DNA from: Bacillus sp. 522_BSPC
GTDB taxonomy: Bacteria > Bacillota > Bacilli > Bacillales > Cytobacillaceae
Direction of reading: 5' to 3'
Assembly (NCBI RefSeq): GCF_001076885.1
Contig: NZ_JVDT01000248.1
Span: forward strand, 174-61,355
Length of the DNA: 61,182 nucleotides
Positions 1 through 61,182 of this stretch are shown piece after piece. Position 1 is the stretch's first letter. Each line of letters starts with the position of its first letter. Under the pieces are notes generated by a model, which saw only the letters and a program-made list of their open reading frames with translations, made no database searches and was not told where the DNA came from. The position numbers and the translations under genes are program-made.

Positions 1-147
1 AAATCAAGCAAAAGCCGTCTTCGAGGTAACAGAGGAGTCGTCTCTGAGCCCAAATTCAAGCAAAAGCCGTCTTCGAGGTAACAGAGACTCCTTCTCTAAG
101 CCAGACAACATAAAAAATCCAACCTCTAGGTAACTGAGACACTTCCT
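1..147. repeat. Three tandem 52-bp units, the last degenerate
   Basis: A 30-base block at 5-34 recurs exactly at 57-86, and a diverged third copy aligns at about 109-140, giving a 52-bp period. Units 1 and 2 each contain a short hairpin (for example CAGAG at 30-34 against CTCTG at 42-46). The array lies just downstream of the minus-strand dehydrogenase gene and may extend left of the window. Its function is unknown; processing or termination of the neighbouring transcript is possible. Confidence 0.75.
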
Positions 148-157
148 CCATTTAAAA

Positions 158-1042
158 TTAAGCCAATTCAATCCCACCGGTAATACCATATATTTGAGCA
201 GTAACATAGCTAGATTCATCAGATGCCAGAAATACATAAGTACTTGATAATTCAACTGGCTGTCCAGCACGTTTCAAAGGTGCTTGCTGGCCGAATGAAG
301 GAATAGCTTCACTTGGCTGTCCACCTGTAATTTGTAAGGCTGTCCAAATAGGGCCTGGTGCAACAGAATTTACTCGGATTCCTTTAGAAGTCAATTGTTT
401 GGCAAGGCCTCGAGTAAAGCCGTTAATGGCGAATTTGGATGGGGCATAATCTAATAAGTTTGGACTTGGATTATAGCCTTGAACAGAGGAGGTTGTGATA
501 ATAGAAGCTCCCTTTGGCAAGTATGGAAGTGCCGCTTTCACTACCCAATATAAAGAAAATACGTTTACTTCAAAGGTTTTTCGGAGCTGCTCTGTTGATA
601 AATCTAGAATATCATCAACAGCCTGTTGTTTTCCGGCTACTAAAGCTAATACGTCTAGTCCACCTAATTCCTGATAAGCTTTATCCACTAATTCTTTACA
701 GAAGCTCTCATCACTTAAGTCTCCAGGTATCAGCACTGCCTTTTGTCCCTCTGCTTCGATTAATTTCTTTACTTCATCAGCATCTTCTTGTTCAGCTGGT
801 AAGTAATTAATGGCTACATCAGCACCTTCACGGGCATAAGCAATGGCGGCTGCACGACCAATGCCAGAATCGCCACCAGTTACTAATGATTTTCGTCCTT
901 TTAATCTTCCAGAGCCCTTATAGCTTGTTTCCCCACAATCAGGCTGGGGATCCATTTTAGCTTGTACACCAGGAGGCTCCTGATATTGTTTTGGAAATTC
1001 ATCATTATAATATAGATCCAATGGATTTTTTGGATTTGCCAT
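158..1042 (-). CDS. SDR-family oxidoreductase, GSP39/YhdF-like
   Basis: A 294-aa NAD(P)-dependent short-chain dehydrogenase of the Bacillus general-stress (GSP39, YhdF/YdaD) type. The Rossmann glycine motif TGGDSGIGR is at about residues 55-63 and the catalytic YxxxK (YAPSK) at about 199-203, with a preceding serine cluster. The N-terminal 45-residue proline-rich extension is typical of this subgroup. I chose the ATG at 1042 because AAGGAG lies 8 bases before it; an upstream in-frame ATG at 1063 lacks such a site. The usual NNAG motif reads LVAG here, an unusual change near the cofactor. The substrate is unknown. In B. subtilis the relatives are SigB-controlled, but I see no clear SigB promoter here. 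Confidence 0.88.
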
Positions 1043-1153
1043 TTTATCAACTCCTTCGTTCATTTTATGTTATTGCATTTACCACCTTAAGGCATTCCTA
1101 AACATAAACAAGATAAAGGCCATCCGATATATTGGATAGCCCATAGCAATGTT

Positions 1154-1531
1154 TTATTTTTTCATATCGTCTGGAGAAAATATTTTCTCTGGACTAAACT
1201 GTTCCATCATTTCTGCAACTCCATGAGAGGAAGAAGAATCTTTTGCCTCGGAATCGTGGGAAGATGGTGATGGACTGTGAGAGCTTTGATTTTGCGTGTG
1301 TTTGTGCTGGAATTTAGGCATCATTTCATCCTTTTTTCCATAAAGCGCAACTAATGGACAATAACGGACGATACCTTCTGCGATTTTCATCCCAGCTAGC
1401 AATGCAATTAGAAAATATGATTGTCGATAAGGCTTCTTCGTCATTTTTGCCGTGCTCCATGCAAGGAATGCACAACCACAAGTAATACGAATAAGCGCAT
1501 TAATTAAACTTATATTTTGTTTTGGATTCAT
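1154..1531 (-). CDS. DUF2892 (YgaP-like) small membrane protein
   Basis: A 125-aa protein whose first 65 residues form the DUF2892 membrane module: two hydrophobic segments (about 10-28 and 38-62) with the usual invariant pattern ending in a cysteine-proline (YCPLVALYG). The C-terminal half is a serine/histidine-rich, low-complexity cytosolic or surface tail (about 75-105) not normally part of the family. The start at 1531 is supported by AGGAGGAAC just upstream. It sits between the dehydrogenase and the divergent yerA, with its own short upstream region. DUF2892 proteins are often found with sulfur-transfer (rhodanese) genes; none is present here. Function unknown. Confidence 0.75.
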   Translation of the reverse strand: MNPKQNISLINALIRITCGCAFLAWSTAKMTKKPYRQSYFLIALLAGMKIAEGIVRYCPLVALYGKKDEMMPKFQHKHTQNQSSHSPSPSSHDSEAKDSSSSHGVAEMMEQFSPEKIFSPDDMKK

Positions 1532-1702
1532 AAGTTTCGTTCCTCCTACATAAATTTAACAAAACAGTAATATGAATTAATATTTTATATGGTAAAATAA
1601 TGTTAATCTTAGGAAATTACATAGCAATTCCTAATATATTCAAAGAGAAATCGTTCCATTTTTTATATACATGAGACAGACCATGAAAAGGGAGGAAGCG
1701 TA

Positions 1703-3448
1703 GTGTTAGCTCAGCGATATCGATGGAAAAACAAAGTTTTGCGTGACCATGTATCCATTTTGAATGGTGAAAAATCCCCCACAATCATTCTAAAAAATGC
1801 AACTTATTTAAATCAGATATTACGCAAGTGGCTTATAGCAAATATCTGGATATATCAAGATAGAATCATTTATGTGGGCAATGACATGCCCATCCGAATA
1901 GATCAAGCAGAAATTGTTGATTGCACAGAACTTTTTTTAGTTCCAGGATATATAGAACCACATGCTCATCCTTTTCAAATATATAATCCCCTAACCTTAG
2001 CCCAATATACATCACAATTTGGTACAACTACATATGTGAATGATAACCTTGTTTTGGCTATGCAGTTAGAAAAAAAGAAAGCGTTTACTTTTTTGAACTT
2101 TATGAAGGACATTCCATCTACGATATTATGGTGGAGTAGATATGATGCACAAACAGAGCTACAAGATGAAGAGCAAGTTTTTTCCCATGGAAATGTAAAA
2201 AGTTGGATAGAGAATGATGCAGTAATTCAAGGTGGAGAATTAACAGGCTGGCCGAAACTTTTAGACGGTGATGATATGATGCTTCACTGGATGCAGGAGA
2301 CAAAGCGTCTGAGAAAGCGAATCGAGGGACATTTTCCGGGAGCATCTGAGAAAACGCTCGCAAAATTAATGCTTCTGGGAGTAGATAGTGATCATGAAGC
2401 AATGACAGGGAAAGAGGTGCTGAATCGTTTGCTTCAAGGGTATAAAGTAAGTCTTAGGTACTCTTCTATCCGACCAGATTTGCCTAAACTGCTAAAGGAA
2501 ATGAAAGAATTGGGAATTGATCAGTATGATCGTTTAATGCTAACAACAGACGGATCTCCGTCCTCCTTTTACGAAAAGGGGCATATTGATCAACTCATTC
2601 GAATAGCAATGAATCATGGTGTACCATTAGTAGATGCTTATAATATGGCAACCATTAATATCGCTAACTTTCATGGAATTGAACATTTACATGGCAACAT
2701 TGCAACAGGGAGAGTTGCGAATATCAACTTACTGAAGGCGAAAGATAATCCAACGCCTCTCTCTGTGTTAGCCAAAGGAATTTGGGTGAAGAAAGATGGA
2801 AAAGAAATAAAGGAAGCTTATCCAACGGTTGAGTGGGAGCAATTTAATTTAACCCCCCTTGATATAAAATGGAATGTAAATAGCCTTGACATGCAATTTT
2901 CGATGCCCTTTGGAATAAGATTAGAGAATGCAGTGATTACCAAACCATATTCCATCTCGATTAACGTTTCTGATGCAATTCTTACAGAGGAACACGATGA
3001 ATGTTATTTTATGCTCTTAGATCGAGAGGGAGAATGGCGAATAAACACTTTATTGAAGGGATTTACAAAGGAAATTGGCGGAATGGCTAGCTCTTATACA
3101 GGAGATGGAGATATAGTTTTATTAGGAAAAAGCCATGCTGATATGATAACCGCATTTAATCGCTTAAAGGAGATAGGTGGAGGCATTGTTCTAGTGAAAA
3201 ACGGAAAGGTAGACATTGAAATTCCATTGCCATTAAGAGGAATGATGGCTGCTATGCCAATGGAGGAGCTTATTAAAAAAGAGAAGGAATTACTGCAGTA
3301 TATTAAAGATAGAGGCTACCAGTATGAGGATCCTATCTACACCATTGTGTTTTTCACCTCTACCCATTTGCCATATATTCGGATTACGCAAAAAGGTTTA
3401 TTTGATGTAATGAATAAAAGTATACTCTTTCCAGCGATAATGCGTTAA
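1703..3448 (+). CDS. yerA: Adenine deaminase-like amidohydrolase YerA
   Basis: A 581-aa member of the adenine deaminase/amidohydrolase family, matching B. subtilis YerA in length and in gene order before yerB. The metal-binding HxH is in EPHAHP at about residue 86-91. The later aspartate and histidine motifs appear as LTTDGSPSSF and GHIDQLI, equivalent to the TDD...GHID region of adenine deaminases. Translation starts at GTG 1703, with GGAGG seven bases upstream. Family knowledge suggests hydrolytic deamination of a purine-like base with Mn/Fe or Zn; the YerA subgroup is divergent from true Ade and its substrate is not established. It is followed by a strong hairpin and then yerB. Confidence 0.85.
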   Translation: MLAQRYRWKNKVLRDHVSILNGEKSPTIILKNATYLNQILRKWLIANIWIYQDRIIYVGNDMPIRIDQAEIVDCTELFLVPGYIEPHAHPFQIYNPLTLAQYTSQFGTTTYVNDNLVLAMQLEKKKAFTFLNFMKDIPSTILWWSRYDAQTELQDEEQVFSHGNVKSWIENDAVIQGGELTGWPKLLDGDDMMLHWMQETKRLRKRIEGHFPGASEKTLAKLMLLGVDSDHEAMTGKEVLNRLLQGYKVSLRYSSIRPDLPKLLKEMKELGIDQYDRLMLTTDGSPSSFYEKGHIDQLIRIAMNHGVPLVDAYNMATINIANFHGIEHLHGNIATGRVANINLLKAKDNPTPLSVLAKGIWVKKDGKEIKEAYPTVEWEQFNLTPLDIKWNVNSLDMQFSMPFGIRLENAVITKPYSISINVSDAILTEEHDECYFMLLDREGEWRINTLLKGFTKEIGGMASSYTGDGDIVLLGKSHADMITAFNRLKEIGGGIVLVKNGKVDIEIPLPLRGMMAAMPMEELIKKEKELLQYIKDRGYQYEDPIYTIVFFTSTHLPYIRITQKGLFDVMNKSILFPAIMR

Positions 3449-3505
3449 AATATAAAAGAGTTCTATTGTTTAATTAGAATATTCTGATATATTAAATAAG
3501 TAAGG

Positions 3506-3530
3506 ATCTACTCCCTTAAAGGGAGTAGAT
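3506..3530. other. Perfect 11-bp stem hairpin between yerA and yerB
   Basis: ATCTACTCCCT pairs with AGGGAGTAGAT across a 3-base loop. No T-run follows, so it does not look like a standard terminator. It could stabilise the 3' end of the yerA message or cause partial termination. Confidence 0.6.
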
Positions 3531-3586
3531 GTTATAAACGACACAGACCATTTAACATCATGTTGATGGATTACTAGGAGGGGACT

Positions 3587-4627
3587 ATGAAGAAAAGATG
3601 GTTTGTTTTTCTATTTCTGCTTCTTACCTTAACGGCCTGCAACAGCGAACCGAAGGATGTAGGAAAACATAATGGTAATCAAACCGGCAATGGTGCTAAG
3701 GAAGAAGAGGGATTAACAGACCTTGCTACTTTATATCCATTAACTGGTTTGCCTAGCAATACAGAAAGTACAGACCGTGCAGTTACTGTTATGGTTAATA
3801 ATCATCCTGATGCAAGACCACAAACAGGACTGACAGATGCAGATATTGTGTATGAAGTATTAGCAGAAGGTGAAGTTACTCGGTTTCTAGCGGTTTTTCA
3901 AAGTACAAAGCCTACAGTAGTTGGGCCTGTCCGTAGTTCACGAGACTATTATATCGAGCTTGCAAAGGGTTATAATAGTTTGTATATTGCACATGGCTAT
4001 AGTCCAGAAGCAAAAAAACTGCTTACAAACGGTTATATTGATAATTTAAACGGTATGGAGTATGATGGAACCCTCTTTAAAAGGTCCTCTGATCGAGTTG
4101 CTCCACATAATTCTTACATAAGCTTTGCCAACATTGAGAAGGGTGCAAAGGAGAATAATTATTCGTTATCAGGAGCACCAGAACCATTACTATTTTTAAA
4201 AACAAAAGAATTAGAGGAAATAGAGGGCGAAGAGGCAACCTCTGTCACTATTAATTATGGTACGAATCCAAGCTTTAATTCACAGTTTTTATATGAAGAT
4301 GATATCCAGAAATATATTCGATTCTCTAATGGGGAACAAACAGTTGATTATGAAACAAATGCATCCGTGGCAGTAGATAATGTGTTTATAATTGAAACTA
4401 GTCATAAGGTTATTGATAATAAAGGAAGAAAAGAAATTGATTTAACATCTGGCGGCAACGCCTATTTGTTGCAGCAAGGAAAATGGCAGGAAGTTCATTG
4501 GGAAAATGTTGAAGGAAGACTTCTCCCATTTAAAGGAGATAAACAGGTAGGTTTTGTACCTGGGAAAACGTGGATTAATATAATCCCTTCGACTCCTGGA
4601 CTAAAGAGCGCCGTAACGTTGAAATAA
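3587..4627 (+). CDS. yerB: DUF3048 lipoprotein YerB
   Basis: A 346-aa predicted lipoprotein. The N-terminus has a KKR start, a hydrophobic core and the lipobox LTAC with the lipidated cysteine at residue 18, so it is exported and anchored to the outer face of the membrane. The rest matches the DUF3048 YerB family: an N-terminal domain with motifs such as TVMVNNHPDARPQTGL and PVRSSRDYY, then a C-terminal domain ending in the WINIIPS segment. A strong AGGAGGGG precedes the ATG. It sits between yerA and yerC as in B. subtilis. Its biochemical role is not known. Confidence 0.88.
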   Translation: MKKRWFVFLFLLLTLTACNSEPKDVGKHNGNQTGNGAKEEEGLTDLATLYPLTGLPSNTESTDRAVTVMVNNHPDARPQTGLTDADIVYEVLAEGEVTRFLAVFQSTKPTVVGPVRSSRDYYIELAKGYNSLYIAHGYSPEAKKLLTNGYIDNLNGMEYDGTLFKRSSDRVAPHNSYISFANIEKGAKENNYSLSGAPEPLLFLKTKELEEIEGEEATSVTINYGTNPSFNSQFLYEDDIQKYIRFSNGEQTVDYETNASVAVDNVFIIETSHKVIDNKGRKEIDLTSGGNAYLLQQGKWQEVHWENVEGRLLPFKGDKQVGFVPGKTWINIIPSTPGLKSAVTLK

Positions 4628-4704
4628 TGATTGACTATTGGTAAGGCTGATTATTAAAAATGTTGCCTTTGATAAAAATAATGGATAAAAAATGGAGGTT
4701 TCCT

Positions 4705-5019
4705 ATGCAAATTGATAAATTAAGAGGAAGAGAGTTGGATCAATTATTTGAATCCATTCTCTCCCTTGAATCATTGGAAGAATGCTATCAGTTTTTTGAT
4801 GACTTATGTACAGTCAATGAAATTCAATCCCTTTCCCAACGGTTAGAAGTAGCAAGAATGCTAAGGGAAGGAAATACGTATCATACAATTGAAAAAGAAA
4901 CAGGTGCAAGCACTGCAACTATATCCCGCGTTAAACGCTGCCTGAATTATGGAAATGATGCATATGAATTAGCGTTAGCACGAATTAAGAAAGAAGATCC
5001 AACTAAAATAGAAGAATAA
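4705..5019 (+). CDS. yerC: YerC, TrpR-like/YerC-YecD DNA-binding protein
   Basis: A 104-aa protein of the TrpR superfamily (YerC/YecD family), the same length as its B. subtilis counterpart. The C-terminal half contains a helix-turn-helix in which EKETGASTATISRVKRCL is the recognition region. I start it at ATG 4705, which has GGAGG eight bases upstream; an in-frame ATG at 4660 has no ribosome site and would add 15 residues. It is the last gene before a strong terminator, so it closes the yerA-yerB-yerC group. The regulatory target is not known; family members are presumed transcription regulators. Confidence 0.88.
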   Translation: MQIDKLRGRELDQLFESILSLESLEECYQFFDDLCTVNEIQSLSQRLEVARMLREGNTYHTIEKETGASTATISRVKRCLNYGNDAYELALARIKKEDPTKIEE

Positions 5020-5025
5020 GATTGC

Positions 5026-5093
5026 GAAAGGGATTGTCCCAAAAAAGACTAAATCTGAACGATTTTCTTTTTCGGGACAACCCTTTTATTTTT
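5026..5093 (+). terminator. Rho-independent terminator after yerC
   Basis: AAGGGATTGTCCC (about 5028-5040) pairs with GGGACAACCCTT (about 5074-5085) around a 33-base loop, followed by TTATTTTT. Confidence 0.8.
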
Positions 5094-5241
5094 GAATTCT
5101 AGACAGTTTTTGATGAAAACAATGATTAATTTACTATGTGAGAAATGAAACAATTGCTTCCTCCTTTTCGTCCAATAGAAAAGAGAGGGGTTTCCTCCAT
5201 TCCTTTTAAGAGTTAAGAAAGCATAAGTTTATGAAGTTGAT

Positions 5242-5400
5242 TTGGTGTCCAGCTCCGGGCACCTAGAAGCTGATGGGCTTCACAACCTTTCCTTACGATA
5301 AGTCAACATCGGTTCACTAGAGTTGACCATGTTTTTTCCTATATCTGAGGAAAGGTTGGTCCACCTCACACGCTCCTAAACGGGTGTCCTCCGCTTTTCT
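5242..5400. repeat. Dispersed Bacillaceae intergenic repeat, folded
   Basis: This segment begins GTGTCCAGCTCC and ends CCTCCGCTTTTCT, the outer boxes I recall from a repeat scattered between genes in several Bacillaceae genomes. Inside, AACCTTTCCT pairs with AGGAAAGGTT and GTCAAC with GTTGAC, so the transcript would fold into a long hairpin. It occupies the place where B. subtilis has yerD between yerC and pcrB. The family name is from memory and was not checked. Confidence 0.55.
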
Positions 5401-5463
5401 AATCACCAAGAAATATTTACAAGCAGTTAAACGGAAGGATTTCTTTTTTGATGGAATATCTAA

Positions 5464-5472
5464 TGCTATAAT
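5464..5472 (+). promoter_or_regulatory. Extended -10 promoter for pcrB-pcrA-ligA-camS
   Basis: TGCTATAAT is a perfect SigA -10 box (TATAAT at 5467-5472) with the upstream TG extension. No good -35 box lies at 17 bases. It is 36 bases before the pcrB ATG. Confidence 0.6.
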
Positions 5473-5507
5473 GAAATGATGTAAAGGTTAGAATGGAGGA
5501 AGTTTGC

Positions 5508-6200
5508 ATGTATGATGTGCGCGAATGGCGTCATGTATTTAAATTAGACCCGAATAAGGAAATTTCAGATGAAGCGCTAGATCGTTTATGTGAATCTGGT
5601 ACAGATGCAATCATCATTGGAGGAACGGATGGCATAACATTAGATAATGTCCTAAATCTAATGGCGCGTGTTCGTCGCTATACTGTTCCTTGTATATTAG
5701 AAGTGTCAACAATAGATTCGGTTTCACCCGGATTTGATTTATATTTTATTCCTACTGTTTTAAATAGCAGGGATACAAAATGGATAACTGGTCTTCACCA
5801 TGAAGCAGTGAAGGAATATGGCGAGCTTATGGATTGGGATGAATTTTTGATTCAAGGCTACTGTGTGTTAAATAAAGACTGTAAAGTAGCGGAATTAACA
5901 AATGCCCAGACAGAATTATCCGAAGAAGATATCGCAGCATATGCCTTAATGGCAGAAAAGATGTTTCATTTGCCCATTTTTTATTTGGAATATAGCGGAG
6001 CATATGGAGAACCTTCGATTGTAAAAGCTGCAAAGAGTCAATTAAGTAAAACCATTCTGTTCTATGGTGGAGGTATTGAAACAGTCGAACAGGCTGAGGA
6101 AATGGCAAATTATGCAGATGTAATTGTTGTCGGAAATATAATTTACACAGACATATCTGCCGCATTGCGAACGGTCGAAATAAAAAAGAGTTATCGTTGA
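5508..6200 (+). CDS. pcrB: Heptaprenylglyceryl phosphate synthase PcrB
   Basis: A 230-aa TIM-barrel prenyltransferase of the PcrB/GGGPS family. In Bacillaceae it joins heptaprenyl diphosphate to sn-glycerol-1-phosphate to make an archaeal-type ether lipid precursor. The recognisable motifs are [10 protein letters not shown] near residue 38-47, the central YLEYSGAYG and the phosphate-binding [11 protein letters not shown] near the C-terminus. The ATG at 5508 has GGAGG eight bases upstream; an earlier in-frame ATG (5493) adds only five residues and overlaps that ribosome site. It is 54 bases before pcrA, in the same order as B. subtilis. Confidence 0.93.
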
Positions 6201-6254
6201 ATAACCAATGAAGCTAGGTTAAAATAGAATATATGTTCTTATGGTGGTGAAAAG

Positions 6255-6936
6255 ATGCAATTTTTAACAGATAAAATACTAAATGGATTAAATCCAGAAC
6301 AGAAGGAAGCTGTTAAAGCGACAGAGGGTCCTTTATTAATTATGGCAGGTGCAGGAAGTGGGAAAACCCGAGTTTTAACACAGAGAATTGCCTATCTTAT
6401 GGTGGAAAAGGGGGTTAATCCATACAATATCTTAGCAATTACGTTTACAAATAAAGCGGCGAAGGAAATGCGTCAGAGAATAGCAGCTGTTTTAGGCGGA
6501 GCAAGTGAGGATATATGGATATCAACCTTTCACTCGATGTGTGTGCGGATATTAAGAAAAGATATTGATCGAATTGGCTATAACCGAAACTTTACGATAT
6601 TGGATACAACAGATCAGCAGTCTGTTATTAAAGGCATCCTGAAAGACCGAAACATTGATCCGAAGAAATATGATCCCCGTGCTATTCTAGCAAGTATTAG
6701 TTCTTCAAAGAATGAGCTTGTTACTCCAGAAGAATTTGCGAAGACTGCAGGCGATTACTTTTCACAAATTGTTAGTGATGTATATACAGAGTATCAAAGA
6801 CGCTTGCGCAAAAACCAAGCCTTGGATTTCGATGATTTAATCATGCAGACAATCCATCTATTTCAAAGAGTACCAGAAGTTTTAGAATACTATCAACGTA
6901 AGTTTCAATATATTCATGTAGATGAGTATCAGGATA
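6255..6936 (+). CDS. pcrA: PcrA helicase, exon 1
   Basis: First exon of the essential UvrD/Rep-family 3'-5' DNA helicase PcrA, encoding residues 1-227 plus one base of codon 228. Helicase motif I (MAGAGSGKT) is at about residues 31-39. The motif Ia region ([15 protein letters not shown]) and motif Ib follow. The exon ends exactly after motif II, VDEYQD, where GTGCGAC begins a group II intron. Without splicing, translation runs into the intron and stops after SATRF at 6953, giving a truncated 232-aa product. Joining 6936 to 9660 restores DEYQDTNRSQYML in frame; the spliced gene encodes 743 aa, the usual PcrA length. PcrA acts in replication, repair and plasmid rolling-circle replication. Confidence 0.93.
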
Positions 6937-7684
6937 GTGCGACACGTTTCTAACTGAAAAGGTTAGACACTAGCGTAATGCTAGGAGAACTAAGAATCTG
7001 AAGAGTCGAATGATGGGGTAACGCCCTGAAAGGCTCGCCTAATCCTCCGAATAGCGTTCAGGTGGTGCAAAACACTTGAGGGTTATAAGCTCGGTGAAGT
7101 CGGTTGAAGGTCATCCTAACGAGAAAGACGAGGAAAGCTCTCTGGAGGCAGGGGGTATGGCTGATAGACCGGGGTTCTACAAGACAATCTATGGTGAGAA
7201 ATTAGATGTCACAGCCATCTATTGACGAAATTCCGAATGTACGGCTCTAGAGATATAGCTATTCGAAACGGATAGTCCCGCATGTCGGGGTTAGTGAGGT
7301 AGAGTAAAATTTGTCTTTATGAAATACCTTATGATGTTACAGGCATCATCCAGCTAACAGGGCTAGAGGAATCACCTACGGATTGTGAATGAACAGATAG
7401 GATTCTTGGAACGTGGTAAGCCGATAACGTGGAGAGTTTGCATTCTATGAAGCGGTAGCAGGGAAAGCATATATGTCGAAAGTGTATATGTATAACCTCT
7501 TTTATGTCGGTGAAGGTAATGGCACAGTACCAAAGAAACTGTTATAACAAACAGTGGAGGGATAGCCATTAGTCAACTGTTAGAAGACGACATTATTAAA
7601 ACAGAAATTTCAGGTTCGAGTATGACTAAGAGAAATGAAAGCTGAAATTACAAACCCAATTTGGGAATGTAAAGAGGTGAGTAA

Positions 7685-9565
7685 TTGACTGAAACCCATG
7701 CGAAGCCGAAGAAGTTAAAAAGTCAAAAGCTGAGAAACAATGAGTATTACAACACACAAGACATGTTTGACCAGTTATATCAGCTAAGTTCGGAAGGAAA
7801 AACTTTTAATAAGTTATATGAATTAGTTCTACACCCTGCAAATGTTAAACTTGCTTTTCGTAACATCAAGAAAAACAAGGGAAGTAAGACAGCGGGAGTG
7901 AATCAAAACACTATATTCGAAATCGGACTTAGAAGCCCTGATATGCTTGTACAATATGTTAAAAAACGCCTAGATGATTATAAACCTCATAAAGTGAAAC
8001 GTAAGGAAATCCAAAAGCCAAATGGCGGCATTCGTCCTTTAGGAATTCCTACTATTGAAGATAGACTTATTCAACAATGCCTATTACAAGTTCTTGAACC
8101 TATATGCGAGGCTCGCTTTCATAAACATAGCTATGGATTCAGACCTCATCGGAGTCAAATCCACGCATATTCAAGGGCTGTAACATTAGCAAACAAAAAC
8201 AAACTACATTATGTAGTAGATGTTGATATTAAAGGTTTCTTCGATAACGTTGATCATGGGAAGTTGCTTAAACAACTATGGACGATTGGAACTAGGGATA
8301 AACGTATTCTTTCGATTATAAGTAAGATGCTCAAAGCTGAGGTTAAAGGAATTGGGAAACCTACTAAGGGAACTCCACAGGGAGGAATTCTTTCTCCGTT
8401 ACTTTCAAATGTAGTATTGAATGAATTCGACTGGTGGATAAGTAATCAGTGGGAAACAATTAAGACGAGAAAGGATTACACAAAGATACGTGTAATTGGT
8501 GGAAAACAGCGGTTTGACCAAACGGTAAAATACGCCACCCTTAAAAGGTATACCAAGTTAAAGGAAATGTTTATTGTAAGATATGCAGATGACTTTAAAA
8601 TCTTTTGTCGAGACCACAAAACCGCATTTATTATATTTGAATCTTCTAAGCAGTGGTTAAAGGAAAGATTAGGCCTTGAAATCAGCAATGAGAAATCGAG
8701 AGTAGTCAATTTACGTAAGAACTATTCTGAGTTTCTAGGGTTTAAGTTCAAAGTAGTACCAAAAGGCAAAAAGCGTGTTGTTAAATCGCATATGACAGAT
8801 AAATCACGACGCAAGGTAATTGAGAAAATAAAAACAAAAGCTGAATTTATTCGAAGAAAACCGAATAAGGCTGAAGTAACTAAATTTAACTCAACTATCT
8901 TGGGAATTCACAATTATTATCGGTATGCGACACATACGACAAAGGATTTCAGTGAAATTTCTTACTCAGTCAAACGAATCCTGTATAACAAGCTTAAAAA
9001 AGCAAAGAGTTCAAAGGGAGTTATCACACCATTCTTTCAAAAAGCATATAAAGATTATCTTAATAAAAAGAAATTCTTTGCATGTGGCATGATTTTATTC
9101 CCGATAGATGGGGTGAAACACAAAAGCCCTTTGAACTTTACTCAGGAGAAAAACTCTTATACCGAAAGTGGTCGAATCTTGGTTCATAATAGCCAAGAAG
9201 CTGTATCGCCATTCATGGTACATTATTTGATGGAAAACCCAATAAAATCTGAGAGTATGGAATACAATGACAATCGACTCTCCAAGTACATTGCACAGTT
9301 AGGTAAATGTGCAATAACTGGTAAAGACTTAATTATTGGGGAAATGGAACTTCATCATAAGAAGCCAAGAAATTTAGGCGGAACAGACGCTTATCGAAAC
9401 CTTATATTTATATGTAAGGAAATTCATAAGTTAATCCATGCGGTAAAAGAAAACACCATTAATAAGTATCTTAATGTACTGAATCTTAATGAAGAACAAC
9501 TGAGTAAAGTTAACACTCTTCGTAAAAAAGTGGGAAACTGTGTAATTGATAATGTAACGAGCTAG
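7685..9565 (+). CDS. ltrA: Group II intron reverse transcriptase/maturase (LtrA-like)
   Basis: A 626-aa intron-encoded protein. The N-terminal reverse transcriptase runs from about residue 50 to 350, with RPLGIPTIEDRLIQQ, YGFRPHRS, VDIKGFFDNV, GTPQGGILSPLLSN and the catalytic YADD (in FIVRYADDFKIF, about residue 300). A maturase/X domain follows (about 380-500). The C-terminus has an HNH-type endonuclease: CAITGK...ELHHKKPRNLGGTDAYRNLI...CKEIHKLIHA. It begins at TTG 7685, with an AGGTGA ribosome site very close. The protein assists splicing of its host intron and, with the endonuclease, target-primed reverse transcription into new sites. All catalytic motifs are present, so I see no sign of decay. 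Confidence 0.95.
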   Translation: MTETHAKPKKLKSQKLRNNEYYNTQDMFDQLYQLSSEGKTFNKLYELVLHPANVKLAFRNIKKNKGSKTAGVNQNTIFEIGLRSPDMLVQYVKKRLDDYKPHKVKRKEIQKPNGGIRPLGIPTIEDRLIQQCLLQVLEPICEARFHKHSYGFRPHRSQIHAYSRAVTLANKNKLHYVVDVDIKGFFDNVDHGKLLKQLWTIGTRDKRILSIISKMLKAEVKGIGKPTKGTPQGGILSPLLSNVVLNEFDWWISNQWETIKTRKDYTKIRVIGGKQRFDQTVKYATLKRYTKLKEMFIVRYADDFKIFCRDHKTAFIIFESSKQWLKERLGLEISNEKSRVVNLRKNYSEFLGFKFKVVPKGKKRVVKSHMTDKSRRKVIEKIKTKAEFIRRKPNKAEVTKFNSTILGIHNYYRYATHTTKDFSEISYSVKRILYNKLKKAKSSKGVITPFFQKAYKDYLNKKKFFACGMILFPIDGVKHKSPLNFTQEKNSYTESGRILVHNSQEAVSPFMVHYLMENPIKSESMEYNDNRLSKYIAQLGKCAITGKDLIIGEMELHHKKPRNLGGTDAYRNLIFICKEIHKLIHAVKENTINKYLNVLNLNEEQLSKVNTLRKKVGNCVIDNVTS

Positions 9566-9576
9566 TAGTTGATGGG

Positions 9577-9610
9577 GCGCCGTATGAGGTGAAAGTCTCA
9601 CGTACGGTGC
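9577..9610 (+). ncRNA. Group II intron domain V hairpin
   Basis: A 34-base hairpin with the invariant GCCGTATGAGGTGAAAGTC core and a GAAA loop, closed by GCGCC...GGTGC instead of the more common GAGCC...GGTTC. It is the catalytic heart of the ribozyme. It lies 49 bases before the 3' splice site, leaving room for domain VI. Confidence 0.85.
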
Positions 9611-9659
9611 TAAGCGGGGGAAAAGATGGAGATTACTTCAAAGTCTTACCTATCGCAAC

Positions 9660-14363
<4,704 letters not shown>

Positions 14364-14479
14364 AGGGATACTTCCATAAATGGGAACTCTTGATCTCTCG
14401 TTTATGGTTAGTTGAACACCTTCTTCCTCGAATTTTATAAGCTAACGGTGTACTTACTGAAGGTTAAGAGGATAATGTC

Positions 14480-14543
14480 AGAGAGTTAATCATCATGCTT
14501 CCCTTGAAAAGTGGAATAACTGATGCCTAACTCTCTCTTTTTG
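14480..14543 (+). terminator. Probable terminator after camS
   Basis: AGAGAGTTA (14480-14488) pairs with TAACTCTCT (14528-14536), with an inner ATCATCA/TGATG pairing, followed by CTTTTT. The loop is long (39 bases), so efficiency is uncertain. Confidence 0.6.
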
Positions 14544-14639
14544 TATCATGACAAAAAAATTTCAAAAAGGTACAAGTTTTTTTATCAGCAGAGTAGAGTA
14601 TAGTATGAGAAAAGGAATCTATTTGAAGGAGTTGTGAAC

Positions 14640-15098
14640 ATGTCATCAAACCCTAACTTAGATGATTATATGCAAAAGGGAATGTATGGGGCAAAGGAAA
14701 CAAAGCCAGAGGAACGAAGAAAATTTCTTGGTACTCTAAGAGAAAGAGTTGTGATTGCACTAAATCAATCCCAAGTAATTGAACCATCGCCCTACAAAGA
14801 AATACTTGATGCGATGAAAAAGAATACAGGTGCGAAGTTATATTTAAATGGTCATTTAGACTATTCATACTTATCGAAATATATTAAGGAAGCTAATCAA
14901 GCCAAAATGGAATACACGATTGTAACCAATAAAGAGGCAGATAGTGAAATTGGCTTATTAATTGCTTATGATCATGCGATTAATAAAGAAGATATTTATA
15001 TCGGGGAACAAACAAACGATACAGTAGAAGAGGAATCTTCGCAAGATAGTCAGAAAAAGGGATTATTTACGACTATTGGAAAATGGTTTAGTAAGTAA
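14640..15098 (+). CDS. yueI: YueI family protein (DUF1694)
   Basis: A 152-aa cytosolic protein of the YueI/DUF1694 family, recognised from DDYMQKGMYGAKETKPEERR near the start, LGTLRERVVIAL, and the central LYLNGHLDYSYLSKYIKEA and VTNKEADSEIGLLIAYD. The function of the family is unknown. The ATG at 14640 has AAGGAG seven bases upstream, while the in-frame GTG at 14634 is too close to that site. A good terminator follows at once, so it is probably monocistronic. It interrupts the B. subtilis gene order, in which other genes lie between camS and gatC. Confidence 0.85.
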   Translation: MSSNPNLDDYMQKGMYGAKETKPEERRKFLGTLRERVVIALNQSQVIEPSPYKEILDAMKKNTGAKLYLNGHLDYSYLSKYIKEANQAKMEYTIVTNKEADSEIGLLIAYDHAINKEDIYIGEQTNDTVEEESSQDSQKKGLFTTIGKWFSK

Positions 15099-15100
15099 GA

Positions 15101-15142
15101 AAAGGGCTCAAAAGGAGAAATCTTTTTGGGCTTTTTTGTTTA
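15101..15142 (+). terminator. Terminator after yueI
   Basis: AAAAGGGCTCAAAAG pairs (with G-U pairs) with CTTTTTGGGCTTTTTT; the T-run is part of the 3' arm and continues past it. Confidence 0.75.
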
Positions 15143-15209
15143 AAATAATTGTTGTAGGCATGTTTACTTTTTTTGAAAAGGGTAAATATGAAAAGAAAGT
15201 GCAAAATAT

Positions 15210-15238
15210 TTGTTTTGTGAAATTATATTGCGTACAAT
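15210..15238 (+). promoter_or_regulatory. ohr promoter with overlapping OhrR-like operator
   Basis: TTGTTT (15210-15215), 17 bases, TACAAT (15233-15238) forms a SigA promoter. The -10 box lies inside the near-palindrome ATTGCGTACAAT (15227-15238), similar to the ATTG...CAAT boxes known for OhrR operators. Binding there would block polymerase. The ohrR upstream region on the other strand holds a related ATACAAT near 16262-16270. Confidence 0.55.
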
Positions 15239-15276
15239 GTATATGTGGAAAATAATAAATTATTGGAGGAATAATC

Positions 15277-15705
15277 ATGAGCGATACAATTCTTACAACA
15301 TCTGTTACAGCAACTGGTGGAAGAGAAGGCCGAGTAGAGTCAGAAGACTATGTTATTCAATTTGATACAGCGATGCCAGGAACTCAAAGAGCAAAGGAAT
15401 TGGAGGATGCAACAAACCCTGAGCAATTATTTGCAGCTGGATATTCGGCATGTTTTGATGGTGCATTACAATTAATGGCACAGAGAGAAAAAGTAAACTT
15501 TGACTCTGAAACAACAGCTAGTGTTAGCTTACTAAAGGATGAAACAGATCAAGGCTTTAAATTAGCTGTAAAATTATCTGTAAAAGGAACTGGAATTGAA
15601 AAGGATGTTTTAGAGGAGCTTGTACACAAAGCGCATAACTTCTGCCCATACTCTAAAGCAACTAGAGGAAATATTGATGTTCAATTAGAAGTGGTTACAG
15701 CTTAA
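15277..15705 (+). CDS. ohr: Organic hydroperoxide resistance protein Ohr
   Basis: A 142-aa Ohr/OsmC-fold thiol peroxidase, the normal length. The two redox cysteines are Cys59 (in GYSACFDGAL) and Cys123 (in NFCPYSKATR), and the conserved arginine is near residue 19 (GGREGRV). It reduces fatty-acid and other organic hydroperoxides with dihydrolipoyl partners. AGGAGG-like GGAGGA precedes the ATG. It is convergent with ohrR, with a shared terminator between them, and its promoter overlaps a probable OhrR site. This is the classic ohr/ohrR arrangement, with peroxide-induced derepression expected. Confidence 0.95.
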   Translation: MSDTILTTSVTATGGREGRVESEDYVIQFDTAMPGTQRAKELEDATNPEQLFAAGYSACFDGALQLMAQREKVNFDSETTASVSLLKDETDQGFKLAVKLSVKGTGIEKDVLEELVHKAHNFCPYSKATRGNIDVQLEVVTA

Positions 15706-15715
15706 TAGAAGCATA

Positions 15716-15763
15716 AAAAGAGAGCAGATTGAAAGTACCTAAACTTTTATCTGCTCTCTTTAT
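15716..15763. terminator. Bidirectional terminator between ohr and ohrR
   Basis: AAAGAGAGCAGAT (15717-15729) pairs with ATCTGCTCTCTTT (about 15749-15761), flanked by A-rich and T-rich ends, so it can serve both converging genes. Confidence 0.85.
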
Positions 15764-15790
15764 GTCTATCCTATTTTAAATCATGGTGCA

Positions 15791-16222
15791 TTACGTGAGG
15801 TTTTGCAAAAGCTTTAATAGTGATTGCTTTAATTCAGTGATTTCTTCGTCTGATTTTCCAAAAAGCTTGAAAACTTCGGTTGGAATACATGCTGCTTTTT
15901 GCTGTAGAGAAGCTCCTTTGTCCGTTAAGGTAATGAGTACGGAACGCTCATCCTCAAGGGATCGCTTACGTTGGAGTAATTGTTGCTGTTCCATTCTCTT
16001 AAGCATTGGCGTTAGTGTACCAGAATCGAGGTATAAGTAATTTCCCATTTCCTTCACACTAAGACTTTTATGCTCCCATAGAAGTAAAAGAACTAGGTAT
16101 TGTGGATAGGTTACATCTAGCTCCTCTAACAAGGGCTTATATTTTTTCGTTAATTCCCGTGAACTTGCATATAAAAGAAAACAAAGTTGGTTTTCTAATT
16201 TTAAAGAGTCTAATTCATTCAT
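15791..16222 (-). CDS. ohrR: OhrR, MarR-family organic peroxide sensor
   Basis: A 143-aa MarR-family repressor. The sensing cysteine is Cys14 in LENQLCFLLYASS, the place where OhrR proteins oxidise to release DNA, and the winged-helix region is LSVKEMGNYLYLDSGTLTP followed by the wing RSLEDERSVLITLT. No second C-terminal cysteine is present, which fits the one-cysteine type (as in B. subtilis OhrR, regenerated with a small thiol). AGGTGACG precedes the ATG. Its target is very likely the neighbouring ohr gene and its own promoter. Confidence 0.93.
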   Translation of the reverse strand: MNELDSLKLENQLCFLLYASSRELTKKYKPLLEELDVTYPQYLVLLLLWEHKSLSVKEMGNYLYLDSGTLTPMLKRMEQQQLLQRKRSLEDERSVLITLTDKGASLQQKAACIPTEVFKLFGKSDEEITELKQSLLKLLQNLT

Positions 16223-16423
16223 TGTTCGTCACCTAGCTTTTTAGTCTTCTAAATATTAACTATTGTATCGGATTTTGCGTGAATTTCCTATCTATTTGCC
16301 AAGAATGAGAAAAATAAAGCAATTTCTGTCTCGGGTATAAGGGATTTTTACTGCTTAACAACCCTCTTAGAAAAAAGAAGGATTTACGAAATAGTTAGCG
16401 AAATAAAGGAGAAAAGGGAAAAA

Positions 16424-17266
16424 ATGGAGAGCGTATTTATGAATATTACAGCGTTAAGACCCAAAAAAAGGTCAGCCCTACGTCTTTATTTCGGGAAAAA
16501 ATATTATACCACAAAGAGATATATGCAATGGATGATAGCGAGAAAACACTATGCAAAGAAAAAGCAAAAGGCATTACTACCCCATTCTTATTTTACCCAT
16601 AAAACAATGCTACTAAGAGAATTAAAGGATGTTGATATGAGGCTGCAGTATAACAAAATTATTAATTTAAAAGTGGCGGTTTCAAAAATAAATTTGATAG
16701 TCATAGAACCAGGAGAAACCTTTTCTTATTGGAGAACAATAGGCAAGCCCACTTATAAAAAGGGTTTTGTAGACGGGATGGTTCTGTATTCTGGGAGCTA
16801 TCGTACTGGAGTTGGAGGAGGGCTGTGCCAGCTTTCTAATCTGATTTATTGGATGACATTACATACTCCGTTAACAGTGGTGGAAAGGCATCGCCATAGT
16901 TATGATGTTTTCCCTGATTCCAACCGAACACAGCCATTCGGTAGTGGCGCGACTTGTTCCTACAATTATTTAGACCTACAAATCAAAAATGAAACAGATA
17001 CTACTTTTCAATTATGCTTAGAAGTAACAGATACCCATTTAAAAGGGGAATGGCTAGGGGCAGCACCTAGTTTATCTCATTATGAAGTGTTTGAAAAGGA
17101 GCATCAAATCACACCAGCCTATTTCGGCGGCTATATTCGCCATAATCAAATTTATCGAAAAAAATTTAATAGAAGAGGTGTATTATTGGAGGAAGAGTAT
17201 ATTACAGAAAATCATGCGTTAATGATGTATGAGCCACTCCTTTCCTCGCTGGAGAATAACCGATAA
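16424..17266 (+). CDS. VanW family protein
   Basis: A 280-aa protein of the VanW family, recognised by GETFSYWRTIGKPTYKKGF, the central YRTGVGGGLCQLSNLIYW and the HRHSYDVFPDSNRTQPFGSG segment. VanW is named from vancomycin-resistance clusters, but most members are chromosomal, lack known activity and are not linked to resistance; no other van gene is nearby. The first 60 residues are very rich in Lys/Arg, with no signal peptide visible. ATG 16424 follows AAGGGA; an ATG at 16439 is an alternative start. It stands alone before a terminator. Confidence 0.85.
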   Translation: MESVFMNITALRPKKRSALRLYFGKKYYTTKRYMQWMIARKHYAKKKQKALLPHSYFTHKTMLLRELKDVDMRLQYNKIINLKVAVSKINLIVIEPGETFSYWRTIGKPTYKKGFVDGMVLYSGSYRTGVGGGLCQLSNLIYWMTLHTPLTVVERHRHSYDVFPDSNRTQPFGSGATCSYNYLDLQIKNETDTTFQLCLEVTDTHLKGEWLGAAPSLSHYEVFEKEHQITPAYFGGYIRHNQIYRKKFNRRGVLLEEEYITENHALMMYEPLLSSLENNR

Positions 17267-17290
17267 AAAGAGGGAGGTCCCTCTATTTTT
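17266..17290 (+). terminator. Terminator after the VanW-family gene
   Basis: AGAGGGA directly followed by GG and TCCCTCT, then ATTTTT. It is a compact hairpin with a very short loop right after the stop codon. Confidence 0.75.
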
Positions 17291-17441
17291 ACTTTAAAAT
17301 AGAAATGAACGGAGCGACCAACTAAATCAAAATGGTATAATTGTAAAGACTATGTACATTTAATATGGATAAACATTTTTCAAGGAAAAACAATCATTTA
17401 TAAAGAAACGGCTTTCTTACAAGATATAATCTTACTTTCGG

Positions 17442-17471
17442 TTGCTTTCCTAATGATTTGTTTGCTATTAT
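17442..17471 (+). promoter_or_regulatory. Promoter of the gatCAB operon
   Basis: TTGCTT (17442-17447), 18 bases, TATTAT (17466-17471) with a TG extension directly upstream (TGCTATTAT). It lies about 45 bases before the gatC ATG. Confidence 0.6.
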
Positions 17472-17514
17472 CAGATTATTGTATTGTACGTATAACGATG
17501 GAGGTGACATATAT

Positions 17515-17805
17515 ATGTCAAGAATTACAAAGGAAGAAGTAAAGCATGTTGCGAATCTAGCTAGACTTGCGATATCGGATGAGGAAGCAGAGCATTTTCA
17601 AAAGCAATTGGATGCTATTATTTCTTTTGCAGAAGAACTAAATGAATTAGACACAGAGGGAATTGAACCAACTTCCCATGTATTAGATATGAAAAATGTA
17701 TTACGTGAAGATGTACCAACAAAGGGCTTACCTGTTGAGGAAGTTTTACGCAATGCGCCAGACCATCAGGATGGACAAATTAAAGTGCCATCTATCATTG
17801 AGTAA
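17515..17805 (+). CDS. gatC: Glutamyl/aspartyl-tRNA amidotransferase subunit C
   Basis: A 96-aa GatC, the small wrapping subunit of the GatCAB complex that converts misacylated Glu-tRNA(Gln) (and Asp-tRNA(Asn)) to the correct amide form. The family pattern is clear: [21 protein letters not shown] at the start and the C-terminal [24 protein letters not shown] 17515 has GGAGGTGA eight bases upstream; a longer frame from 17458 would add 19 residues without a ribosome site. It is followed by gatA 14 bases later, the standard Bacillus order. Confidence 0.97.
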
Positions 17806-17819
17806 GGAGGGGAAATCAT

Positions 17820-19277
17820 ATGAGTCTTTTTGATCAAAAGATGACGGATTTACAGGAACTATTACATAAGAAAGAGATATCTGTTACAGATTTAGTAAAA
17901 GAATCGTATAATCGCATAAAAGACGTAGATGGGAAAGTACAAGCATTTTTAACATTAGATGAAGAAAATGCTTTATCACAAGCTAGCGTACTAGATAGCA
18001 AGCTTGTAAATGGGGAACATTCCGGGAGCCTATTCGGAATGCCGATTGGGATAAAGGATAATATTGTTACGAAGGATTTAAGAACAACTTGTTCGAGTAA
18101 AATCTTAGAGAATTTCCAACCGATTTATAATGCAACAGTTATGGACAAGCTGCAAGCAGCTGGAGCTATAACAATCGGAAAGCTAAACATGGATGAATTT
18201 GCTATGGGATCTTCCACGGAAAATTCCTATTACCAAAAAACGAAAAATCCATGGAATCTTGAAACAGTTCCTGGTGGATCATCAGGTGGATCTGCTGCAT
18301 CGGTTGCAGCGGGTGAAGTACTATTTTCCCTTGGATCAGATACTGGTGGCTCCATTCGTCAACCAGCAGCTTTCTGTGGGGTTGTCGGCTTAAAACCTAC
18401 ATATGGAAGAATTTCTCGCTTTGGTCTCGTTGCGTTCGCATCCTCACTTGATCAAATTGGACCAATTACACGTACGGTAGAAGACAATGCTTTCTTGCTT
18501 AATGCTATTTCTGGTTTAGATCCAATGGATTCTACTTCGGCAAATGTAGAGGTTCCTGATTTTACGAAAGGCCTAACGGGAGATATTAAGGGCATGAAAA
18601 TAGCTGTGCCGAAAGAGTATCTAGCAGAAGGAGTAAACGAAACAGTTCGCCAATCTGTTTTAGATGCATTAAAGGTATTAGAAAAATTAGGCGCAACATG
18701 GGAAGAAGTTTCCTTGCCACATAGTAAATATGCCCTTGCTACATATTATTTATTATCTTCTTCAGAAGCATCTGCAAACCTTTCTCGTTTTGATGGGGTA
18801 CGATATGGTTATCGTGCGGATAATGTGGAAACATTAATCGATCTGTATAAGCGTTCACGTGCAGAAGGATTTGGCGATGAAGTGAAGCGCAGAATTATGC
18901 TTGGAACCTTTGCTTTAAGCTCTGGCTATTATGATGCTTATTATAAAAAAGCACAAAAAGTACGTACATTAATTAAAAAAGATTTCGAAGATGTATTTGA
19001 AAAGTATGATGTTATTATTGGACCAACTACTCCAACACCAGCCTTTAAGTTAGGAGAAAATGTGGATGATCCATTAACGATGTATGCAAACGATATATTA
19101 ACGATTCCAGTGAACTTAGCTGGCGTACCAGGTATATCGGTTCCTTGCGGCTTCTCTAACGGTTTGCCACTTGGTTTACAAATTATCGGTAAACACTTTG
19201 ATGAAGCATCTGTATATAAAGTGGCTTATGCGTTTGAACAAGCTACAGATTATCATAAACAAAAACCAACGCTGTAA
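17820..19277 (+). CDS. gatA: Glutamyl/aspartyl-tRNA amidotransferase subunit A
   Basis: A 485-aa amidase-signature enzyme, normal length, which frees ammonia from glutamine in the GatCAB complex. The Ser-cisSer-Lys catalytic triad is visible as Lys79 (GMPIGIKDN), Ser154 ([11 protein letters not shown]) and Ser178 ([12 protein letters not shown]). AAGGAGGGG precedes the ATG. It lies between gatC and gatB in a three-gene operon. Confidence 0.98.
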
Positions 19278-19289
19278 GGGGTGAAAAAG

Positions 19290-20717
19290 ATGGAATTTGA
19301 AACAGTCATTGGGCTAGAGGTCCATGTAGAGTTAAAAACACAATCAAAAATATTCTCAGCAAGTCCCAATCACTTCGGTGCTGAGCCGAATACAAATACG
19401 ACAGTAGTCGATTTAGGCTATCCTGGCGTACTACCTGTTTTAAATAAAAAAGCTGTAGAATATGGCATGAAAGCGTCTATGGCATTAAACTGTGAAATAG
19501 CGACGGAGACGAAATTTGACCGTAAAAACTATTTTTATCCAGATAATCCAAAAGCTTATCAAATCTCACAATTCGATAAACCGATTGGAGAGCATGGCTG
19601 GATTGAAATTGAAGTAGATGGCTATAAGAAAAAAATTGGGATTACCCGTGTGCATTTAGAAGAGGATGCAGGAAAACTGAATCATGAGAAAGGATATTCA
19701 TTAGTGGACTTCAACCGTCAAGGAACGCCATTAATTGAAATCGTTTCTGAGCCAGATATTCGTACACCAAATGAAGCATATGCTTACTTGGAAAAATTGA
19801 AATCCATCATTCAATATACAGGCGTATCTGATTGTAAAATGGAAGAAGGTTCTTTGCGCTGTGATGCCAACATTTCGATTCGTCCTGTAGGACAAGAGGA
19901 ATTTGGAACAAAAACGGAGCTGAAAAACTTAAACTCCTTTAACTTTGTTCGCAAAGGATTAGAGTATGAAGAACAACGACAAAGAGAGGTTGTTTCTTCA
20001 GGTGGTGTCATTAATCAAGAAACACGCCGCTTTGATGAAGCAACAAGTACAACATTGCTAATGCGTGTTAAAGAAGGTTCAGATGATTATCGTTATTTCC
20101 CCGAACCAGATTTAACAGATTTGTATATCGACGAAGATTGGAAAGCAAGAATTCGTGCGGAAATTCCAGAATTACCAGATGCAAGACAAAAGCGTTATAT
20201 GGAAGAATGGGGCTTACCAGAGTACGATGCGAAAGTATTAACCGTTACGAAGGAAATGGCTGATTTCTTTGAAGGCACTGTTGCAAATGGAGCGGAGCCA
20301 AAGCTTGCTTCTAACTGGGTAATGGGCGATGTTTCTGCCTATTTAAACGCAGAGCAAAAGGAGCTAGCAGAAGTAAAGCTAACTCCAGAAAATCTTGCTG
20401 GTATGATAAAGCTCATTGGAAATGGAACAATCTCCAGTAAGATTGCAAAACAAGTTTTTAAAGAGTTGATTGAAAATGGCGGAGATGCGGAAGCGATTGT
20501 TAAAGAGAAAGGGCTAGTGCAAATCTCTGATGAAGGTGCATTGCTGAAAATCATCGGCGAAGTATTGGATAACAATCCTCAATCCATTGAAGACTTTAAA
20601 AATGGAAAACAAAAAGCAATTGGGTTTCTTGTTGGTCAATTGATGAAAGCGACAAAGGGACAAGCAAATCCACAAATGGTTAATAAATTATTAGTCGAAG
20701 AAATGAATAAAAGATAA
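19290..20717 (+). CDS. gatB: Glutamyl/aspartyl-tRNA amidotransferase subunit B
   Basis: A 475-aa GatB, the subunit that binds misacylated tRNA, phosphorylates the carboxylate and receives ammonia from GatA. The cradle domain begins [14 protein letters not shown]. Conserved segments include [44 protein letters not shown] and the [10 protein letters not shown] motif. The C-terminal helical/YqeY-like tail (about 330-475) binds tRNA. I start at ATG 19290, with AAGGGGTG properly spaced, rather than the in-frame GTG at 19281 that overlaps it. It ends the operon before a strong terminator. Confidence 0.98.
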
Positions 20718-20740
20718 GAAGGGGATCTATCTCCCCTTTA

Positions 20741-20784
20741 GCTGTCAGCAAATGTTGAAAACGACTTTGCTGGCAGCTTTTTTT
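20741..20784 (+). terminator. Terminator after gatB
   Basis: GCTGTCAGCAAA (20741-20752) pairs with TTTGCTGGCAGC (about 20766-20777), followed by TTTTTTT. A smaller AAGGGGA...TCCCCTT hairpin sits just before it. Confidence 0.9.
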
Positions 20785-20850
20785 ATGGGAAAAGAGGGGG
20801 AGGATGGCAAAACTAGCTTGGATAGTGGTATATATTCTAGTCGAACGTGG

Positions 20851-20962
20851 AAATCAGCCAACCCAACGATAAATCAGCCAAAGTAGGAGGGAAATCAGCC
20901 AAACCAGCGATAAATCAGCCAAAGTAGGAAGGGAATCAGCCGAACTAGCGATAAATCAGCCA
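20851..20962. repeat. Six half-units of AAATCAGCCAA (41-bp period)
   Basis: The 11-base core AAATCAGCCAA (with small changes) begins at 20851, 20871, 20892, 20912, 20933 and 20953. Two kinds of spacer alternate (a CCAGCGAT type and an AGTAGGAGG type), giving a 41-bp repeat present almost three times. It lies in the 410-base gap between the convergent gatB and plsY genes, which holds no gene. The function is unknown. Confidence 0.8.
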
Positions 20963-21006
20963 AACCACCATCCCCATCCCAGCACTTCCCTCCACAACCT
21001 CCAAAA

Positions 21007-21051
21007 TCAAAATAAAGGAGCAACTCTTAAAAGAGCAACTTCTTTATTTTG
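21007..21051 (-). terminator. Terminator downstream of plsY
   Basis: CAAAATAAAGGAG pairs with CTTCTTTATTTTG around a 17-base loop. Both strands end in A/T-rich runs, so it may also back up the gatB terminator. Confidence 0.7.
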
Positions 21052-21131
21052 ATTTCCATTCATTCGACAGTATTTCCCAGGAAAAGTCCGTAATCAACAA
21101 TTTCCTGAAAAGCTTGTCCAATTAAGGGGAA

Positions 21132-21752
21132 TCAGCCTATTTTCTTCGGGTTAATTCGATCCTTTTTTATGTTTTTATCATTAATTTTAGGTTCTTGATG
21201 ATGAATAAAATTAAGAATATTAGAGCGATGTAAAAAGATTAATAGTATTAAAAACAAGAAAAAGAGCCAGTCATGTTGGATGGTAGGAGATAATAGCGCA
21301 TATAAAAAAATGATTATTCCTACTGAAATACTACCCAAGAATACATATTTTGTTATAAAAATAACAGCGAAGAATGCAAAATAGGTAATGAAAAACAAAG
21401 CTGGATTGGCAACGAGAAGGGTCCCTGCTGTAGTTGCAATTGCTTTTCCACCACGGAATCTAGCGAAAATTGGAAAGCAATGACCAATGACAGCGACTAA
21501 TCCAGTGTATAACGGATTTATATCTACCATTAGCAAGTATGGTAAGCATGTGGCTAGCGCTCCTTTTCCGACATCAAGTAGTAAAACGGCAATCCCAGCT
21601 TTTTTGCCTAACACGCGAATAGAATTAGTAGCTCCTGGGTTAAAACTGCCATGTTTACGAATGTCTATACCATAAAAAACCTTGCCGATAATTAAGGCAG
21701 TTGGAAAAGAACCGATTAAGTAAGAAGCTAGGATAATAATAATCAAGTGCAT
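21132..21752 (-). CDS. plsY: Glycerol-3-phosphate acyltransferase PlsY
   Basis: A 206-aa integral membrane acyltransferase that moves an acyl group from acyl-phosphate to glycerol-3-phosphate, making lysophosphatidate. The three family motifs are present: GSFPTALIIGK near residue 14, GSFNPGATN near 36-44 (phosphate binding) and GHCFPIFARFRGGKA near 90-104. Five or more hydrophobic segments fit the known topology. Bacilli often keep more than one PlsY; the position beside gatB differs from the parE-linked plsY of B. subtilis, so this may be a paralogue. The C-terminal 25 residues are a Lys/Asn-rich tail. Confidence 0.9.
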   Translation of the reverse strand: MHLIIIILASYLIGSFPTALIIGKVFYGIDIRKHGSFNPGATNSIRVLGKKAGIAVLLLDVGKGALATCLPYLLMVDINPLYTGLVAVIGHCFPIFARFRGGKAIATTAGTLLVANPALFFITYFAFFAVIFITKYVFLGSISVGIIIFLYALLSPTIQHDWLFFLFLILLIFLHRSNILNFIHHQEPKINDKNIKKDRINPKKIG

Positions 21753-21915
21753 TTCTCCTTTGACATAATCTTAAGTTTACTAGAATTAAACAATATTTTT
21801 TTTCTTCTTTTATTCTATGCAGCAAAAGGGAGAAGATTGTTTCCTTCTCCCTATATTATAAATAAAAGATGCTGTTTTTTATTTAATTTTTAAAAGTCTA
21901 TTTTATAAATAAATG

Positions 21916-23595
21916 TTATGGATTTAAATCTTGTTCTTTTACTACCAATTTTTCAACCGTAACAATCACTTCTTCTGTATCCACATAATCTATAGTTAAC
22001 TGCATCCCTTTTTCTAGGAAAATACTATAAGGAAAATCATTTGATGAAACTTGGAAAATGGTTTTATTTCCATCTAACATGAATTTTACAATCGTGCTAT
22101 TTTCTACTTCAGATTTATATACATAGCTGACCGTTCCCGTTACTGTCTTTTGTTCGGCAATATTATTAGGGACAGTTTTATCATTTTTTAAAAGGGTGAC
22201 AAGAGCATATTTATAATCATTAAAAAGCTTTGTTTTTTCAGTATGATAACTATACACCTTTTCATCCTTTGCATTAATCAACATAATTTCTCTTAATACA
22301 TGATTGCTGTCCATAAGCGGGACAACCCATGTGAATTGCCCATAAATTGTATAAAGCAGCGGAGTGCCAGCTTCGTATTTTTGGGCGCGGAAGGTTTTTT
22401 CCGCTACATTGATAGCAGATTTACCATTTAAAGAGCCGTTTGCTTCGGTGTAAAAAGTAAGAGCACCAGTGCGAGCATTAATCATAGAATAACCAACCAT
22501 ACTACCACTGTCTGATTTCGGACGAGTGAAGTCAGTAAACCAATGCAATTGTAAGTCTTCATTAAATACACCATTTACTTCGTCTACATTTTCCCAAGCA
22601 GTTGGCAATTTCATGTCTTCTTTTGCAAAAAGAGTGTTCCAGAAACCATGAATATATTTTCCATACCACTCATTCCAGTCCTCAGCAACACTTGTAGGAA
22701 TGACATGGTCAATGAAATCAGGAATATTGTTCATAGCATAGTCCTCTATTTTTCCAGTAGCTGGATCAATGATATAAATCCCTTTAATATCAATAATTTC
22801 TCGGAATTTATTATATTGACCATACGGAATAACATAATAAGGTTTATCGTTATCATCGGGTTCAAAGCTTGCCTCAAGCAGAATCATATCTTTATGCTTA
22901 TTTCTGACTAGCCTTTTTAAATCCTCGTTAAAGTATGCAGACGGAACATACTTCATGGATGATTGAACTAAGATGGCATCCTCATTTTCATCCTCTGCAC
23001 TCATTTTAATAAAGCCAGGAACATCACTTCCTTTTACCCATTTGAAAAATCCTGTGTATTCAATCGGCGTTACCCAATAGAGATGATCATCGATTTTTTG
23101 TAGAGTGGAATTTCCTAAATCATAATAAGAAGGATGGGCAAGCTCCCCAAGTTTTTTCTCGCTTCGATAACGTGCATAGCTTTCCGGTACAACGACGATA
23201 TGCTTCTCATTTGTAGATACAGCTTCTTTGTCGATAACAGTTGCTTTTTCTTGTACAAATCGATATTTATCGCCGGTAATAGTTAATGGATAGATAAATT
23301 GGACGTAAAGACTAAATAAGACAAAGTATAAAAATAGAATTCCGGTTATTTTATATCCCTTTACTTTTCCAAAAAGTAAATCTAAAAATAAGAAGAAAGC
23401 AATATAAATAGCACCATATTTAAATAGAGCCTGTAAGGAATGATCGATTAGCTGAAAATAATCAAGACAAAAAATAATTAAAAGCCCAGCAAGCAATCGT
23501 ATAACTTGAAAAATGAGAAATCTTTGTTTTTTTAGATGGCTTTTCCATAGGAATGGATTTAGTGTTAAAGCCAGTAACGCAAATAAATAATGCAT
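21916..23595 (-). CDS. Membrane-anchored protein of unknown function
   Basis: A 559-aa protein I cannot assign to a named family. The first about 120 residues form four hydrophobic segments (about 2-15, 28-48, 57-75, 85-108), and the remaining about 440 residues look extracytoplasmic. That part has repeats of a pattern like GIYIIDPATGKIEDY and GYSMINARTGALTFY, strand-rich segments reminiscent of PepSY-like or propeller folds. A final small domain (about 480-555) resembles an OB-like strand barrel (GTVSYVYKSEV...). ATG 23595 has AAAGGAG seven bases upstream; an ATG at 23601 is too close. It is divergent from the sigma-factor operon, so the 200-base gap may hold promoters for both. Confidence 0.6.
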   Translation of the reverse strand: MHYLFALLALTLNPFLWKSHLKKQRFLIFQVIRLLAGLLIIFCLDYFQLIDHSLQALFKYGAIYIAFFLFLDLLFGKVKGYKITGILFLYFVLFSLYVQFIYPLTITGDKYRFVQEKATVIDKEAVSTNEKHIVVVPESYARYRSEKKLGELAHPSYYDLGNSTLQKIDDHLYWVTPIEYTGFFKWVKGSDVPGFIKMSAEDENEDAILVQSSMKYVPSAYFNEDLKRLVRNKHKDMILLEASFEPDDNDKPYYVIPYGQYNKFREIIDIKGIYIIDPATGKIEDYAMNNIPDFIDHVIPTSVAEDWNEWYGKYIHGFWNTLFAKEDMKLPTAWENVDEVNGVFNEDLQLHWFTDFTRPKSDSGSMVGYSMINARTGALTFYTEANGSLNGKSAINVAEKTFRAQKYEAGTPLLYTIYGQFTWVVPLMDSNHVLREIMLINAKDEKVYSYHTEKTKLFNDYKYALVTLLKNDKTVPNNIAEQKTVTGTVSYVYKSEVENSTIVKFMLDGNKTIFQVSSNDFPYSIFLEKGMQLTIDYVDTEEVIVTVEKLVVKEQDLNP

Positions 23596-23794
23596 ACACA
23601 TTCTCCTTTAATAATTTGCTATAGAGTAAATACGAAAGAAGTGGTAAAAAGTTTCAAGTAATAATGGTACTATTACAAAGGAGAGCAATCCAAATAAAAG
23701 GAAGAAGCAAGCAAAAATAATAAAAAGAGTGTAGGGGGATGACAATCCGTTTACGTCTATTATTATAGAATGGCTAAGAAAGGGGGGAGAGGCC

Positions 23795-24340
23795 ATTAGT
23801 GATCAAGTATTAATTGATAAAGTAAAGGCAGGAAATGATCACGCATTTCGACTGTTAGTAGAAAAGCATCGAGACTATTTGTTTCGTTCCATATACAGTG
23901 TTTTGAAGGATCAGAAAGAAGCGGAAGATGCGGCGCAGGAAGTGTTTATTAAAATCTATACCTCTCTCCCCAAATATGAGAATCAAGGTTTTAAAACATG
24001 GATTACAAGAATTGCTGTCAATCATGCCATTGATATGAGAAGAAAGAAGCAAAGAAGAAAAGAAGAGATGGCAGAAGAATTGGAATCTCACATAGGAGGC
24101 TCACTTGCTGATGATGTAGAATTAGAAGTGATAAAGCGGGAAAGACAAAAGCTTGTCCAACAAAGGCTTAAGGAAGTACCTGCTAATTATAGGGATGTCA
24201 TTTACGGTTTTTATATTCAAGAAAAAAGCTATCAAGAAATGGCTTCTGAACAAAATGTGCAAGTGAAAACGATTGAAACGAAGCTATATCGCGCAAGGCT
24301 TTGGATCAAAACGCATTGGAAGGAGGAAGACTTTTTATGA
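23795..24340 (+). CDS. ECF-type RNA polymerase sigma factor
   Basis: An extracytoplasmic-function sigma factor of about 181 aa. Region 2 is visible (AFRLLVEKHRDYLFRSIYS, DAAQEVFIKIY, FKTWITRIAVNHAID) and region 4 at the C-terminus (VPANYRDVIYGFYIQ, KSYQEMASEQNVQVKTIETKLYRAR). The frame has no ATG, GTG or TTG between the upstream stop and TTG 23879, and that TTG would delete half of region 2. The best start is ATT at 23795, preceded by AGGGGGGAG at seven bases, giving a complete protein. Its stop overlaps the anti-sigma ATG by the ATGA arrangement. It probably controls its own operon; the inducing signal is unknown, but the partner genes suggest the cell envelope. Confidence 0.85.
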   Translation: MSDQVLIDKVKAGNDHAFRLLVEKHRDYLFRSIYSVLKDQKEAEDAAQEVFIKIYTSLPKYENQGFKTWITRIAVNHAIDMRRKKQRRKEEMAEELESHIGGSLADDVELEVIKRERQKLVQQRLKEVPANYRDVIYGFYIQEKSYQEMASEQNVQVKTIETKLYRARLWIKTHWKEEDFL

Positions 24341-24807
24341 CAACACATTATTCTAAAGACTATTGGATGAAGTATGTAAGGGATGAATTAAAGGAGACAG
24401 AAAGAATTCTACTTGAAGATCATTTGTATACATGCGATCAATGCTTAGAATTATATATAGATGCAGTAGACATGAAAGAGGAGAAACTTCCTTCAATTTC
24501 AGATGAAGTAGCCTTTATGAATGATATTATGGAGCAAATAACCAATGAAAATATGGATAGGAAAAAAGACGCGAAAAAGAAACGTCCTTTTTATCAATCA
24601 TCCATATTCCATTATGCCATTGCCGCGAGTCTCACATTGATACTGATGTCGGCAGGATTCTTTCAATCGATTATAAAACATACAGAAACAATCCAAAAAG
24701 CGGAAGTATCTTTGAAAGAAGAGCCAAAATCCGGCGGTTTAGTGGATAAGACATTTGCTTGGATGGATTCATTCGATGGTAGTAAAAAGGAGGATTTTAA
24801 GAAATGA
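24337..24807 (+). CDS. Zinc-binding anti-sigma factor, membrane anchored
   Basis: A 156-aa anti-sigma factor. The N-terminal zinc-binding anti-sigma motif HxxxCxxC is His29-Cys33-Cys36 (in EDHLYTCDQCLE). A single membrane segment is at about residues 88-108, followed by a short extracytoplasmic tail. It would hold the preceding sigma factor inactive at the membrane until a signal triggers release. ATG 24337 overlaps the sigma stop (ATGA) and the gene's stop overlaps the next gene the same way, so the three are translationally coupled. The outer tail is short (about 45 residues), so sensing may require partner membrane proteins of the operon. Confidence 0.85.
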   Translation: MTTHYSKDYWMKYVRDELKETERILLEDHLYTCDQCLELYIDAVDMKEEKLPSISDEVAFMNDIMEQITNENMDRKKDAKKKRPFYQSSIFHYAIAASLTLILMSAGFFQSIIKHTETIQKAEVSLKEEPKSGGLVDKTFAWMDSFDGSKKEDFKK

Positions 24808-25889
24808 AAAACCCGATTGTTGCAACAATCTTAGCATTTTTTCCAGGCGGAGGTCTTTTCTACATTGGGAAAAAGCTACGAGGCTTTTTATATGGGCTTG
24901 CTGTATTTGGACTAGCATTTATGTCCATCATCATTCAAAGTTCATGGTATTACGGCCAGTGGACATTTATTGTAATTGTTATTGGCTTTATTATCTATTG
25001 TATTAGTTTTCTCGATACATTAATAACGACCAGTAGCTATTTAAAAGAGCGGGTGAATTTTTCTAATCATACGGAAGCTGGAGAGGCAGCACCTGTATTA
25101 GTAAAAACAACCGAGTCCGAGCGTTTTTATACGATTGTTTTATCGTTTATTCCTGGTTTAGGGCATATTCAATTAGGATTAGTATACCGTGGAATAACTT
25201 TATTGACGGCGTTTCTAGGTCTAGGAATTATGATTTTATTTATCACATTTCTAACCTATACGAATGAATTTCTATTATTCTTGGCAATTTTACCGGTTAT
25301 TTGGATTTACGGATTTTATGATGTTTCCCAGCAGTTTAATAAGAAACTGAAAGGGGAAAAGCTTGAGGACATTACTATTTTTCAAGATTTTGAAAAGAAT
25401 CAGGAAGAAGGGAAGAAAAGTAAATTTATCGCCACCTTCTTATCTGTATTTCCAGGTGCGGGTCATTTATATTTAGGTCTGCAGCAAAGAGGGATTCAGC
25501 TAATGGCAGCTTTCTTGTTCTCTATCTTTATTCTCAATGAACTACGATTAGGTCTCTTCTTATTCGTTATCCCGATTATTTGGTTCTATAGTTTCTTTGA
25601 TGGATTGCAAAAAGCGTCAAAGATAGGAGAAGAAGAGCTAGAGGATGTACCTGTCATTGCCTATCTAATTAACTACCAGAAATGGTTTGGAATTGGACTA
25701 CTCGTTATTGGTCTCTATTATTTATTGATTAATATTATCTTACCAATATTTTCGCCTATCATTAGAGAAACAATAAATATTGATATACGTTTCTTTTTTT
25801 ACCAATATTTTCAGACAGGAATTGTTTGTCTTGTTCTTATATTAGGTGGAATTCATTTATTAAAGGGTACAAAAAAGAAAAAAATGTAA
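24804..25889 (+). CDS. Multi-pass membrane protein with three TM2-like modules
   Basis: A 361-aa integral membrane protein built from three internal copies of a module resembling the TM2 domain. The copies start FFPGGGLFYIGKKLRGF (about residue 10), FIPGLGHIQLGLVYRGI (about 115) and FPGAGHLYLGLQQRGI (about 210). Each consists of a proline-glycine turn followed by paired hydrophobic helices. A last hydrophobic pair ends the protein. It overlaps the anti-sigma stop by four bases. The function is unknown; its place in a sigma/anti-sigma operon suggests a role in envelope sensing or response. I see no enzymatic motif. Confidence 0.75.
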   Translation: MKNPIVATILAFFPGGGLFYIGKKLRGFLYGLAVFGLAFMSIIIQSSWYYGQWTFIVIVIGFIIYCISFLDTLITTSSYLKERVNFSNHTEAGEAAPVLVKTTESERFYTIVLSFIPGLGHIQLGLVYRGITLLTAFLGLGIMILFITFLTYTNEFLLFLAILPVIWIYGFYDVSQQFNKKLKGEKLEDITIFQDFEKNQEEGKKSKFIATFLSVFPGAGHLYLGLQQRGIQLMAAFLFSIFILNELRLGLFLFVIPIIWFYSFFDGLQKASKIGEEELEDVPVIAYLINYQKWFGIGLLVIGLYYLLINIILPIFSPIIRETINIDIRFFFYQYFQTGIVCLVLILGGIHLLKGTKKKKM

Positions 25890-25923
25890 AAATCTCGTGA
25901 AAATAAAAAGATAGATTATGCTA

Positions 25924-25955
25924 TTGGCATTTGATTATTCCAATCAAATGGCCAA
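25924..25955 (+). other. Strong intercistronic hairpin
   Basis: TTGGCATTTGATT pairs with AATCAAATGGCCAA with one bulged C and a 5-base loop. No T-run follows. It lies between the third and fourth genes of the sigma operon and could set unequal expression by processing or attenuation. Confidence 0.6.
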
Positions 25956-25978
25956 TGGCTACATAAGGAGAGAATAGA

Positions 25979-26896
25979 ATGAGACAATGGCGGGTCGGCA
26001 CTTTTTCAATGGGCCTATCTTTAGTATTTCTAGGAGTTTTTCTATTACTTACACAGTTTTTTGATTGGCAGATTATCACTGTATTAAAAGTTTGGTGGCC
26101 AATTATTTTAGTTATTCTTGGAATGGAAATTTTATTATACTTGTTTTCCTCCAAGCAAGAAAAACCTTATTTAAGCTTTGATCTATTCAGTATTATTATC
26201 GTTGGTATCATTGGTACTGCAGGAATATCGATGGTCTTCCTGCAATCTACAGGTATTTTGGATATTGTAGAACAAGGGTTAAAAAGAGAAGAAGTAACAA
26301 AAGATTTGCCAGAATTTAATTATGCAATGAAGGATAACATCAAAAGAATTGTTATAGAATCAGAAAGTCAACAAAATCCGATTACAATAGAAGGAACAAA
26401 TGAAAATGTTCTATCATTATTCGGAACTTTTCGTACCGTAGAATCGAAGGAAATGGAAGTTTCGAAGCCAGAGGATTATCTAAATGTGTCTCAAAAGGGA
26501 GATACTCTATTTGTACGTATAAAACAACTGCCTTATCGAATGTCTGAATTTTATACAGACTATTCTTCTATACATACCACGATACTTGTGCCAACAAATA
26601 AGAAGTTAGATATTATTGATTTGAATAATGATATTACCTTAAATCCCCGTGAATTAAAAAGCAATTGGACAGTCAACAATGTTTCGCAAATTGATTTAAT
26701 ATTAGATGAAACAGCAAATGTTAAAGTTTCTGTCAATGATACAATCATTAACAATCGAGATCGAGAGGAATGGGAATATACAAGTACAGAGGATGAAAAG
26801 GCGGAAAGTGAGACAACTGCGATTTTACAAAAGGGAAAAGGAAGTCCTGCTATCCATGTTTTTAACAGTGGATCATTAGATTTAACAAATCATTAA
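25979..26896 (+). CDS. LiaF/LiaI-like membrane protein
   Basis: A 305-aa protein. The N-terminal 100 residues have four hydrophobic segments in the arrangement of the LiaF/LiaI-type membrane module (KVWWPIILVILGMEILLYLF is the typical second segment after a short WxP motif). Residues about 110-305 are soluble, strand-rich and resemble DUF4097-like adhesin or LiaF C-terminal domains. LiaF homologues respond to cell-wall stress in Firmicutes, so this gene fits the envelope-stress reading of the sigma operon. AAGGAGAG precedes the ATG. A weak hairpin at about 26900-26930 may end the operon. Confidence 0.65.
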   Translation: MRQWRVGTFSMGLSLVFLGVFLLLTQFFDWQIITVLKVWWPIILVILGMEILLYLFSSKQEKPYLSFDLFSIIIVGIIGTAGISMVFLQSTGILDIVEQGLKREEVTKDLPEFNYAMKDNIKRIVIESESQQNPITIEGTNENVLSLFGTFRTVESKEMEVSKPEDYLNVSQKGDTLFVRIKQLPYRMSEFYTDYSSIHTTILVPTNKKLDIIDLNNDITLNPRELKSNWTVNNVSQIDLILDETANVKVSVNDTIINNRDREEWEYTSTEDEKAESETTAILQKGKGSPAIHVFNSGSLDLTNH

Positions 26897-27321
26897 CAAG
26901 GTAAAACATCTATCCATGTTTGCTTTTACCATTAAAGAAGATAAAAGGGATAGATTTGCCTCAAAGAATAAAGCATTTCTGAGGAAAATCATCCTTTTAT
27001 GGAACCTTAGTTAAACTTATCGAACCATGTCCCATTTTGTTGCAGATTTTCCCAATAGTCATAAAATATTGACTCATGCTGTCGGAAAAAAGTTAATCAA
27101 ACGTTTGATTAATAGAAAAAATCAAGCAATAGTGGAAAGGAAAGTATGGTGAACGAATAGATTGGGTTATAATATGGGAAGAAATGCTAATCTTGGACAC
27201 TTACTCTAAGTTGTCACATAACATGGTAGTAGCTAGAGTTAAAAATTGCCTAAGCAAGTGCTATCGTATATGATGTTAGTGGCTATGGAAAAAATGAATT
27301 TTGATTATAGGATGATGAAAA
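26897..27321. other. Intergenic gap before dgkB
   Basis: This 425-base region has no convincing gene. It holds a weak hairpin at about 26900-26930, a TTGACT box at 27069-27074, a 20-base perfect palindrome (next entry) and a TATAAT at 27168-27173 that could be the dgkB -10 box with a poor -35. B. subtilis has yerO (a TetR-type regulator) and yerP/swrC (an RND exporter) directly before dgkB; neither is here. Confidence 0.5.
27093..27112. promoter_or_regulatory. Perfect 20-bp palindrome, TetR-type operator
   Basis: TTAATCAAACGTTTGATTAA is identical to its own complement. Its length and form are typical of TetR/AcrR-family operators. It lies 19 bases after a TTGACT box, where a repressor would cover a -10 region. 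No TetR gene is within the window. Confidence 0.6.
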
Positions 27322-28281
27322 ATGAAAAGGGCAAGGATAATATATAATCCTACTTCAGGTCGAGAAGCTTTTAAAAGACATTTGCCAGAGGTGCTAAAAA
27401 GATTAGAAGAGGCAGGATATGAAACTTCCTGTCATGCCACAACTGGTCCGGAAGATGCAACTTATGCAGCAAGAGTCGCGGTAGAAAGACGATATGATCT
27501 TGTTATTGCTGCTGGTGGGGATGGAACCATCAATGAAGTGGTAAATGGGATGGCTGAGCAGGAATATCGCCCCAAGCTTGGGATTATTCCAGTAGGAACG
27601 ACAAATGATTTCGCAAGAGCGCTGCATATTCCAAGAGATATTATGGGAGCGGTGGAAGTCATCGCAAAGGGCGATACAATTCCAATTGATATTGGAAGAA
27701 TGAATGATAAATATTTCATCAACATAAGTGGTGGTGGACATTTAACGGAAATCTCTTATGAGGTTCCGAGTAAACTGAAGACGATGTTAGGACAACTTGC
27801 ATACTATTTAAAAGGTGTGGAAATGCTGCCTTTCATTAAAGCAACGCATGTCAAAATCGAATATGATGGGAAGCTATTTGAAGGGGAAGCTATGTTATTT
27901 CTAGTTGGCCTTACCAATTCAGTTGGTGGATTTGAAAAGTTAGCTCCTGGAGCTTCGATTAATGATGGTCTTTTCTCCTTGCTAATATTAAAAAAGGCAA
28001 ACCTTGCAGATTTCATTCGAATCGCTACACTTGCTCTTCGTGGGGAACATATAAATGACCCGAACGTCATTTATACGAATGCGAATCATATTAAAGTTAG
28101 CTCTGACGATAAGGTTCAATTAAATCTTGATGGAGAATTTGGCGGCTTATTACCAGCCGAATTTATAAATTTATATCGCCATTTTGAGTTATTTGTGCCA
28201 ATTGAAGAAATTCGAGAGGAAGACCGACCTGAACTGAAGGATTATAAAGAAGCATCACAAACAGACAATATCGAGGAGTGA
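27322..28281 (+). CDS. dgkB: Diacylglycerol kinase DgkB
   Basis: A 319-aa soluble lipid kinase of the DagK family (B. subtilis YerQ/DgkB). It phosphorylates diacylglycerol released during lipoteichoic acid synthesis and returns it to phospholipid. The nucleotide-binding motif AAGGDGTINEVVNG is at about residues 65-78, followed by LGIIPVGTTNDFARAL, and a C-terminal substrate region with NLDGEFGG. ATG 27322 follows a weak AGGATGA. As in B. subtilis, the rlmCD gene comes next. A terminator after the stop suggests that the two are separately transcribed. Confidence 0.95.
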   Translation: MKRARIIYNPTSGREAFKRHLPEVLKRLEEAGYETSCHATTGPEDATYAARVAVERRYDLVIAAGGDGTINEVVNGMAEQEYRPKLGIIPVGTTNDFARALHIPRDIMGAVEVIAKGDTIPIDIGRMNDKYFINISGGGHLTEISYEVPSKLKTMLGQLAYYLKGVEMLPFIKATHVKIEYDGKLFEGEAMLFLVGLTNSVGGFEKLAPGASINDGLFSLLILKKANLADFIRIATLALRGEHINDPNVIYTNANHIKVSSDDKVQLNLDGEFGGLLPAEFINLYRHFELFVPIEEIREEDRPELKDYKEASQTDNIEE

Positions 28282-28315
28282 GAGGAAGAAGAAATCCCCT
28301 CACTTTTTGTTTTTT
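28278..28315 (+). terminator. Terminator after dgkB
   Basis: GTGAGAGGA pairs with TCCCCTCAC (one mismatch) around a short loop, followed by TTTTTGTTTTTT; the stem starts inside the last codons of dgkB. Confidence 0.75.
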
Positions 28316-28421
28316 AGTTCCTTTAATTTTTCCATAGTGAAGAAGCTTGCGCTTTCCTGATAATATGGTACAATTACCACGCTTATTTTTTTCGGAAATA
28401 TCGATGTAAAGGAAGACGATA

Positions 28422-29807
28422 ATGAGTAAAACATTACCCGTTCAAAAGAACGATATAATAGATATAGTTTTTGAAGATTTAACACACGATGGTTCAGGTG
28501 TAGCAAAAGTAGATGGTTATCCACTATTTATCCCCAATGGATTGCCAGGTGAAAAAGCAAAAGTAAAAGTAATTAAGACAAATAAGAATTATGGTTTCGG
28601 CCGTTTAATGGAGATAACAGAAAGAAGTCCCTATCGTGTAGAAGCTCCATGCCTTATTTACAAGGAATGTGGGGGCTGTCAACTACAGCATTTAAGCTAT
28701 GAAGGGCAATTGAAAACGAAGCATAAGCATGTGAAAGATGTTCTTGAGCGGATTGGCAAAATTGATACGACTGTTCATCCAACCCTAGGCATGGAAAATC
28801 CTTGGCGTTACCGTAACAAGTCACAGGTTCCAATCGGTGAGCAGGAGGGTGGCCTTATTGGCGGATTCTATCAACAGCGCTCCCACCAAATCATTAATAT
28901 GGAACAGTGCATGATTCAGCAAGAGGAAAATGATTATGTCGTCAATACAGTAAAAGCTATTTGCTCGAAATATGGAGTTCGCGCCTATGACGAAGCACGC
29001 CATAAAGGAGAGTTACGTCATATTATGGCGAGAAGAGGGCTCGTTACGAAGGAAGTAATGGTTGTATTAATCACTCGTACACAGGATATCCCCAATCGCA
29101 AAGCAATTGTTGATGAAATTGTGCAAAAAGTGCCAAATATCAAATCAATTATCCACAATGTGAATAACAAAAAAACGAATGTAATAATGGGAGATATAAC
29201 GCGTACGATTTGGGGAGAAGAAACCATTACCGATTATATTGGCGATGTGAAATTCGCTATTTCTGCCCGCTCTTTTTACCAAGTAAATCCAGAACAAACA
29301 AAAGTGCTTTATGAGAAGGCATTGGAGTATGCAAATTTGAATGGGGAAGAGAAAGTAATAGACGCTTACTGTGGAATTGGAACCATTTCATTATTTTTAG
29401 CAAAAAAAGCTAGCCAAGTATTCGGTGTTGAAATTGTTCCACAAGCGATTGAAGATGCTAGAAACAATGCACGCCTAAATGATATCCACAATGTGGAATT
29501 CGCAGTAGGAGAGGCAGAAGTAGTTATCCCCAACTGGTATAAAGAAGGAAATGAAGCAGACGTTTTAGTAGTAGATCCACCACGAAAAGGCTGTGATGAA
29601 GCATTACTACAGACTATTCTTGATATGAAGCCGAAAAAAGTTGTCTATGTGTCCTGTAATCCAGCAACTTTAGCTCGCGATTTGCGGATATTAGAAGACG
29701 GGGGCTACAAAACAGAAGAAGTGCAGCCTGTGGATATGTTTCCGCAGACAATGCATGTGGAGGTAGTATCGCAGATGATTTTAAAAAATGAAGCAGGGTC
29801 CCGGTAA
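28422..29807 (+). CDS. rlmCD: 23S rRNA (uracil-C5) methyltransferase RlmCD
   Basis: A 461-aa RNA m5U methyltransferase (B. subtilis YefA), which modifies two uridines of 23S rRNA. It has an N-terminal TRAM RNA-binding domain (about 5-65), then the iron-sulfur cysteines Cys77, Cys83 and Cys86 ([10 protein letters not shown], with a fourth expected further on). The SAM-binding methyltransferase domain follows, with [25 protein letters not shown] and the nucleophile loop [26 protein letters not shown] precedes the ATG. Its 3' end is the left border of a large mobile island, and the coding sequence appears complete (ends EAGSR). Confidence 0.95.
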
Positions 29808-29823
29808 GGGAGAAACCTGCTTC
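29790..29823 (-). terminator. Terminator of the minus-strand integrase at the island border
   Basis: GAAGCAGG (29790-29797) pairs with CCTGCTTC (29816-29823). Read on the minus strand it is followed by ATTTTTT, which lies inside the last rlmCD codons. On the plus strand only TATTC follows, so it serves the integrase better than rlmCD. An integration junction could also lie here. Confidence 0.6.
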
Positions 29824-31304
29824 TATTCAAATGTCGGGGCGGCAAATCGGTAATGAATCACCGGTGTGCCGTCTTCTTTTACATCGATTCGATTAATCAG
29901 GCGATGTAAAATTTCCGGTGTTAATTCATCAAAGTTAAGAAATTGAAGAAGTTCTTGTTTAAGCTTGTCGATATTATCAATGATTTGCTCACTTTCGAGC
30001 ATCGAAATCATTTCATTTTTCTTTTCTGCAAGCTGAGTGAGTTCGTTATTGTTATCTTCTACCATTTCTAAATACTCATCATGATTGATTTTTTCATCGG
30101 CGAGCATATTGATGAATTTCTTTTTTCGCGTTTTTAACACTTCAATTTGCTTGTTAAACTTATCCAGCTTTTGTTGGATATCCTTCTTTGATTTTTTCGA
30201 CTTTGCCTCAAGTTCTTTCAGATATTGTTCTTTATCAATTTCTTGAACAAGTTTTTGGATATCATATAAAATCGTTTCTTTGAGAAAATCCTCTTTAATC
30301 GTGTGAGAGCTGCAAGCCTTTTTACCGTGACGAGCGTAATTACCGCAAATGTAACCATGTGGTCTATTGCTTCTATACCACATTCCCTTTCCGCAGTCGG
30401 CACAGAATAGGATGTTCGTAAATAAGTGAAGCTTCGGAGCCGTAATGAATTTTTTGCGCTGCTTCATCAGATTTTGTACCGCTTCAAACATATCCCTTGA
30501 AATGATGGGTTCATGGGTATTTTCAAAGATATACATTTCATCTTTCTGTTGTTTCTTTCGTTTTTTGCTTGTGACACTTACTGTGGTCGTGCGTCCTTGA
30601 ACTAAATCCCCAACGTAATGAGGATTTGTAAGAATGAGCTTGATTGTGGAATCATTCCATTTATCACTCGCATTTTTCTTCCCTGCAACATCAGCTGGTG
30701 TTTTGACTCCTTCATTGTAAAGTCGTCGTGCGATACTTTCACGACCACTACCTTCAAGATACTCTCTATAAATTCGTCGCACAATGTCAGGTGTCTCATC
30801 TTTACGAATATAAAGCTTACCTTCCACAACCTCATAGCCGTATGGAGGATTGGACCCTTTAAACAATCCCTTTTTTGCACGTGTTTTCAATGTTTCTTTT
30901 ACACGATTGCTTGTATTTTGAGATTCTTGTTCATACATCCAAGCATACAAACCAAACATATTGGTATTGCCTGTTAATGTGTTGATTGCATTATCCAATG
31001 TGATAATGTGGATCCCTTGGTTTTCACAAAGATTTTTGATTTTATATGATAGTTCACCATTACGAGCAAGCCGCGATAACTCTTTGGCTAAGATGATATC
31101 GAACCTTTTTTTTTGAGCATCTTCAATCATTCGTTGAAGATTTTTTCTCTTTGCGGTCGTTCCGGATTGAACATCTACGTAAAATTCGTAGATGTCCCAT
31201 CCTTTTTCTTCAATGAATTTGTAAAACAATTCTTTCTGATATTTTAGTGAGGCTTTTTGTTCCTCTTTATCTGTTGATACTCGAATATAAATTGCACATC
31301 TCAT
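29823..31304 (-). CDS. Large serine recombinase (integrase)
   Basis: A 493-aa large serine integrase. The catalytic resolvase domain (about 1-145) has the active serine at residue 10 (YIRVSTD) and the conserved SRLARNGEL. The recombinase domain (about 155-260) has PPYGYEVVEG and NPHYVGDLVQG. A zinc ribbon (CADCGKGMW...YICGNYARHG...CSSH, about 308-345) and a coiled-coil arm (about 365-450) follow. All parts are present, so it is probably active. Its stop is 16 bases from the end of rlmCD, the usual place for an integrase beside its attachment site. It overlaps the upstream small gene by ATGA coupling. Confidence 0.93.
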   Translation of the reverse strand: MRCAIYIRVSTDKEEQKASLKYQKELFYKFIEEKGWDIYEFYVDVQSGTTAKRKNLQRMIEDAQKKRFDIILAKELSRLARNGELSYKIKNLCENQGIHIITLDNAINTLTGNTNMFGLYAWMYEQESQNTSNRVKETLKTRAKKGLFKGSNPPYGYEVVEGKLYIRKDETPDIVRRIYREYLEGSGRESIARRLYNEGVKTPADVAGKKNASDKWNDSTIKLILTNPHYVGDLVQGRTTTVSVTSKKRKKQQKDEMYIFENTHEPIISRDMFEAVQNLMKQRKKFITAPKLHLFTNILFCADCGKGMWYRSNRPHGYICGNYARHGKKACSSHTIKEDFLKETILYDIQKLVQEIDKEQYLKELEAKSKKSKKDIQQKLDKFNKQIEVLKTRKKKFINMLADEKINHDEYLEMVEDNNNELTQLAEKKNEMISMLESEQIIDNIDKLKQELLQFLNFDELTPEILHRLINRIDVKEDGTPVIHYRFAAPTFE

Positions 31305-31471
31305 GAAGCATTCTGCTCCTTATCGTTTGATTGAGATGTAGCAGTGTTCACCTTGTTAGCAGTATTAACAAGTTCCTCGATTTTATTATCAATGATTGCT
31401 TTAATTACTTGAGTAAATGCCAGCTTGGGATCTGTGTAGATTCGTTCTGCGGAAAGAGTGTTTTTACTCAT
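31301..31471 (-). CDS. Small protein coupled to the serine integrase
   Basis: A 56-aa product beginning MSKNTLSAERIYTDPKLA and ending KEQNAS, of no family I recognise. It is coupled at both ends: its ATG overlaps the stop of the next small gene (TAATG) and its TGA overlaps the integrase ATG. The continuous coupling with the integrase, and a coding-like composition, support it as a real gene. Small proteins in this position can be excision-directionality factors, but nothing in this sequence shows that. Confidence 0.6.
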   Translation of the reverse strand: MSKNTLSAERIYTDPKLAFTQVIKAIIDNKIEELVNTANKVNTATSQSNDKEQNAS

Positions 31472-31638
31472 TAAGACCGTCCCTTTCTATTTAAGTTAAG
31501 GACGTTTGCTTTAACATTATTTTTACGAGAATCATATAGGAATTCAGATAACAATCCTTCTACTTTTTTTAGATATTTGAATGCTTCAGGATTCATTCGG
31601 CTGTATAACTCGCCTTTGCTAATATTACTTGTTTGCAT
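31471..31638 (-). CDS. Small first gene of the integrase operon
   Basis: A 55-aa protein beginning MQTSNISKGELYSRMN and ending NLNRKGRS, with no recognised family. AAAGGAG lies nine bases before the ATG, a strong ribosome site. It overlaps the following 56-aa gene by TAATG, so three genes (55 aa, 56 aa, integrase) form one coupled minus-strand unit. A terminator of the preceding resolvase-like gene lies just upstream. As a small basic protein next to an integrase it may be a regulator or directionality factor; this is inference from position only. Confidence 0.6.
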   Translation of the reverse strand: MQTSNISKGELYSRMNPEAFKYLKKVEGLLSEFLYDSRKNNVKANVLNLNRKGRS

Positions 31639-31660
31639 TGATTAATGCTCCTTTCATAAT

Positions 31661-31718
31661 AAAAACCGCAGAAAATTACATAGCCCTCTAATGATAGCTA
31701 TGTAACCGCTGCGGTTTT
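31661..31718 (-). terminator. Terminator of the catalytic-domain recombinase
   Basis: AAAACCGCAG pairs with CTGCGGTTTT and an inner ACATAGC with GCTATGT, a two-part strong hairpin. On the minus strand TTTTTATT follows, so it ends the gene at 31753-32196. Confidence 0.8.
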
Positions 31719-31752
31719 CGCTTGTTGTTGGGTTACAATATTTTTTTGAAAA

Positions 31753-32196
31753 TTACTTAATTTGTTCTTCTAATATGCGTTTCTTCTTACCATATTTGAT
31801 TCGTTGGCTCATGATTTGAGTCTCATTTTCAATTATCCAAGCATAAAGACTAATTAAATCTACATTTTGTTGCTGAGTATTAATGGAACCATCTAATGTT
31901 ATAATATGAATTTCATTCAATTCACACAGCTTCTTCATTTTAGACGATTGTTCAGGATTTCGAAATAATCGTGAGGGGTCTGTCGAAAGAATAACATCAA
32001 ATTTATTATTTTGGGCATCTTCAATCATCGCCTGTAGATTTTTATGCTTATTGGTACCTGAACCAATATCAATATATGAATTGAATAACTCCCATTTTCG
32101 TTCTGTAATATAGCGTTCAAGTCGCTCAGTTTGTGTGTTTAAGTGGTAATCTTGATTGTTTTTGCTTGCTGTTCGAATATAAATTGCACATTTCAT
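31753..32196 (-). CDS. Catalytic-domain-only serine recombinase homologue
   Basis: A 147-aa protein that aligns along its whole length with the N-terminal catalytic domain of the 493-aa integrase next door (MKCAIYIR against MRCAIYIR; MIEDAQNNKFDVIL against MIEDAQKKRFDIIL; SRLFRN against SRLARN). It stops at the long helix that would lead into the DNA-binding part and has no recombinase domain or zinc ribbon. The aligned catalytic Ser10 is Ala; a serine follows at position 11. It is either a decayed paralogue or a regulatory partner of the full-size enzyme. It has its own terminator and an intact reading frame, which argues against simple decay. Confidence 0.75.
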   Translation of the reverse strand: MKCAIYIRTASKNNQDYHLNTQTERLERYITERKWELFNSYIDIGSGTNKHKNLQAMIEDAQNNKFDVILSTDPSRLFRNPEQSSKMKKLCELNEIHIITLDGSINTQQQNVDLISLYAWIIENETQIMSQRIKYGKKKRILEEQIK

Positions 32197-32298
32197 TATA
32201 ATAATTTCTCCTTTAAGTTTTTAAAATTGAGTAAACTAAAATTGTCTAACATATTTAATAGCTATTTATTTCCCTCTAAAATCTTTTAATCAGTAATT

Positions 32299-32610
32299 GG
32301 TTAACCGGAATACATTATATCTTCGTATTTTTATATTTGAAGACTTTTTCATAAAAAATTATGATTTTATTGCAGTTTAAACTTTCGGTTTTTTGACCAT
32401 AAAGTAAATATATGGTTCGGTTTATTAACCATCGAAGTATTCTTCGATGGTCAGAAAGCCGAAAGGCTACTCCCAAAAAGCATTGATATCAAGGGTTTTT
32501 GAGAGTAGAGAACTACAAACGATGGAGTTTGAATTCGTTGCTTAGAAGAATTTCGGTTTCTTAACCAGTCAAATTCTCTCTATTGCCAATTTTTTCGGTT
32601 AGCTGACCAG
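32299..32610. repeat. Cluster of TTCGGTT-ACCA motifs and hairpins
   Basis: The 17-base pattern TTCGGTTnnnTnACCAn occurs at 32384, 32416, 32552 and 32594, with a related GGTTAACCGG at 32299. Between them are a perfect hairpin (ACCATCGAAG, TATT loop, CTTCGATGGT, 32428-32451) bounded by TTCGG/CCGAA, and the inverted repeat CTACTCCCAAAAA / TTTTTGAGAGTAG near 32472-32510. The last two copies lie inside the 3' end of the following recombinase gene. It looks like a recombinase or accessory-factor binding region, possibly part of an attachment site. The rest of the 360-base gap (32197-32560) holds no gene. Confidence 0.65.
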
Positions 32611-34072
32611 TTGTTACTTCTAACGAAATAAATGGAGAAAGACGATAACTGATCTGGATTTCGTTGTTTTTCTCAAAATCAATCATCACTTCATCGAAAT
32701 ACATTAGGAAGAAGACTCGTAATTCGGTATCTGAAAAGTCGTAAAAACTCTCCTGTATCAGCTCATTCATAAATGCATCGAGAAAGTTGTCTTCAAGTAA
32801 TCGATTGATTTCATCCAGTGTTGTATTGATATACATAATTTCACCTTGCAAGTGTATTTGTGAAACTGAGAAAGCTTCAGCCAATAGGGTGTTGGTCGTA
32901 ATATCAGGTGCGAGCATTTTCTCATTATAGAGTGATTTTTCTAAAAGTCCCTTTCGCTTATTTTTAGCCTTTAGGAGTTTCGCAGACCAGCCCTTCAGTT
33001 GTTCCTTAGCACTTATTACAAAGGTTGAAAGTTGAGTATTCCACTTGCGTTGCAAATCATTTAAAACGGTTTTGTGAACAGGAATGATAGATACAGTTTT
33101 CTTGCATTCTGTACACCGATAAATCATGTATTTACCTTTTTTACCTTTGGGAGAATTGTCTTTTGCTTGAAGCAAAGCATCACATTTCTTACATTTAATT
33201 ATTCCACGAAGGTAATAAGGCGTACTCATTGTACCGTATTGAGCTTTCAATTCGTTGATTTGATTTACCAAATGAACAAGTGTCGGACTGACAATGGAGT
33301 CATGCGAATACCTTAACAAATCAATTTCAGATTCCGGTTTAGATCTGCTGATTTCATAGCTCGTTCTAACATTCCAAGCTAAATTTCCAGAATAGACGCG
33401 GTTGGATAAAACATAACCAATGGTGCTACTATTCCAATACTTAATCTTGTTCGTTCTTATCTTGCATTTGTTAAAATAATCAGCTATTACATCTTGCGAG
33501 TGTCCTAGACTTGTTAGATAAAAGATGAGTTCTACAATTGGAGCATCTTTACTTGGATATAAGATACCATCAACCATATCGTAGCCAACGGGTACACGAG
33601 AGCCGGGTCGTTTTTTTTCTCCAAGTAAACTTGCTTGAGCATCCTTTGCTCGGACGGATTTTATTTCCGATTCCTCTGCAGCAAAAACAAGCTTGGCTTG
33701 TACAATAGGGTCATTCGGGTTCCAAACACCATCATATTGAGTGCTGAAAAACCTTACGAATGGATATTGTTGTTTAACAGGGGTGTAGACCTCATTATAA
33801 AAATCTGTGATACTACGGGTAATTCTAGATTCTTCGTAGAAGCAGATCGCTTCTGCGCCATTTTCAATATCCTCAAGAATCATCTGGATACCTTGACGTT
33901 TACTGGCATTATTGTGATAGGCACTTGTTGCTTTGTCCGCACGCCATTCAACAATTTCTAGATTTTCTCTTTCAGACAACAGTTGGATTTGGTTTTTCTG
34001 AATTTCCAATGAATGATTACCATCTTGTTTTTTATCTGAATAACGTAAATAGGCGGTTGCTTTTGTCCTCAT
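32561..34072 (-). CDS. Serine recombinase, second of a coupled pair
   Basis: A 503-aa serine recombinase. The catalytic domain starts TKATAYLRYSDKKQ, with the active serine in YLRYS, and has ESRITRSITDF for the arginine motif. A recombinase domain (SRVPVGYDMVDG, NRVYSGNLAW) and a zinc ribbon (CKKCDALLQ...YRCTECKKTVS) follow. ATG 34072 overlaps the stop of the upstream recombinase (ATGA); the ATG at 34084 lacks room for a ribosome site. Tandem recombinases of this kind resemble the YefB/YefC pair of B. subtilis and the CcrA/CcrB pair of SCC elements, in which both proteins are needed. Confidence 0.88.
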   Translation of the reverse strand: MRTKATAYLRYSDKKQDGNHSLEIQKNQIQLLSERENLEIVEWRADKATSAYHNNASKRQGIQMILEDIENGAEAICFYEESRITRSITDFYNEVYTPVKQQYPFVRFFSTQYDGVWNPNDPIVQAKLVFAAEESEIKSVRAKDAQASLLGEKKRPGSRVPVGYDMVDGILYPSKDAPIVELIFYLTSLGHSQDVIADYFNKCKIRTNKIKYWNSSTIGYVLSNRVYSGNLAWNVRTSYEISRSKPESEIDLLRYSHDSIVSPTLVHLVNQINELKAQYGTMSTPYYLRGIIKCKKCDALLQAKDNSPKGKKGKYMIYRCTECKKTVSIIPVHKTVLNDLQRKWNTQLSTFVISAKEQLKGWSAKLLKAKNKRKGLLEKSLYNEKMLAPDITTNTLLAEAFSVSQIHLQGEIMYINTTLDEINRLLEDNFLDAFMNELIQESFYDFSDTELRVFFLMYFDEVMIDFEKNNEIQISYRLSPFISLEVTTGQLTEKIGNRENLTG

Positions 34073-35451
34073 GATGCATTCCATTCCTTTGCAAATGTTG
34101 AAAGAAATAGATCAATTCCTATATAGGATTCATGAACTACGACATCATGAACAAGCAATTCCGTTAATCGTTGAATGTCTTGTTGCGAAAGGCTTAATTC
34201 TTGTTGAGATAAAATCTTGTCAATCCTTCTAATCTCATTACTTAATAGTTGTAAAGCTAATAAATCTTGCCCAATCTTATTGGATTTGTCCTTTAACATT
34301 TGAATTCTATCCAAGTATCTAGAAATAACAGATTTGCTGCTTAGGTTAATGGTACTTAGCTCAAGTGAAGATTCAAGATATTCTGATGTTGCGATATCCT
34401 TTTCATGTTCTAATCGTTTCTTTGTATTAGCAATATGTTTGGACATAATCTTATTGGCTAACTGGGCAGACATAGACTGTACATGCTCCAGAACCGCGTG
34501 CTTAACGGAATCATTTAATTCAACAACTGTAATCATCAGCCTTTTATGGTTGGCACTGCAAACGAAATAACCTTCATCCAGAACGTTTTGCTTGCGATGC
34601 TTCATTTTATTTCCGCATTTGCCGCACAATGGTGTTGTCGTGAACAGGTTACTAACCTCATTAAGCTTTTCTTTATAGATAGCTAGAAATTCATCTATCT
34701 GAGACTTGGCTGCCAAATATAAATCCAAACTGATTATAGGTTTTACATGATCCATTGGGTGCAACCCATTTTTCGATTCGTAATGAGCAGCGTAAAATGG
34801 ATTGGTTAAAATTCGTAGTCGTTTCTCAGGTTGATTTAGTCCCTTGTGGTGTGTCATAAAAAAGTTTAAAAATTGCTCTTCGTCTTTCACATTACTAAAC
34901 TCAGTGAATAGTGAAACAATAGAATCTCGCTTTTCCTCATTTACGACAAAATAAACTTGATTTTCTTCCTTTATACGCTTATATCCAAAGATGCTGGAAG
35001 GATATTGCTTGCGGGTATCACTGGTACGTGTTCGAATATTTTCGCCTTCCATCTGTCCGAACATTCCATAAAACGCTTCTAGAGCTAACTTATTTCGGAA
35101 TGGCGGTTCATTGCTAGCTGTATAAACAACTTCCACATTATATTTAATAAAAACTCTTGTGATATCCACAAACTCATAAAAGTTTCTAGCGAAGCGATCC
35201 CGCTTATATCCAATAACCTTTTTAACTTTACCTTCTTGTATTAGTTGGATTAACTCCATCAGTTTTGGTCTATCCTTCATTTTAAACTTTGTTGCTGAAA
35301 CGTCATGATCGGTTAGTTCGATCACAAAGTCCTCTTTTCCGGTTAAACCCTGTGCTTCAAGGTATCTCCTAGCTGCAGAAAGCTGTAACTCAAGACTTTG
35401 GGCAGCTGAACTGACACGGCCATAAATGACCGTTAAATCTTTTTCATTCAT
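34069..35451 (-). CDS. Serine recombinase, first of a coupled pair
   Basis: A 460-aa serine recombinase. The active serine is in VIYGRVSSAAQS near residue 13-14, the arginine motif is KRDRFARNFYEF, and a zinc ribbon reads CGKCGNKMKH...YFVCSANHKR. A coiled-coil region follows (about 330-430). It overlaps the next recombinase by four bases and its own start overlaps the small upstream gene, so the set is translationally coupled. The catalytic domain differs in style from both other full-length recombinases here, so the pair is not a recent duplication. Confidence 0.88.
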   Translation of the reverse strand: MNEKDLTVIYGRVSSAAQSLELQLSAARRYLEAQGLTGKEDFVIELTDHDVSATKFKMKDRPKLMELIQLIQEGKVKKVIGYKRDRFARNFYEFVDITRVFIKYNVEVVYTASNEPPFRNKLALEAFYGMFGQMEGENIRTRTSDTRKQYPSSIFGYKRIKEENQVYFVVNEEKRDSIVSLFTEFSNVKDEEQFLNFFMTHHKGLNQPEKRLRILTNPFYAAHYESKNGLHPMDHVKPIISLDLYLAAKSQIDEFLAIYKEKLNEVSNLFTTTPLCGKCGNKMKHRKQNVLDEGYFVCSANHKRLMITVVELNDSVKHAVLEHVQSMSAQLANKIMSKHIANTKKRLEHEKDIATSEYLESSLELSTINLSSKSVISRYLDRIQMLKDKSNKIGQDLLALQLLSNEIRRIDKILSQQELSLSQQDIQRLTELLVHDVVVHESYIGIDLFLSTFAKEWNAS

Positions 35452-35626
35452 GGTAAAATCCTTTCAAATTATTATTTTTACTAATCAATAAAGCCTGAAG
35501 TCTATAATCGTCTTTAGCAATATGGTCCAACAACGCCTTCTCAATAAAGCGCCTGAACCAAAGTTCTGAGTCTGACGATAATTCCTCGGAGTAACTGACT
35601 TTAACGACATGATACTTCTCGGTCAT
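35444..35626 (-). CDS. Small protein upstream of the recombinase pair
   Basis: A 60-aa protein beginning MTEKYHVVKVSYSEE, with a predicted helical middle (SELWFRRFIEKALLDHI). No family recognised. ATG 35626 follows GGGAGGGGAAG; an ATG at 35659 is unlikely. Its stop overlaps the recombinase ATG, so it is co-translated with the pair. Confidence 0.6.
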   Translation of the reverse strand: MTEKYHVVKVSYSEELSSDSELWFRRFIEKALLDHIAKDDYRLQALLISKNNNLKGFYHE

Positions 35627-35687
35627 AGCTTCCCCTCCCATCAAGTATTTGCTTACCATCTTTGACGTGAGGGGAATGATTTATACT

Positions 35688-35849
35688 TTATTTCTTTAAA
35701 TCTTGCTTATTTGGTTCCATCTCTATATCAAGTGATAATTGGATGCCATCCGAAATTTTTTCAGCTTTGGTTGATTTGTTCTTACGTGGTACAATTATCA
35801 CTTTTGTTTCATATCCGGGAATTTTAAGCTTTTGTATGATCTTGTCCAT
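35688..35849 (-). CDS. Small basic protein in the recombinase leader operon
   Basis: A 53-aa protein beginning MDKIIQKLKIPGYETKVIIVP, rich in lysine (PRKNKSTKAEK) in the middle and acidic at the end. No family recognised. It overlaps the previous small gene by 26 bases and has an AGGAAC-type site before ATG 35849. A longer frame exists upstream but overlaps more. Position suggests a regulator or recombination accessory factor. Confidence 0.45.
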   Translation of the reverse strand: MDKIIQKLKIPGYETKVIIVPRKNKSTKAEKISDGIQLSLDIEMEPNKQDLKK

Positions 35850-35970
35850 ACTTTTGTTCCTGTAAGTGGATGAACAAACTAATGCTAGTTTTAGAGATTC
35901 CAAGTGATTCACAATGGTCTAGGCATGATTTCACCCAGTCTGTATTTGTCTTCTTTTTGTTGTCCTCCAC
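35824..35970 (-). CDS. Small first gene of the recombinase-pair operon
   Basis: A 48-aa product starting with GTG at 35970, which has a perfect AAAGGAGG eight bases upstream; a longer TTG-started frame to 36015 lacks one. The sequence MEDNKKKTNTDWVKSCLDHC is followed by a helix and ends HLQEQKYGQDHTKA. No family recognised. It would be the first gene transcribed leftward from the 36.0-36.2 kb divergent region. Confidence 0.5.
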   Translation of the reverse strand: MEDNKKKTNTDWVKSCLDHCESLGISKTSISLFIHLQEQKYGQDHTKA

Positions 35971-36101
35971 TCTTGGAGCCTCCTTTCCAGTTGAAATAGA
36001 TGCTCTTGGCCTCAAGCGTTAATCATCTTACTTTTAAGAAATTAATATTCTTATAGGTCTAAGTAACTATTTTTTTGATATGGTAAAATAAATAAGACAC
36101 A

Positions 36102-36156
36102 AAATAAGATTTTCCAAGAAAGCACATATCTTATTTCATAAAAGAGGTAGTATAAT
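36102..36156 (+). promoter_or_regulatory. Promoter region of the type I R-M operon with inverted repeat
   Basis: TATAAT at 36151-36156 is a good -10 box, 33 bases before the hsdM start. The inverted repeat AAATAAGAT (36102-36110) / ATCTTATTT (36128-36136) covers the -35 position, so it is a candidate operator. The same 170-base region must also supply the leftward promoter for the recombinase operon. Confidence 0.5.
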
Positions 36157-36188
36157 TAGACTGGAAATTATTTAGGAGGAAAATCATC

Positions 36189-37697
36189 ATGATTACAGGT
36201 GAAATTAAAAATAAAATCGATGGGATTTGGACAACGCTTTGGACAGAGGGCAATACAAATCCATTAACAAATATTGAGCAATTAACTTATTTGCTGTTCA
36301 TTAAAGGATTAGATGAAAGCGAATTGCGTAAAGAAAAGGAAGCAGCTTTTTTAGGCTTAGAACATACAGGGATATTTTCTGAAATGCCAGCTGATTTTAC
36401 AGATATACAAAAAGAGCATTGGCCAAAAATGTGATGGACTCAATTTAAACAACTACCTGCTGAAGAGATGCACCAAGTTATGGTAACGACCATCTTCCCG
36501 TTTATTAAAACATTAGGCGGCAAAGAGGATTCTGCATTCTCTAAATATATGAAAGACGCTTCATTCCTGATTAATAAACCAGCAACACTTCAAAAAGTTG
36601 TTACTGCACTTGATAGTATTCCAATGGAAGATCGTGATACACAAGGAGACATATATGAGTATCTATTATCAAAGTTACAAACTTCAGGTACAAACGGTCA
36701 GTTTCGTACACCACGCCACATTATCAATATGATTGTTGAATTAATGAAACCTACACCTAAAGATACAATTATTGACCCTGCAATGGGATCAGCGGGATTT
36801 TTAGTATCAGCAAGTGAATACTTACGGAAAAACAACAACGATTTATTCCTAGTACACGGTTTAAAAGAACATTTTCACAACACGATGTTTTACGGGTATG
36901 ATATGGATTCAACTATGTTACGCATTGGTGCAATGAATATGATGCTACATGGTGTTGATGCACCAAATATTGAATATCGTGATTCTATTTCTGAAGATAA
37001 TAAGGATGAAGATAAATATACAATGGTTTTAGCGAACCCTCCTTTCAAGGGTTCCGTTGATAAAGAATCAGTTGCTAATGATTTGAGCTATGTAATGAGT
37101 AAAAATTCAAAATCTGCTAAGACAGAATTATTATTTTTAGCATTAATTCTTCGTATATTAAAACCGGGTGGACGAGCAGCTGTCATTGTACCAGATGGCG
37201 TGTTATTCGGTAGCTCTAATGCCCATAAAGCCATTAGAAAAGAGATTATCGACAACAACAAACTAGAAGCCATCATTTCTATGCCAAGTGGCGTATTCAA
37301 ACCATATGCCGGAGTATCAACAGGAATCATGGTTTTCACCAAAACAGGCACAGGCGGCACAGATAAAGTCTGGTTTTATGATATGAGGGCAGATGGATTT
37401 TCTTTAAATGACCATCGTACGCCAATTGCAGAAAATGATATTCCAGAAATTATTGCCCGATTTGGTAACTTACAAGGTGAAGCAGAACGCAAACGGACAG
37501 AACAATCATTCTTGGTACCAGTCGATGAAATCCGCGAGCAAAGTTATGACTTATCTATTAATAAGTATAAAGAGATTGAGTATGAGGAAATGGAATATAA
37601 AAAGCCTGAAATTATTATCGATCAGCTTTTACATTTAGAAAGTGATATTCAAAAAGGTCTAAACGAGATAAAAGAACTAATTAAGGAGAATCGCTAA
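36189..37697 (+). pseudogene. hsdM: Type I DNA methyltransferase subunit HsdM, in-frame TGA
   Basis: N6-adenine methyltransferase subunit of a type I restriction-modification system, about 502 codons. The N-terminal helical domain (36189-36431) and the catalytic domain are in one frame, separated by TGA at 36432-36434, so EHWPKM is followed by stop and then WTQFKQLPAEEM. The rest is intact: SAM motif DPAMGSAGFLV and catalytic NPPF (VLANPPFKG). In relatives the stop position is usually Arg, so CGA to TGA is the simplest change. Options are a nonsense mutation, a read-through site or a sequencing error; restart at ATG 36468 would give a protein without its N-terminal domain. Because HsdM is needed for both modification and specificity, loss would disable the system. 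Confidence 0.85.
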
Positions 37698-38854
37698 TGA
37701 ATTTACGAAAGTTGAGCGATGTTTGCGAAATAATTATGGGGCAATCTCCTGATTCATCTTCGTATAATGAAAGTGGTGAAGGCTTACCATTCTTTCAAGG
37801 TAAAGCGGACTTCGGTGAATTATATCCGATACCTAGAATGTATTGCAATAAACCCTTAAAAATCGCAATTACTAACGATATATTAATGTCAGTTAGAGCG
37901 CCGGTTGGTGACGTAAATATTGCAACAGAAGAATGTTGTATTGGTCGTGGTGTAGCTGCCATTCGTAGTAAAGAGAATATTGATTTTAAATATTTATATT
38001 ATGTGCTGGAATTTATGAAAGAGAGAATTGCTAGTTTAGGAACAGGTAGTACTTTTAAAGCTATCAGTAAAATACCGCTTTCTTCTATTGAAATCCCAGT
38101 ACCAACTTTAGAACAACAGATTAAGATTGTAAATGTATTGGATAAGGTAAAAGATGCGATTAACAAACGCCACTATCAACTTGCAACATTAGATGAATTA
38201 ACGCAAAGTTTGTTTTTAGAGATGTTTGGAAATCCTGTTGCAAATTCTAAAGGATGGGATATAGCATCTTGTAAAGATATAACTGAAAAAATTGGTTCAG
38301 GTTCAACCCCTAGAGGGGGAAATGCTAGTTATAAAGAAAGTGGTATCAGTTTAATAAGAAGTTTAAATGTCCATAACAACAATTTTACTTTAAAAGATTT
38401 AGCCTTTATTGATGATCGTCAGGCAGAAAAATTAAAAAATGTTGAAGTACAAGAAAATGATATTTTACTTAATATTACAGGAGCTTCAGTGGCAAGAAGT
38501 TGTATAGTTCCTAATAATATTTTACCCGCAAGAGTTAATCAGCATGTTTCTATAATAAGGGTAAAAGAAAATTTTGTTAGTCATATTTTTTTAAGTAATC
38601 TGTTTACAAATGAAATTTATCAGAGATATTTATGGCAAATAGCCACTAGCGGTGGGGCAACAAGGGAAGCTATAACAAAGCAGCAAATAGAAAATTTATC
38701 TATTATTTTGCCACCACTGAATTTGCAAAATGAATTTGCATATAAAATAGAACAAATTGAAAAACAGAGAACTTTAATGCAATCAAGTAAGGTAAAGCTA
38801 GAGAATATGTATAATTCACTACTCCAGAAAGCCTTCAAAGGGGAACTGTTTTAA
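37697..38854 (+). CDS. hsdS: Type I specificity subunit HsdS
   Basis: A 385-aa specificity subunit with two target-recognition domains (about 1-150 and 195-350) and the conserved helical spacers after each (LEQQIKIVNVLDKV near 140 and PPLNLQNEFAYKIEQIEKQR near 350). GSGSTPRGGNASY begins the second TRD, a common HsdS motif. The recognised DNA site cannot be predicted from sequence alone. Its ATG shares a base with the hsdM stop (TAATG). It looks intact. Confidence 0.92.
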   Translation: MNLRKLSDVCEIIMGQSPDSSSYNESGEGLPFFQGKADFGELYPIPRMYCNKPLKIAITNDILMSVRAPVGDVNIATEECCIGRGVAAIRSKENIDFKYLYYVLEFMKERIASLGTGSTFKAISKIPLSSIEIPVPTLEQQIKIVNVLDKVKDAINKRHYQLATLDELTQSLFLEMFGNPVANSKGWDIASCKDITEKIGSGSTPRGGNASYKESGISLIRSLNVHNNNFTLKDLAFIDDRQAEKLKNVEVQENDILLNITGASVARSCIVPNNILPARVNQHVSIIRVKENFVSHIFLSNLFTNEIYQRYLWQIATSGGATREAITKQQIENLSIILPPLNLQNEFAYKIEQIEKQRTLMQSSKVKLENMYNSLLQKAFKGELF

Positions 38855-38897
38855 CAATAAGAACTGAATGAATTTATCTCGTAAAGGAGTTGATGTG

Positions 38898-41800
38898 ATG
38901 TCGAATTTTGGATTTTTGCAGGAGAAACAAGCATTTAGTAGCTTTACCAATGCTTGTTTAGAAGCAGAAAAAGCGATGCAAGTTAGTCCAGCGACGTGTG
39001 CGATTTTATCGCGCCGCGCGCTGGAGTTAGCGGTGAAATGGGTGTATCAGTTTGACCAAGATGTAAAGATTCCATATCAAGATAATTTATCAAGCTTAAT
39101 TCATGATAGACATTTCCTAGCCATTATTGATGAAGAATTGTTGCCGATGTTGAAATATGTTGTGAAGTTAGGCAATGCAGCTGTGCATACAAATGTTGCA
39201 ATTACACGAGATGAAGCGGTTTTATCATTACACAATTTACATCAATTTATTTCATGGATTGATTATTGTTATGCAGAGGAATTTACATCATCGGAATTTA
39301 ATGAATCTCTTCTTTATACATCGGAGTACAAGCGTGAACGACCGGAAGAACTTCACGATTTATATGAAAAACTAAGTGCAAAAGACCAGAGTCTAGAAGA
39401 GTTGCGTAAACAAAATGAAGAACTTCGTAAGGAGTTAACAGCGAACCGAGTTATGCAACAAGAAGAATATCAGTTTCAAGTCGATGAAATATCAGAGTTT
39501 GAAACACGGAAACGTTATATTGACCTAGACTTGAAATTAGCAGGCTGGGAAATCGCTAAAAATGTGCTTGAGGAATATCCAGTGCGAGGAATGCCGAACA
39601 ACACCGGGGAAGGCTTTGTTGACTATGTGTTACTTGGGACAAACGGTAAAGTGTTAGCAGTTGTCGAAGCAAAACGGACTTCGAGAGATGCAAAAGTTGG
39701 TCGTCAGCAAGCTAAGCTGTATGCAGATTGTATTGAACAAGCCCAGCAAATTCGACCAGTTATTTACTATACGAATGGCTTTGAAACCCATATTTGGCAT
39801 GATGAATATCCTGCTCGCAGTACATCTGGATTTTATACTCAAGATGAATTACAACTTATCATTGATCGCCGAAAGTTGAAGAAACCATTAGTCAATATTG
39901 AAATTAATGATGACATAACTAATCGTTATTATCAAAAGGAAGCAATATTGGCTGTTTGTGATGCATTCAGTCATAACGGGCGTAAAGCATTACTCGTCAT
40001 GGCAACAGGAAGTGGGAAAACTCGTACTGCCATTTCATTAGTGGATGTACTAACGAGGCATCATTGGATTAAAAATGTGTTATTTTTAGCGGATCGTAAG
40101 TCACTTGTTAAGCAAGCATTCCGTAACTTTAACACACTCTTACCGAACTTGTCTTTAAGTAATATGCTTGAGAAAAAGTCGAATCCAGAGGATGCGCGGA
40201 TGGTTTTTTCAACATATCCAACGATGATGAACTCGATTGATGAAGTGAAAAGTAAAGATGGAAACCGTTTATTTACGGTCGGTCATTTCGATTTAATCAT
40301 TATCGATGAATCTCACCGCTCGATTTATCAAAAGTATAAAAGTATTTTTGACTATTTTGATGGGATGCTTGTTGGGTTAACCGCAACACCAAAGGATGAA
40401 CTGGATAAAAACACGTATACGATTTTTGATTTAGAAAATGGCGTACCTACTTTTGCCTATGAGCTGTCAAAAGCAGTAGAAGACGAGTATTTAGTTGATT
40501 ATCGCACACGTGAGACAACATTAAAGATTTTAGATGATGGGATTCGTTATGATGATTTATCAAAAGAAGAGCAAGAAGAATTTGATGAAATTTTTGAAGA
40601 TGAGCCACAGGTAAAAGATATCGACAGTGCTGCGATAAATCAATTTGTCTTTAATAAAAATACAATTGATCACGTTCTGCAAGATGTTATGGAACACGGC
40701 ATTAAAGTAGAAGGCGGCGATAAACTAGGAAAGACAATTATATTTGCGAAAAATCATAAGCACGCTCTAGCAATTAAAGAGCGTTTCGATTTGAAATTCC
40801 CTGAATTCGGTGGCAGTTTTGCAGAAGTTATTGATTACAGCGTGGAATATTACCAAACGTTGATTGATGACTTTTCAGATAAAAATAAAATGCCACAAAT
40901 TGCGATTTCGGTTGATATGCTTGATACAGGAATTGATGTACCAGAAGTTGTAAATCTCGTTTTCTTCAAAAAAGTTCGTTCTAAAACGAAATTCTGGCAA
41001 ATGATTGGTCGCGGTACACGTTTGTGTGAGGATTTATTTGGTCCGGGAATGGATAAAGAGTATTTCCTGATTTTTGATTATTTGCGAAACTTTGAGTATT
41101 TTCGTGCCAATGAAAAAGGAGAAGAATCGAAAGTCACACAAACCCTTACAGAAAAGTTGTTTAACTCAAAGGTGGATATTGTTCGTGAGTTGCAAGATGT
41201 TCAGTATCAAGTACAGCCCTATTCTGAATACCGTCAGCAGTTAATAAAAGAAATATTGGCTGATATACGTGCATTAAACGATGAAAATTTCCGAGTGCGT
41301 CAATATTTGCAATACGTGCATAAGTATCAAAACGCAGACAACTGGCAAGCTTTATCCGTTGTTCAGACTAACGAAGTAAAAGAAAATATTTCACCGTTAA
41401 TAGCACCACTTGATGATGATGAATTAGCCAAGCGTTTTGACTTATTAATGTTAACAATAGAATTGGCACAATTGCAGTCAAACAATGCAACTAAACCTAT
41501 TCGTCGAGTTGTTGATACAGCAGAGGCACTTTCTAAATTAGGAACAATTCCATCAGTAGAAGCACAAAAAGAAATTATTGATGAAGTGCGAACAAGTGAG
41601 TTTTGGCAAGAAGCCTCGATAGCAGATTTAGAAAAAGTACGTGAGGCCTTGCGTGATTTAATTCGCTATATTGAGCGTACCCAACAGAAAATTTATTACA
41701 CTGATTTTAAAGATGAAGTAATGGAAGTAAGAGAAAACGAGTCGATTTTAAATGTGAATGATCTTCAAAGCTATCGTAAAAAGGTCGAACATTATTTAAA

Positions 41801-42236
41801 AGAACATCAACATGAAGACACATTAGCAATCTATAAACTTCGTAATAATAAGCCATTAACTAAACAAGATATTGAGTACTTAGAGCAAATTCTATGGAAT
41901 GAACTAGGCTCTAAAGAACAGTATGAAAAAGATTTTGGTGATACACCAATAACAAAACTTGTTCGGAAAATCGTTGGACTAGACCGAAAAGCAGCTGTTG
42001 AAGCTTTCTCTAAATTCTTATCAGAAGAAAATCTAAATCTACAACAAACTCGATTTGTCGAATTAATTATCGATTATGTAGTGAAAAACGGAACTCTTGA
42101 GCGTCAAGCTTTACAACAGGATCCTTTTACAACATTAGGCGGGATAACAGTCGTGTTCAAAGACCAACTACCAAAAGCAAAAGGGATTTTGGATATTATT
42201 GATATGATTAATCGTAATGCAGAGGGGATTTCTTGA
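38898..42236 (+). CDS. hsdR: Type I restriction endonuclease HsdR (EcoEI/DUF4145 type)
   Basis: A 1112-aa motor/nuclease subunit. The N-terminus (about 20-110) is a DUF4145 domain (ATCAILSRRALELAVKWVY). The HsdR_N nuclease follows, with the PD-(D/E)XK signature ending VVEAKRT near residue 255-262. The SF2 translocase has Walker A MATGSGKTRT, the DESH box IIDESHRS and motif VI MIGRGTRL, and an EcoEI-type C-terminal domain ends the protein. I start at ATG 38898, where AAAGGAG sits eight bases upstream; the upstream ATG 38868 lacks a site. It requires a working HsdM/HsdS to cut, so its activity depends on how the hsdM stop is resolved. It ends 57 bases before a hairpin terminator. Confidence 0.93.
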   Translation: MSNFGFLQEKQAFSSFTNACLEAEKAMQVSPATCAILSRRALELAVKWVYQFDQDVKIPYQDNLSSLIHDRHFLAIIDEELLPMLKYVVKLGNAAVHTNVAITRDEAVLSLHNLHQFISWIDYCYAEEFTSSEFNESLLYTSEYKRERPEELHDLYEKLSAKDQSLEELRKQNEELRKELTANRVMQQEEYQFQVDEISEFETRKRYIDLDLKLAGWEIAKNVLEEYPVRGMPNNTGEGFVDYVLLGTNGKVLAVVEAKRTSRDAKVGRQQAKLYADCIEQAQQIRPVIYYTNGFETHIWHDEYPARSTSGFYTQDELQLIIDRRKLKKPLVNIEINDDITNRYYQKEAILAVCDAFSHNGRKALLVMATGSGKTRTAISLVDVLTRHHWIKNVLFLADRKSLVKQAFRNFNTLLPNLSLSNMLEKKSNPEDARMVFSTYPTMMNSIDEVKSKDGNRLFTVGHFDLIIIDESHRSIYQKYKSIFDYFDGMLVGLTATPKDELDKNTYTIFDLENGVPTFAYELSKAVEDEYLVDYRTRETTLKILDDGIRYDDLSKEEQEEFDEIFEDEPQVKDIDSAAINQFVFNKNTIDHVLQDVMEHGIKVEGGDKLGKTIIFAKNHKHALAIKERFDLKFPEFGGSFAEVIDYSVEYYQTLIDDFSDKNKMPQIAISVDMLDTGIDVPEVVNLVFFKKVRSKTKFWQMIGRGTRLCEDLFGPGMDKEYFLIFDYLRNFEYFRANEKGEESKVTQTLTEKLFNSKVDIVRELQDVQYQVQPYSEYRQQLIKEILADIRALNDENFRVRQYLQYVHKYQNADNWQALSVVQTNEVKENISPLIAPLDDDELAKRFDLLMLTIELAQLQSNNATKPIRRVVDTAEALSKLGTIPSVEAQKEIIDEVRTSEFWQEASIADLEKVREALRDLIRYIERTQQKIYYTDFKDEVMEVRENESILNVNDLQSYRKKVEHYLKEHQHEDTLAIYKLRNNKPLTKQDIEYLEQILWNELGSKEQYEKDFGDTPITKLVRKIVGLDRKAAVEAFSKFLSEENLNLQQTRFVELIIDYVVKNGTLERQALQQDPFTTLGGITVVFKDQLPKAKGILDIIDMINRNAEGIS

Positions 42237-42292
42237 GTAGTAACCCAAGCTGACAGCTACAACAGAAAACCCAATCTATAGTTACCTTTTTT

Positions 42293-42330
42293 AAGACACC
42301 TTTGATATGTTTATTAGGGTGTCTATTTTT
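42293..42330 (+). terminator. Terminator after hsdR
   Basis: AGACACC pairs with GGGTGTCT around a 16-base loop, followed by ATTTTTAT. Confidence 0.75.
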
Positions 42331-42404
42331 ATCTTAGAAAACAAAACTTCTTGCATAAAGCAACACTCTAAATTAAAAATCATTCTGGAAGGATGAAGCA
42401 CATT

Positions 42405-42905
42405 ATGAGAGACCCCAATAGAATTAAGAGAATATTAACCCTGCTCCAGAAGATATGGGAACACCAAGCCGATGTGAGGTTTAATCAATTAATTTCAAAC
42501 TTACAAAGTCTCTATTCTCAAGAAAATAACAGTTTTGGTCGTAGAGTAGTATATACTAAAAACTTTATTGACCTAGAGAAAACATCTTACCTAGACTTTT
42601 TCTACCTTGAGGATGATAAGTGGGAGGAATTTCTGACCTCATATTGGTCAAGTATTGAACAAGAATTAATGCTACGAAGAGAGGAAATTAATGTGGATAA
42701 GATTGAAGAAGTAATAAGGCTCTTCATTGAAGCAGGGATTGAGAGTGAGCAGATTACGATTCCCTTTAAAGAAAACCTAAAAGCGTTTTTTGTTCAAGAA
42801 AGTAGATGGTTAACGGTTGAAGCAATAGTAAATCTGCTTCGAAACTTTTCACAAAATGAGAGAATAGAACTTTTTGAAAAGGTAAAGCGATATTCTGATA
42901 TGTAA
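42405..42905 (+). CDS. Unknown protein with MRDPNRI N-terminus, YihD/DUF1040-like
   Basis: A 166-aa protein. The N-terminal 40 residues (MRDPNRIKRILTLLQKIWEH, then VRFNQLISNL) match a short motif seen in many small bacterial proteins, and loosely the YihD/DUF1040 type; the rest is not recognised. It lies alone between the type I system and the Gabija-like pair, with a terminator on each side. ATG 42405 is chosen because the earlier in-frame ATG 42393 overlaps GGAAGG, the only ribosome-like site. It could be an anti-phage accessory or an unrelated passenger. No catalytic motif seen. Confidence 0.55.
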   Translation: MRDPNRIKRILTLLQKIWEHQADVRFNQLISNLQSLYSQENNSFGRRVVYTKNFIDLEKTSYLDFFYLEDDKWEEFLTSYWSSIEQELMLRREEINVDKIEEVIRLFIEAGIESEQITIPFKENLKAFFVQESRWLTVEAIVNLLRNFSQNERIELFEKVKRYSDM

Positions 42906-42930
42906 TTACGGCAATGTATACAAAATAAAA

Positions 42931-42962
42931 ACAGAAGGAGTATTTTTGTCCCCTTCTGTCTT
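42931..42962 (+). terminator. Terminator after the MRDPNRI protein gene
   Basis: ACAGAAGG (42931-42938) pairs with CCTTCTGT (42952-42959), then CTTTG; only a weak T-run. Confidence 0.5.
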
Positions 42963-43313
42963 TGACATACAGATTGCACTAACAATTATATGATTGCCAA
43001 ATGAATGAGAAAATAATCCACTTCTCCTTTCCTTTTAATAAGGTTTGGATAGGTGTCTCCCCTTTAATCTTATATAAGACATCCTTGCAATCATCTTCTA
43101 ATCTTCTATTTGCTAAAAAAGGACTTATCTCGAAAAACTACGGTACATTTTTTTATGTAAAATGAATTGTGAAAAAATTATCGCAATTTGTAGAATTAAT
43201 AGATGGAAAATTATACAATTATATTAAATGACAATTACATAAAATGGTGCTGCATTACAACCATTTCTCTAGAAGATTCCATACTTTAAGATTCAAGAAA
43301 GTGGTGAGTTACA
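42963..43313. other. Intergenic gap before the Gabija-like operon
   Basis: About 350 very AT-rich bases with no open frame of note. A TTGTAG...TATACAAT arrangement near 43189-43223 could be the promoter for gajA but is not strong. I see no repeat or RNA structure here. Confidence 0.4.
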
Positions 43314-44915
43314 GTGATTAATAGAATCATAATAAAAAACTATAAATCCATTCAAAACTTGGATTTAAGATTGAATGATACTATGAACATCCTTGTAGGA
43401 AATAATGAGCAAGGTAAATCTACTATTTTGGAAGCAATTAACTTGGCCTTAACTGGTTTACTCCATCGGCGGAGTATACATAACGAGTTAAATCCATTTA
43501 TTTTTAATAAAGAGATTGTTAATAGGTATATTTGTGATGTTAAACGGGGTAGCAGAGAAAAACCACCACATATATTAATAGAAATTTATATCCAAGAGAA
43601 TGAACAAACATCGCATTTAAAAGGAACAATCAATTCAGTTAGAGAGAATGCTTGTGGTGTAAAGTTAGAAATTGAGTTTAATGAAGAATACTCTGAAGAA
43701 TATGAGCATTATATTGAATCCACATCTGATATTTATAATGTTCCAATTGAGTACTATAAGGTTAGTTGGCATTCTTTTGCATCTAATGCCATCACCAGCC
43801 GAAACGTCCCTGTAAAATGCATCCTTATTGATACTACTGAAGGAAAAACATGGAATGGTCCTGATAGGTATATATCTAATGTTATTGGTGGCACATTGGA
43901 TTCCAAACAACGTGCAGCTCTAAATTTCCATTTTAGAGATATTAAAGAGCAATTTTCTAGTATTGAAGCAATCTCGGAGTTGAATACGGCGCTATCTCAA
44001 AGAACGGGAGAAATATCGGAAAAGAATCTGGCAATTTCTTTAGATATTTCTCAAAAAAACGGTTGGGAATCTAACCTCATTGCTTATTTAGATAGTATAC
44101 CGTTTGATTTAATAGGAAAAGGTGAACAGAATTCAATTAAACTAAAATTGTCGCTAGAAGCTAGTGAAAACGATGCTCATGTTGTATTAATTGAAGAGCC
44201 AGAAAATCACCTATCATTCACAAATCTGAATAAACTAGTAGACCAAATTTCTAGTAAGTGCGAAGGGAAGCAGATTGTATTAACAACCCATAGTAATTAT
44301 GTATTAAATAAATTGGGGTTAGATAAGGTAATTCTTATTAATAACGGTAATCATATGACCTTAACAGATTTAAATGAAGATACATATGAGTATTTCAAAA
44401 AACTTCCGGGCTACGACACTCTCCGATTATTGTTATCGGAAAAAGCGATTCTAGTGGAAGGACCTTCTGATGAACTTATCGTTCAAAAGGCATACCTACA
44501 AAAGTACAATAAATTGCCTATTCATGATGGCATAGACGTAATAACCGTAAGAGGGTTATCATTTAAACGTTTTCTTGAAATTGCTGATAAATTAAAAAAG
44601 CAAGTTGCTGTAGTTACTGATAACGACGGGAATGTAGAACAAAATATAAAAAATAAGTATAGTGAGTATTTATCTCATCCAACAATTAAAATCTGTCACA
44701 GCACTGATGAGACATTAAAAACACTGGAACCTCAGTTGGTTGCAGTAAATGAAATTCAAAGAATGAATAATATCCTAGGAAAAGAGTTTTCTACAAAAGA
44801 CGATTTAATAAAATATATGACTGCTTCTGGCAATAAAAATGAATGTGCTTTGAGGATTTTTGACACAGAGGAAGTAATTGTAATACCGGAGTATATAAAT
44901 GAAGCTATTGAATAA
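43314..44915 (+). CDS. gajA: OLD-family ATPase/TOPRIM nuclease, GajA-like
   Basis: A 533-aa OLD-family protein: an N-terminal ABC-type ATPase with Walker A VGNNEQGKST (about residues 28-37), a signature region and Walker B IEEPENHLS (about 287-295), then a C-terminal TOPRIM domain with LVEGPSDEL (about 381-389) and VTDNDGN (about 438-444). In the Gabija system GajA is a sequence-specific nickase held off by nucleotides and released during phage infection. The next gene encodes a UvrD-like helicase, overlapping by 17 bases, exactly the GajA-GajB layout. GTG 43314 is the start. GajA of the founding Bacillus cereus system is, from memory, about 45 residues longer. Confidence 0.8.
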   Translation: MINRIIIKNYKSIQNLDLRLNDTMNILVGNNEQGKSTILEAINLALTGLLHRRSIHNELNPFIFNKEIVNRYICDVKRGSREKPPHILIEIYIQENEQTSHLKGTINSVRENACGVKLEIEFNEEYSEEYEHYIESTSDIYNVPIEYYKVSWHSFASNAITSRNVPVKCILIDTTEGKTWNGPDRYISNVIGGTLDSKQRAALNFHFRDIKEQFSSIEAISELNTALSQRTGEISEKNLAISLDISQKNGWESNLIAYLDSIPFDLIGKGEQNSIKLKLSLEASENDAHVVLIEEPENHLSFTNLNKLVDQISSKCEGKQIVLTTHSNYVLNKLGLDKVILINNGNHMTLTDLNEDTYEYFKKLPGYDTLRLLLSEKAILVEGPSDELIVQKAYLQKYNKLPIHDGIDVITVRGLSFKRFLEIADKLKKQVAVVTDNDGNVEQNIKNKYSEYLSHPTIKICHSTDETLKTLEPQLVAVNEIQRMNNILGKEFSTKDDLIKYMTASGNKNECALRIFDTEEVIVIPEYINEAIE

Positions 44916-46011
44916 TACAGTAATAATTGCTGCCGCTGGTTCAGGAAAAACATCAGATTTAGTTAAAAGAGCTAAGGAATGTAATGATAAAAAAATCTTA
45001 ATAACAACATTTACTATCGATAACACAGAAGAGATTAAAAACAAGTTTTATCAAGATTTGGGGTTTATTCCCCCCAATGTTACTATACAAACTTGGTTCT
45101 CGTTCTTACTAAGAGAATGCGTAAGACCGTATCAAAACTTCTTGTATGATGAAAAGCGAATTGAGAATATCGAGTTCGTAAATGGTATGTCAGTGCCGTT
45201 CGTCCCAAGAAGAGATACTAAGAGATACTATCTCCGGGAAGGCAAGTATATTTACACGGATAAAATATGTGAATTTGTGCTTAATGTAAATTTACTATCA
45301 AAAGGCATGGTAATTAGCCGTCTAGAAAATATGTATGATCTAATAATGATAGATGAAGTTCAGGATTTAGCAGGATCGGACTTAGACTTTCTATACCTGT
45401 TATTATTCTCCAAGATCAACACAATTTTGGTGGGAGACAATAGACAAGCTACACTGTTCACGAACAACGGGAGAAAGAACAAGAAATACAAAGGGACCCA
45501 TATATTTAATTTATTTTCCGAGTGGGAAAAACAAAAGATTTGTTCAATTCACTATAAGACGGAGTGCCATAGAGGTAACCAATTAATATGCGATGTAGCC
45601 GATTCACTTTACCCTGAAATGCCCCAAACCACTTCAACAAACAAACTTATAACCGGTCATGATGGTGTGTTTTATATTAAAAGTCGTGACCTACAGGAAT
45701 ATATAAAAAAATATAAGCCAGTAGTTTTGAGATATGATAAAAGGACAAAATGTCCAGATTATTTATTTCCTCTAAACTTCGGAAAATCTAAGGGACTAAC
45801 TTTTGAAAGAGTTGTTATTTTAGTTAATGGGCCGATACAAAAATTCTTACAAAATGATTACCTTGCAGTAAGTAGTCCGAAGTCTAAAGCTGGTTTATAT
45901 GTTGCAATAACTAGAGCAAAATACAGTGTTACGTTCGTAACAGACCAAAAGGTAGTTTCAAACAAGTATGTAGCCGAATTCATTTTGGAAAAAGAATTAA
46001 TCGTTAATTAA
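44899..46011 (+). CDS. gajB: UvrD-like helicase, short GajB-like
   Basis: A 370-aa SF1 helicase partner. It has Walker A IAAAGSGKTSDLVK (about residues 9-22), motif II YDLIMIDEVQDLAG (about 147-160), motif III VGDNRQATLF, a GKSKGLTF motif V and motif VI YVAITRAKYSV. Canonical GajB, as I recall, is near 490 aa; this one is compact, with reduced 1B/2B-like insertions. It is translationally coupled to the OLD nuclease. In Gabija, GajB is proposed to sense DNA termini or unwound DNA and activate GajA. An unknown gene follows after a strong ribosome site. Confidence 0.78.
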   Translation: MKLLNNTVIIAAAGSGKTSDLVKRAKECNDKKILITTFTIDNTEEIKNKFYQDLGFIPPNVTIQTWFSFLLRECVRPYQNFLYDEKRIENIEFVNGMSVPFVPRRDTKRYYLREGKYIYTDKICEFVLNVNLLSKGMVISRLENMYDLIMIDEVQDLAGSDLDFLYLLLFSKINTILVGDNRQATLFTNNGRKNKKYKGTHIFNLFSEWEKQKICSIHYKTECHRGNQLICDVADSLYPEMPQTTSTNKLITGHDGVFYIKSRDLQEYIKKYKPVVLRYDKRTKCPDYLFPLNFGKSKGLTFERVVILVNGPIQKFLQNDYLAVSSPKSKAGLYVAITRAKYSVTFVTDQKVVSNKYVAEFILEKELIVN

Positions 46012-46025
46012 GGAGGAAGTAATTA

Positions 46026-46421
46026 TTGGTTGCTTTTGATTGGGAATGTTCGGAATTTAAACTATTTAGTACAACAAATCTTGAAAACAACGTAAATGCA
46101 GATAAACTATTTGTAAGTTTTTTAGTGGAAGTTGAAAAGCAACGGAAAGATATTACCAAAACATTTACTATACAAGAAATAGCAAATATTATTCCAAAGG
46201 GAACAGCAGGGATTAACAATTATTCAACTTATGGTTTTTCATTTATGAGTATGCTGAGTGGTCAAAAGAATAGAGATTATTTTATTTTCGAGAATAAAGA
46301 ACTAAGAGGTGAGTTCACCTCAATATGTAATAATAATGTTGACAGAGATAACTATTATTGGAAGAAACACTGTTTAAATGAGCGTGTTAGGATTAATCCA
46401 AAATACTTGAAAAATATTTAA
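46026..46421 (+). CDS. Unknown third gene of the Gabija-like operon
   Basis: A 131-aa protein with no recognised family. It begins at TTG 46026, with a perfect AGGAGG nine bases upstream and only 14 bases after gajB, so it is almost certainly co-transcribed. The middle (DITKTFTIQEIANIIPKGTAG) looks like a short helix-turn-helix or small basic helix, and a second part (YSTYGFSFMSMLSGQKNRDYF) is rich in aromatic residues. Canonical Gabija has two genes, so this may be a regulator, an extra effector or a separate gene. No transmembrane segment or nuclease motif is visible. Confidence 0.55.
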   Translation: MVAFDWECSEFKLFSTTNLENNVNADKLFVSFLVEVEKQRKDITKTFTIQEIANIIPKGTAGINNYSTYGFSFMSMLSGQKNRDYFIFENKELRGEFTSICNNNVDRDNYYWKKHCLNERVRINPKYLKNI

Positions 46422-46509
46422 CTGTTTTTCAACTAATAGTTTATTTAAAAAAAATAAAAATTTAACATCCTAATTATGTAGAAATAGTTACTGACCGGAG
46501 GGAATTATT

Positions 46510-47478
46510 ATGTACTATCCAAATAACATTGAAGAAAAATGTTATGAAGAGCAACATATAGAAGGTGTTTTGACAGAGATAAAGGCAAATTTTCATGATT
46601 ACTTTGATTTATTTTTTCAATCAGAAGCAGGAGCAGCATTAAAAGAAGAACAAGTTAAAAAGTTAGCTGAAAAGTTCGGTAGTGAAGGTGTTGTAAAAAC
46701 TCGTCAAAAGAATACCGGTTCGGTATTAAAGAGAATTATTAGTGAAGGTATTGAAAAGTTTGAAAAAGATCGTAAAAAGTATAAAGACTTACTAGAGGAA
46801 GAAGCATTAGAAGAATATGAGGATAATCCCGCAGGATTTAAAAGTGTATTGAAAAAGGATTGTCCTATTATTCTTGGAACGCTAATGAGTCCTGCCAAGG
46901 AGTTAGATAAATATAAGTACGAATTTAATAAATCCAATCCTAATGAATTACTTTCCGTTTGTCAAAATTTAGCCTCCTTTGCCAATAATTATGCAGCAGA
47001 ATGTGAAGATTTTGATTATGATTCAATAAGTTCGTTAAGTGATTTGGAATTTAAAGAACTAGATACAGAGGACTACTCTGTTTTCGGGGTAATAGGTGGA
47101 GGGATTAAGAGCCAATTTTTATTTAAATTGCATCCAGCATATTTTCCATATCGTTCAAAAGAAGCCATTTGGGCTCTCTGGTATCTAACTGATAAAAAGA
47201 CTTTTGAATGTGAGGAAGGTTCCCAGTTTCTAATGATTAACGTGGAAAAGAGTCTCACTAACCAAAACTATTTTTATCCTTATGAATTATTTAGCTTTTA
47301 CGCTTATCAAGTTTACCTACTTTTGAAAAAAGAAGCTGAGAAGAATCGTGTTCAAATACCTGATGAATATCGTTATGTTTTGGTAGACCAATTCTTTACT
47401 TTTATTGCGAAAATGCATGAGGAAGACATTAAATTTATATCAAGCAGTTCGGAGGATAAACCATACTCATGGATATAA
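46510..47478 (+). CDS. Unknown partner of the RecQ-nuclease
   Basis: A 322-aa protein with no family I recognise. The N-terminal half is strongly charged and helical (EKFEKDRKKYKDLLEEEALEE), the middle has a proline-glycine turn (GVIGGGIKSQFLFKLHPAYF), and the second half is rich in tyrosine and aromatic residues. It is preceded by GGAGGG and overlaps the RecQ-like gene by ten bases, so the two are a coupled pair. Possible roles are a phage sensor, an adaptor that brings the helicase to DNA, or a nuclease of unknown fold; the sequence does not choose between these. Confidence 0.6.
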   Translation: MYYPNNIEEKCYEEQHIEGVLTEIKANFHDYFDLFFQSEAGAALKEEQVKKLAEKFGSEGVVKTRQKNTGSVLKRIISEGIEKFEKDRKKYKDLLEEEALEEYEDNPAGFKSVLKKDCPIILGTLMSPAKELDKYKYEFNKSNPNELLSVCQNLASFANNYAAECEDFDYDSISSLSDLEFKELDTEDYSVFGVIGGGIKSQFLFKLHPAYFPYRSKEAIWALWYLTDKKTFECEEGSQFLMINVEKSLTNQNYFYPYELFSFYAYQVYLLLKKEAEKNRVQIPDEYRYVLVDQFFTFIAKMHEEDIKFISSSSEDKPYSWI

Positions 47479-49439
47479 AAAATTTATTTAAACAATCATT
47501 TCCAAAATTGGCTGCGAAATTTGATTTAACTGATTTTCAAGAAACCGTCATTCAATCGGTGCTTACAAAAGAGAACACTCTTTGTATTATGCCAACTGGT
47601 GGAGGTAAATCCTTAACTTATTGGCTATCTGGATTGGGCCTTAATGGGATTACCCTAGTGATTTCTCCTTTAACCGCTCTAATCGATGAACAGGCTAATA
47701 ATCTGGAGGAACATGGGTATAAAGTATTAACTTTACACGCAGGTATTGATGCAAAGAAACAAGTAAAATTGCTAAAGGATTTTTATAGACGAGAACTAAA
47801 TCCTGACTTTATTTTTGCAAGCCCTGAAAGGATATCTACTGATGGGTTGTTTGAGTATTGCGTAAAGGCGCGGAAAGATGAGTTCAAATTAATTGCTATA
47901 GATGAGATCCACTGCGTTTCCCAATGGGGTCATAGTTTTCGCCCATTTTATAAGCATATCCCCACTTTTCTAGATAATGTTTATGGTGATAATTGGCCAA
48001 CGATACTTGGTTTATCGGCTACTTTAAATAGAAAGGAAGTAGCTGACATTTGTGAATCTTTTCGAATAAAAAATAGAGCAGTAATAAAAAGTGATTTGCT
48101 TGTCCGAACAGAAATTGAATTGAAGACCTTTAAATTCATTAAAGAGGATGAAAAGCTAGGAAAATTATGGCAATTGCTCAAGATTCATCAGAACGAAAAG
48201 ACTCTTGTCTATATATATCGGGTAAAAGGAAAGAACAGTACTGAAGATTTGGCGAAATTAGCCATAGAGAAAGGCATTAGGGCAACGCATTTCCATGGAG
48301 AGGTGTCCTCCAAAGAGAAGCAAAATATTATAGAACGCTTTAAAAACAATGAATTAGATGTAGTATTTGCAACAAATGCTTTTGGAATGGGCATAGATAT
48401 TCCTGATATTCGTGTTGTAATTCATTTTATGATCCCTGAATCAGTTGCCCAATATTATCAAGAAGTTGGGAGAGCCTCTCGTGACAAACAGGCATCTAAT
48501 GCTTATCTGTTATATTCAAACAAAAATATAGAGGTCAAAAAATCTCATTTTATTAATAAATCCTTCCCTACTATTGATGAATTGAAAGAAGCATTTACCA
48601 AAATGACTTCTAACAAAATAGGATATAAAACACTTTCCTATTTTGATGACGAGGATATACAAAAATGTCTGCCTTATTTTGTGGATAATGGGATAATTGA
48701 AATTGTGGCAAAAGGTATTACGAATCTTGATGTTTTTTCTAATGTAAATGATTCTGAGTTAACAACTTTAATGTCCTTAACGAAAACTAAAAATATTATC
48801 ACCACAATGAAAAAAAGCGGTAAGTCCGCCAAAGAAATTAGCGACATTATTTTTGAATCCATTGTAACTGATCGGGTGAGACTGGAAAAAAGCCTTGGGA
48901 AGTGCTTAATTATTCACAGTAATTTAGAAGAACTTGATGAACAAGCATTGCAGCGACTAGAGCAATACGGGAAAGATAAACAAGAATTTAAGCACGCCCA
49001 TTTAGATTACTTTGTTCATATCCTTGAAAACTGTGGAAATTCAAGGGAATTACATCAGGAAATTGGGCGGCATTTAGGAGTTCCTAAGTTTCTACTTGGC
49101 AAAATTTATTCAACGACAAAAGGTGATCTTGTACGCTCAAAATCCGAGGTAATCATTTCAAACTTGTTACATCAACATAATATTAAATACGAATATGAGA
49201 AAGAAATGTATTACAATGGAGATAATCGAATATCCCCTGATTTCACCATTACAATAAACGGTAAAGAGTATTACTGGGAGCATTTGGGGATGATTGGTAA
49301 GGATGATTACGATACCCGTTGGTTAGAGAAGCAGGCGGTTTATGATGACTACTTTCCTGATCAGCTTTTCGTTACATATGAAAATCCATCATTAACAAAA
49401 TCAGTAGAATCATTGATTGCTGATTTAAAAACTAGATAG
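47469..49439 (+). CDS. RecQ-family helicase fused to a candidate PD-(D/E)XK nuclease
   Basis: A 656-aa SF2 helicase. Residues about 20-330 are RecQ-like: Walker A MPTGGGKS (41-48), VISPLTALIDEQ, DEIHC box AIDEIHCVSQWGHSFRP, SAT motif LGLSATL, motif V FATNAFGMGIDIPDIRVVIH and motif VI QEVGRASRD. A helical middle follows, with no clear RQC zinc site. The C-terminal 100 residues look like a PD-(D/E)XK or Vsr-like endonuclease: SEVIISNLL (about 558), SPDFTI (about 588) and EHLGM (about 603) supply the acidic residues. It is coupled to the preceding 322-aa gene. RecQ housekeeping enzymes do not carry this nuclease; the fusion and the defence neighbourhood point to an anti-phage role. Confidence 0.75.
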   Translation: MDIKNLFKQSFPKLAAKFDLTDFQETVIQSVLTKENTLCIMPTGGGKSLTYWLSGLGLNGITLVISPLTALIDEQANNLEEHGYKVLTLHAGIDAKKQVKLLKDFYRRELNPDFIFASPERISTDGLFEYCVKARKDEFKLIAIDEIHCVSQWGHSFRPFYKHIPTFLDNVYGDNWPTILGLSATLNRKEVADICESFRIKNRAVIKSDLLVRTEIELKTFKFIKEDEKLGKLWQLLKIHQNEKTLVYIYRVKGKNSTEDLAKLAIEKGIRATHFHGEVSSKEKQNIIERFKNNELDVVFATNAFGMGIDIPDIRVVIHFMIPESVAQYYQEVGRASRDKQASNAYLLYSNKNIEVKKSHFINKSFPTIDELKEAFTKMTSNKIGYKTLSYFDDEDIQKCLPYFVDNGIIEIVAKGITNLDVFSNVNDSELTTLMSLTKTKNIITTMKKSGKSAKEISDIIFESIVTDRVRLEKSLGKCLIIHSNLEELDEQALQRLEQYGKDKQEFKHAHLDYFVHILENCGNSRELHQEIGRHLGVPKFLLGKIYSTTKGDLVRSKSEVIISNLLHQHNIKYEYEKEMYYNGDNRISPDFTITINGKEYYWEHLGMIGKDDYDTRWLEKQAVYDDYFPDQLFVTYENPSLTKSVESLIADLKTR

Positions 49440-49771
49440 AGCTACTGGTCCTACGAAATAGTGATAATAGTTGTAAAAGCTGGAAGCCTCCTTTAAGAAA
49501 CAAAAAGTATTTGGAGTTAAAATGAGGTGTGCAAAATGAAAATTAGTCTTATCCAAAATTCTTTCTCAATAAACATTATGATGCAATAAAATTCTTTCCA
49601 AAAGTTTTAAGTAAACAAGTAGAATCGCATGGGCTGTTATTCGGAATCTCGAAAGATGGTATTTTAGGATAAAAAATTATAAGGTATTTGTACAGTACAA
49701 ATACTTTAATTTATACAGTTGAAAATAGTAAAGAATATTAAGTGACCAGCTTGGAAGGGGTGTAGAGATGA
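49440..49771. other. Intergenic gap before the STAND NTPase
   Basis: No complete gene. A 41-codon stretch without a start codon (about 49545-49670, reading YPKFFLNKHYDAIKFFPKVL and ending at TAA) may be the tail of a lost gene. The promoter of the next gene is likely in the last 100 bases. Confidence 0.4.
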
Positions 49772-52700
49772 ATGGTGGATATTTCGTTTATAATTAAACC
49801 TATAATCGGGAAATTAATAGGTCTAATAAGTGGAAGTTTAATAGAAAAGTGGAAAATCAAAGGAAAATTTAAAAAGATAAAAGACTTCAGAAAAGAGTAT
49901 GAAGATACATTTGTTGATTCAAATTCATTTCAAAAGTTTCTAAATGATGAAAAGAATGGACTATTAATATTTAACTACGTATTTGGGGCTAGTTATAGAT
50001 CAGTTACTAAAGTTGCTTTTGTTGAGCAATTGTCTAAACTAGCAACCAATGAAATAAATAATTATAGAAAATCAGTTCATTTAGAAGAAATAAACAATCA
50101 TCCAATTGTAAATCAATATCTTAATGATTTAATCACATATCTTGAAGAGTATAGAGATAAAAGTTTTAAGTCAAATGAAATGAGTATTGTATCTAATATC
50201 CAAAATACCATTGTAGAAAACAACAAGGTATTGCAAGAGTATTTTGAGAATAATTTGTTAGAAATTCAAGAAAGATCTTATTTGGAAAAATTCACAGACG
50301 AATACTTAGAAAAGATCCTAGAACGAAACATTTTGGATTTAGGGAAAAGGTATATTTCAGATGCCAATGTAAAAACGGATTTTAACGGTTTATTTGATTC
50401 TCTAGCAAGTAATAAACGAGTCTTTACTAAATTTAGAGAATTACTAGGTACCTTACAAATGAGTATAAAGGAGTTTAGTAGCACTTTCAATAAACATATA
50501 ATAGATTTAGGGTACAATGATGGAAAGTTTATTGATGAGTTTTTACATTATTTAAATGGAATTGATTGCGATAATAAAAAATTCTATTTAAACAGTAATT
50601 TTAAGTACTTCTCTGAAGAAATTAATAGTTTTATGGTAAAAGTAGCTGGAATACGACACAAATTATATGAAGAAGGTAGAAAGAATGCAAGAGAAGAGTT
50701 AATCAATCCAATTAGCACAATACATAAATGTGAAAGAGATTTAAATGATTATATAGACTTGGTACGACCAATGTTAATTAATGAGCCTTATTTATTGATG
50801 TATGGGGATGCGGGAATAGGTAAATCGCATTTATTAGCCGATAACGCTAAAAGACTGCAGCGGGAAGGCCATAGTGTGTTCTTATTTTTAGGTCAACATT
50901 TAAATACTCATGACCATCCATTTAAACAAATGTTTAATTTGATTGATTATAAAGGTTCCAAAGAGTCTTTTCTGAAAGAATTTAATGATAGAGCTGTTAA
51001 AAAAAATAAAAGAACTGTAATTTTAATAGATGCTTTAAATGAAGGAGCAGGTAAATATTTCTGGAAAAATTACTTGTTGAACTTTTTAAATTCCATTAAA
51101 GAATTTGAAAATATTGCTGTGGTGTTATCTGTTAGAAGTAACTATGTTAGAAGCGTACTACCTGAGAATATTGAGGGAGAATTTCCATTACTTAAAATTG
51201 AACACAAGGGATTTAAGAATTTAAGTTTAGAAGCCTTAGAGCCTTTTTTCAATTACTATAGAATAAATCCATTGGCATTCCCATCTTTGGAAAATGAGTG
51301 TTACAACCCTCTGTTCTTACAGATTTATTGTGAAGCAATTCAAGAAGAATATGTGGGATATAGAGGTTGGAGTATAGTTGAGGTATTGGACAGATATGTG
51401 GAAAAGGTTAATCGTAAATTATCGCTAGATCAAAGATTTTCATATACAAGCTCGTTAAATCTGGTTGATAAAATATTGAGAGAAATTGCTGCGAAATTTA
51501 TTGAAGAAAAAAGTAATTTCATTAAATTGACCGAACTCTACGAAATAATATCCAGACTGGCGAGGCCTTATACAGCTGGATATCGAGAGCTGATTTTAGG
51601 TTTACAAGAAGAAAATATTTTATCAATAAATTCAGGGTATCGTGGTGAAAGTTTAACTTATTTTACTTATGAAAGATTTGCAGATATATATATTTCCTTA
51701 GTATTATTAGAAAAACATCAGCAAGAGGATCAAAGAACTTTTGAAAAAATACTGTTATCAGATAATCCATATTATTATGGAGTTTATGAGAGTCTCTCGA
51801 TAATACTACCTGAGAAGTTAAACATAGAATTACTTGATTTAGTTGATAACAAACTTATAACTTTTAATGTAGCAGAATCTTTTGTTCGAGGTATCTCATG
51901 GAGGAATGTAAAATATATAAACGAAAGAACTTTGTATTGGATAAATTTATGTCTAAGACAAAAAAGTACAAATTTAACAAGTTTAGTTTATGAAAACTTG
52001 TTAAAGCAGTCATTTCTTATAGAATCCCCCTTAAATGCAAATTTTTTACATGATAACATTTATCCTATAACAATGGCTATAAGGGATGGAAGTTGGACTA
52101 TATCTATAAATAATAATTCAGAAGTGCCTACTCGATTGGTAGAAGTTATTTTAAAACAAAATTTAAGCATTCAACACTTCAAATATGAGAATCTTGAATT
52201 ACTGTCTTTGACCATTATTTGGTTTTTTACAAGTACGGACCGTAAGCTAAGAGATACTTCTACTACTGCTCTAGTAAAACTATATATTAACGAACCATCG
52301 ATTATTTTTCAGAATATTAATAGATTTATTGATGTTAATGATCCATATGTATTGGAAAGACTGTTGGCAAGTGCATATGGGGCAATTCTAAGATCTAAGG
52401 AAGTACCTCAACTAGAGAAAATAGTTGATATAATTTATGCTCAAATATTTAATCAGGATGAAGTTTATCCTAATGTCTTAATAAGAGATTATGCGAGAGG
52501 TATAATTTTATTTGCTGCTAATATAGGGCTTATTAAGCTTGAAGAATTTGAAAAAATAAACCCTCCATATTCTAGTAATTGGTATAAAAAACTGTATACC
52601 TTAGAAGATGTAGATGAAAAGTTAACAGAAATGCAGCAAGTAGCAGGGGAAGCGTTTAGTGGGTTTCATGCGATAGTAAGATCTATGACAACAGAATACG

Positions 52701-54016
52701 GAAGAGGAACTTCAGCTTATGGGGATTTTGGAAGATATGTTTTAGGAAGTGTAGTATCTGATTGGGGAAATCAATTTAACGACCAAGATTTAAGCAATAT
52801 TGCTACAATGAGGATTATTGACTATGGATATGATGAAAAAACACATGGTTACTATGATAAAAATTTAAGAAATTATAATAGACATGAAAATCTAGTGGAA
52901 CGTATTGGTAAAAAATATCAATGGATTGCATTATATGAATTATTAGCTAAATTAACAGATAACTATCCTATATATAAAGAAATTAAGTTATATACTCCTG
53001 AATATCAAAAATATAAGCAATTGCAAAATGAAAGAATATATTCATATATGGATAAAAAATTTAAAACTCAATCAGGAGAAGATATAGAACTGATTGTCGA
53101 GGAAAATGAAGTAACTTTTAAAGAAGAAGATCATTTTCTAGGAATCAAGAAAGATTATTACAAAAATTACAATGGACCTTGGGATCCATTCCTAAGAGAC
53201 ATTGATCCTAGTTTATTGGAGTACCCAACAAAAAATAGTAATCAACAAAAATTAATTAAATCATATTTGCCATATACACCAGATAAAATGTGGGCGCAAA
53301 ATAAAGAAGAGTTTAATAAGCTTGATGAATTTATATTTATCGAGTATGAAGGTAATAAATATATATCTTTAGCCCAATTACTTGTCCAAAGCAGAGATAA
53401 TGGTAAAAAATTTGTTGATAAGGATGAATTTTGCATAAAGGCAAAGGGAGTGTTTTTATCTAATTCAGACAAAGAAAAATATATTGCTTTGAAATCAGAA
53501 AAGAAAGGAGATATAAGTGTTTCTTGGGCAAATGCGTATAGTGTATTTGCATTTGAACATTATTGGCATCCATCCTTCTCTGATATGTTTTATAAAAATA
53601 GGTTTGAAGATATTGATTGTGAAGATGCAATATGGGAATATTTGTGGGAAACAAATATTAGTCCTGATTCTGGAGAAAGAAATTCTTGTAGCTACCTGAT
53701 GCCAAATGCTAATTTAGTAAAGTTTTTTAAGTTATTTCAAATATCAGAGGGAATTTGGAAAGATAGTGAGAATAATTTAGTAGCCTTTGATGCTGAGTAT
53801 ATGGGATATGAAAGTAATTTATTATTTAGAGCTGACTATTTAGAAAAATATTTAAGAGAAAATAATCTATCAGTGGTATGGGATTTTTATATGGAGAAGA
53901 TGTCAGAGCGCAGTAGAAAAGAAGAATGGTTCATATGTTGGACTGATAATGGAACTGATATAAAACACACTATATTAGATCAATATCAAGAATTAGAAAT
54001 GAAAGATAGATTTTAA
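49772..54016 (+). CDS. Large STAND-type NTPase, Avs-like defence protein
   Basis: A 1414-aa ATPase. Residues 1-330 are helical with a short hydrophobic start (IIKPIIGKLIGLISGSLIE). The NTPase core has Walker A YGDAGIGKSHLL (about 344-355) and Walker B VILIDALNEGAG (about 415-426), followed by an arginine sensor region (VVLSVRSNYVRSVL). The remaining about 900 residues form a large helical C-terminal part with ERIGKKYQWIALYELLAKL near 1050, a segment I associate with big Avs-like defence ATPases. Such proteins detect phage proteins with their C-terminal part and assemble on activation. I see no nuclease, protease or SIR2 effector domain at the N-terminus, so the effector may be the next gene. 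The start is ATG 49772, with GGAAGGGG 11 bases upstream. Confidence 0.7.
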   Translation: MVDISFIIKPIIGKLIGLISGSLIEKWKIKGKFKKIKDFRKEYEDTFVDSNSFQKFLNDEKNGLLIFNYVFGASYRSVTKVAFVEQLSKLATNEINNYRKSVHLEEINNHPIVNQYLNDLITYLEEYRDKSFKSNEMSIVSNIQNTIVENNKVLQEYFENNLLEIQERSYLEKFTDEYLEKILERNILDLGKRYISDANVKTDFNGLFDSLASNKRVFTKFRELLGTLQMSIKEFSSTFNKHIIDLGYNDGKFIDEFLHYLNGIDCDNKKFYLNSNFKYFSEEINSFMVKVAGIRHKLYEEGRKNAREELINPISTIHKCERDLNDYIDLVRPMLINEPYLLMYGDAGIGKSHLLADNAKRLQREGHSVFLFLGQHLNTHDHPFKQMFNLIDYKGSKESFLKEFNDRAVKKNKRTVILIDALNEGAGKYFWKNYLLNFLNSIKEFENIAVVLSVRSNYVRSVLPENIEGEFPLLKIEHKGFKNLSLEALEPFFNYYRINPLAFPSLENECYNPLFLQIYCEAIQEEYVGYRGWSIVEVLDRYVEKVNRKLSLDQRFSYTSSLNLVDKILREIAAKFIEEKSNFIKLTELYEIISRLARPYTAGYRELILGLQEENILSINSGYRGESLTYFTYERFADIYISLVLLEKHQQEDQRTFEKILLSDNPYYYGVYESLSIILPEKLNIELLDLVDNKLITFNVAESFVRGISWRNVKYINERTLYWINLCLRQKSTNLTSLVYENLLKQSFLIESPLNANFLHDNIYPITMAIRDGSWTISINNNSEVPTRLVEVILKQNLSIQHFKYENLELLSLTIIWFFTSTDRKLRDTSTTALVKLYINEPSIIFQNINRFIDVNDPYVLERLLASAYGAILRSKEVPQLEKIVDIIYAQIFNQDEVYPNVLIRDYARGIILFAANIGLIKLEEFEKINPPYSSNWYKKLYTLEDVDEKLTEMQQVAGEAFSGFHAIVRSMTTEYGRGTSAYGDFGRYVLGSVVSDWGNQFNDQDLSNIATMRIIDYGYDEKTHGYYDKNLRNYNRHENLVERIGKKYQWIALYELLAKLTDNYPIYKEIKLYTPEYQKYKQLQNERIYSYMDKKFKTQSGEDIELIVEENEVTFKEEDHFLGIKKDYYKNYNGPWDPFLRDIDPSLLEYPTKNSNQQKLIKSYLPYTPDKMWAQNKEEFNKLDEFIFIEYEGNKYISLAQLLVQSRDNGKKFVDKDEFCIKAKGVFLSNSDKEKYIALKSEKKGDISVSWANAYSVFAFEHYWHPSFSDMFYKNRFEDIDCEDAIWEYLWETNISPDSGERNSCSYLMPNANLVKFFKLFQISEGIWKDSENNLVAFDAEYMGYESNLLFRADYLEKYLRENNLSVVWDFYMEKMSERSRKEEWFICWTDNGTDIKHTILDQYQELEMKDRF

Positions 54017-54059
54017 ACAGCTAAAATTATAGGAGAATAGATAAGTTTAGGAGGTTTAT

Positions 54060-54830
54060 ATGGAATATATAAATGAAATCCTATTAATAATTGTTGCTTT
54101 TTTATTAGGTTTATTTATAAAACAATTTCTGCCAAGTTACATGAAAGAAAAAGGCAAAAACCTTGCTACCAAAGAGGACATAGCTGAGATTACTAAACTT
54201 ACTGAAAATGTAAAGGCAGATATTCAAAAGGATCTTGAATCCCATAAGCGGAGTTTTGATGTTGAGATAGAGGAACTAAAGTTAAAGCAGAATCAACTAT
54301 TCACTAATTTTGAATTATATACAACTAAAAGACACGAGTGTTACCCAGAACTTTATAAACTTATAGAAATATGCAATGGTTCAATTAGGAGGTTAAGAGG
54401 AACACAAAGGGTATTAACATTTGAAAATGTTAATGCTCAAGATATTGAATCTTTCATGCAGGATAAGCTTTTCACATCTAATGATATCGAACTAATTTTA
54501 AGTCATTGGGATACAGATAAAAATAATGCTATTTTTTTGTTACATAAAAGATTACAGAGGCTAAATTATAACGAAGCTGAAGAAAAATTTATTGAAGCGA
54601 ATGATTATTTTTACTTTATGGTGCTTTACCTATCGGAAGATGTTGAATATATTGCAAGGGATCTATTAAAAAAATTGCACGGATTATGGATGAATTTTGA
54701 TCCGGACTATCCTTGGGATAAAATATTGGTTAATGAAAAGTGGTTATCTAATGACGAAGTAATTGTCCAAATTGACGAATTAAGAAATAATTTGAAGTTA
54801 AAAATGCGACAAGAGCTTTTACCAAGTTAG
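54060..54830 (+). CDS. Membrane-anchored protein, possible effector
   Basis: A 256-aa protein with one N-terminal membrane helix (about residues 4-24, EILLIIVAFLLGLFI) followed by a coiled-coil stretch with the common KGKNLATKEDIAEITKLTENV motif (about 33-53). The remainder is helical and acidic, with no known enzyme motif. AGGAGGTTT precedes the ATG and the gene starts 43 bases after the STAND NTPase, so they likely form a unit. Proteins of this type are widespread near defence genes; whether it kills by membrane disruption or merely anchors a complex is unknown. Confidence 0.6.
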   Translation: MEYINEILLIIVAFLLGLFIKQFLPSYMKEKGKNLATKEDIAEITKLTENVKADIQKDLESHKRSFDVEIEELKLKQNQLFTNFELYTTKRHECYPELYKLIEICNGSIRRLRGTQRVLTFENVNAQDIESFMQDKLFTSNDIELILSHWDTDKNNAIFLLHKRLQRLNYNEAEEKFIEANDYFYFMVLYLSEDVEYIARDLLKKLHGLWMNFDPDYPWDKILVNEKWLSNDEVIVQIDELRNNLKLKMRQELLPS

Positions 54831-55277
54831 GAGAAATCTGTTGAAAGTTATCTGAATGTACCTCCACAATTGGAAGACATTGTTTAGTTAGCTGATAATT
54901 ATTGTTTGTTTTATTTAATTCGGTAAACACTCTTGGCAACTTTAATTTCTTTCTTGCGCTCACACTCAAACGTGTTCTGGAATATCAGAAATGAGATTTT
55001 CAGCTTTCGCCACCAACCCTGCACTATTTAGAAAAAAGCAAGTATCATAAAGGTTATATCGTTTGTTTGTTGGTCAAATGAATTTCTAACATTTTGCTAA
55101 ATAAATCCCATGAAAAAGGTAAATTCACATTAAAGATGTTTCACCTAAGATTAGTAACATCCTTGAAATAACACACTCATTGCATAAAAAGGTCAAGATA
55201 TTACACACTCTCAACCTAGGGGCGGCATGATGTAACGCCCTTTACGTGAAGAAATAATTATTAAATAAAAAGTATAA
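54831..55277. other. Gap with no supported gene
   Basis: About 450 bases of AT-rich DNA. I see no start codon with a plausible ribosome site, no strong hairpin and no repeats. It probably represents decayed mobile DNA at the border of the island cargo. Confidence 0.5.
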
Positions 55278-55604
55278 GGTATACACTACTACATCTATGA
55301 TTATCTGCCATCACCATCCAAGCCATGTGGAGGCAGTGGCACTGCTGGAGTCGATCTGATTTCTGATATTTGTATATCTATGAAAGCTGTGGATTTTCTC
55401 AAGATGTCAGAGAAAATAAGTAATCGTATCGAAGTAGCTATGAACAAAAAAGAACAAGAACTTTACATGGGTGTCGACCATAGTGTTCGCCATCTAGGTT
55501 ACTAAGAATTGTTTTGGGATGAAACCAATTGGCAACCGTTATGTAAGTCGTGCCAAGATAGAAAGACAATGACTGAGGACAGATTCCAAGAGTTCAAATA
55601 CTGA
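55278..55604 (+). pseudogene. Fused prophage remnant with an HNH endonuclease tail
   Basis: A start-less open stretch reads YYIYDYLPSPSKPCGGSGTA and continues to KEQELYMGVDHSVRHLGY, then TAA at 55503-55505, then ELFWDETNWQPLCKSCQDRK in the same frame. The last part is the C-terminal half of a phage HNH endonuclease; in intact relatives VDH is followed by eight residues and then ELFWDE, exactly the spacing here with the stop in place of the eighth. The first part resembles a phage regulator of late genes, so a deletion seems to have joined two prophage genes at YMG/VDH, followed by a nonsense change. Confidence 0.6.
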
Positions 55605-55693
55605 AAACACTTCCCCATCACGAAAAAAGATATTATGAAGAGTCAAACCTTGTTTCAAGGTAGATTATGAATGCTTTATGAGGAAATAAATAG

Positions 55694-55728
55694 AAACCCT
55701 TTCAAGTTAGCGTTGAAAGGGTTTTTTA
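55694..55728. terminator. Terminator, mainly for the RelE/RelB operon
   Basis: AACCCTTTCAA pairs with TTGAAAGGGTT around a 7-base loop, with T-rich flanks on both strands. It is just past the stop of the minus-strand toxin gene. Confidence 0.8.
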
Positions 55729-55736
55729 TATTCACT

Positions 55737-56072
55737 TTATTCCATATCCATTTGTGAAAGCTGACGAATCAGATCACGTTTTCCGTAAACAACAGCGGTT
55801 ACCTGAACAATTAAATGATCCTCGTCTAGCCAGAAATAGACTAGAAAATTTTTAACAGGCATTTTACGAATTCCGTAGTTGTGCCATGGTTCTTCTTCAG
55901 TGAGGGCAATTCGCTGTGGAAATTCGGAGAGAGAGGAAATCGCATCCTCTAACGTATCCAATAGATGCAGTGCTGTATCTGGGGCTTTTAGTTCAGAAGC
56001 AATGTAGTGTGTAATTTGATGTAGCTGTTCTTGTGCCTGTGTTGTGATTTTTACAACGTATGTTTCAGCCAT
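55737..56072 (-). CDS. RelE/ParE-family toxin
   Basis: A 111-aa type II toxin of the RelE/ParE superfamily: VVKITTQAQEQLHQITHYIA at the start, the ALHLLDTLEDAISSLSEFP helix pair, and the strand IRKMPVKNFLVYFWLDEDHL ending VTAVVYGKRD. Some family members cut mRNA on the ribosome, others poison gyrase; the exact target cannot be read from sequence. It starts three bases after its antitoxin. As a neutralised pair it may help keep the island. Confidence 0.85.
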   Translation of the reverse strand: MAETYVVKITTQAQEQLHQITHYIASELKAPDTALHLLDTLEDAISSLSEFPQRIALTEEEPWHNYGIRKMPVKNFLVYFWLDEDHLIVQVTAVVYGKRDLIRQLSQMDME

Positions 56073-56075
56073 CGA

Positions 56076-56375
56076 TTATAATTCCCGTCTTAAGTCATTA
56101 AATACATCGGCTACAGGACGAGAACGGTTCGCTTTTGCATCTTCAAACCCAGCATGCATCATGGCATTGAATTCTTTTGCATCCATTTCATCGAGAGCAA
56201 TAGGTGCAGTGGGAATGGAGAGAGAGAATGGGATGCTCTTTGTCATGATGATTTGTTTGTAAAGCATATTGATGACAACAGAAGCAGGCACTCCTAATTG
56301 TGACATGATTGCTTCAGCTTTTTCTTTTATTTCTGGTTCAACACGAGCGAGGACATTTGCAGTTTTAGCTGCCAT
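56076..56375 (-). CDS. RelB/DinJ-family antitoxin
   Basis: A 99-aa ribbon-helix-helix antitoxin: ANVLARVEPEIKEKAEAIMS and the LGVPASVVINMLYKQIIMTK helices are typical of RelB/DinJ, and the C-terminal part (DEMDAKEFNAMMHAGFEDAK) would wrap the toxin. A ribosome site AAGGTGG precedes the ATG. It is the first gene of the pair and would repress the operon. Confidence 0.88.
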   Translation of the reverse strand: MAAKTANVLARVEPEIKEKAEAIMSQLGVPASVVINMLYKQIIMTKSIPFSLSIPTAPIALDEMDAKEFNAMMHAGFEDAKANRSRPVADVFNDLRREL

Positions 56376-56910
56376 AAATCATTCCACCTTTCTTTTTTCT
56401 TTATTGTATGCTTTTGTATAACGGTTAGCAATACAAAACCAAAACTTCCACAAGAAAGAGTAGGGGCGGTCTGAATCTCTACAAGCCAAAACCCCAAAGA
56501 CCGGCGCCCCATTTCGTGCGGAAAATTGCAGAAATAAAAGGGGCATACCCAAAAAACAAAAATTAGAATGAAAAAAGTAACGAAAGTAGTATTGGATTTG
56601 GAAGTTTACCTTTCACTTCTAACAGTACTTTTGCCGAATGATTGCAGAAAAGACTGTAAAAACCTTGCTCAAATACAGGAGTTTGCAGTCTTTTTTCTTG
56701 GCTGTTTTTGTAAAATTTGTTGCTATGACCCGCAGCCAGAATACACTTCGCTGTCTAATTAGACTAATCGTTTTTTGGTAGACTTTGCATTCACGGAATG
56801 TCTACAAAATCTAGTTTCAAACAACCATACTATTAAAGAATTAATCAAATGCTGAATCAAAAGAATGGAAGGCAATGATTAAATATAAATAGCAAGAAAG
56901 GATGAAAAAA
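56376..56910. other. Gap with a strong hairpin, no convincing gene
   Basis: A 64-codon frame from ATG 56568 has no ribosome site and a composition unlike a gene. Several short frames break, so this looks like decayed DNA. At 56648-56698 AAAAGACTGTAAA pairs with TTTGCAGTCTTTT with a T-run beyond, a good terminator on the plus strand, probably for a gene now lost. Confidence 0.45.
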
Positions 56911-57113
56911 ATGATTAAATCGTTTTTAATGATAGGACAGTCGGATTTGCAGAAGTTTTTCTAAAACAAAAAGGGGATATACCAGATTCTGTTTTTAATG
57001 TATTAAAAGGTTGTTTTTCTGAGAAGGAAATAAGCGAGTTAGTTGCGTTTATTTGTTTTACGACCTCACAACAGTATTATGGTGCGATGATGAAGTTAGA
57101 AGTAGAGGGATAA
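56911..57113 (+). pseudogene. Broken carboxymuconolactone-decarboxylase-like gene
   Basis: An ATG at 56911 opens MIKSFLMIGQSDLQKFF and stops. In another frame the stretch ending at TAA 57111-57113 reads VGFAEVFLKQKGDIPDSVFN, then LKGCFSEKEISELVAFICF and TTSQQYYGAMMKLEVEG, which resembles the C-terminal part of AhpD/CMD-type alkylhydroperoxidase proteins. A frameshift near 56925-56945 separates the two. Only a fragment of the domain remains. Confidence 0.45.
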
Positions 57114-57147
57114 TAACATTTATTTTATTTTTTCTTCAGCTAACTGG

Positions 57148-57181
57148 TGCGTTAATTCTAGAAGGATTAACGCTATTTTTT
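57148..57181 (+). terminator. Terminator after the CMD-like remnant
   Basis: GCGTTAAT pairs with ATTAACGC around a 9-base loop, followed by TATTTTTTAT. Confidence 0.75.
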
Positions 57182-57331
57182 ATGTAGAAGTTATTGAACT
57201 AAATGGGCAGGTTAGTACAAGGTTAAAAATAAACATTGGTAAGTACATTATAATCTTGCAAGAAAATCTAGCAAGATTAGTAAAGAAATCACCTCAAATA
57301 AAAAGTACACTCAGGGAAGAGGTGATTTAAT

Positions 57332-58579
57332 GTGTATTTAAAAATTATAAAAAATAATAGAAATGTATTATTTTACTTGTTAGGAGCTGGGACTTCTAGT
57401 TTGGGGGATGTTATATCTGGGTTAGCCTTCCTATTTTTAACTTATCAGATGACAGAATCAAGTATACATACAACTGGTGTTGCAATCTCACAAGTAGTCC
57501 CTTATCTTTTATTTGGATTAATCGGGGGAGTAATTGCTGATTGGGTAGATAAAAAAAGGATATTAATAAGAATCGATCTTATAAGAGTACCTCTAATATT
57601 ATCATTAGTGCTATTTCAACAATTAGAGTTGCTGAACTATTGGCATTTAATAATAGTGAGTTTTCTTATTCAGTGTCTAGGCTGTTTTTTTAATCCTGCT
57701 CATAGGGCTATATTACCCATTATTACAAGGGAAGAGGAAAGATCTTCTGTTAACAGTTTGCTTGACACAGTTACAAGGGGCATTACTGTATTAGGACCTA
57801 TTGTTAGTGTAGGCTTAATGAATACCATTAACATTATCCACTTTTTTACTTTCGATGCACTAACATATCTTATAAGTGCTATTCTTATTTATAAAATTCA
57901 ATTTACAGAAAAAAATATAACAGGCGAAAGTCCAAATCAAAGAAAAATAAGTGATATATTTATCTCAATAAAGGATTTTTCAATTTGGGTGAAAAAACAA
58001 ACGACAATTCGAACCATATTTATAGTTACAGTAATCATTGTGTTTTTCAATACCTGGGTATGGCAAGTCGGTTTATTACTGCAACTAATCGAAACAACCC
58101 CAAATGGAGAGGAATTATACAGCTTACTTTTAGGATGGTATGGTGCTGCTGTAATTGCAGTTAACCTGCTTATCCCATTAATTTGGAAAAAGTTAAGTGT
58201 GAAAATTTATCTTTTTGGCTCACTGATTTGGGGTATAGGCATTCTCCTTTTAGGATTTGCGTATAGCCTTCCAATGTTTTTTATAGGGATATTAGTTGCA
58301 GCAATAGGCTTACCTATATCTGGCTTATCACGAGTATATTTGTTACAGAAATATCTTCCCGTAGAAAAACTAGGTAGGGGCTTTAGTTTTAATGCATTTC
58401 TTCTATATTTATCAAATGCTGTTTCTCTTGGAGTATTCGGATTCATCTCTTCATTCTTGTCTACAAGAATCTTGTTTTTAATATGCGGAATTATGATGGT
58501 TATTTGTTCAGGTATTTACTTATTAACCATTTCTCGAAAAGCGCCAGGAGTAATACCATATAATCGCTTAAATAATTGA
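57332..58579 (+). CDS. MFS transporter, MFS_3 exporter type
   Basis: A 415-aa major facilitator superfamily protein with 11-12 predicted membrane segments. The first loop motif GGVIADWVDKKRILIRIDLI (about 71-90) and the FNPAHRAILPIITREEE segment (about 126-142) are typical of the MFS_3 group of drug and siderophore exporters. The substrate is unknown. GTG 57332 follows AGAGGTGA. It is convergent with an AraC-type regulator gene whose original 3' end would overlap it on the other strand by 64 bases. Confidence 0.88.
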   Translation: MYLKIIKNNRNVLFYLLGAGTSSLGDVISGLAFLFLTYQMTESSIHTTGVAISQVVPYLLFGLIGGVIADWVDKKRILIRIDLIRVPLILSLVLFQQLELLNYWHLIIVSFLIQCLGCFFNPAHRAILPIITREEERSSVNSLLDTVTRGITVLGPIVSVGLMNTINIIHFFTFDALTYLISAILIYKIQFTEKNITGESPNQRKISDIFISIKDFSIWVKKQTTIRTIFIVTVIIVFFNTWVWQVGLLLQLIETTPNGEELYSLLLGWYGAAVIAVNLLIPLIWKKLSVKIYLFGSLIWGIGILLLGFAYSLPMFFIGILVAAIGLPISGLSRVYLLQKYLPVEKLGRGFSFNAFLLYLSNAVSLGVFGFISSFLSTRILFLICGIMMVICSGIYLLTISRKAPGVIPYNRLNN

Positions 58580-59342
58580 TTGTAAACAGTAACAGATGAA
58601 AAACCACAGTCCATTGCAATTTCTAATACAGTGTTATATTTTTTTTTAGCATTTCCTGACTTTTGACGACTCGGTAAGTTTGTAACCAAGAGTATGGGGA
58701 AATCCCTAAGATGTCTTTAAAGTAATGGGCAAATTGAAATTTACTTAAATTCGCTACTTTTGCCATCTCATTCAAGGTCCAAGAATGCTGATAATCTTCT
58801 TTTAAAGCTAATATTGTTTTATAAATTTGTGGATCTATTGTTTTATAGGTATTTAAATTTATATCTTGTGTATGGGTTCCAACAGCACTTTTCAGTAACA
58901 TTAAAGCCAATTGAGTGAAACTGTGTTCCAAAAATATTTCCATAGATTTTGTGTCATCTTTTTCAAGTTGTACGAAATCTAATACAAATCTAACCCAATT
59001 TGAAATTTGAGAGTTCTTCTGGATATGTGTAGCAAACTGGATATCATTGTGAACAGGATAGAGAGCTTGAGAAACCTCATTAAGAAAAGAAGGGTTTAAT
59101 TCAATTAAAAATTTCCTATCGTCTATTGCTAATTGTTTATGTTCATCTAGTGGGTTGAATAAAATAAAATGTTGATTATGAAGGGTAAGCTGACTTCTGT
59201 TCGTTTGGTAATCTATCGTTCCCATTAAAGAGTAAATAAATTTATAATAATTATCTGAACGCCAGTTGCTTTCTTGGCCGAAATCTTTTTTATATAAGAA
59301 AACTCCATTATTGTTTTCTAGTAATAGTTTTGTTGAACTCAT
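58516..59342 (-). pseudogene. AraC-family regulator, frameshifted at an A9 tract
   Basis: The continuous frame (58623-59342) encodes 239 aa: an N-terminal sensing part and the first helix-turn-helix of an AraC domain (TLNEMAKVANLSKFQFAHYF, GISPYSWLQTYRVVKSQEML). It then ends KKNITLY. Past a run of nine A residues (minus strand; 58639-58647 on the plus strand) the second helix-turn-helix continues in another frame: VLEIAMDCGFSSVTVYNQLF, ending at TAA 58516-58518. Adding one base restores a complete 275-aa protein. Slippage in the A9 tract could restore it in some transcripts, so it may not be fully dead. It is divergent from the truncated SDR gene and probably regulated that neighbour or the exporter. 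Confidence 0.8.
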
Positions 59343-59396
59343 ATAATCACCTTCTTAGTTATTATAAAAATTGTATCATAATGGGGAGGAAAATTA

Positions 59397-59760
59397 ATGA
59401 AGCATGCATTAGTAGTTGGTGGAACAGGTATGTTATCAGGGGTATCACTCTGGTTATTAGAACAAGGGTATCATGTTTCAATCATCGCTAGGAATTCTGA
59501 TCGGATGAAGGATTTAATAGAACAAACAGACTTAGATAGTCATGTCACACCACTATTTGTTGATTATAGTAATCATGATGAATTACAAAGGAAAGTGCAT
59601 GCAACAATAAATAAAAATGGTGCTATTGATATTGTAGTAGCATGGATTCACTCTACTGCTCCAAATGCACTTAATATAATAGCGAAAGAGGTTTTAATTA
59701 GTAAAAGTGAATGGGAGTTATTCCATGTTTTAGGCAGTAGTTCAGATCTAAATAAAATTA
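59397..59760 (+). pseudogene. Short-chain dehydrogenase cut by an IS element
   Basis: The N-terminal 121 residues of a small Rossmann protein: VVGGTGMLSGVSLWLLEQGY is the nucleotide-binding start, and the segment around VVAWIHSTAPNALNII lies near the expected mid-protein. After DLNKI the frame enters the IS at 59761 and stops at 59787-59789 after a few foreign residues. GGGGAGGA precedes the ATG. The 3' part would lie beyond the right end of the IS, outside the window. It is divergent from the AraC gene. Confidence 0.75.
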
Positions 59761-59777
59761 GGCTGTTTTCGTATAAA

Positions 59778-59806
59778 TTGTGGCTATGAAAAAAATAATG
59801 TATAAT
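59778..59806 (+). promoter_or_regulatory. Transposase promoter inside the IS left end
   Basis: TTGTGG (59778-59783), 17 bases, TATAAT (59801-59806), about 30 bases before the transposase start. Confidence 0.6.
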
Positions 59807-59837
59807 GGTGTCAAAAATTGCGGAAAGGGTGTTCCTG

Positions 59838-60854
59838 ATGGCGATGGTTTGGCACGATGTTTATAAAGATTTTCATTCTTTATCCAAGAGCGAACAATTG
59901 GAATTGTTCAAAGCTCTACAACAAGACCTGTTTCCAGAGCCTAAAACCGATATTTCCAAGATGGTTGGCGAGGTTCGTGAAACTCGTTTTTCTAACGGTT
60001 TAGCTTGTGTTTATTGCGGTAGTATGTCTGTTAAACGTAATGGCAAATACCGTTCACGCCAACGCTATCTTTGTAAGGATTGTGGAAAATCGTTTAACGA
60101 TATGACAGGTAGCCCGTTATCAGGAACTAAGTACCCTCACAAATGGCTTGATTATTACAAAATGATGATTGAAGGATTAAGTCTGCCTAAAATAGCAAAG
60201 GCACTTAAAATTCACGTTTCAACGGCATTTTATTGGAGACATAAAATCCTGAATGCGGTTCGTTCACTTGGTCATCAAACTCTACAAGGCATTGTAGAAA
60301 GTGATGAAACATTCTTCTTGGAAAGTGACAAGGGAAAAAAGATGATTACACACAGAAAGGCTCGCAAACGTGGTGGAGTTGCTAAAAAGCGAGGTATATC
60401 GAAGGAGCAAATCTGTGTCGTAGTGGCTCACGATAGAAACGGTCAAATATTCTCTCAAAAGGCAGGGAAAGGGCGTATTACTGCTATCGAAATAGACGAG
60501 GTGTTGGGCAAGTACATCGATACCTCTGCTTTGTTATGCACAGATACCGCTACAAACTATAAAAAGTTTGCTCAAATGAAAAGTCTGCAACACGAAGCCA
60601 TCAACGTAAGTAAAAAGCAGTACAAGAAGAAAGGTATTTACCATATCCAACACGTCAATGGTTATCACAAGCGATTGAAGAAGTGGATGGATAGATTTCA
60701 AGGAGTAGCAACTAAATATCTTGATAACTACCTATTTTGGCATTGTTATATGGAACTAAACAAGCAATTACCTTCCAAAAAAGTTGTTAAGCAAATGCTT
60801 CTAAGTTCTTGTCAACGAGTAAATTTCACAACTGTTGCTAAACTAAGAGCGTAA
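59838..60854 (+). CDS. IS1595-family transposase (ISXO2-like)
   Basis: A 338-aa transposase. The N-terminal zinc ribbon is CVYCGS...RYLCKDCGKSF (about 56-85), a helix-turn-helix is near LSLPKIAKALKIHVSTAFYW (about 115-135), and the catalytic domain has the acidic residues in VESDETFF and LLCTDTATNYKKFA plus HVNGYHKRLKKWMDRF in the last part, as in the ISXO2-like group. I start at ATG 59838, with GGAAAGGGTG upstream; a longer frame from 59805 lacks a ribosome site. It is complete, so the element may be active. Confidence 0.9.
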   Translation: MAMVWHDVYKDFHSLSKSEQLELFKALQQDLFPEPKTDISKMVGEVRETRFSNGLACVYCGSMSVKRNGKYRSRQRYLCKDCGKSFNDMTGSPLSGTKYPHKWLDYYKMMIEGLSLPKIAKALKIHVSTAFYWRHKILNAVRSLGHQTLQGIVESDETFFLESDKGKKMITHRKARKRGGVAKKRGISKEQICVVVAHDRNGQIFSQKAGKGRITAIEIDEVLGKYIDTSALLCTDTATNYKKFAQMKSLQHEAINVSKKQYKKKGIYHIQHVNGYHKRLKKWMDRFQGVATKYLDNYLFWHCYMELNKQLPSKKVVKQMLLSSCQRVNFTTVAKLRA

Positions 60855-60886
60855 AAAAACTTGGTTTAAATCAACCAAGTTTTTGT
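60853..60886. terminator. Bidirectional terminator between transposase and passenger gene
   Basis: AACTTGGTT pairs with AACCAAGTT around a 6-base loop, with A and T runs on either side. It contains the stop codon of the passenger gene. Confidence 0.8.
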
Positions 60887-61107
60887 CGGTACTTGTATAG
60901 ATAAATTTTTTCGGACATAAAACTTATCACCAAACCGATTATTAAGGGAACTAACGACCCTGTTGTAACAAAGAACCCACTTGCATTATTTGTGTACTCG
61001 TATTGAAACATTAACCAAGGAATAGTAAACACATAACCAAGCAAGTAAAGTAAGGCTGTTGCCAGTGCAAACGACCCAAAAGTAACTATGAACCCCTTTA
61101 ATTTCAT
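60871..61107 (-). CDS. Small membrane protein, IS passenger gene
   Basis: A 78-aa protein with two hydrophobic segments (about residues 5-30, GFIVTFGSFALATALLYLLG, and 44-62, FFVTTGSLVPLIIGLVIS) and a basic C-terminus (YLYKYRQKLG). AGGAGGTG precedes the ATG at eight bases, a strong signal. It is convergent with the transposase gene inside the IS. I do not recognise a family. Some IS1595-family elements carry passenger genes, and this fits; it has no obvious transposition role. Confidence 0.65.
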   Translation of the reverse strand: MKLKGFIVTFGSFALATALLYLLGYVFTIPWLMFQYEYTNNASGFFVTTGSLVPLIIGLVISFMSEKIYLYKYRQKLG

Positions 61108-61182
61108 TTAAAAAACACCTCCTAATTAGATATTAACAAATTTTTCTTGTTGTTAGTATAATATACATTTTTTTAATTTATA

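Follow-up and report, generated by a model that had tools for sequence, protein, structure and literature searches.

Do two overlapping genes of Bacillus sp. 522_BSPC, one for a RecQ-family helicase and one for a 322-aa protein of no recognised family, form an immune system of their own? They lie in a stretch of 61,182 nt (contig NZ_JVDT01000248.1), called the window below, and had been proposed from the sequence alone as a new two-gene anti-phage system. They are best read as an unnamed helicase-nuclease defence system that occurs in two forms, with the 322-aa protein (the partner) as sensor or regulator. A mobile two-gene nucleic-acid defence module, composed of the RecQ helicase-nuclease and the partner, was given a probability of about 0.6. 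The features are:

46497..46501, + strand: GGAGG, ribosome-binding-site-like, 8 nt 5' of the partner ATG (read in the sequence)
46510..47478, + strand: partner gene, 322 aa (open reading frame; orphan family)
47451..47455, + strand: GGAGG 13 nt 5' of the RecQ ATG, within the 3' end of the partner gene (read in the sequence)
47469..49439, + strand: RecQ-family helicase with a C-terminal PD-(D/E)XK-like nuclease domain, 656 aa (open reading frame, Pfam, NCBIfam)
47469..48548, + strand: SF2/RecQ helicase core, residues ~1-360 (Pfam, NCBIfam, motifs PTGGGKS, DEIH and QEVGRASRD)
48549..49088, + strand: middle region, residues ~361-540 (no Pfam match; alignment with nuclease-less RecQs)
49101..49424, + strand: predicted PD-(D/E)XK-like nuclease domain, residues 545-652 (PADLOC PDC-S68, invariant residues, predicted fold)

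Domains of the two proteins

The open reading frames called in the window (46510-47478 and 47469-49439, + strand) overlap by 10 bp, as stated in the first-pass annotation. The GGAGG inside the partner gene could couple translation of the two genes. A search for promoters and terminators gave no evidence of either (11 promoter-like sites vs 17.9 expected).

The helicase part had been called complete, and motifs I, II and VI (PTGGGKS, DEIH, QEVGRASRD) are indeed present. Pfam DEAD (7.5e-25) and Helicase_C (1.1e-29) were matched and the subfamily cut-off of NCBIfam recQ_fam (TIGR00614) was passed (246.8 bits vs 219.8). By score and motifs, the 656-aa protein is classed as a RecQ-family helicase. 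By the same kind of evidence it is not classed as a housekeeping RecQ: the cut-off of the RecQ equivalog TIGR01389 was missed (277.9 vs 640.2), Pfam RQC, zinc-binding and HRDC domains gave no match at E 1, and the partner-linked RecQs form one clade (support 100/98) separate from the eight other RecQs in the tree. Two of these eight come from the same genome. Across the ten partner loci, motifs I, II and VI are recognisable in every RecQ copy that reaches them; the final residue of motif VI is N instead of D in L058 and L059, and L057 and L005 have variants of motif I.

The SE, SPDF and EHLGM motifs reported after about residue 550 were located (VRSKSE 555-560, SPDF 589-592, WEHLGM 603-608) in a domain with residues E560, E577, P590, D591, F592, E604, G607 and K621 invariant in 8/8 aligned copies. 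The aligned copies come from the phylum of the window and from three named phyla besides, and residue numbers were converted to the window protein. E560, E577, D591, E604 and K621 are retained in all seven fused RecQ-nuclease copies. E560, D591 and E604 are predicted to be catalytic, and K621 is probably a fourth catalytic residue. PADLOC PDC-S68 matched the domain with 121.1 bits (model positions 1091-1199 of 1202). The domain is not confined to this RecQ, since it also terminates the ~1200-aa helicases/ATPases of PDC-S68.

The AlphaFold2 model of the domain (pLDDT 72.5) shows helix 46-57, strands 61-64, 80-84 and 87-94, helix 100-116 and strand 121-125, and so would have the alpha-beta-beta-beta-alpha-beta core of the PD-(D/E)XK superfamily, with acidic residues on its central strands. 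Structure prediction had been proposed as the check on the nuclease. Compared using Foldseek, the model gave PD-(D/E)XK-like neighbours, with none of 447 matches at E <=0.001 (best 6.4e-3). The best 50 of the 447 (TM-score by query length 0.27-0.47, large rmsd, probability up to 1.00) are proteins that we take to be of PD-(D/E)XK type; the matched chains DrdV, Bax1, TnsA, Hjc, Can2 and McrC are known as such nucleases. Bax1, a nuclease bound to the XPB helicase, was among the best neighbours. A PDB profile search with the domain stayed at chance level (best match, a sorting nexin), and PDB sequence matches were taken as chance. Of the earlier 'PD-(D/E)XK or Vsr-like', the first part was thus retained, on AlphaFold2 and Foldseek with weak E-values, and Vsr was dropped. 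The fold class is predicted, with moderate confidence, to be PD-(D/E)XK. The lysine of the ExK motif is replaced by leucine (E604-H605-L606), or by isoleucine at 606 in L058 and L059. This loss of the usual active-site lysine leaves nuclease catalysis uncertain; invariant K621, in the next helix, may substitute.

The partner had been described as unrecognised, and it matched nothing in Pfam, NCBIfam, PADLOC (2023 copy of the models, E 0.01) or PHROGs. PDB sequence searches gave chance-level matches only, and an AlphaFold2 model from a 3-row alignment reached pLDDT 39.3. Five aligned copies share the blocks GVIGGGIKS (193-201), FLMI (240-243) and N[YF]FYPY (253-258). The dN/dS of the partner was 0.084 against the L003 copy; the gene is under purifying selection. 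The block GVIGGGIKS...FPYRS had suggested an HhH-GPD-like protein, a lead that was not supported: among six partners, Pfam HhH-GPD matched only P0008 (E 0.0058), and there it covers residues 27-99, away from the block. No similarity to HhH-GPD proteins encoded in this genome was seen with hhalign, a result that counts for L074 only (388 aa, taken to be MutY), because the longest frames from L073 and L075 were wrong genes.

Pairing, distribution and the three-gene form

Homologues proved to be co-located. The RecQ gene lies directly downstream of the partner in 10/10 partner loci, with overlapping genes in nine of them. These loci were found in the window's phylum, on a cyanobacterial conjugative plasmid and on a viral contig. 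Since the same partner stands beside every copy found, in distantly related bacteria, the pair may form an unnamed bacterial immune system directed at invading DNA.

Within the order, the partner was found in 5/397 genomes, its own included. Seven matches were listed and two left out: that of G785 (E 5.7e-4), whose frame we read as superoxide-dismutase-like, and that of G887 (E 8.4e-4), a frame with stops. The nuclease domain was found in 30 of 398 genomes of the class (33 matches; three without a locus left out). A RecQ core was present in the loci of only two, the window's own genome and G633, and both also carry the partner. Aulosira is the only plasmid record covered to at least 80% by the whole RecQ-nuclease, and it carries the partner. 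The partner was not found in 50,697 phage records, nor the DNA of the pair in E. coli genomes. Scanning the viral contigs with the nuclease domain as a single sequence gave nothing, as did a search of the class of G012, which contains G012 alone.

The claim of a two-gene composition stood for the constant pair; as the sole form it did not. The nuclease domain is present on 7/9 RecQs with a visible C-terminus. The other two (L005, L060) end at the nuclease-domain boundary and keep the middle region in alignment, the L060 RecQ aligning to residues 3-539 of the window RecQ. In both loci, a NERD-nuclease/SF1-helicase gene precedes the partner. The two arrangements swap the nuclease part. The L005 NERD-helicase is matched over its full length (259.2 bits) by RTasNERD-Hel, a NERD-helicase that PADLOC lists under DRT. 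At E 1e-40, RTasNERD-Hel was found in 25/398 genomes of the phylum (30 loci). It is a widely shared part, because partner and RecQ stand beside it (flanks of up to 1.5 kb) in one locus of the 30. Chances are about even that the pair represents an unnamed anti-invader system built on its own RecQ clade together with a new family of sensors. On this reading, the form with three genes (the NERD/SF1 helicase, the partner and a plain RecQ) is apparently the older and gave rise to a derived two-gene form, by fusion of PD-(D/E)XK to RecQ and loss of the NERD gene.

The gene order also suits a toxin-antitoxin pair, in which the RecQ-nuclease would harm its own DNA unless neutralised by the upstream partner, and any defence would be abortive infection. 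In the pair, a toxic-looking gene is preceded and overlapped by a smaller one, PADLOC PsyrT matches the helicase core (260 bits), and RqlH genotoxicity is checked by its operon partner RqlI, according to PMC4670107. The PsyrT match, however, is limited to model positions 9-411 of 689, and no PADLOC family matched the partner at E 0.01. Moreover, the partner tracks RecQ and not the fused nuclease, because the sister form has its nuclease in a third gene. This explanation was judged unlikely.

Genomic neighbourhood and proposed mechanism

The annotated setting, between a Gabija-like operon and a STAND NTPase, was recovered using PADLOC (GajA 689.6 bits, GajB 395.1 bits, Avs2-like STAND NTPase 764.3 bits); the window also has type I RM. 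The pair could be an accessory of Gabija or Avs2, as it lies directly between both on the same strand. Eight window proteins (GajA, GajB, the 131-aa ORF, the partner, the RecQ-nuclease, the Avs2-like protein and proteins of 256 and 170 aa) were compared by tblastn (E 1e-3) with the nine other loci, stretches of 8 to 19 kb from which very distant relatives or genes farther out would escape. Only the partner and RecQ matched. Because these two alone recur, the pair appears independent of Gabija and Avs2, and an accessory role is highly improbable. The 131-aa ORF (46026-46421) was rejected as a third component: it has no Pfam, PADLOC or NCBIfam family and no plasmid match, and nothing in the nine other loci matched it.

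Named defence systems adjoin the pair in two of the ten loci, the window and L058 (type I RM, ThsA/ThsB of Thoeris, PDC-S06). PADLOC on selected neighbours gave nothing for L003, L059, L057, L006 and L008, and weak matches only for L060 and L004 (BnzB 26.6 bits; DruE 31.7 bits). L004 is on a conjugative plasmid with annotated transposases, and the viral-contig locus has serine recombinase ORFs (our reading of the frames). Such copies on mobile DNA would fit a recombination or repair enzyme that serves the upkeep of the element, by processing ends or restarting replication, and plays no part in immunity; RecQ and nucleases of the PD-(D/E)XK kind function in end resection. Against this, two copies have restriction, Gabija, Avs2-like or Thoeris genes around them, two more RecQ-like genes exist in the genome besides that of the pair, the pair is sparsely distributed and no third gene of the eight compared is common to the other loci. 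Element upkeep was rated slightly less likely than a toxin-antitoxin pair.

For the preferred reading, a defence module, we infer a DNA target. The RecQ helicase would load on invader DNA that is single-stranded or damaged, for instance replication intermediates of a phage or plasmid, and translocate; the C-terminal PD-(D/E)XK domain would cleave that DNA, which would protect against phages or plasmids. The 322-aa partner would bind the helicase in a physical complex, as sensor or licensing subunit. It would either keep the nuclease off host DNA, or recognise the invader and recruit or activate the enzyme. In the sister form, the NERD-nuclease/SF1-helicase gene of the same operon would supply the nuclease in trans. 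RecQ helicases are known chiefly for guarding the genome, and a dedicated clade of them with a constant orphan partner and exchangeable nuclease parts would show a repair helicase turned immune engine. The partner would add a new protein family, whose role in sensing or restraint could be addressed with two genes.

Comparison with known systems

The first-pass annotation knew of no named system with this composition, and the PADLOC results agree: the partner had no match, and each of the RecQ matches listed (25 of 49 families) is confined to one part of the protein, the nuclease domain in the case of PDC-S68 and the helicase core in the others. DpdF and PsyrT were the best among these 25. DpdF of the Dpd system resembles the protein in its RecQ-type helicase core (278.4 bits), but only this core aligns and the NCBIfam DpdF cut-off was missed (208.7 vs 550). 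PDC-S68 proteins end in the same nuclease domain, but the models have 1202-1273 positions, compared with 656 aa here. On plasmids with ~1200-aa PDC-S68-type proteins, the partner was not found (tblastn E 1e-5). These plasmid proteins were read as RecD-like in our own reading of the frames. Gabija combines GajA, an OLD-like nuclease, with the helicase GajB; these adjoin the pair here and were not found beside it in the nine other loci.

In plan, the pair resembles Hachiman, Druantia III and RqlHI, and it belongs to none of them by the components found. Druantia III requires DruH and DruE; no PADLOC family matched the partner, and DruE, which is YprA-like, has DruE3 models of 1460-2055 positions, compared with a 656-aa RecQ. 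In Hachiman (HamAB), the helicase detects DNA damage and constrains the nuclease, as PMC12278908 describes. Helicase and nuclease come from two genes there too, but here the nuclease is fused to the helicase. HamA carries DUF1837, which Pfam did not find in the partner or RecQ at E 1, and Hachiman models were absent from the 25 listed of 49 PADLOC matches of RecQ, and the partner matched none at all.

RqlH joins a RecQ helicase to a C-terminal PRTase, and its genotoxicity is restrained by RqlI (PMC4670107). RqlHI/PsyrTA shares with the pair a RecQ-family core, a C-terminal effector and an operon with a second, possibly restraining, protein. The effector differs (PRTase there, PD-(D/E)XK-like here), and the PsyrT match stops at model position 411 of 689. 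The partner is not DprA-like by any Pfam, NCBIfam or PADLOC family, and it precedes the helicase gene, whereas rqlI follows rqlH. If the defence reading is true, RecQ would serve as a chassis shared by different immune effectors, a PRTase in RqlH and a nuclease here.

Gene pair and genomic setting

The partner gene, which belongs to an orphan family, and the RecQ-nuclease gene overlap by 10 bp, and a GGAGG motif, read directly in the sequence, precedes the start of each. Around the pair, neither promoter-like sites (11, with 17.9 expected) nor terminator-like sites (2, with 1.7 expected) are enriched. The window contains the following features.

6255-6953, N-terminal UvrD part
6985-7183 and 9575-9659, group II intron (Rfam RF02004 and RF00029, respectively)
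7685-9565, RT-HNH ORF of the intron
9626-11209, C-terminal UvrD/PcrA part
28422-29807, RNA uracil-5-methyltransferase gene, with the defence region to its right
32561-35451, neighbouring pair of serine recombinase genes with Resolvase/Recombinase domains, on the left side of the defence region
36468-42236, type I RM genes (methylase and R subunit by database match, S subunit by sequence reading)
43314-46011, Gabija operon; its GajB is short (370 aa) and of PADLOC type PDLC00148/PDLC00140
46510-47478, + strand, partner gene, 322 aa, intact open frame
47469-49439, + strand, RecQ-nuclease gene, 656 aa, intact open frame
49772-54016, Avs2-like STAND gene, 1414 aa
54060-54830, 256-aa gene directly after the Avs2-like gene, hydrophobic N-terminus, no PADLOC match

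The defence island could represent a mobile element that has integrated here. ARAGORN detected no tRNA gene in the window. The best PADLOC Avs2 stretch of the Avs2-like protein covered residues 101-1000 (764.3 bits), and the protein was under the NCBIfam Avs2 cut-off (690.2 against 1000). Elsewhere in the window, the group II intron lies between the two UvrD parts and thus appears to split a pcrA-like gene (6255-11209), which adjoins a NAD-dependent DNA ligase gene. The nearest named relative in the genome-contig search was Ureibacillus aquaedulcis, which would place the window in Bacillota.

The 656-aa protein passed the NCBIfam recQ_fam cut-off (246.8 bits, cut-off 219.8) and was below that of the housekeeping RecQ equivalog (277.9 against 640.2 bits). 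Both helicase lobes were recognised by Pfam, which gave no match to RQC, zinc-binding or HRDC domains. Two further RecQ-like genes of the same genome encode cores 33% and 35% identical to that of the pair RecQ. The partner matched nothing in Pfam, NCBIfam, PADLOC or PHROGs, and PDB searches returned chance-level matches only. Its structure model was mostly helical and of low confidence (pLDDT 39.3).

Distribution and linkage of the pair

Partner searches retrieved one locus from genome contigs, one from 72 556 plasmid records, none from 50 697 phage records and one viral contig, the same in each repeat search. With the window's own genome included, the partner was found in 2/398 phylum and 2/398 class genomes, and matches occurred in 7/397 order genomes, five of which were accepted. 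Ten distinct partner loci were obtained in total, and in all ten a RecQ gene lies directly downstream on the same strand. The two genes overlap by 10-23 bp in nine loci, some gene starts being the longest-frame choice, and are separated by 25 bp in the tenth. Eight window proteins were then compared by tblastn with the nine other loci (8-19 kb each, E 1e-3): partner and RecQ were present in 9/9, and GajA, GajB, the 131-aa ORF and the Avs2-like, 256-aa and 170-aa proteins in none.

Named defence systems were found next to the pair in 2/10 loci. At locus L058, the surroundings comprise type I RM, ThsA (331.1 bits), ThsB (258.4 bits), the pair and a PDC-S06 ATPase (148.2 bits). On the cyanobacterial conjugative plasmid, annotated transposases lie close to the pair, and one neighbouring protein of 218 aa is DruE-like (31.7 bits). 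Serine-recombinase ORFs on the viral contig (L006) and an IS110-type transposase ORF at L008 were identified by sequence reading. PADLOC gave no match for selected neighbours of L003, L059, L057, L006 and L008, and one weak match, BnzB, at L060; at L005 the scan of neighbours was limited to the operon.

Pairwise identities of partner and RecQ were correlated (Pearson 0.97, 45 non-independent pairs). Between the window and L003, dN/dS was 0.084 for the partner (dS 1.43) and 0.032 for the helicase core (dS 2.99), with dS near saturation; the complete RecQ, its middle region and its nuclease part all had saturated dS. In the comparison of L058 with L059, dN/dS was 0.114 for the partner, 0.111 for RecQ and 0.230 for the nuclease part. 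From these sequence comparisons, selection appears to maintain both genes.

C-terminal domain and two forms of the pair

RecQ residues 544-652 align to positions 1091-1199 of the 1202 of PDC-S68, a PADLOC candidate defence family (121.1 bits), and residues 545-594 weakly match a PHROG Holliday-junction resolvase (E 0.0033). The best Pfam match of the window domain was TPD (E 0.018, 15.3 bits, under the cut-off of 27). TPD was matched by 2/8 domain copies (best E 0.0025) and seven other Pfam families by one copy each. All 11 matches of a PDB profile search were at chance level; a sorting nexin came first (E 0.18), and T7 endonuclease I (E 0.19, 0.34) and Bax1 (8gy8, 0.31) were among them. Eight copies were aligned (window, L003, cyanobacterial plasmid, G633 and four other plasmid-borne proteins); in window RecQ numbering, E560, E577, P590, D591, F592, E604, G607 and K621 are invariant in 8/8.

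An AlphaFold2 model of residues 513-656 (7-row alignment) reached pLDDT 72.5 overall, with block means of 73-90 over model residues 41-120, and its secondary-structure elements run helix-strand-strand-strand-helix-strand. The best 50 of 447 Foldseek matches in the PDB included DrdV, the XPB-bound nuclease Bax1, TnsA, Hjc, Can2, McrC and R2 endonuclease, all of which are known PD-(D/E)XK folds. None of the 447 reached E 0.001, and in the best 50 the TM-scores, normalised by query length, were 0.27-0.47, so the PD-(D/E)XK case rests on the agreement of fold order, motif and match type. The position two after E604, where lysine is expected, holds leucine or isoleucine; the invariant K621 in the next helix may replace this missing active-site lysine. 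Several class genomes contain this domain in open frames of about 210-340 aa as well (L034-L042, L053, L055), and five IMG/VR contigs (L016-L020) carry long helicase-like frames, RecD-like by sequence reading, that end in it.

The RecQ C-terminus is visible in nine loci, the L006 contig ending before it, and 7/9 carry the fused nuclease with its invariant motif residues. The other two RecQs, of L005 (genome G012; 538 aa, ending ALNIT) and L060 (G841; 545 aa, ending LGVPYNRS), stop at the LGVP stretch that precedes the nuclease in fused copies. Upstream of their partner lies a NERD and SF1 helicase gene (589 aa in L005, 573 aa in L060). The L005 protein was recognised by Pfam NERD (3.2e-16) and PADLOC RTasNERD-Hel (259.2 bits), and the L060 protein was assigned by 30.8% identity to it over its residues 22-543. 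NERD-helicases are widespread (30 loci in 25/398 phylum genomes, E 1e-40) and adjoin partner and RecQ in only 1/30 loci, that of G012 itself (flanks ≤1.5 kb); the NERD gene therefore looks like a borrowed part.

In a midpoint-rooted tree of 17 RecQ cores, from which the cut L006 was omitted, the nine pair-linked RecQs form one clade (100/98) apart from eight others (two from the window's genome and six plasmid records chosen from 212 matching records). The two nuclease-less RecQs branch outside the seven fused ones. With few loci, a single fusion event in an ancestor of the two-gene form would be the simple reading.

Proposed action and known systems

The pair probably works as a RecQ motor with a nuclease and a sensing or licensing partner: the motor would load on single-stranded or damaged invader DNA, the nuclease domain would cut that DNA, and the partner would sense or license. 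The pair was not described among the matches listed in the literature on RecQ-linked anti-phage defence (scope: papers outside subscription), nor in the portions available of PMC9122126, PMC11078745, PMC4670107, PMC13192584 and PMC12278908; it may already have a published name. In RqlHI, according to the accessible part of its description, an operon partner restrains a RecQ with a C-terminal effector (PMC4670107). That the two genes form a toxin-antitoxin pair seems unlikely to us. The proposed plan of motor, nuclease and partner is, as far as the portions available describe them, also that of Hachiman (PMC12278908) and Druantia III (PMC13192584), which achieve it with other proteins.
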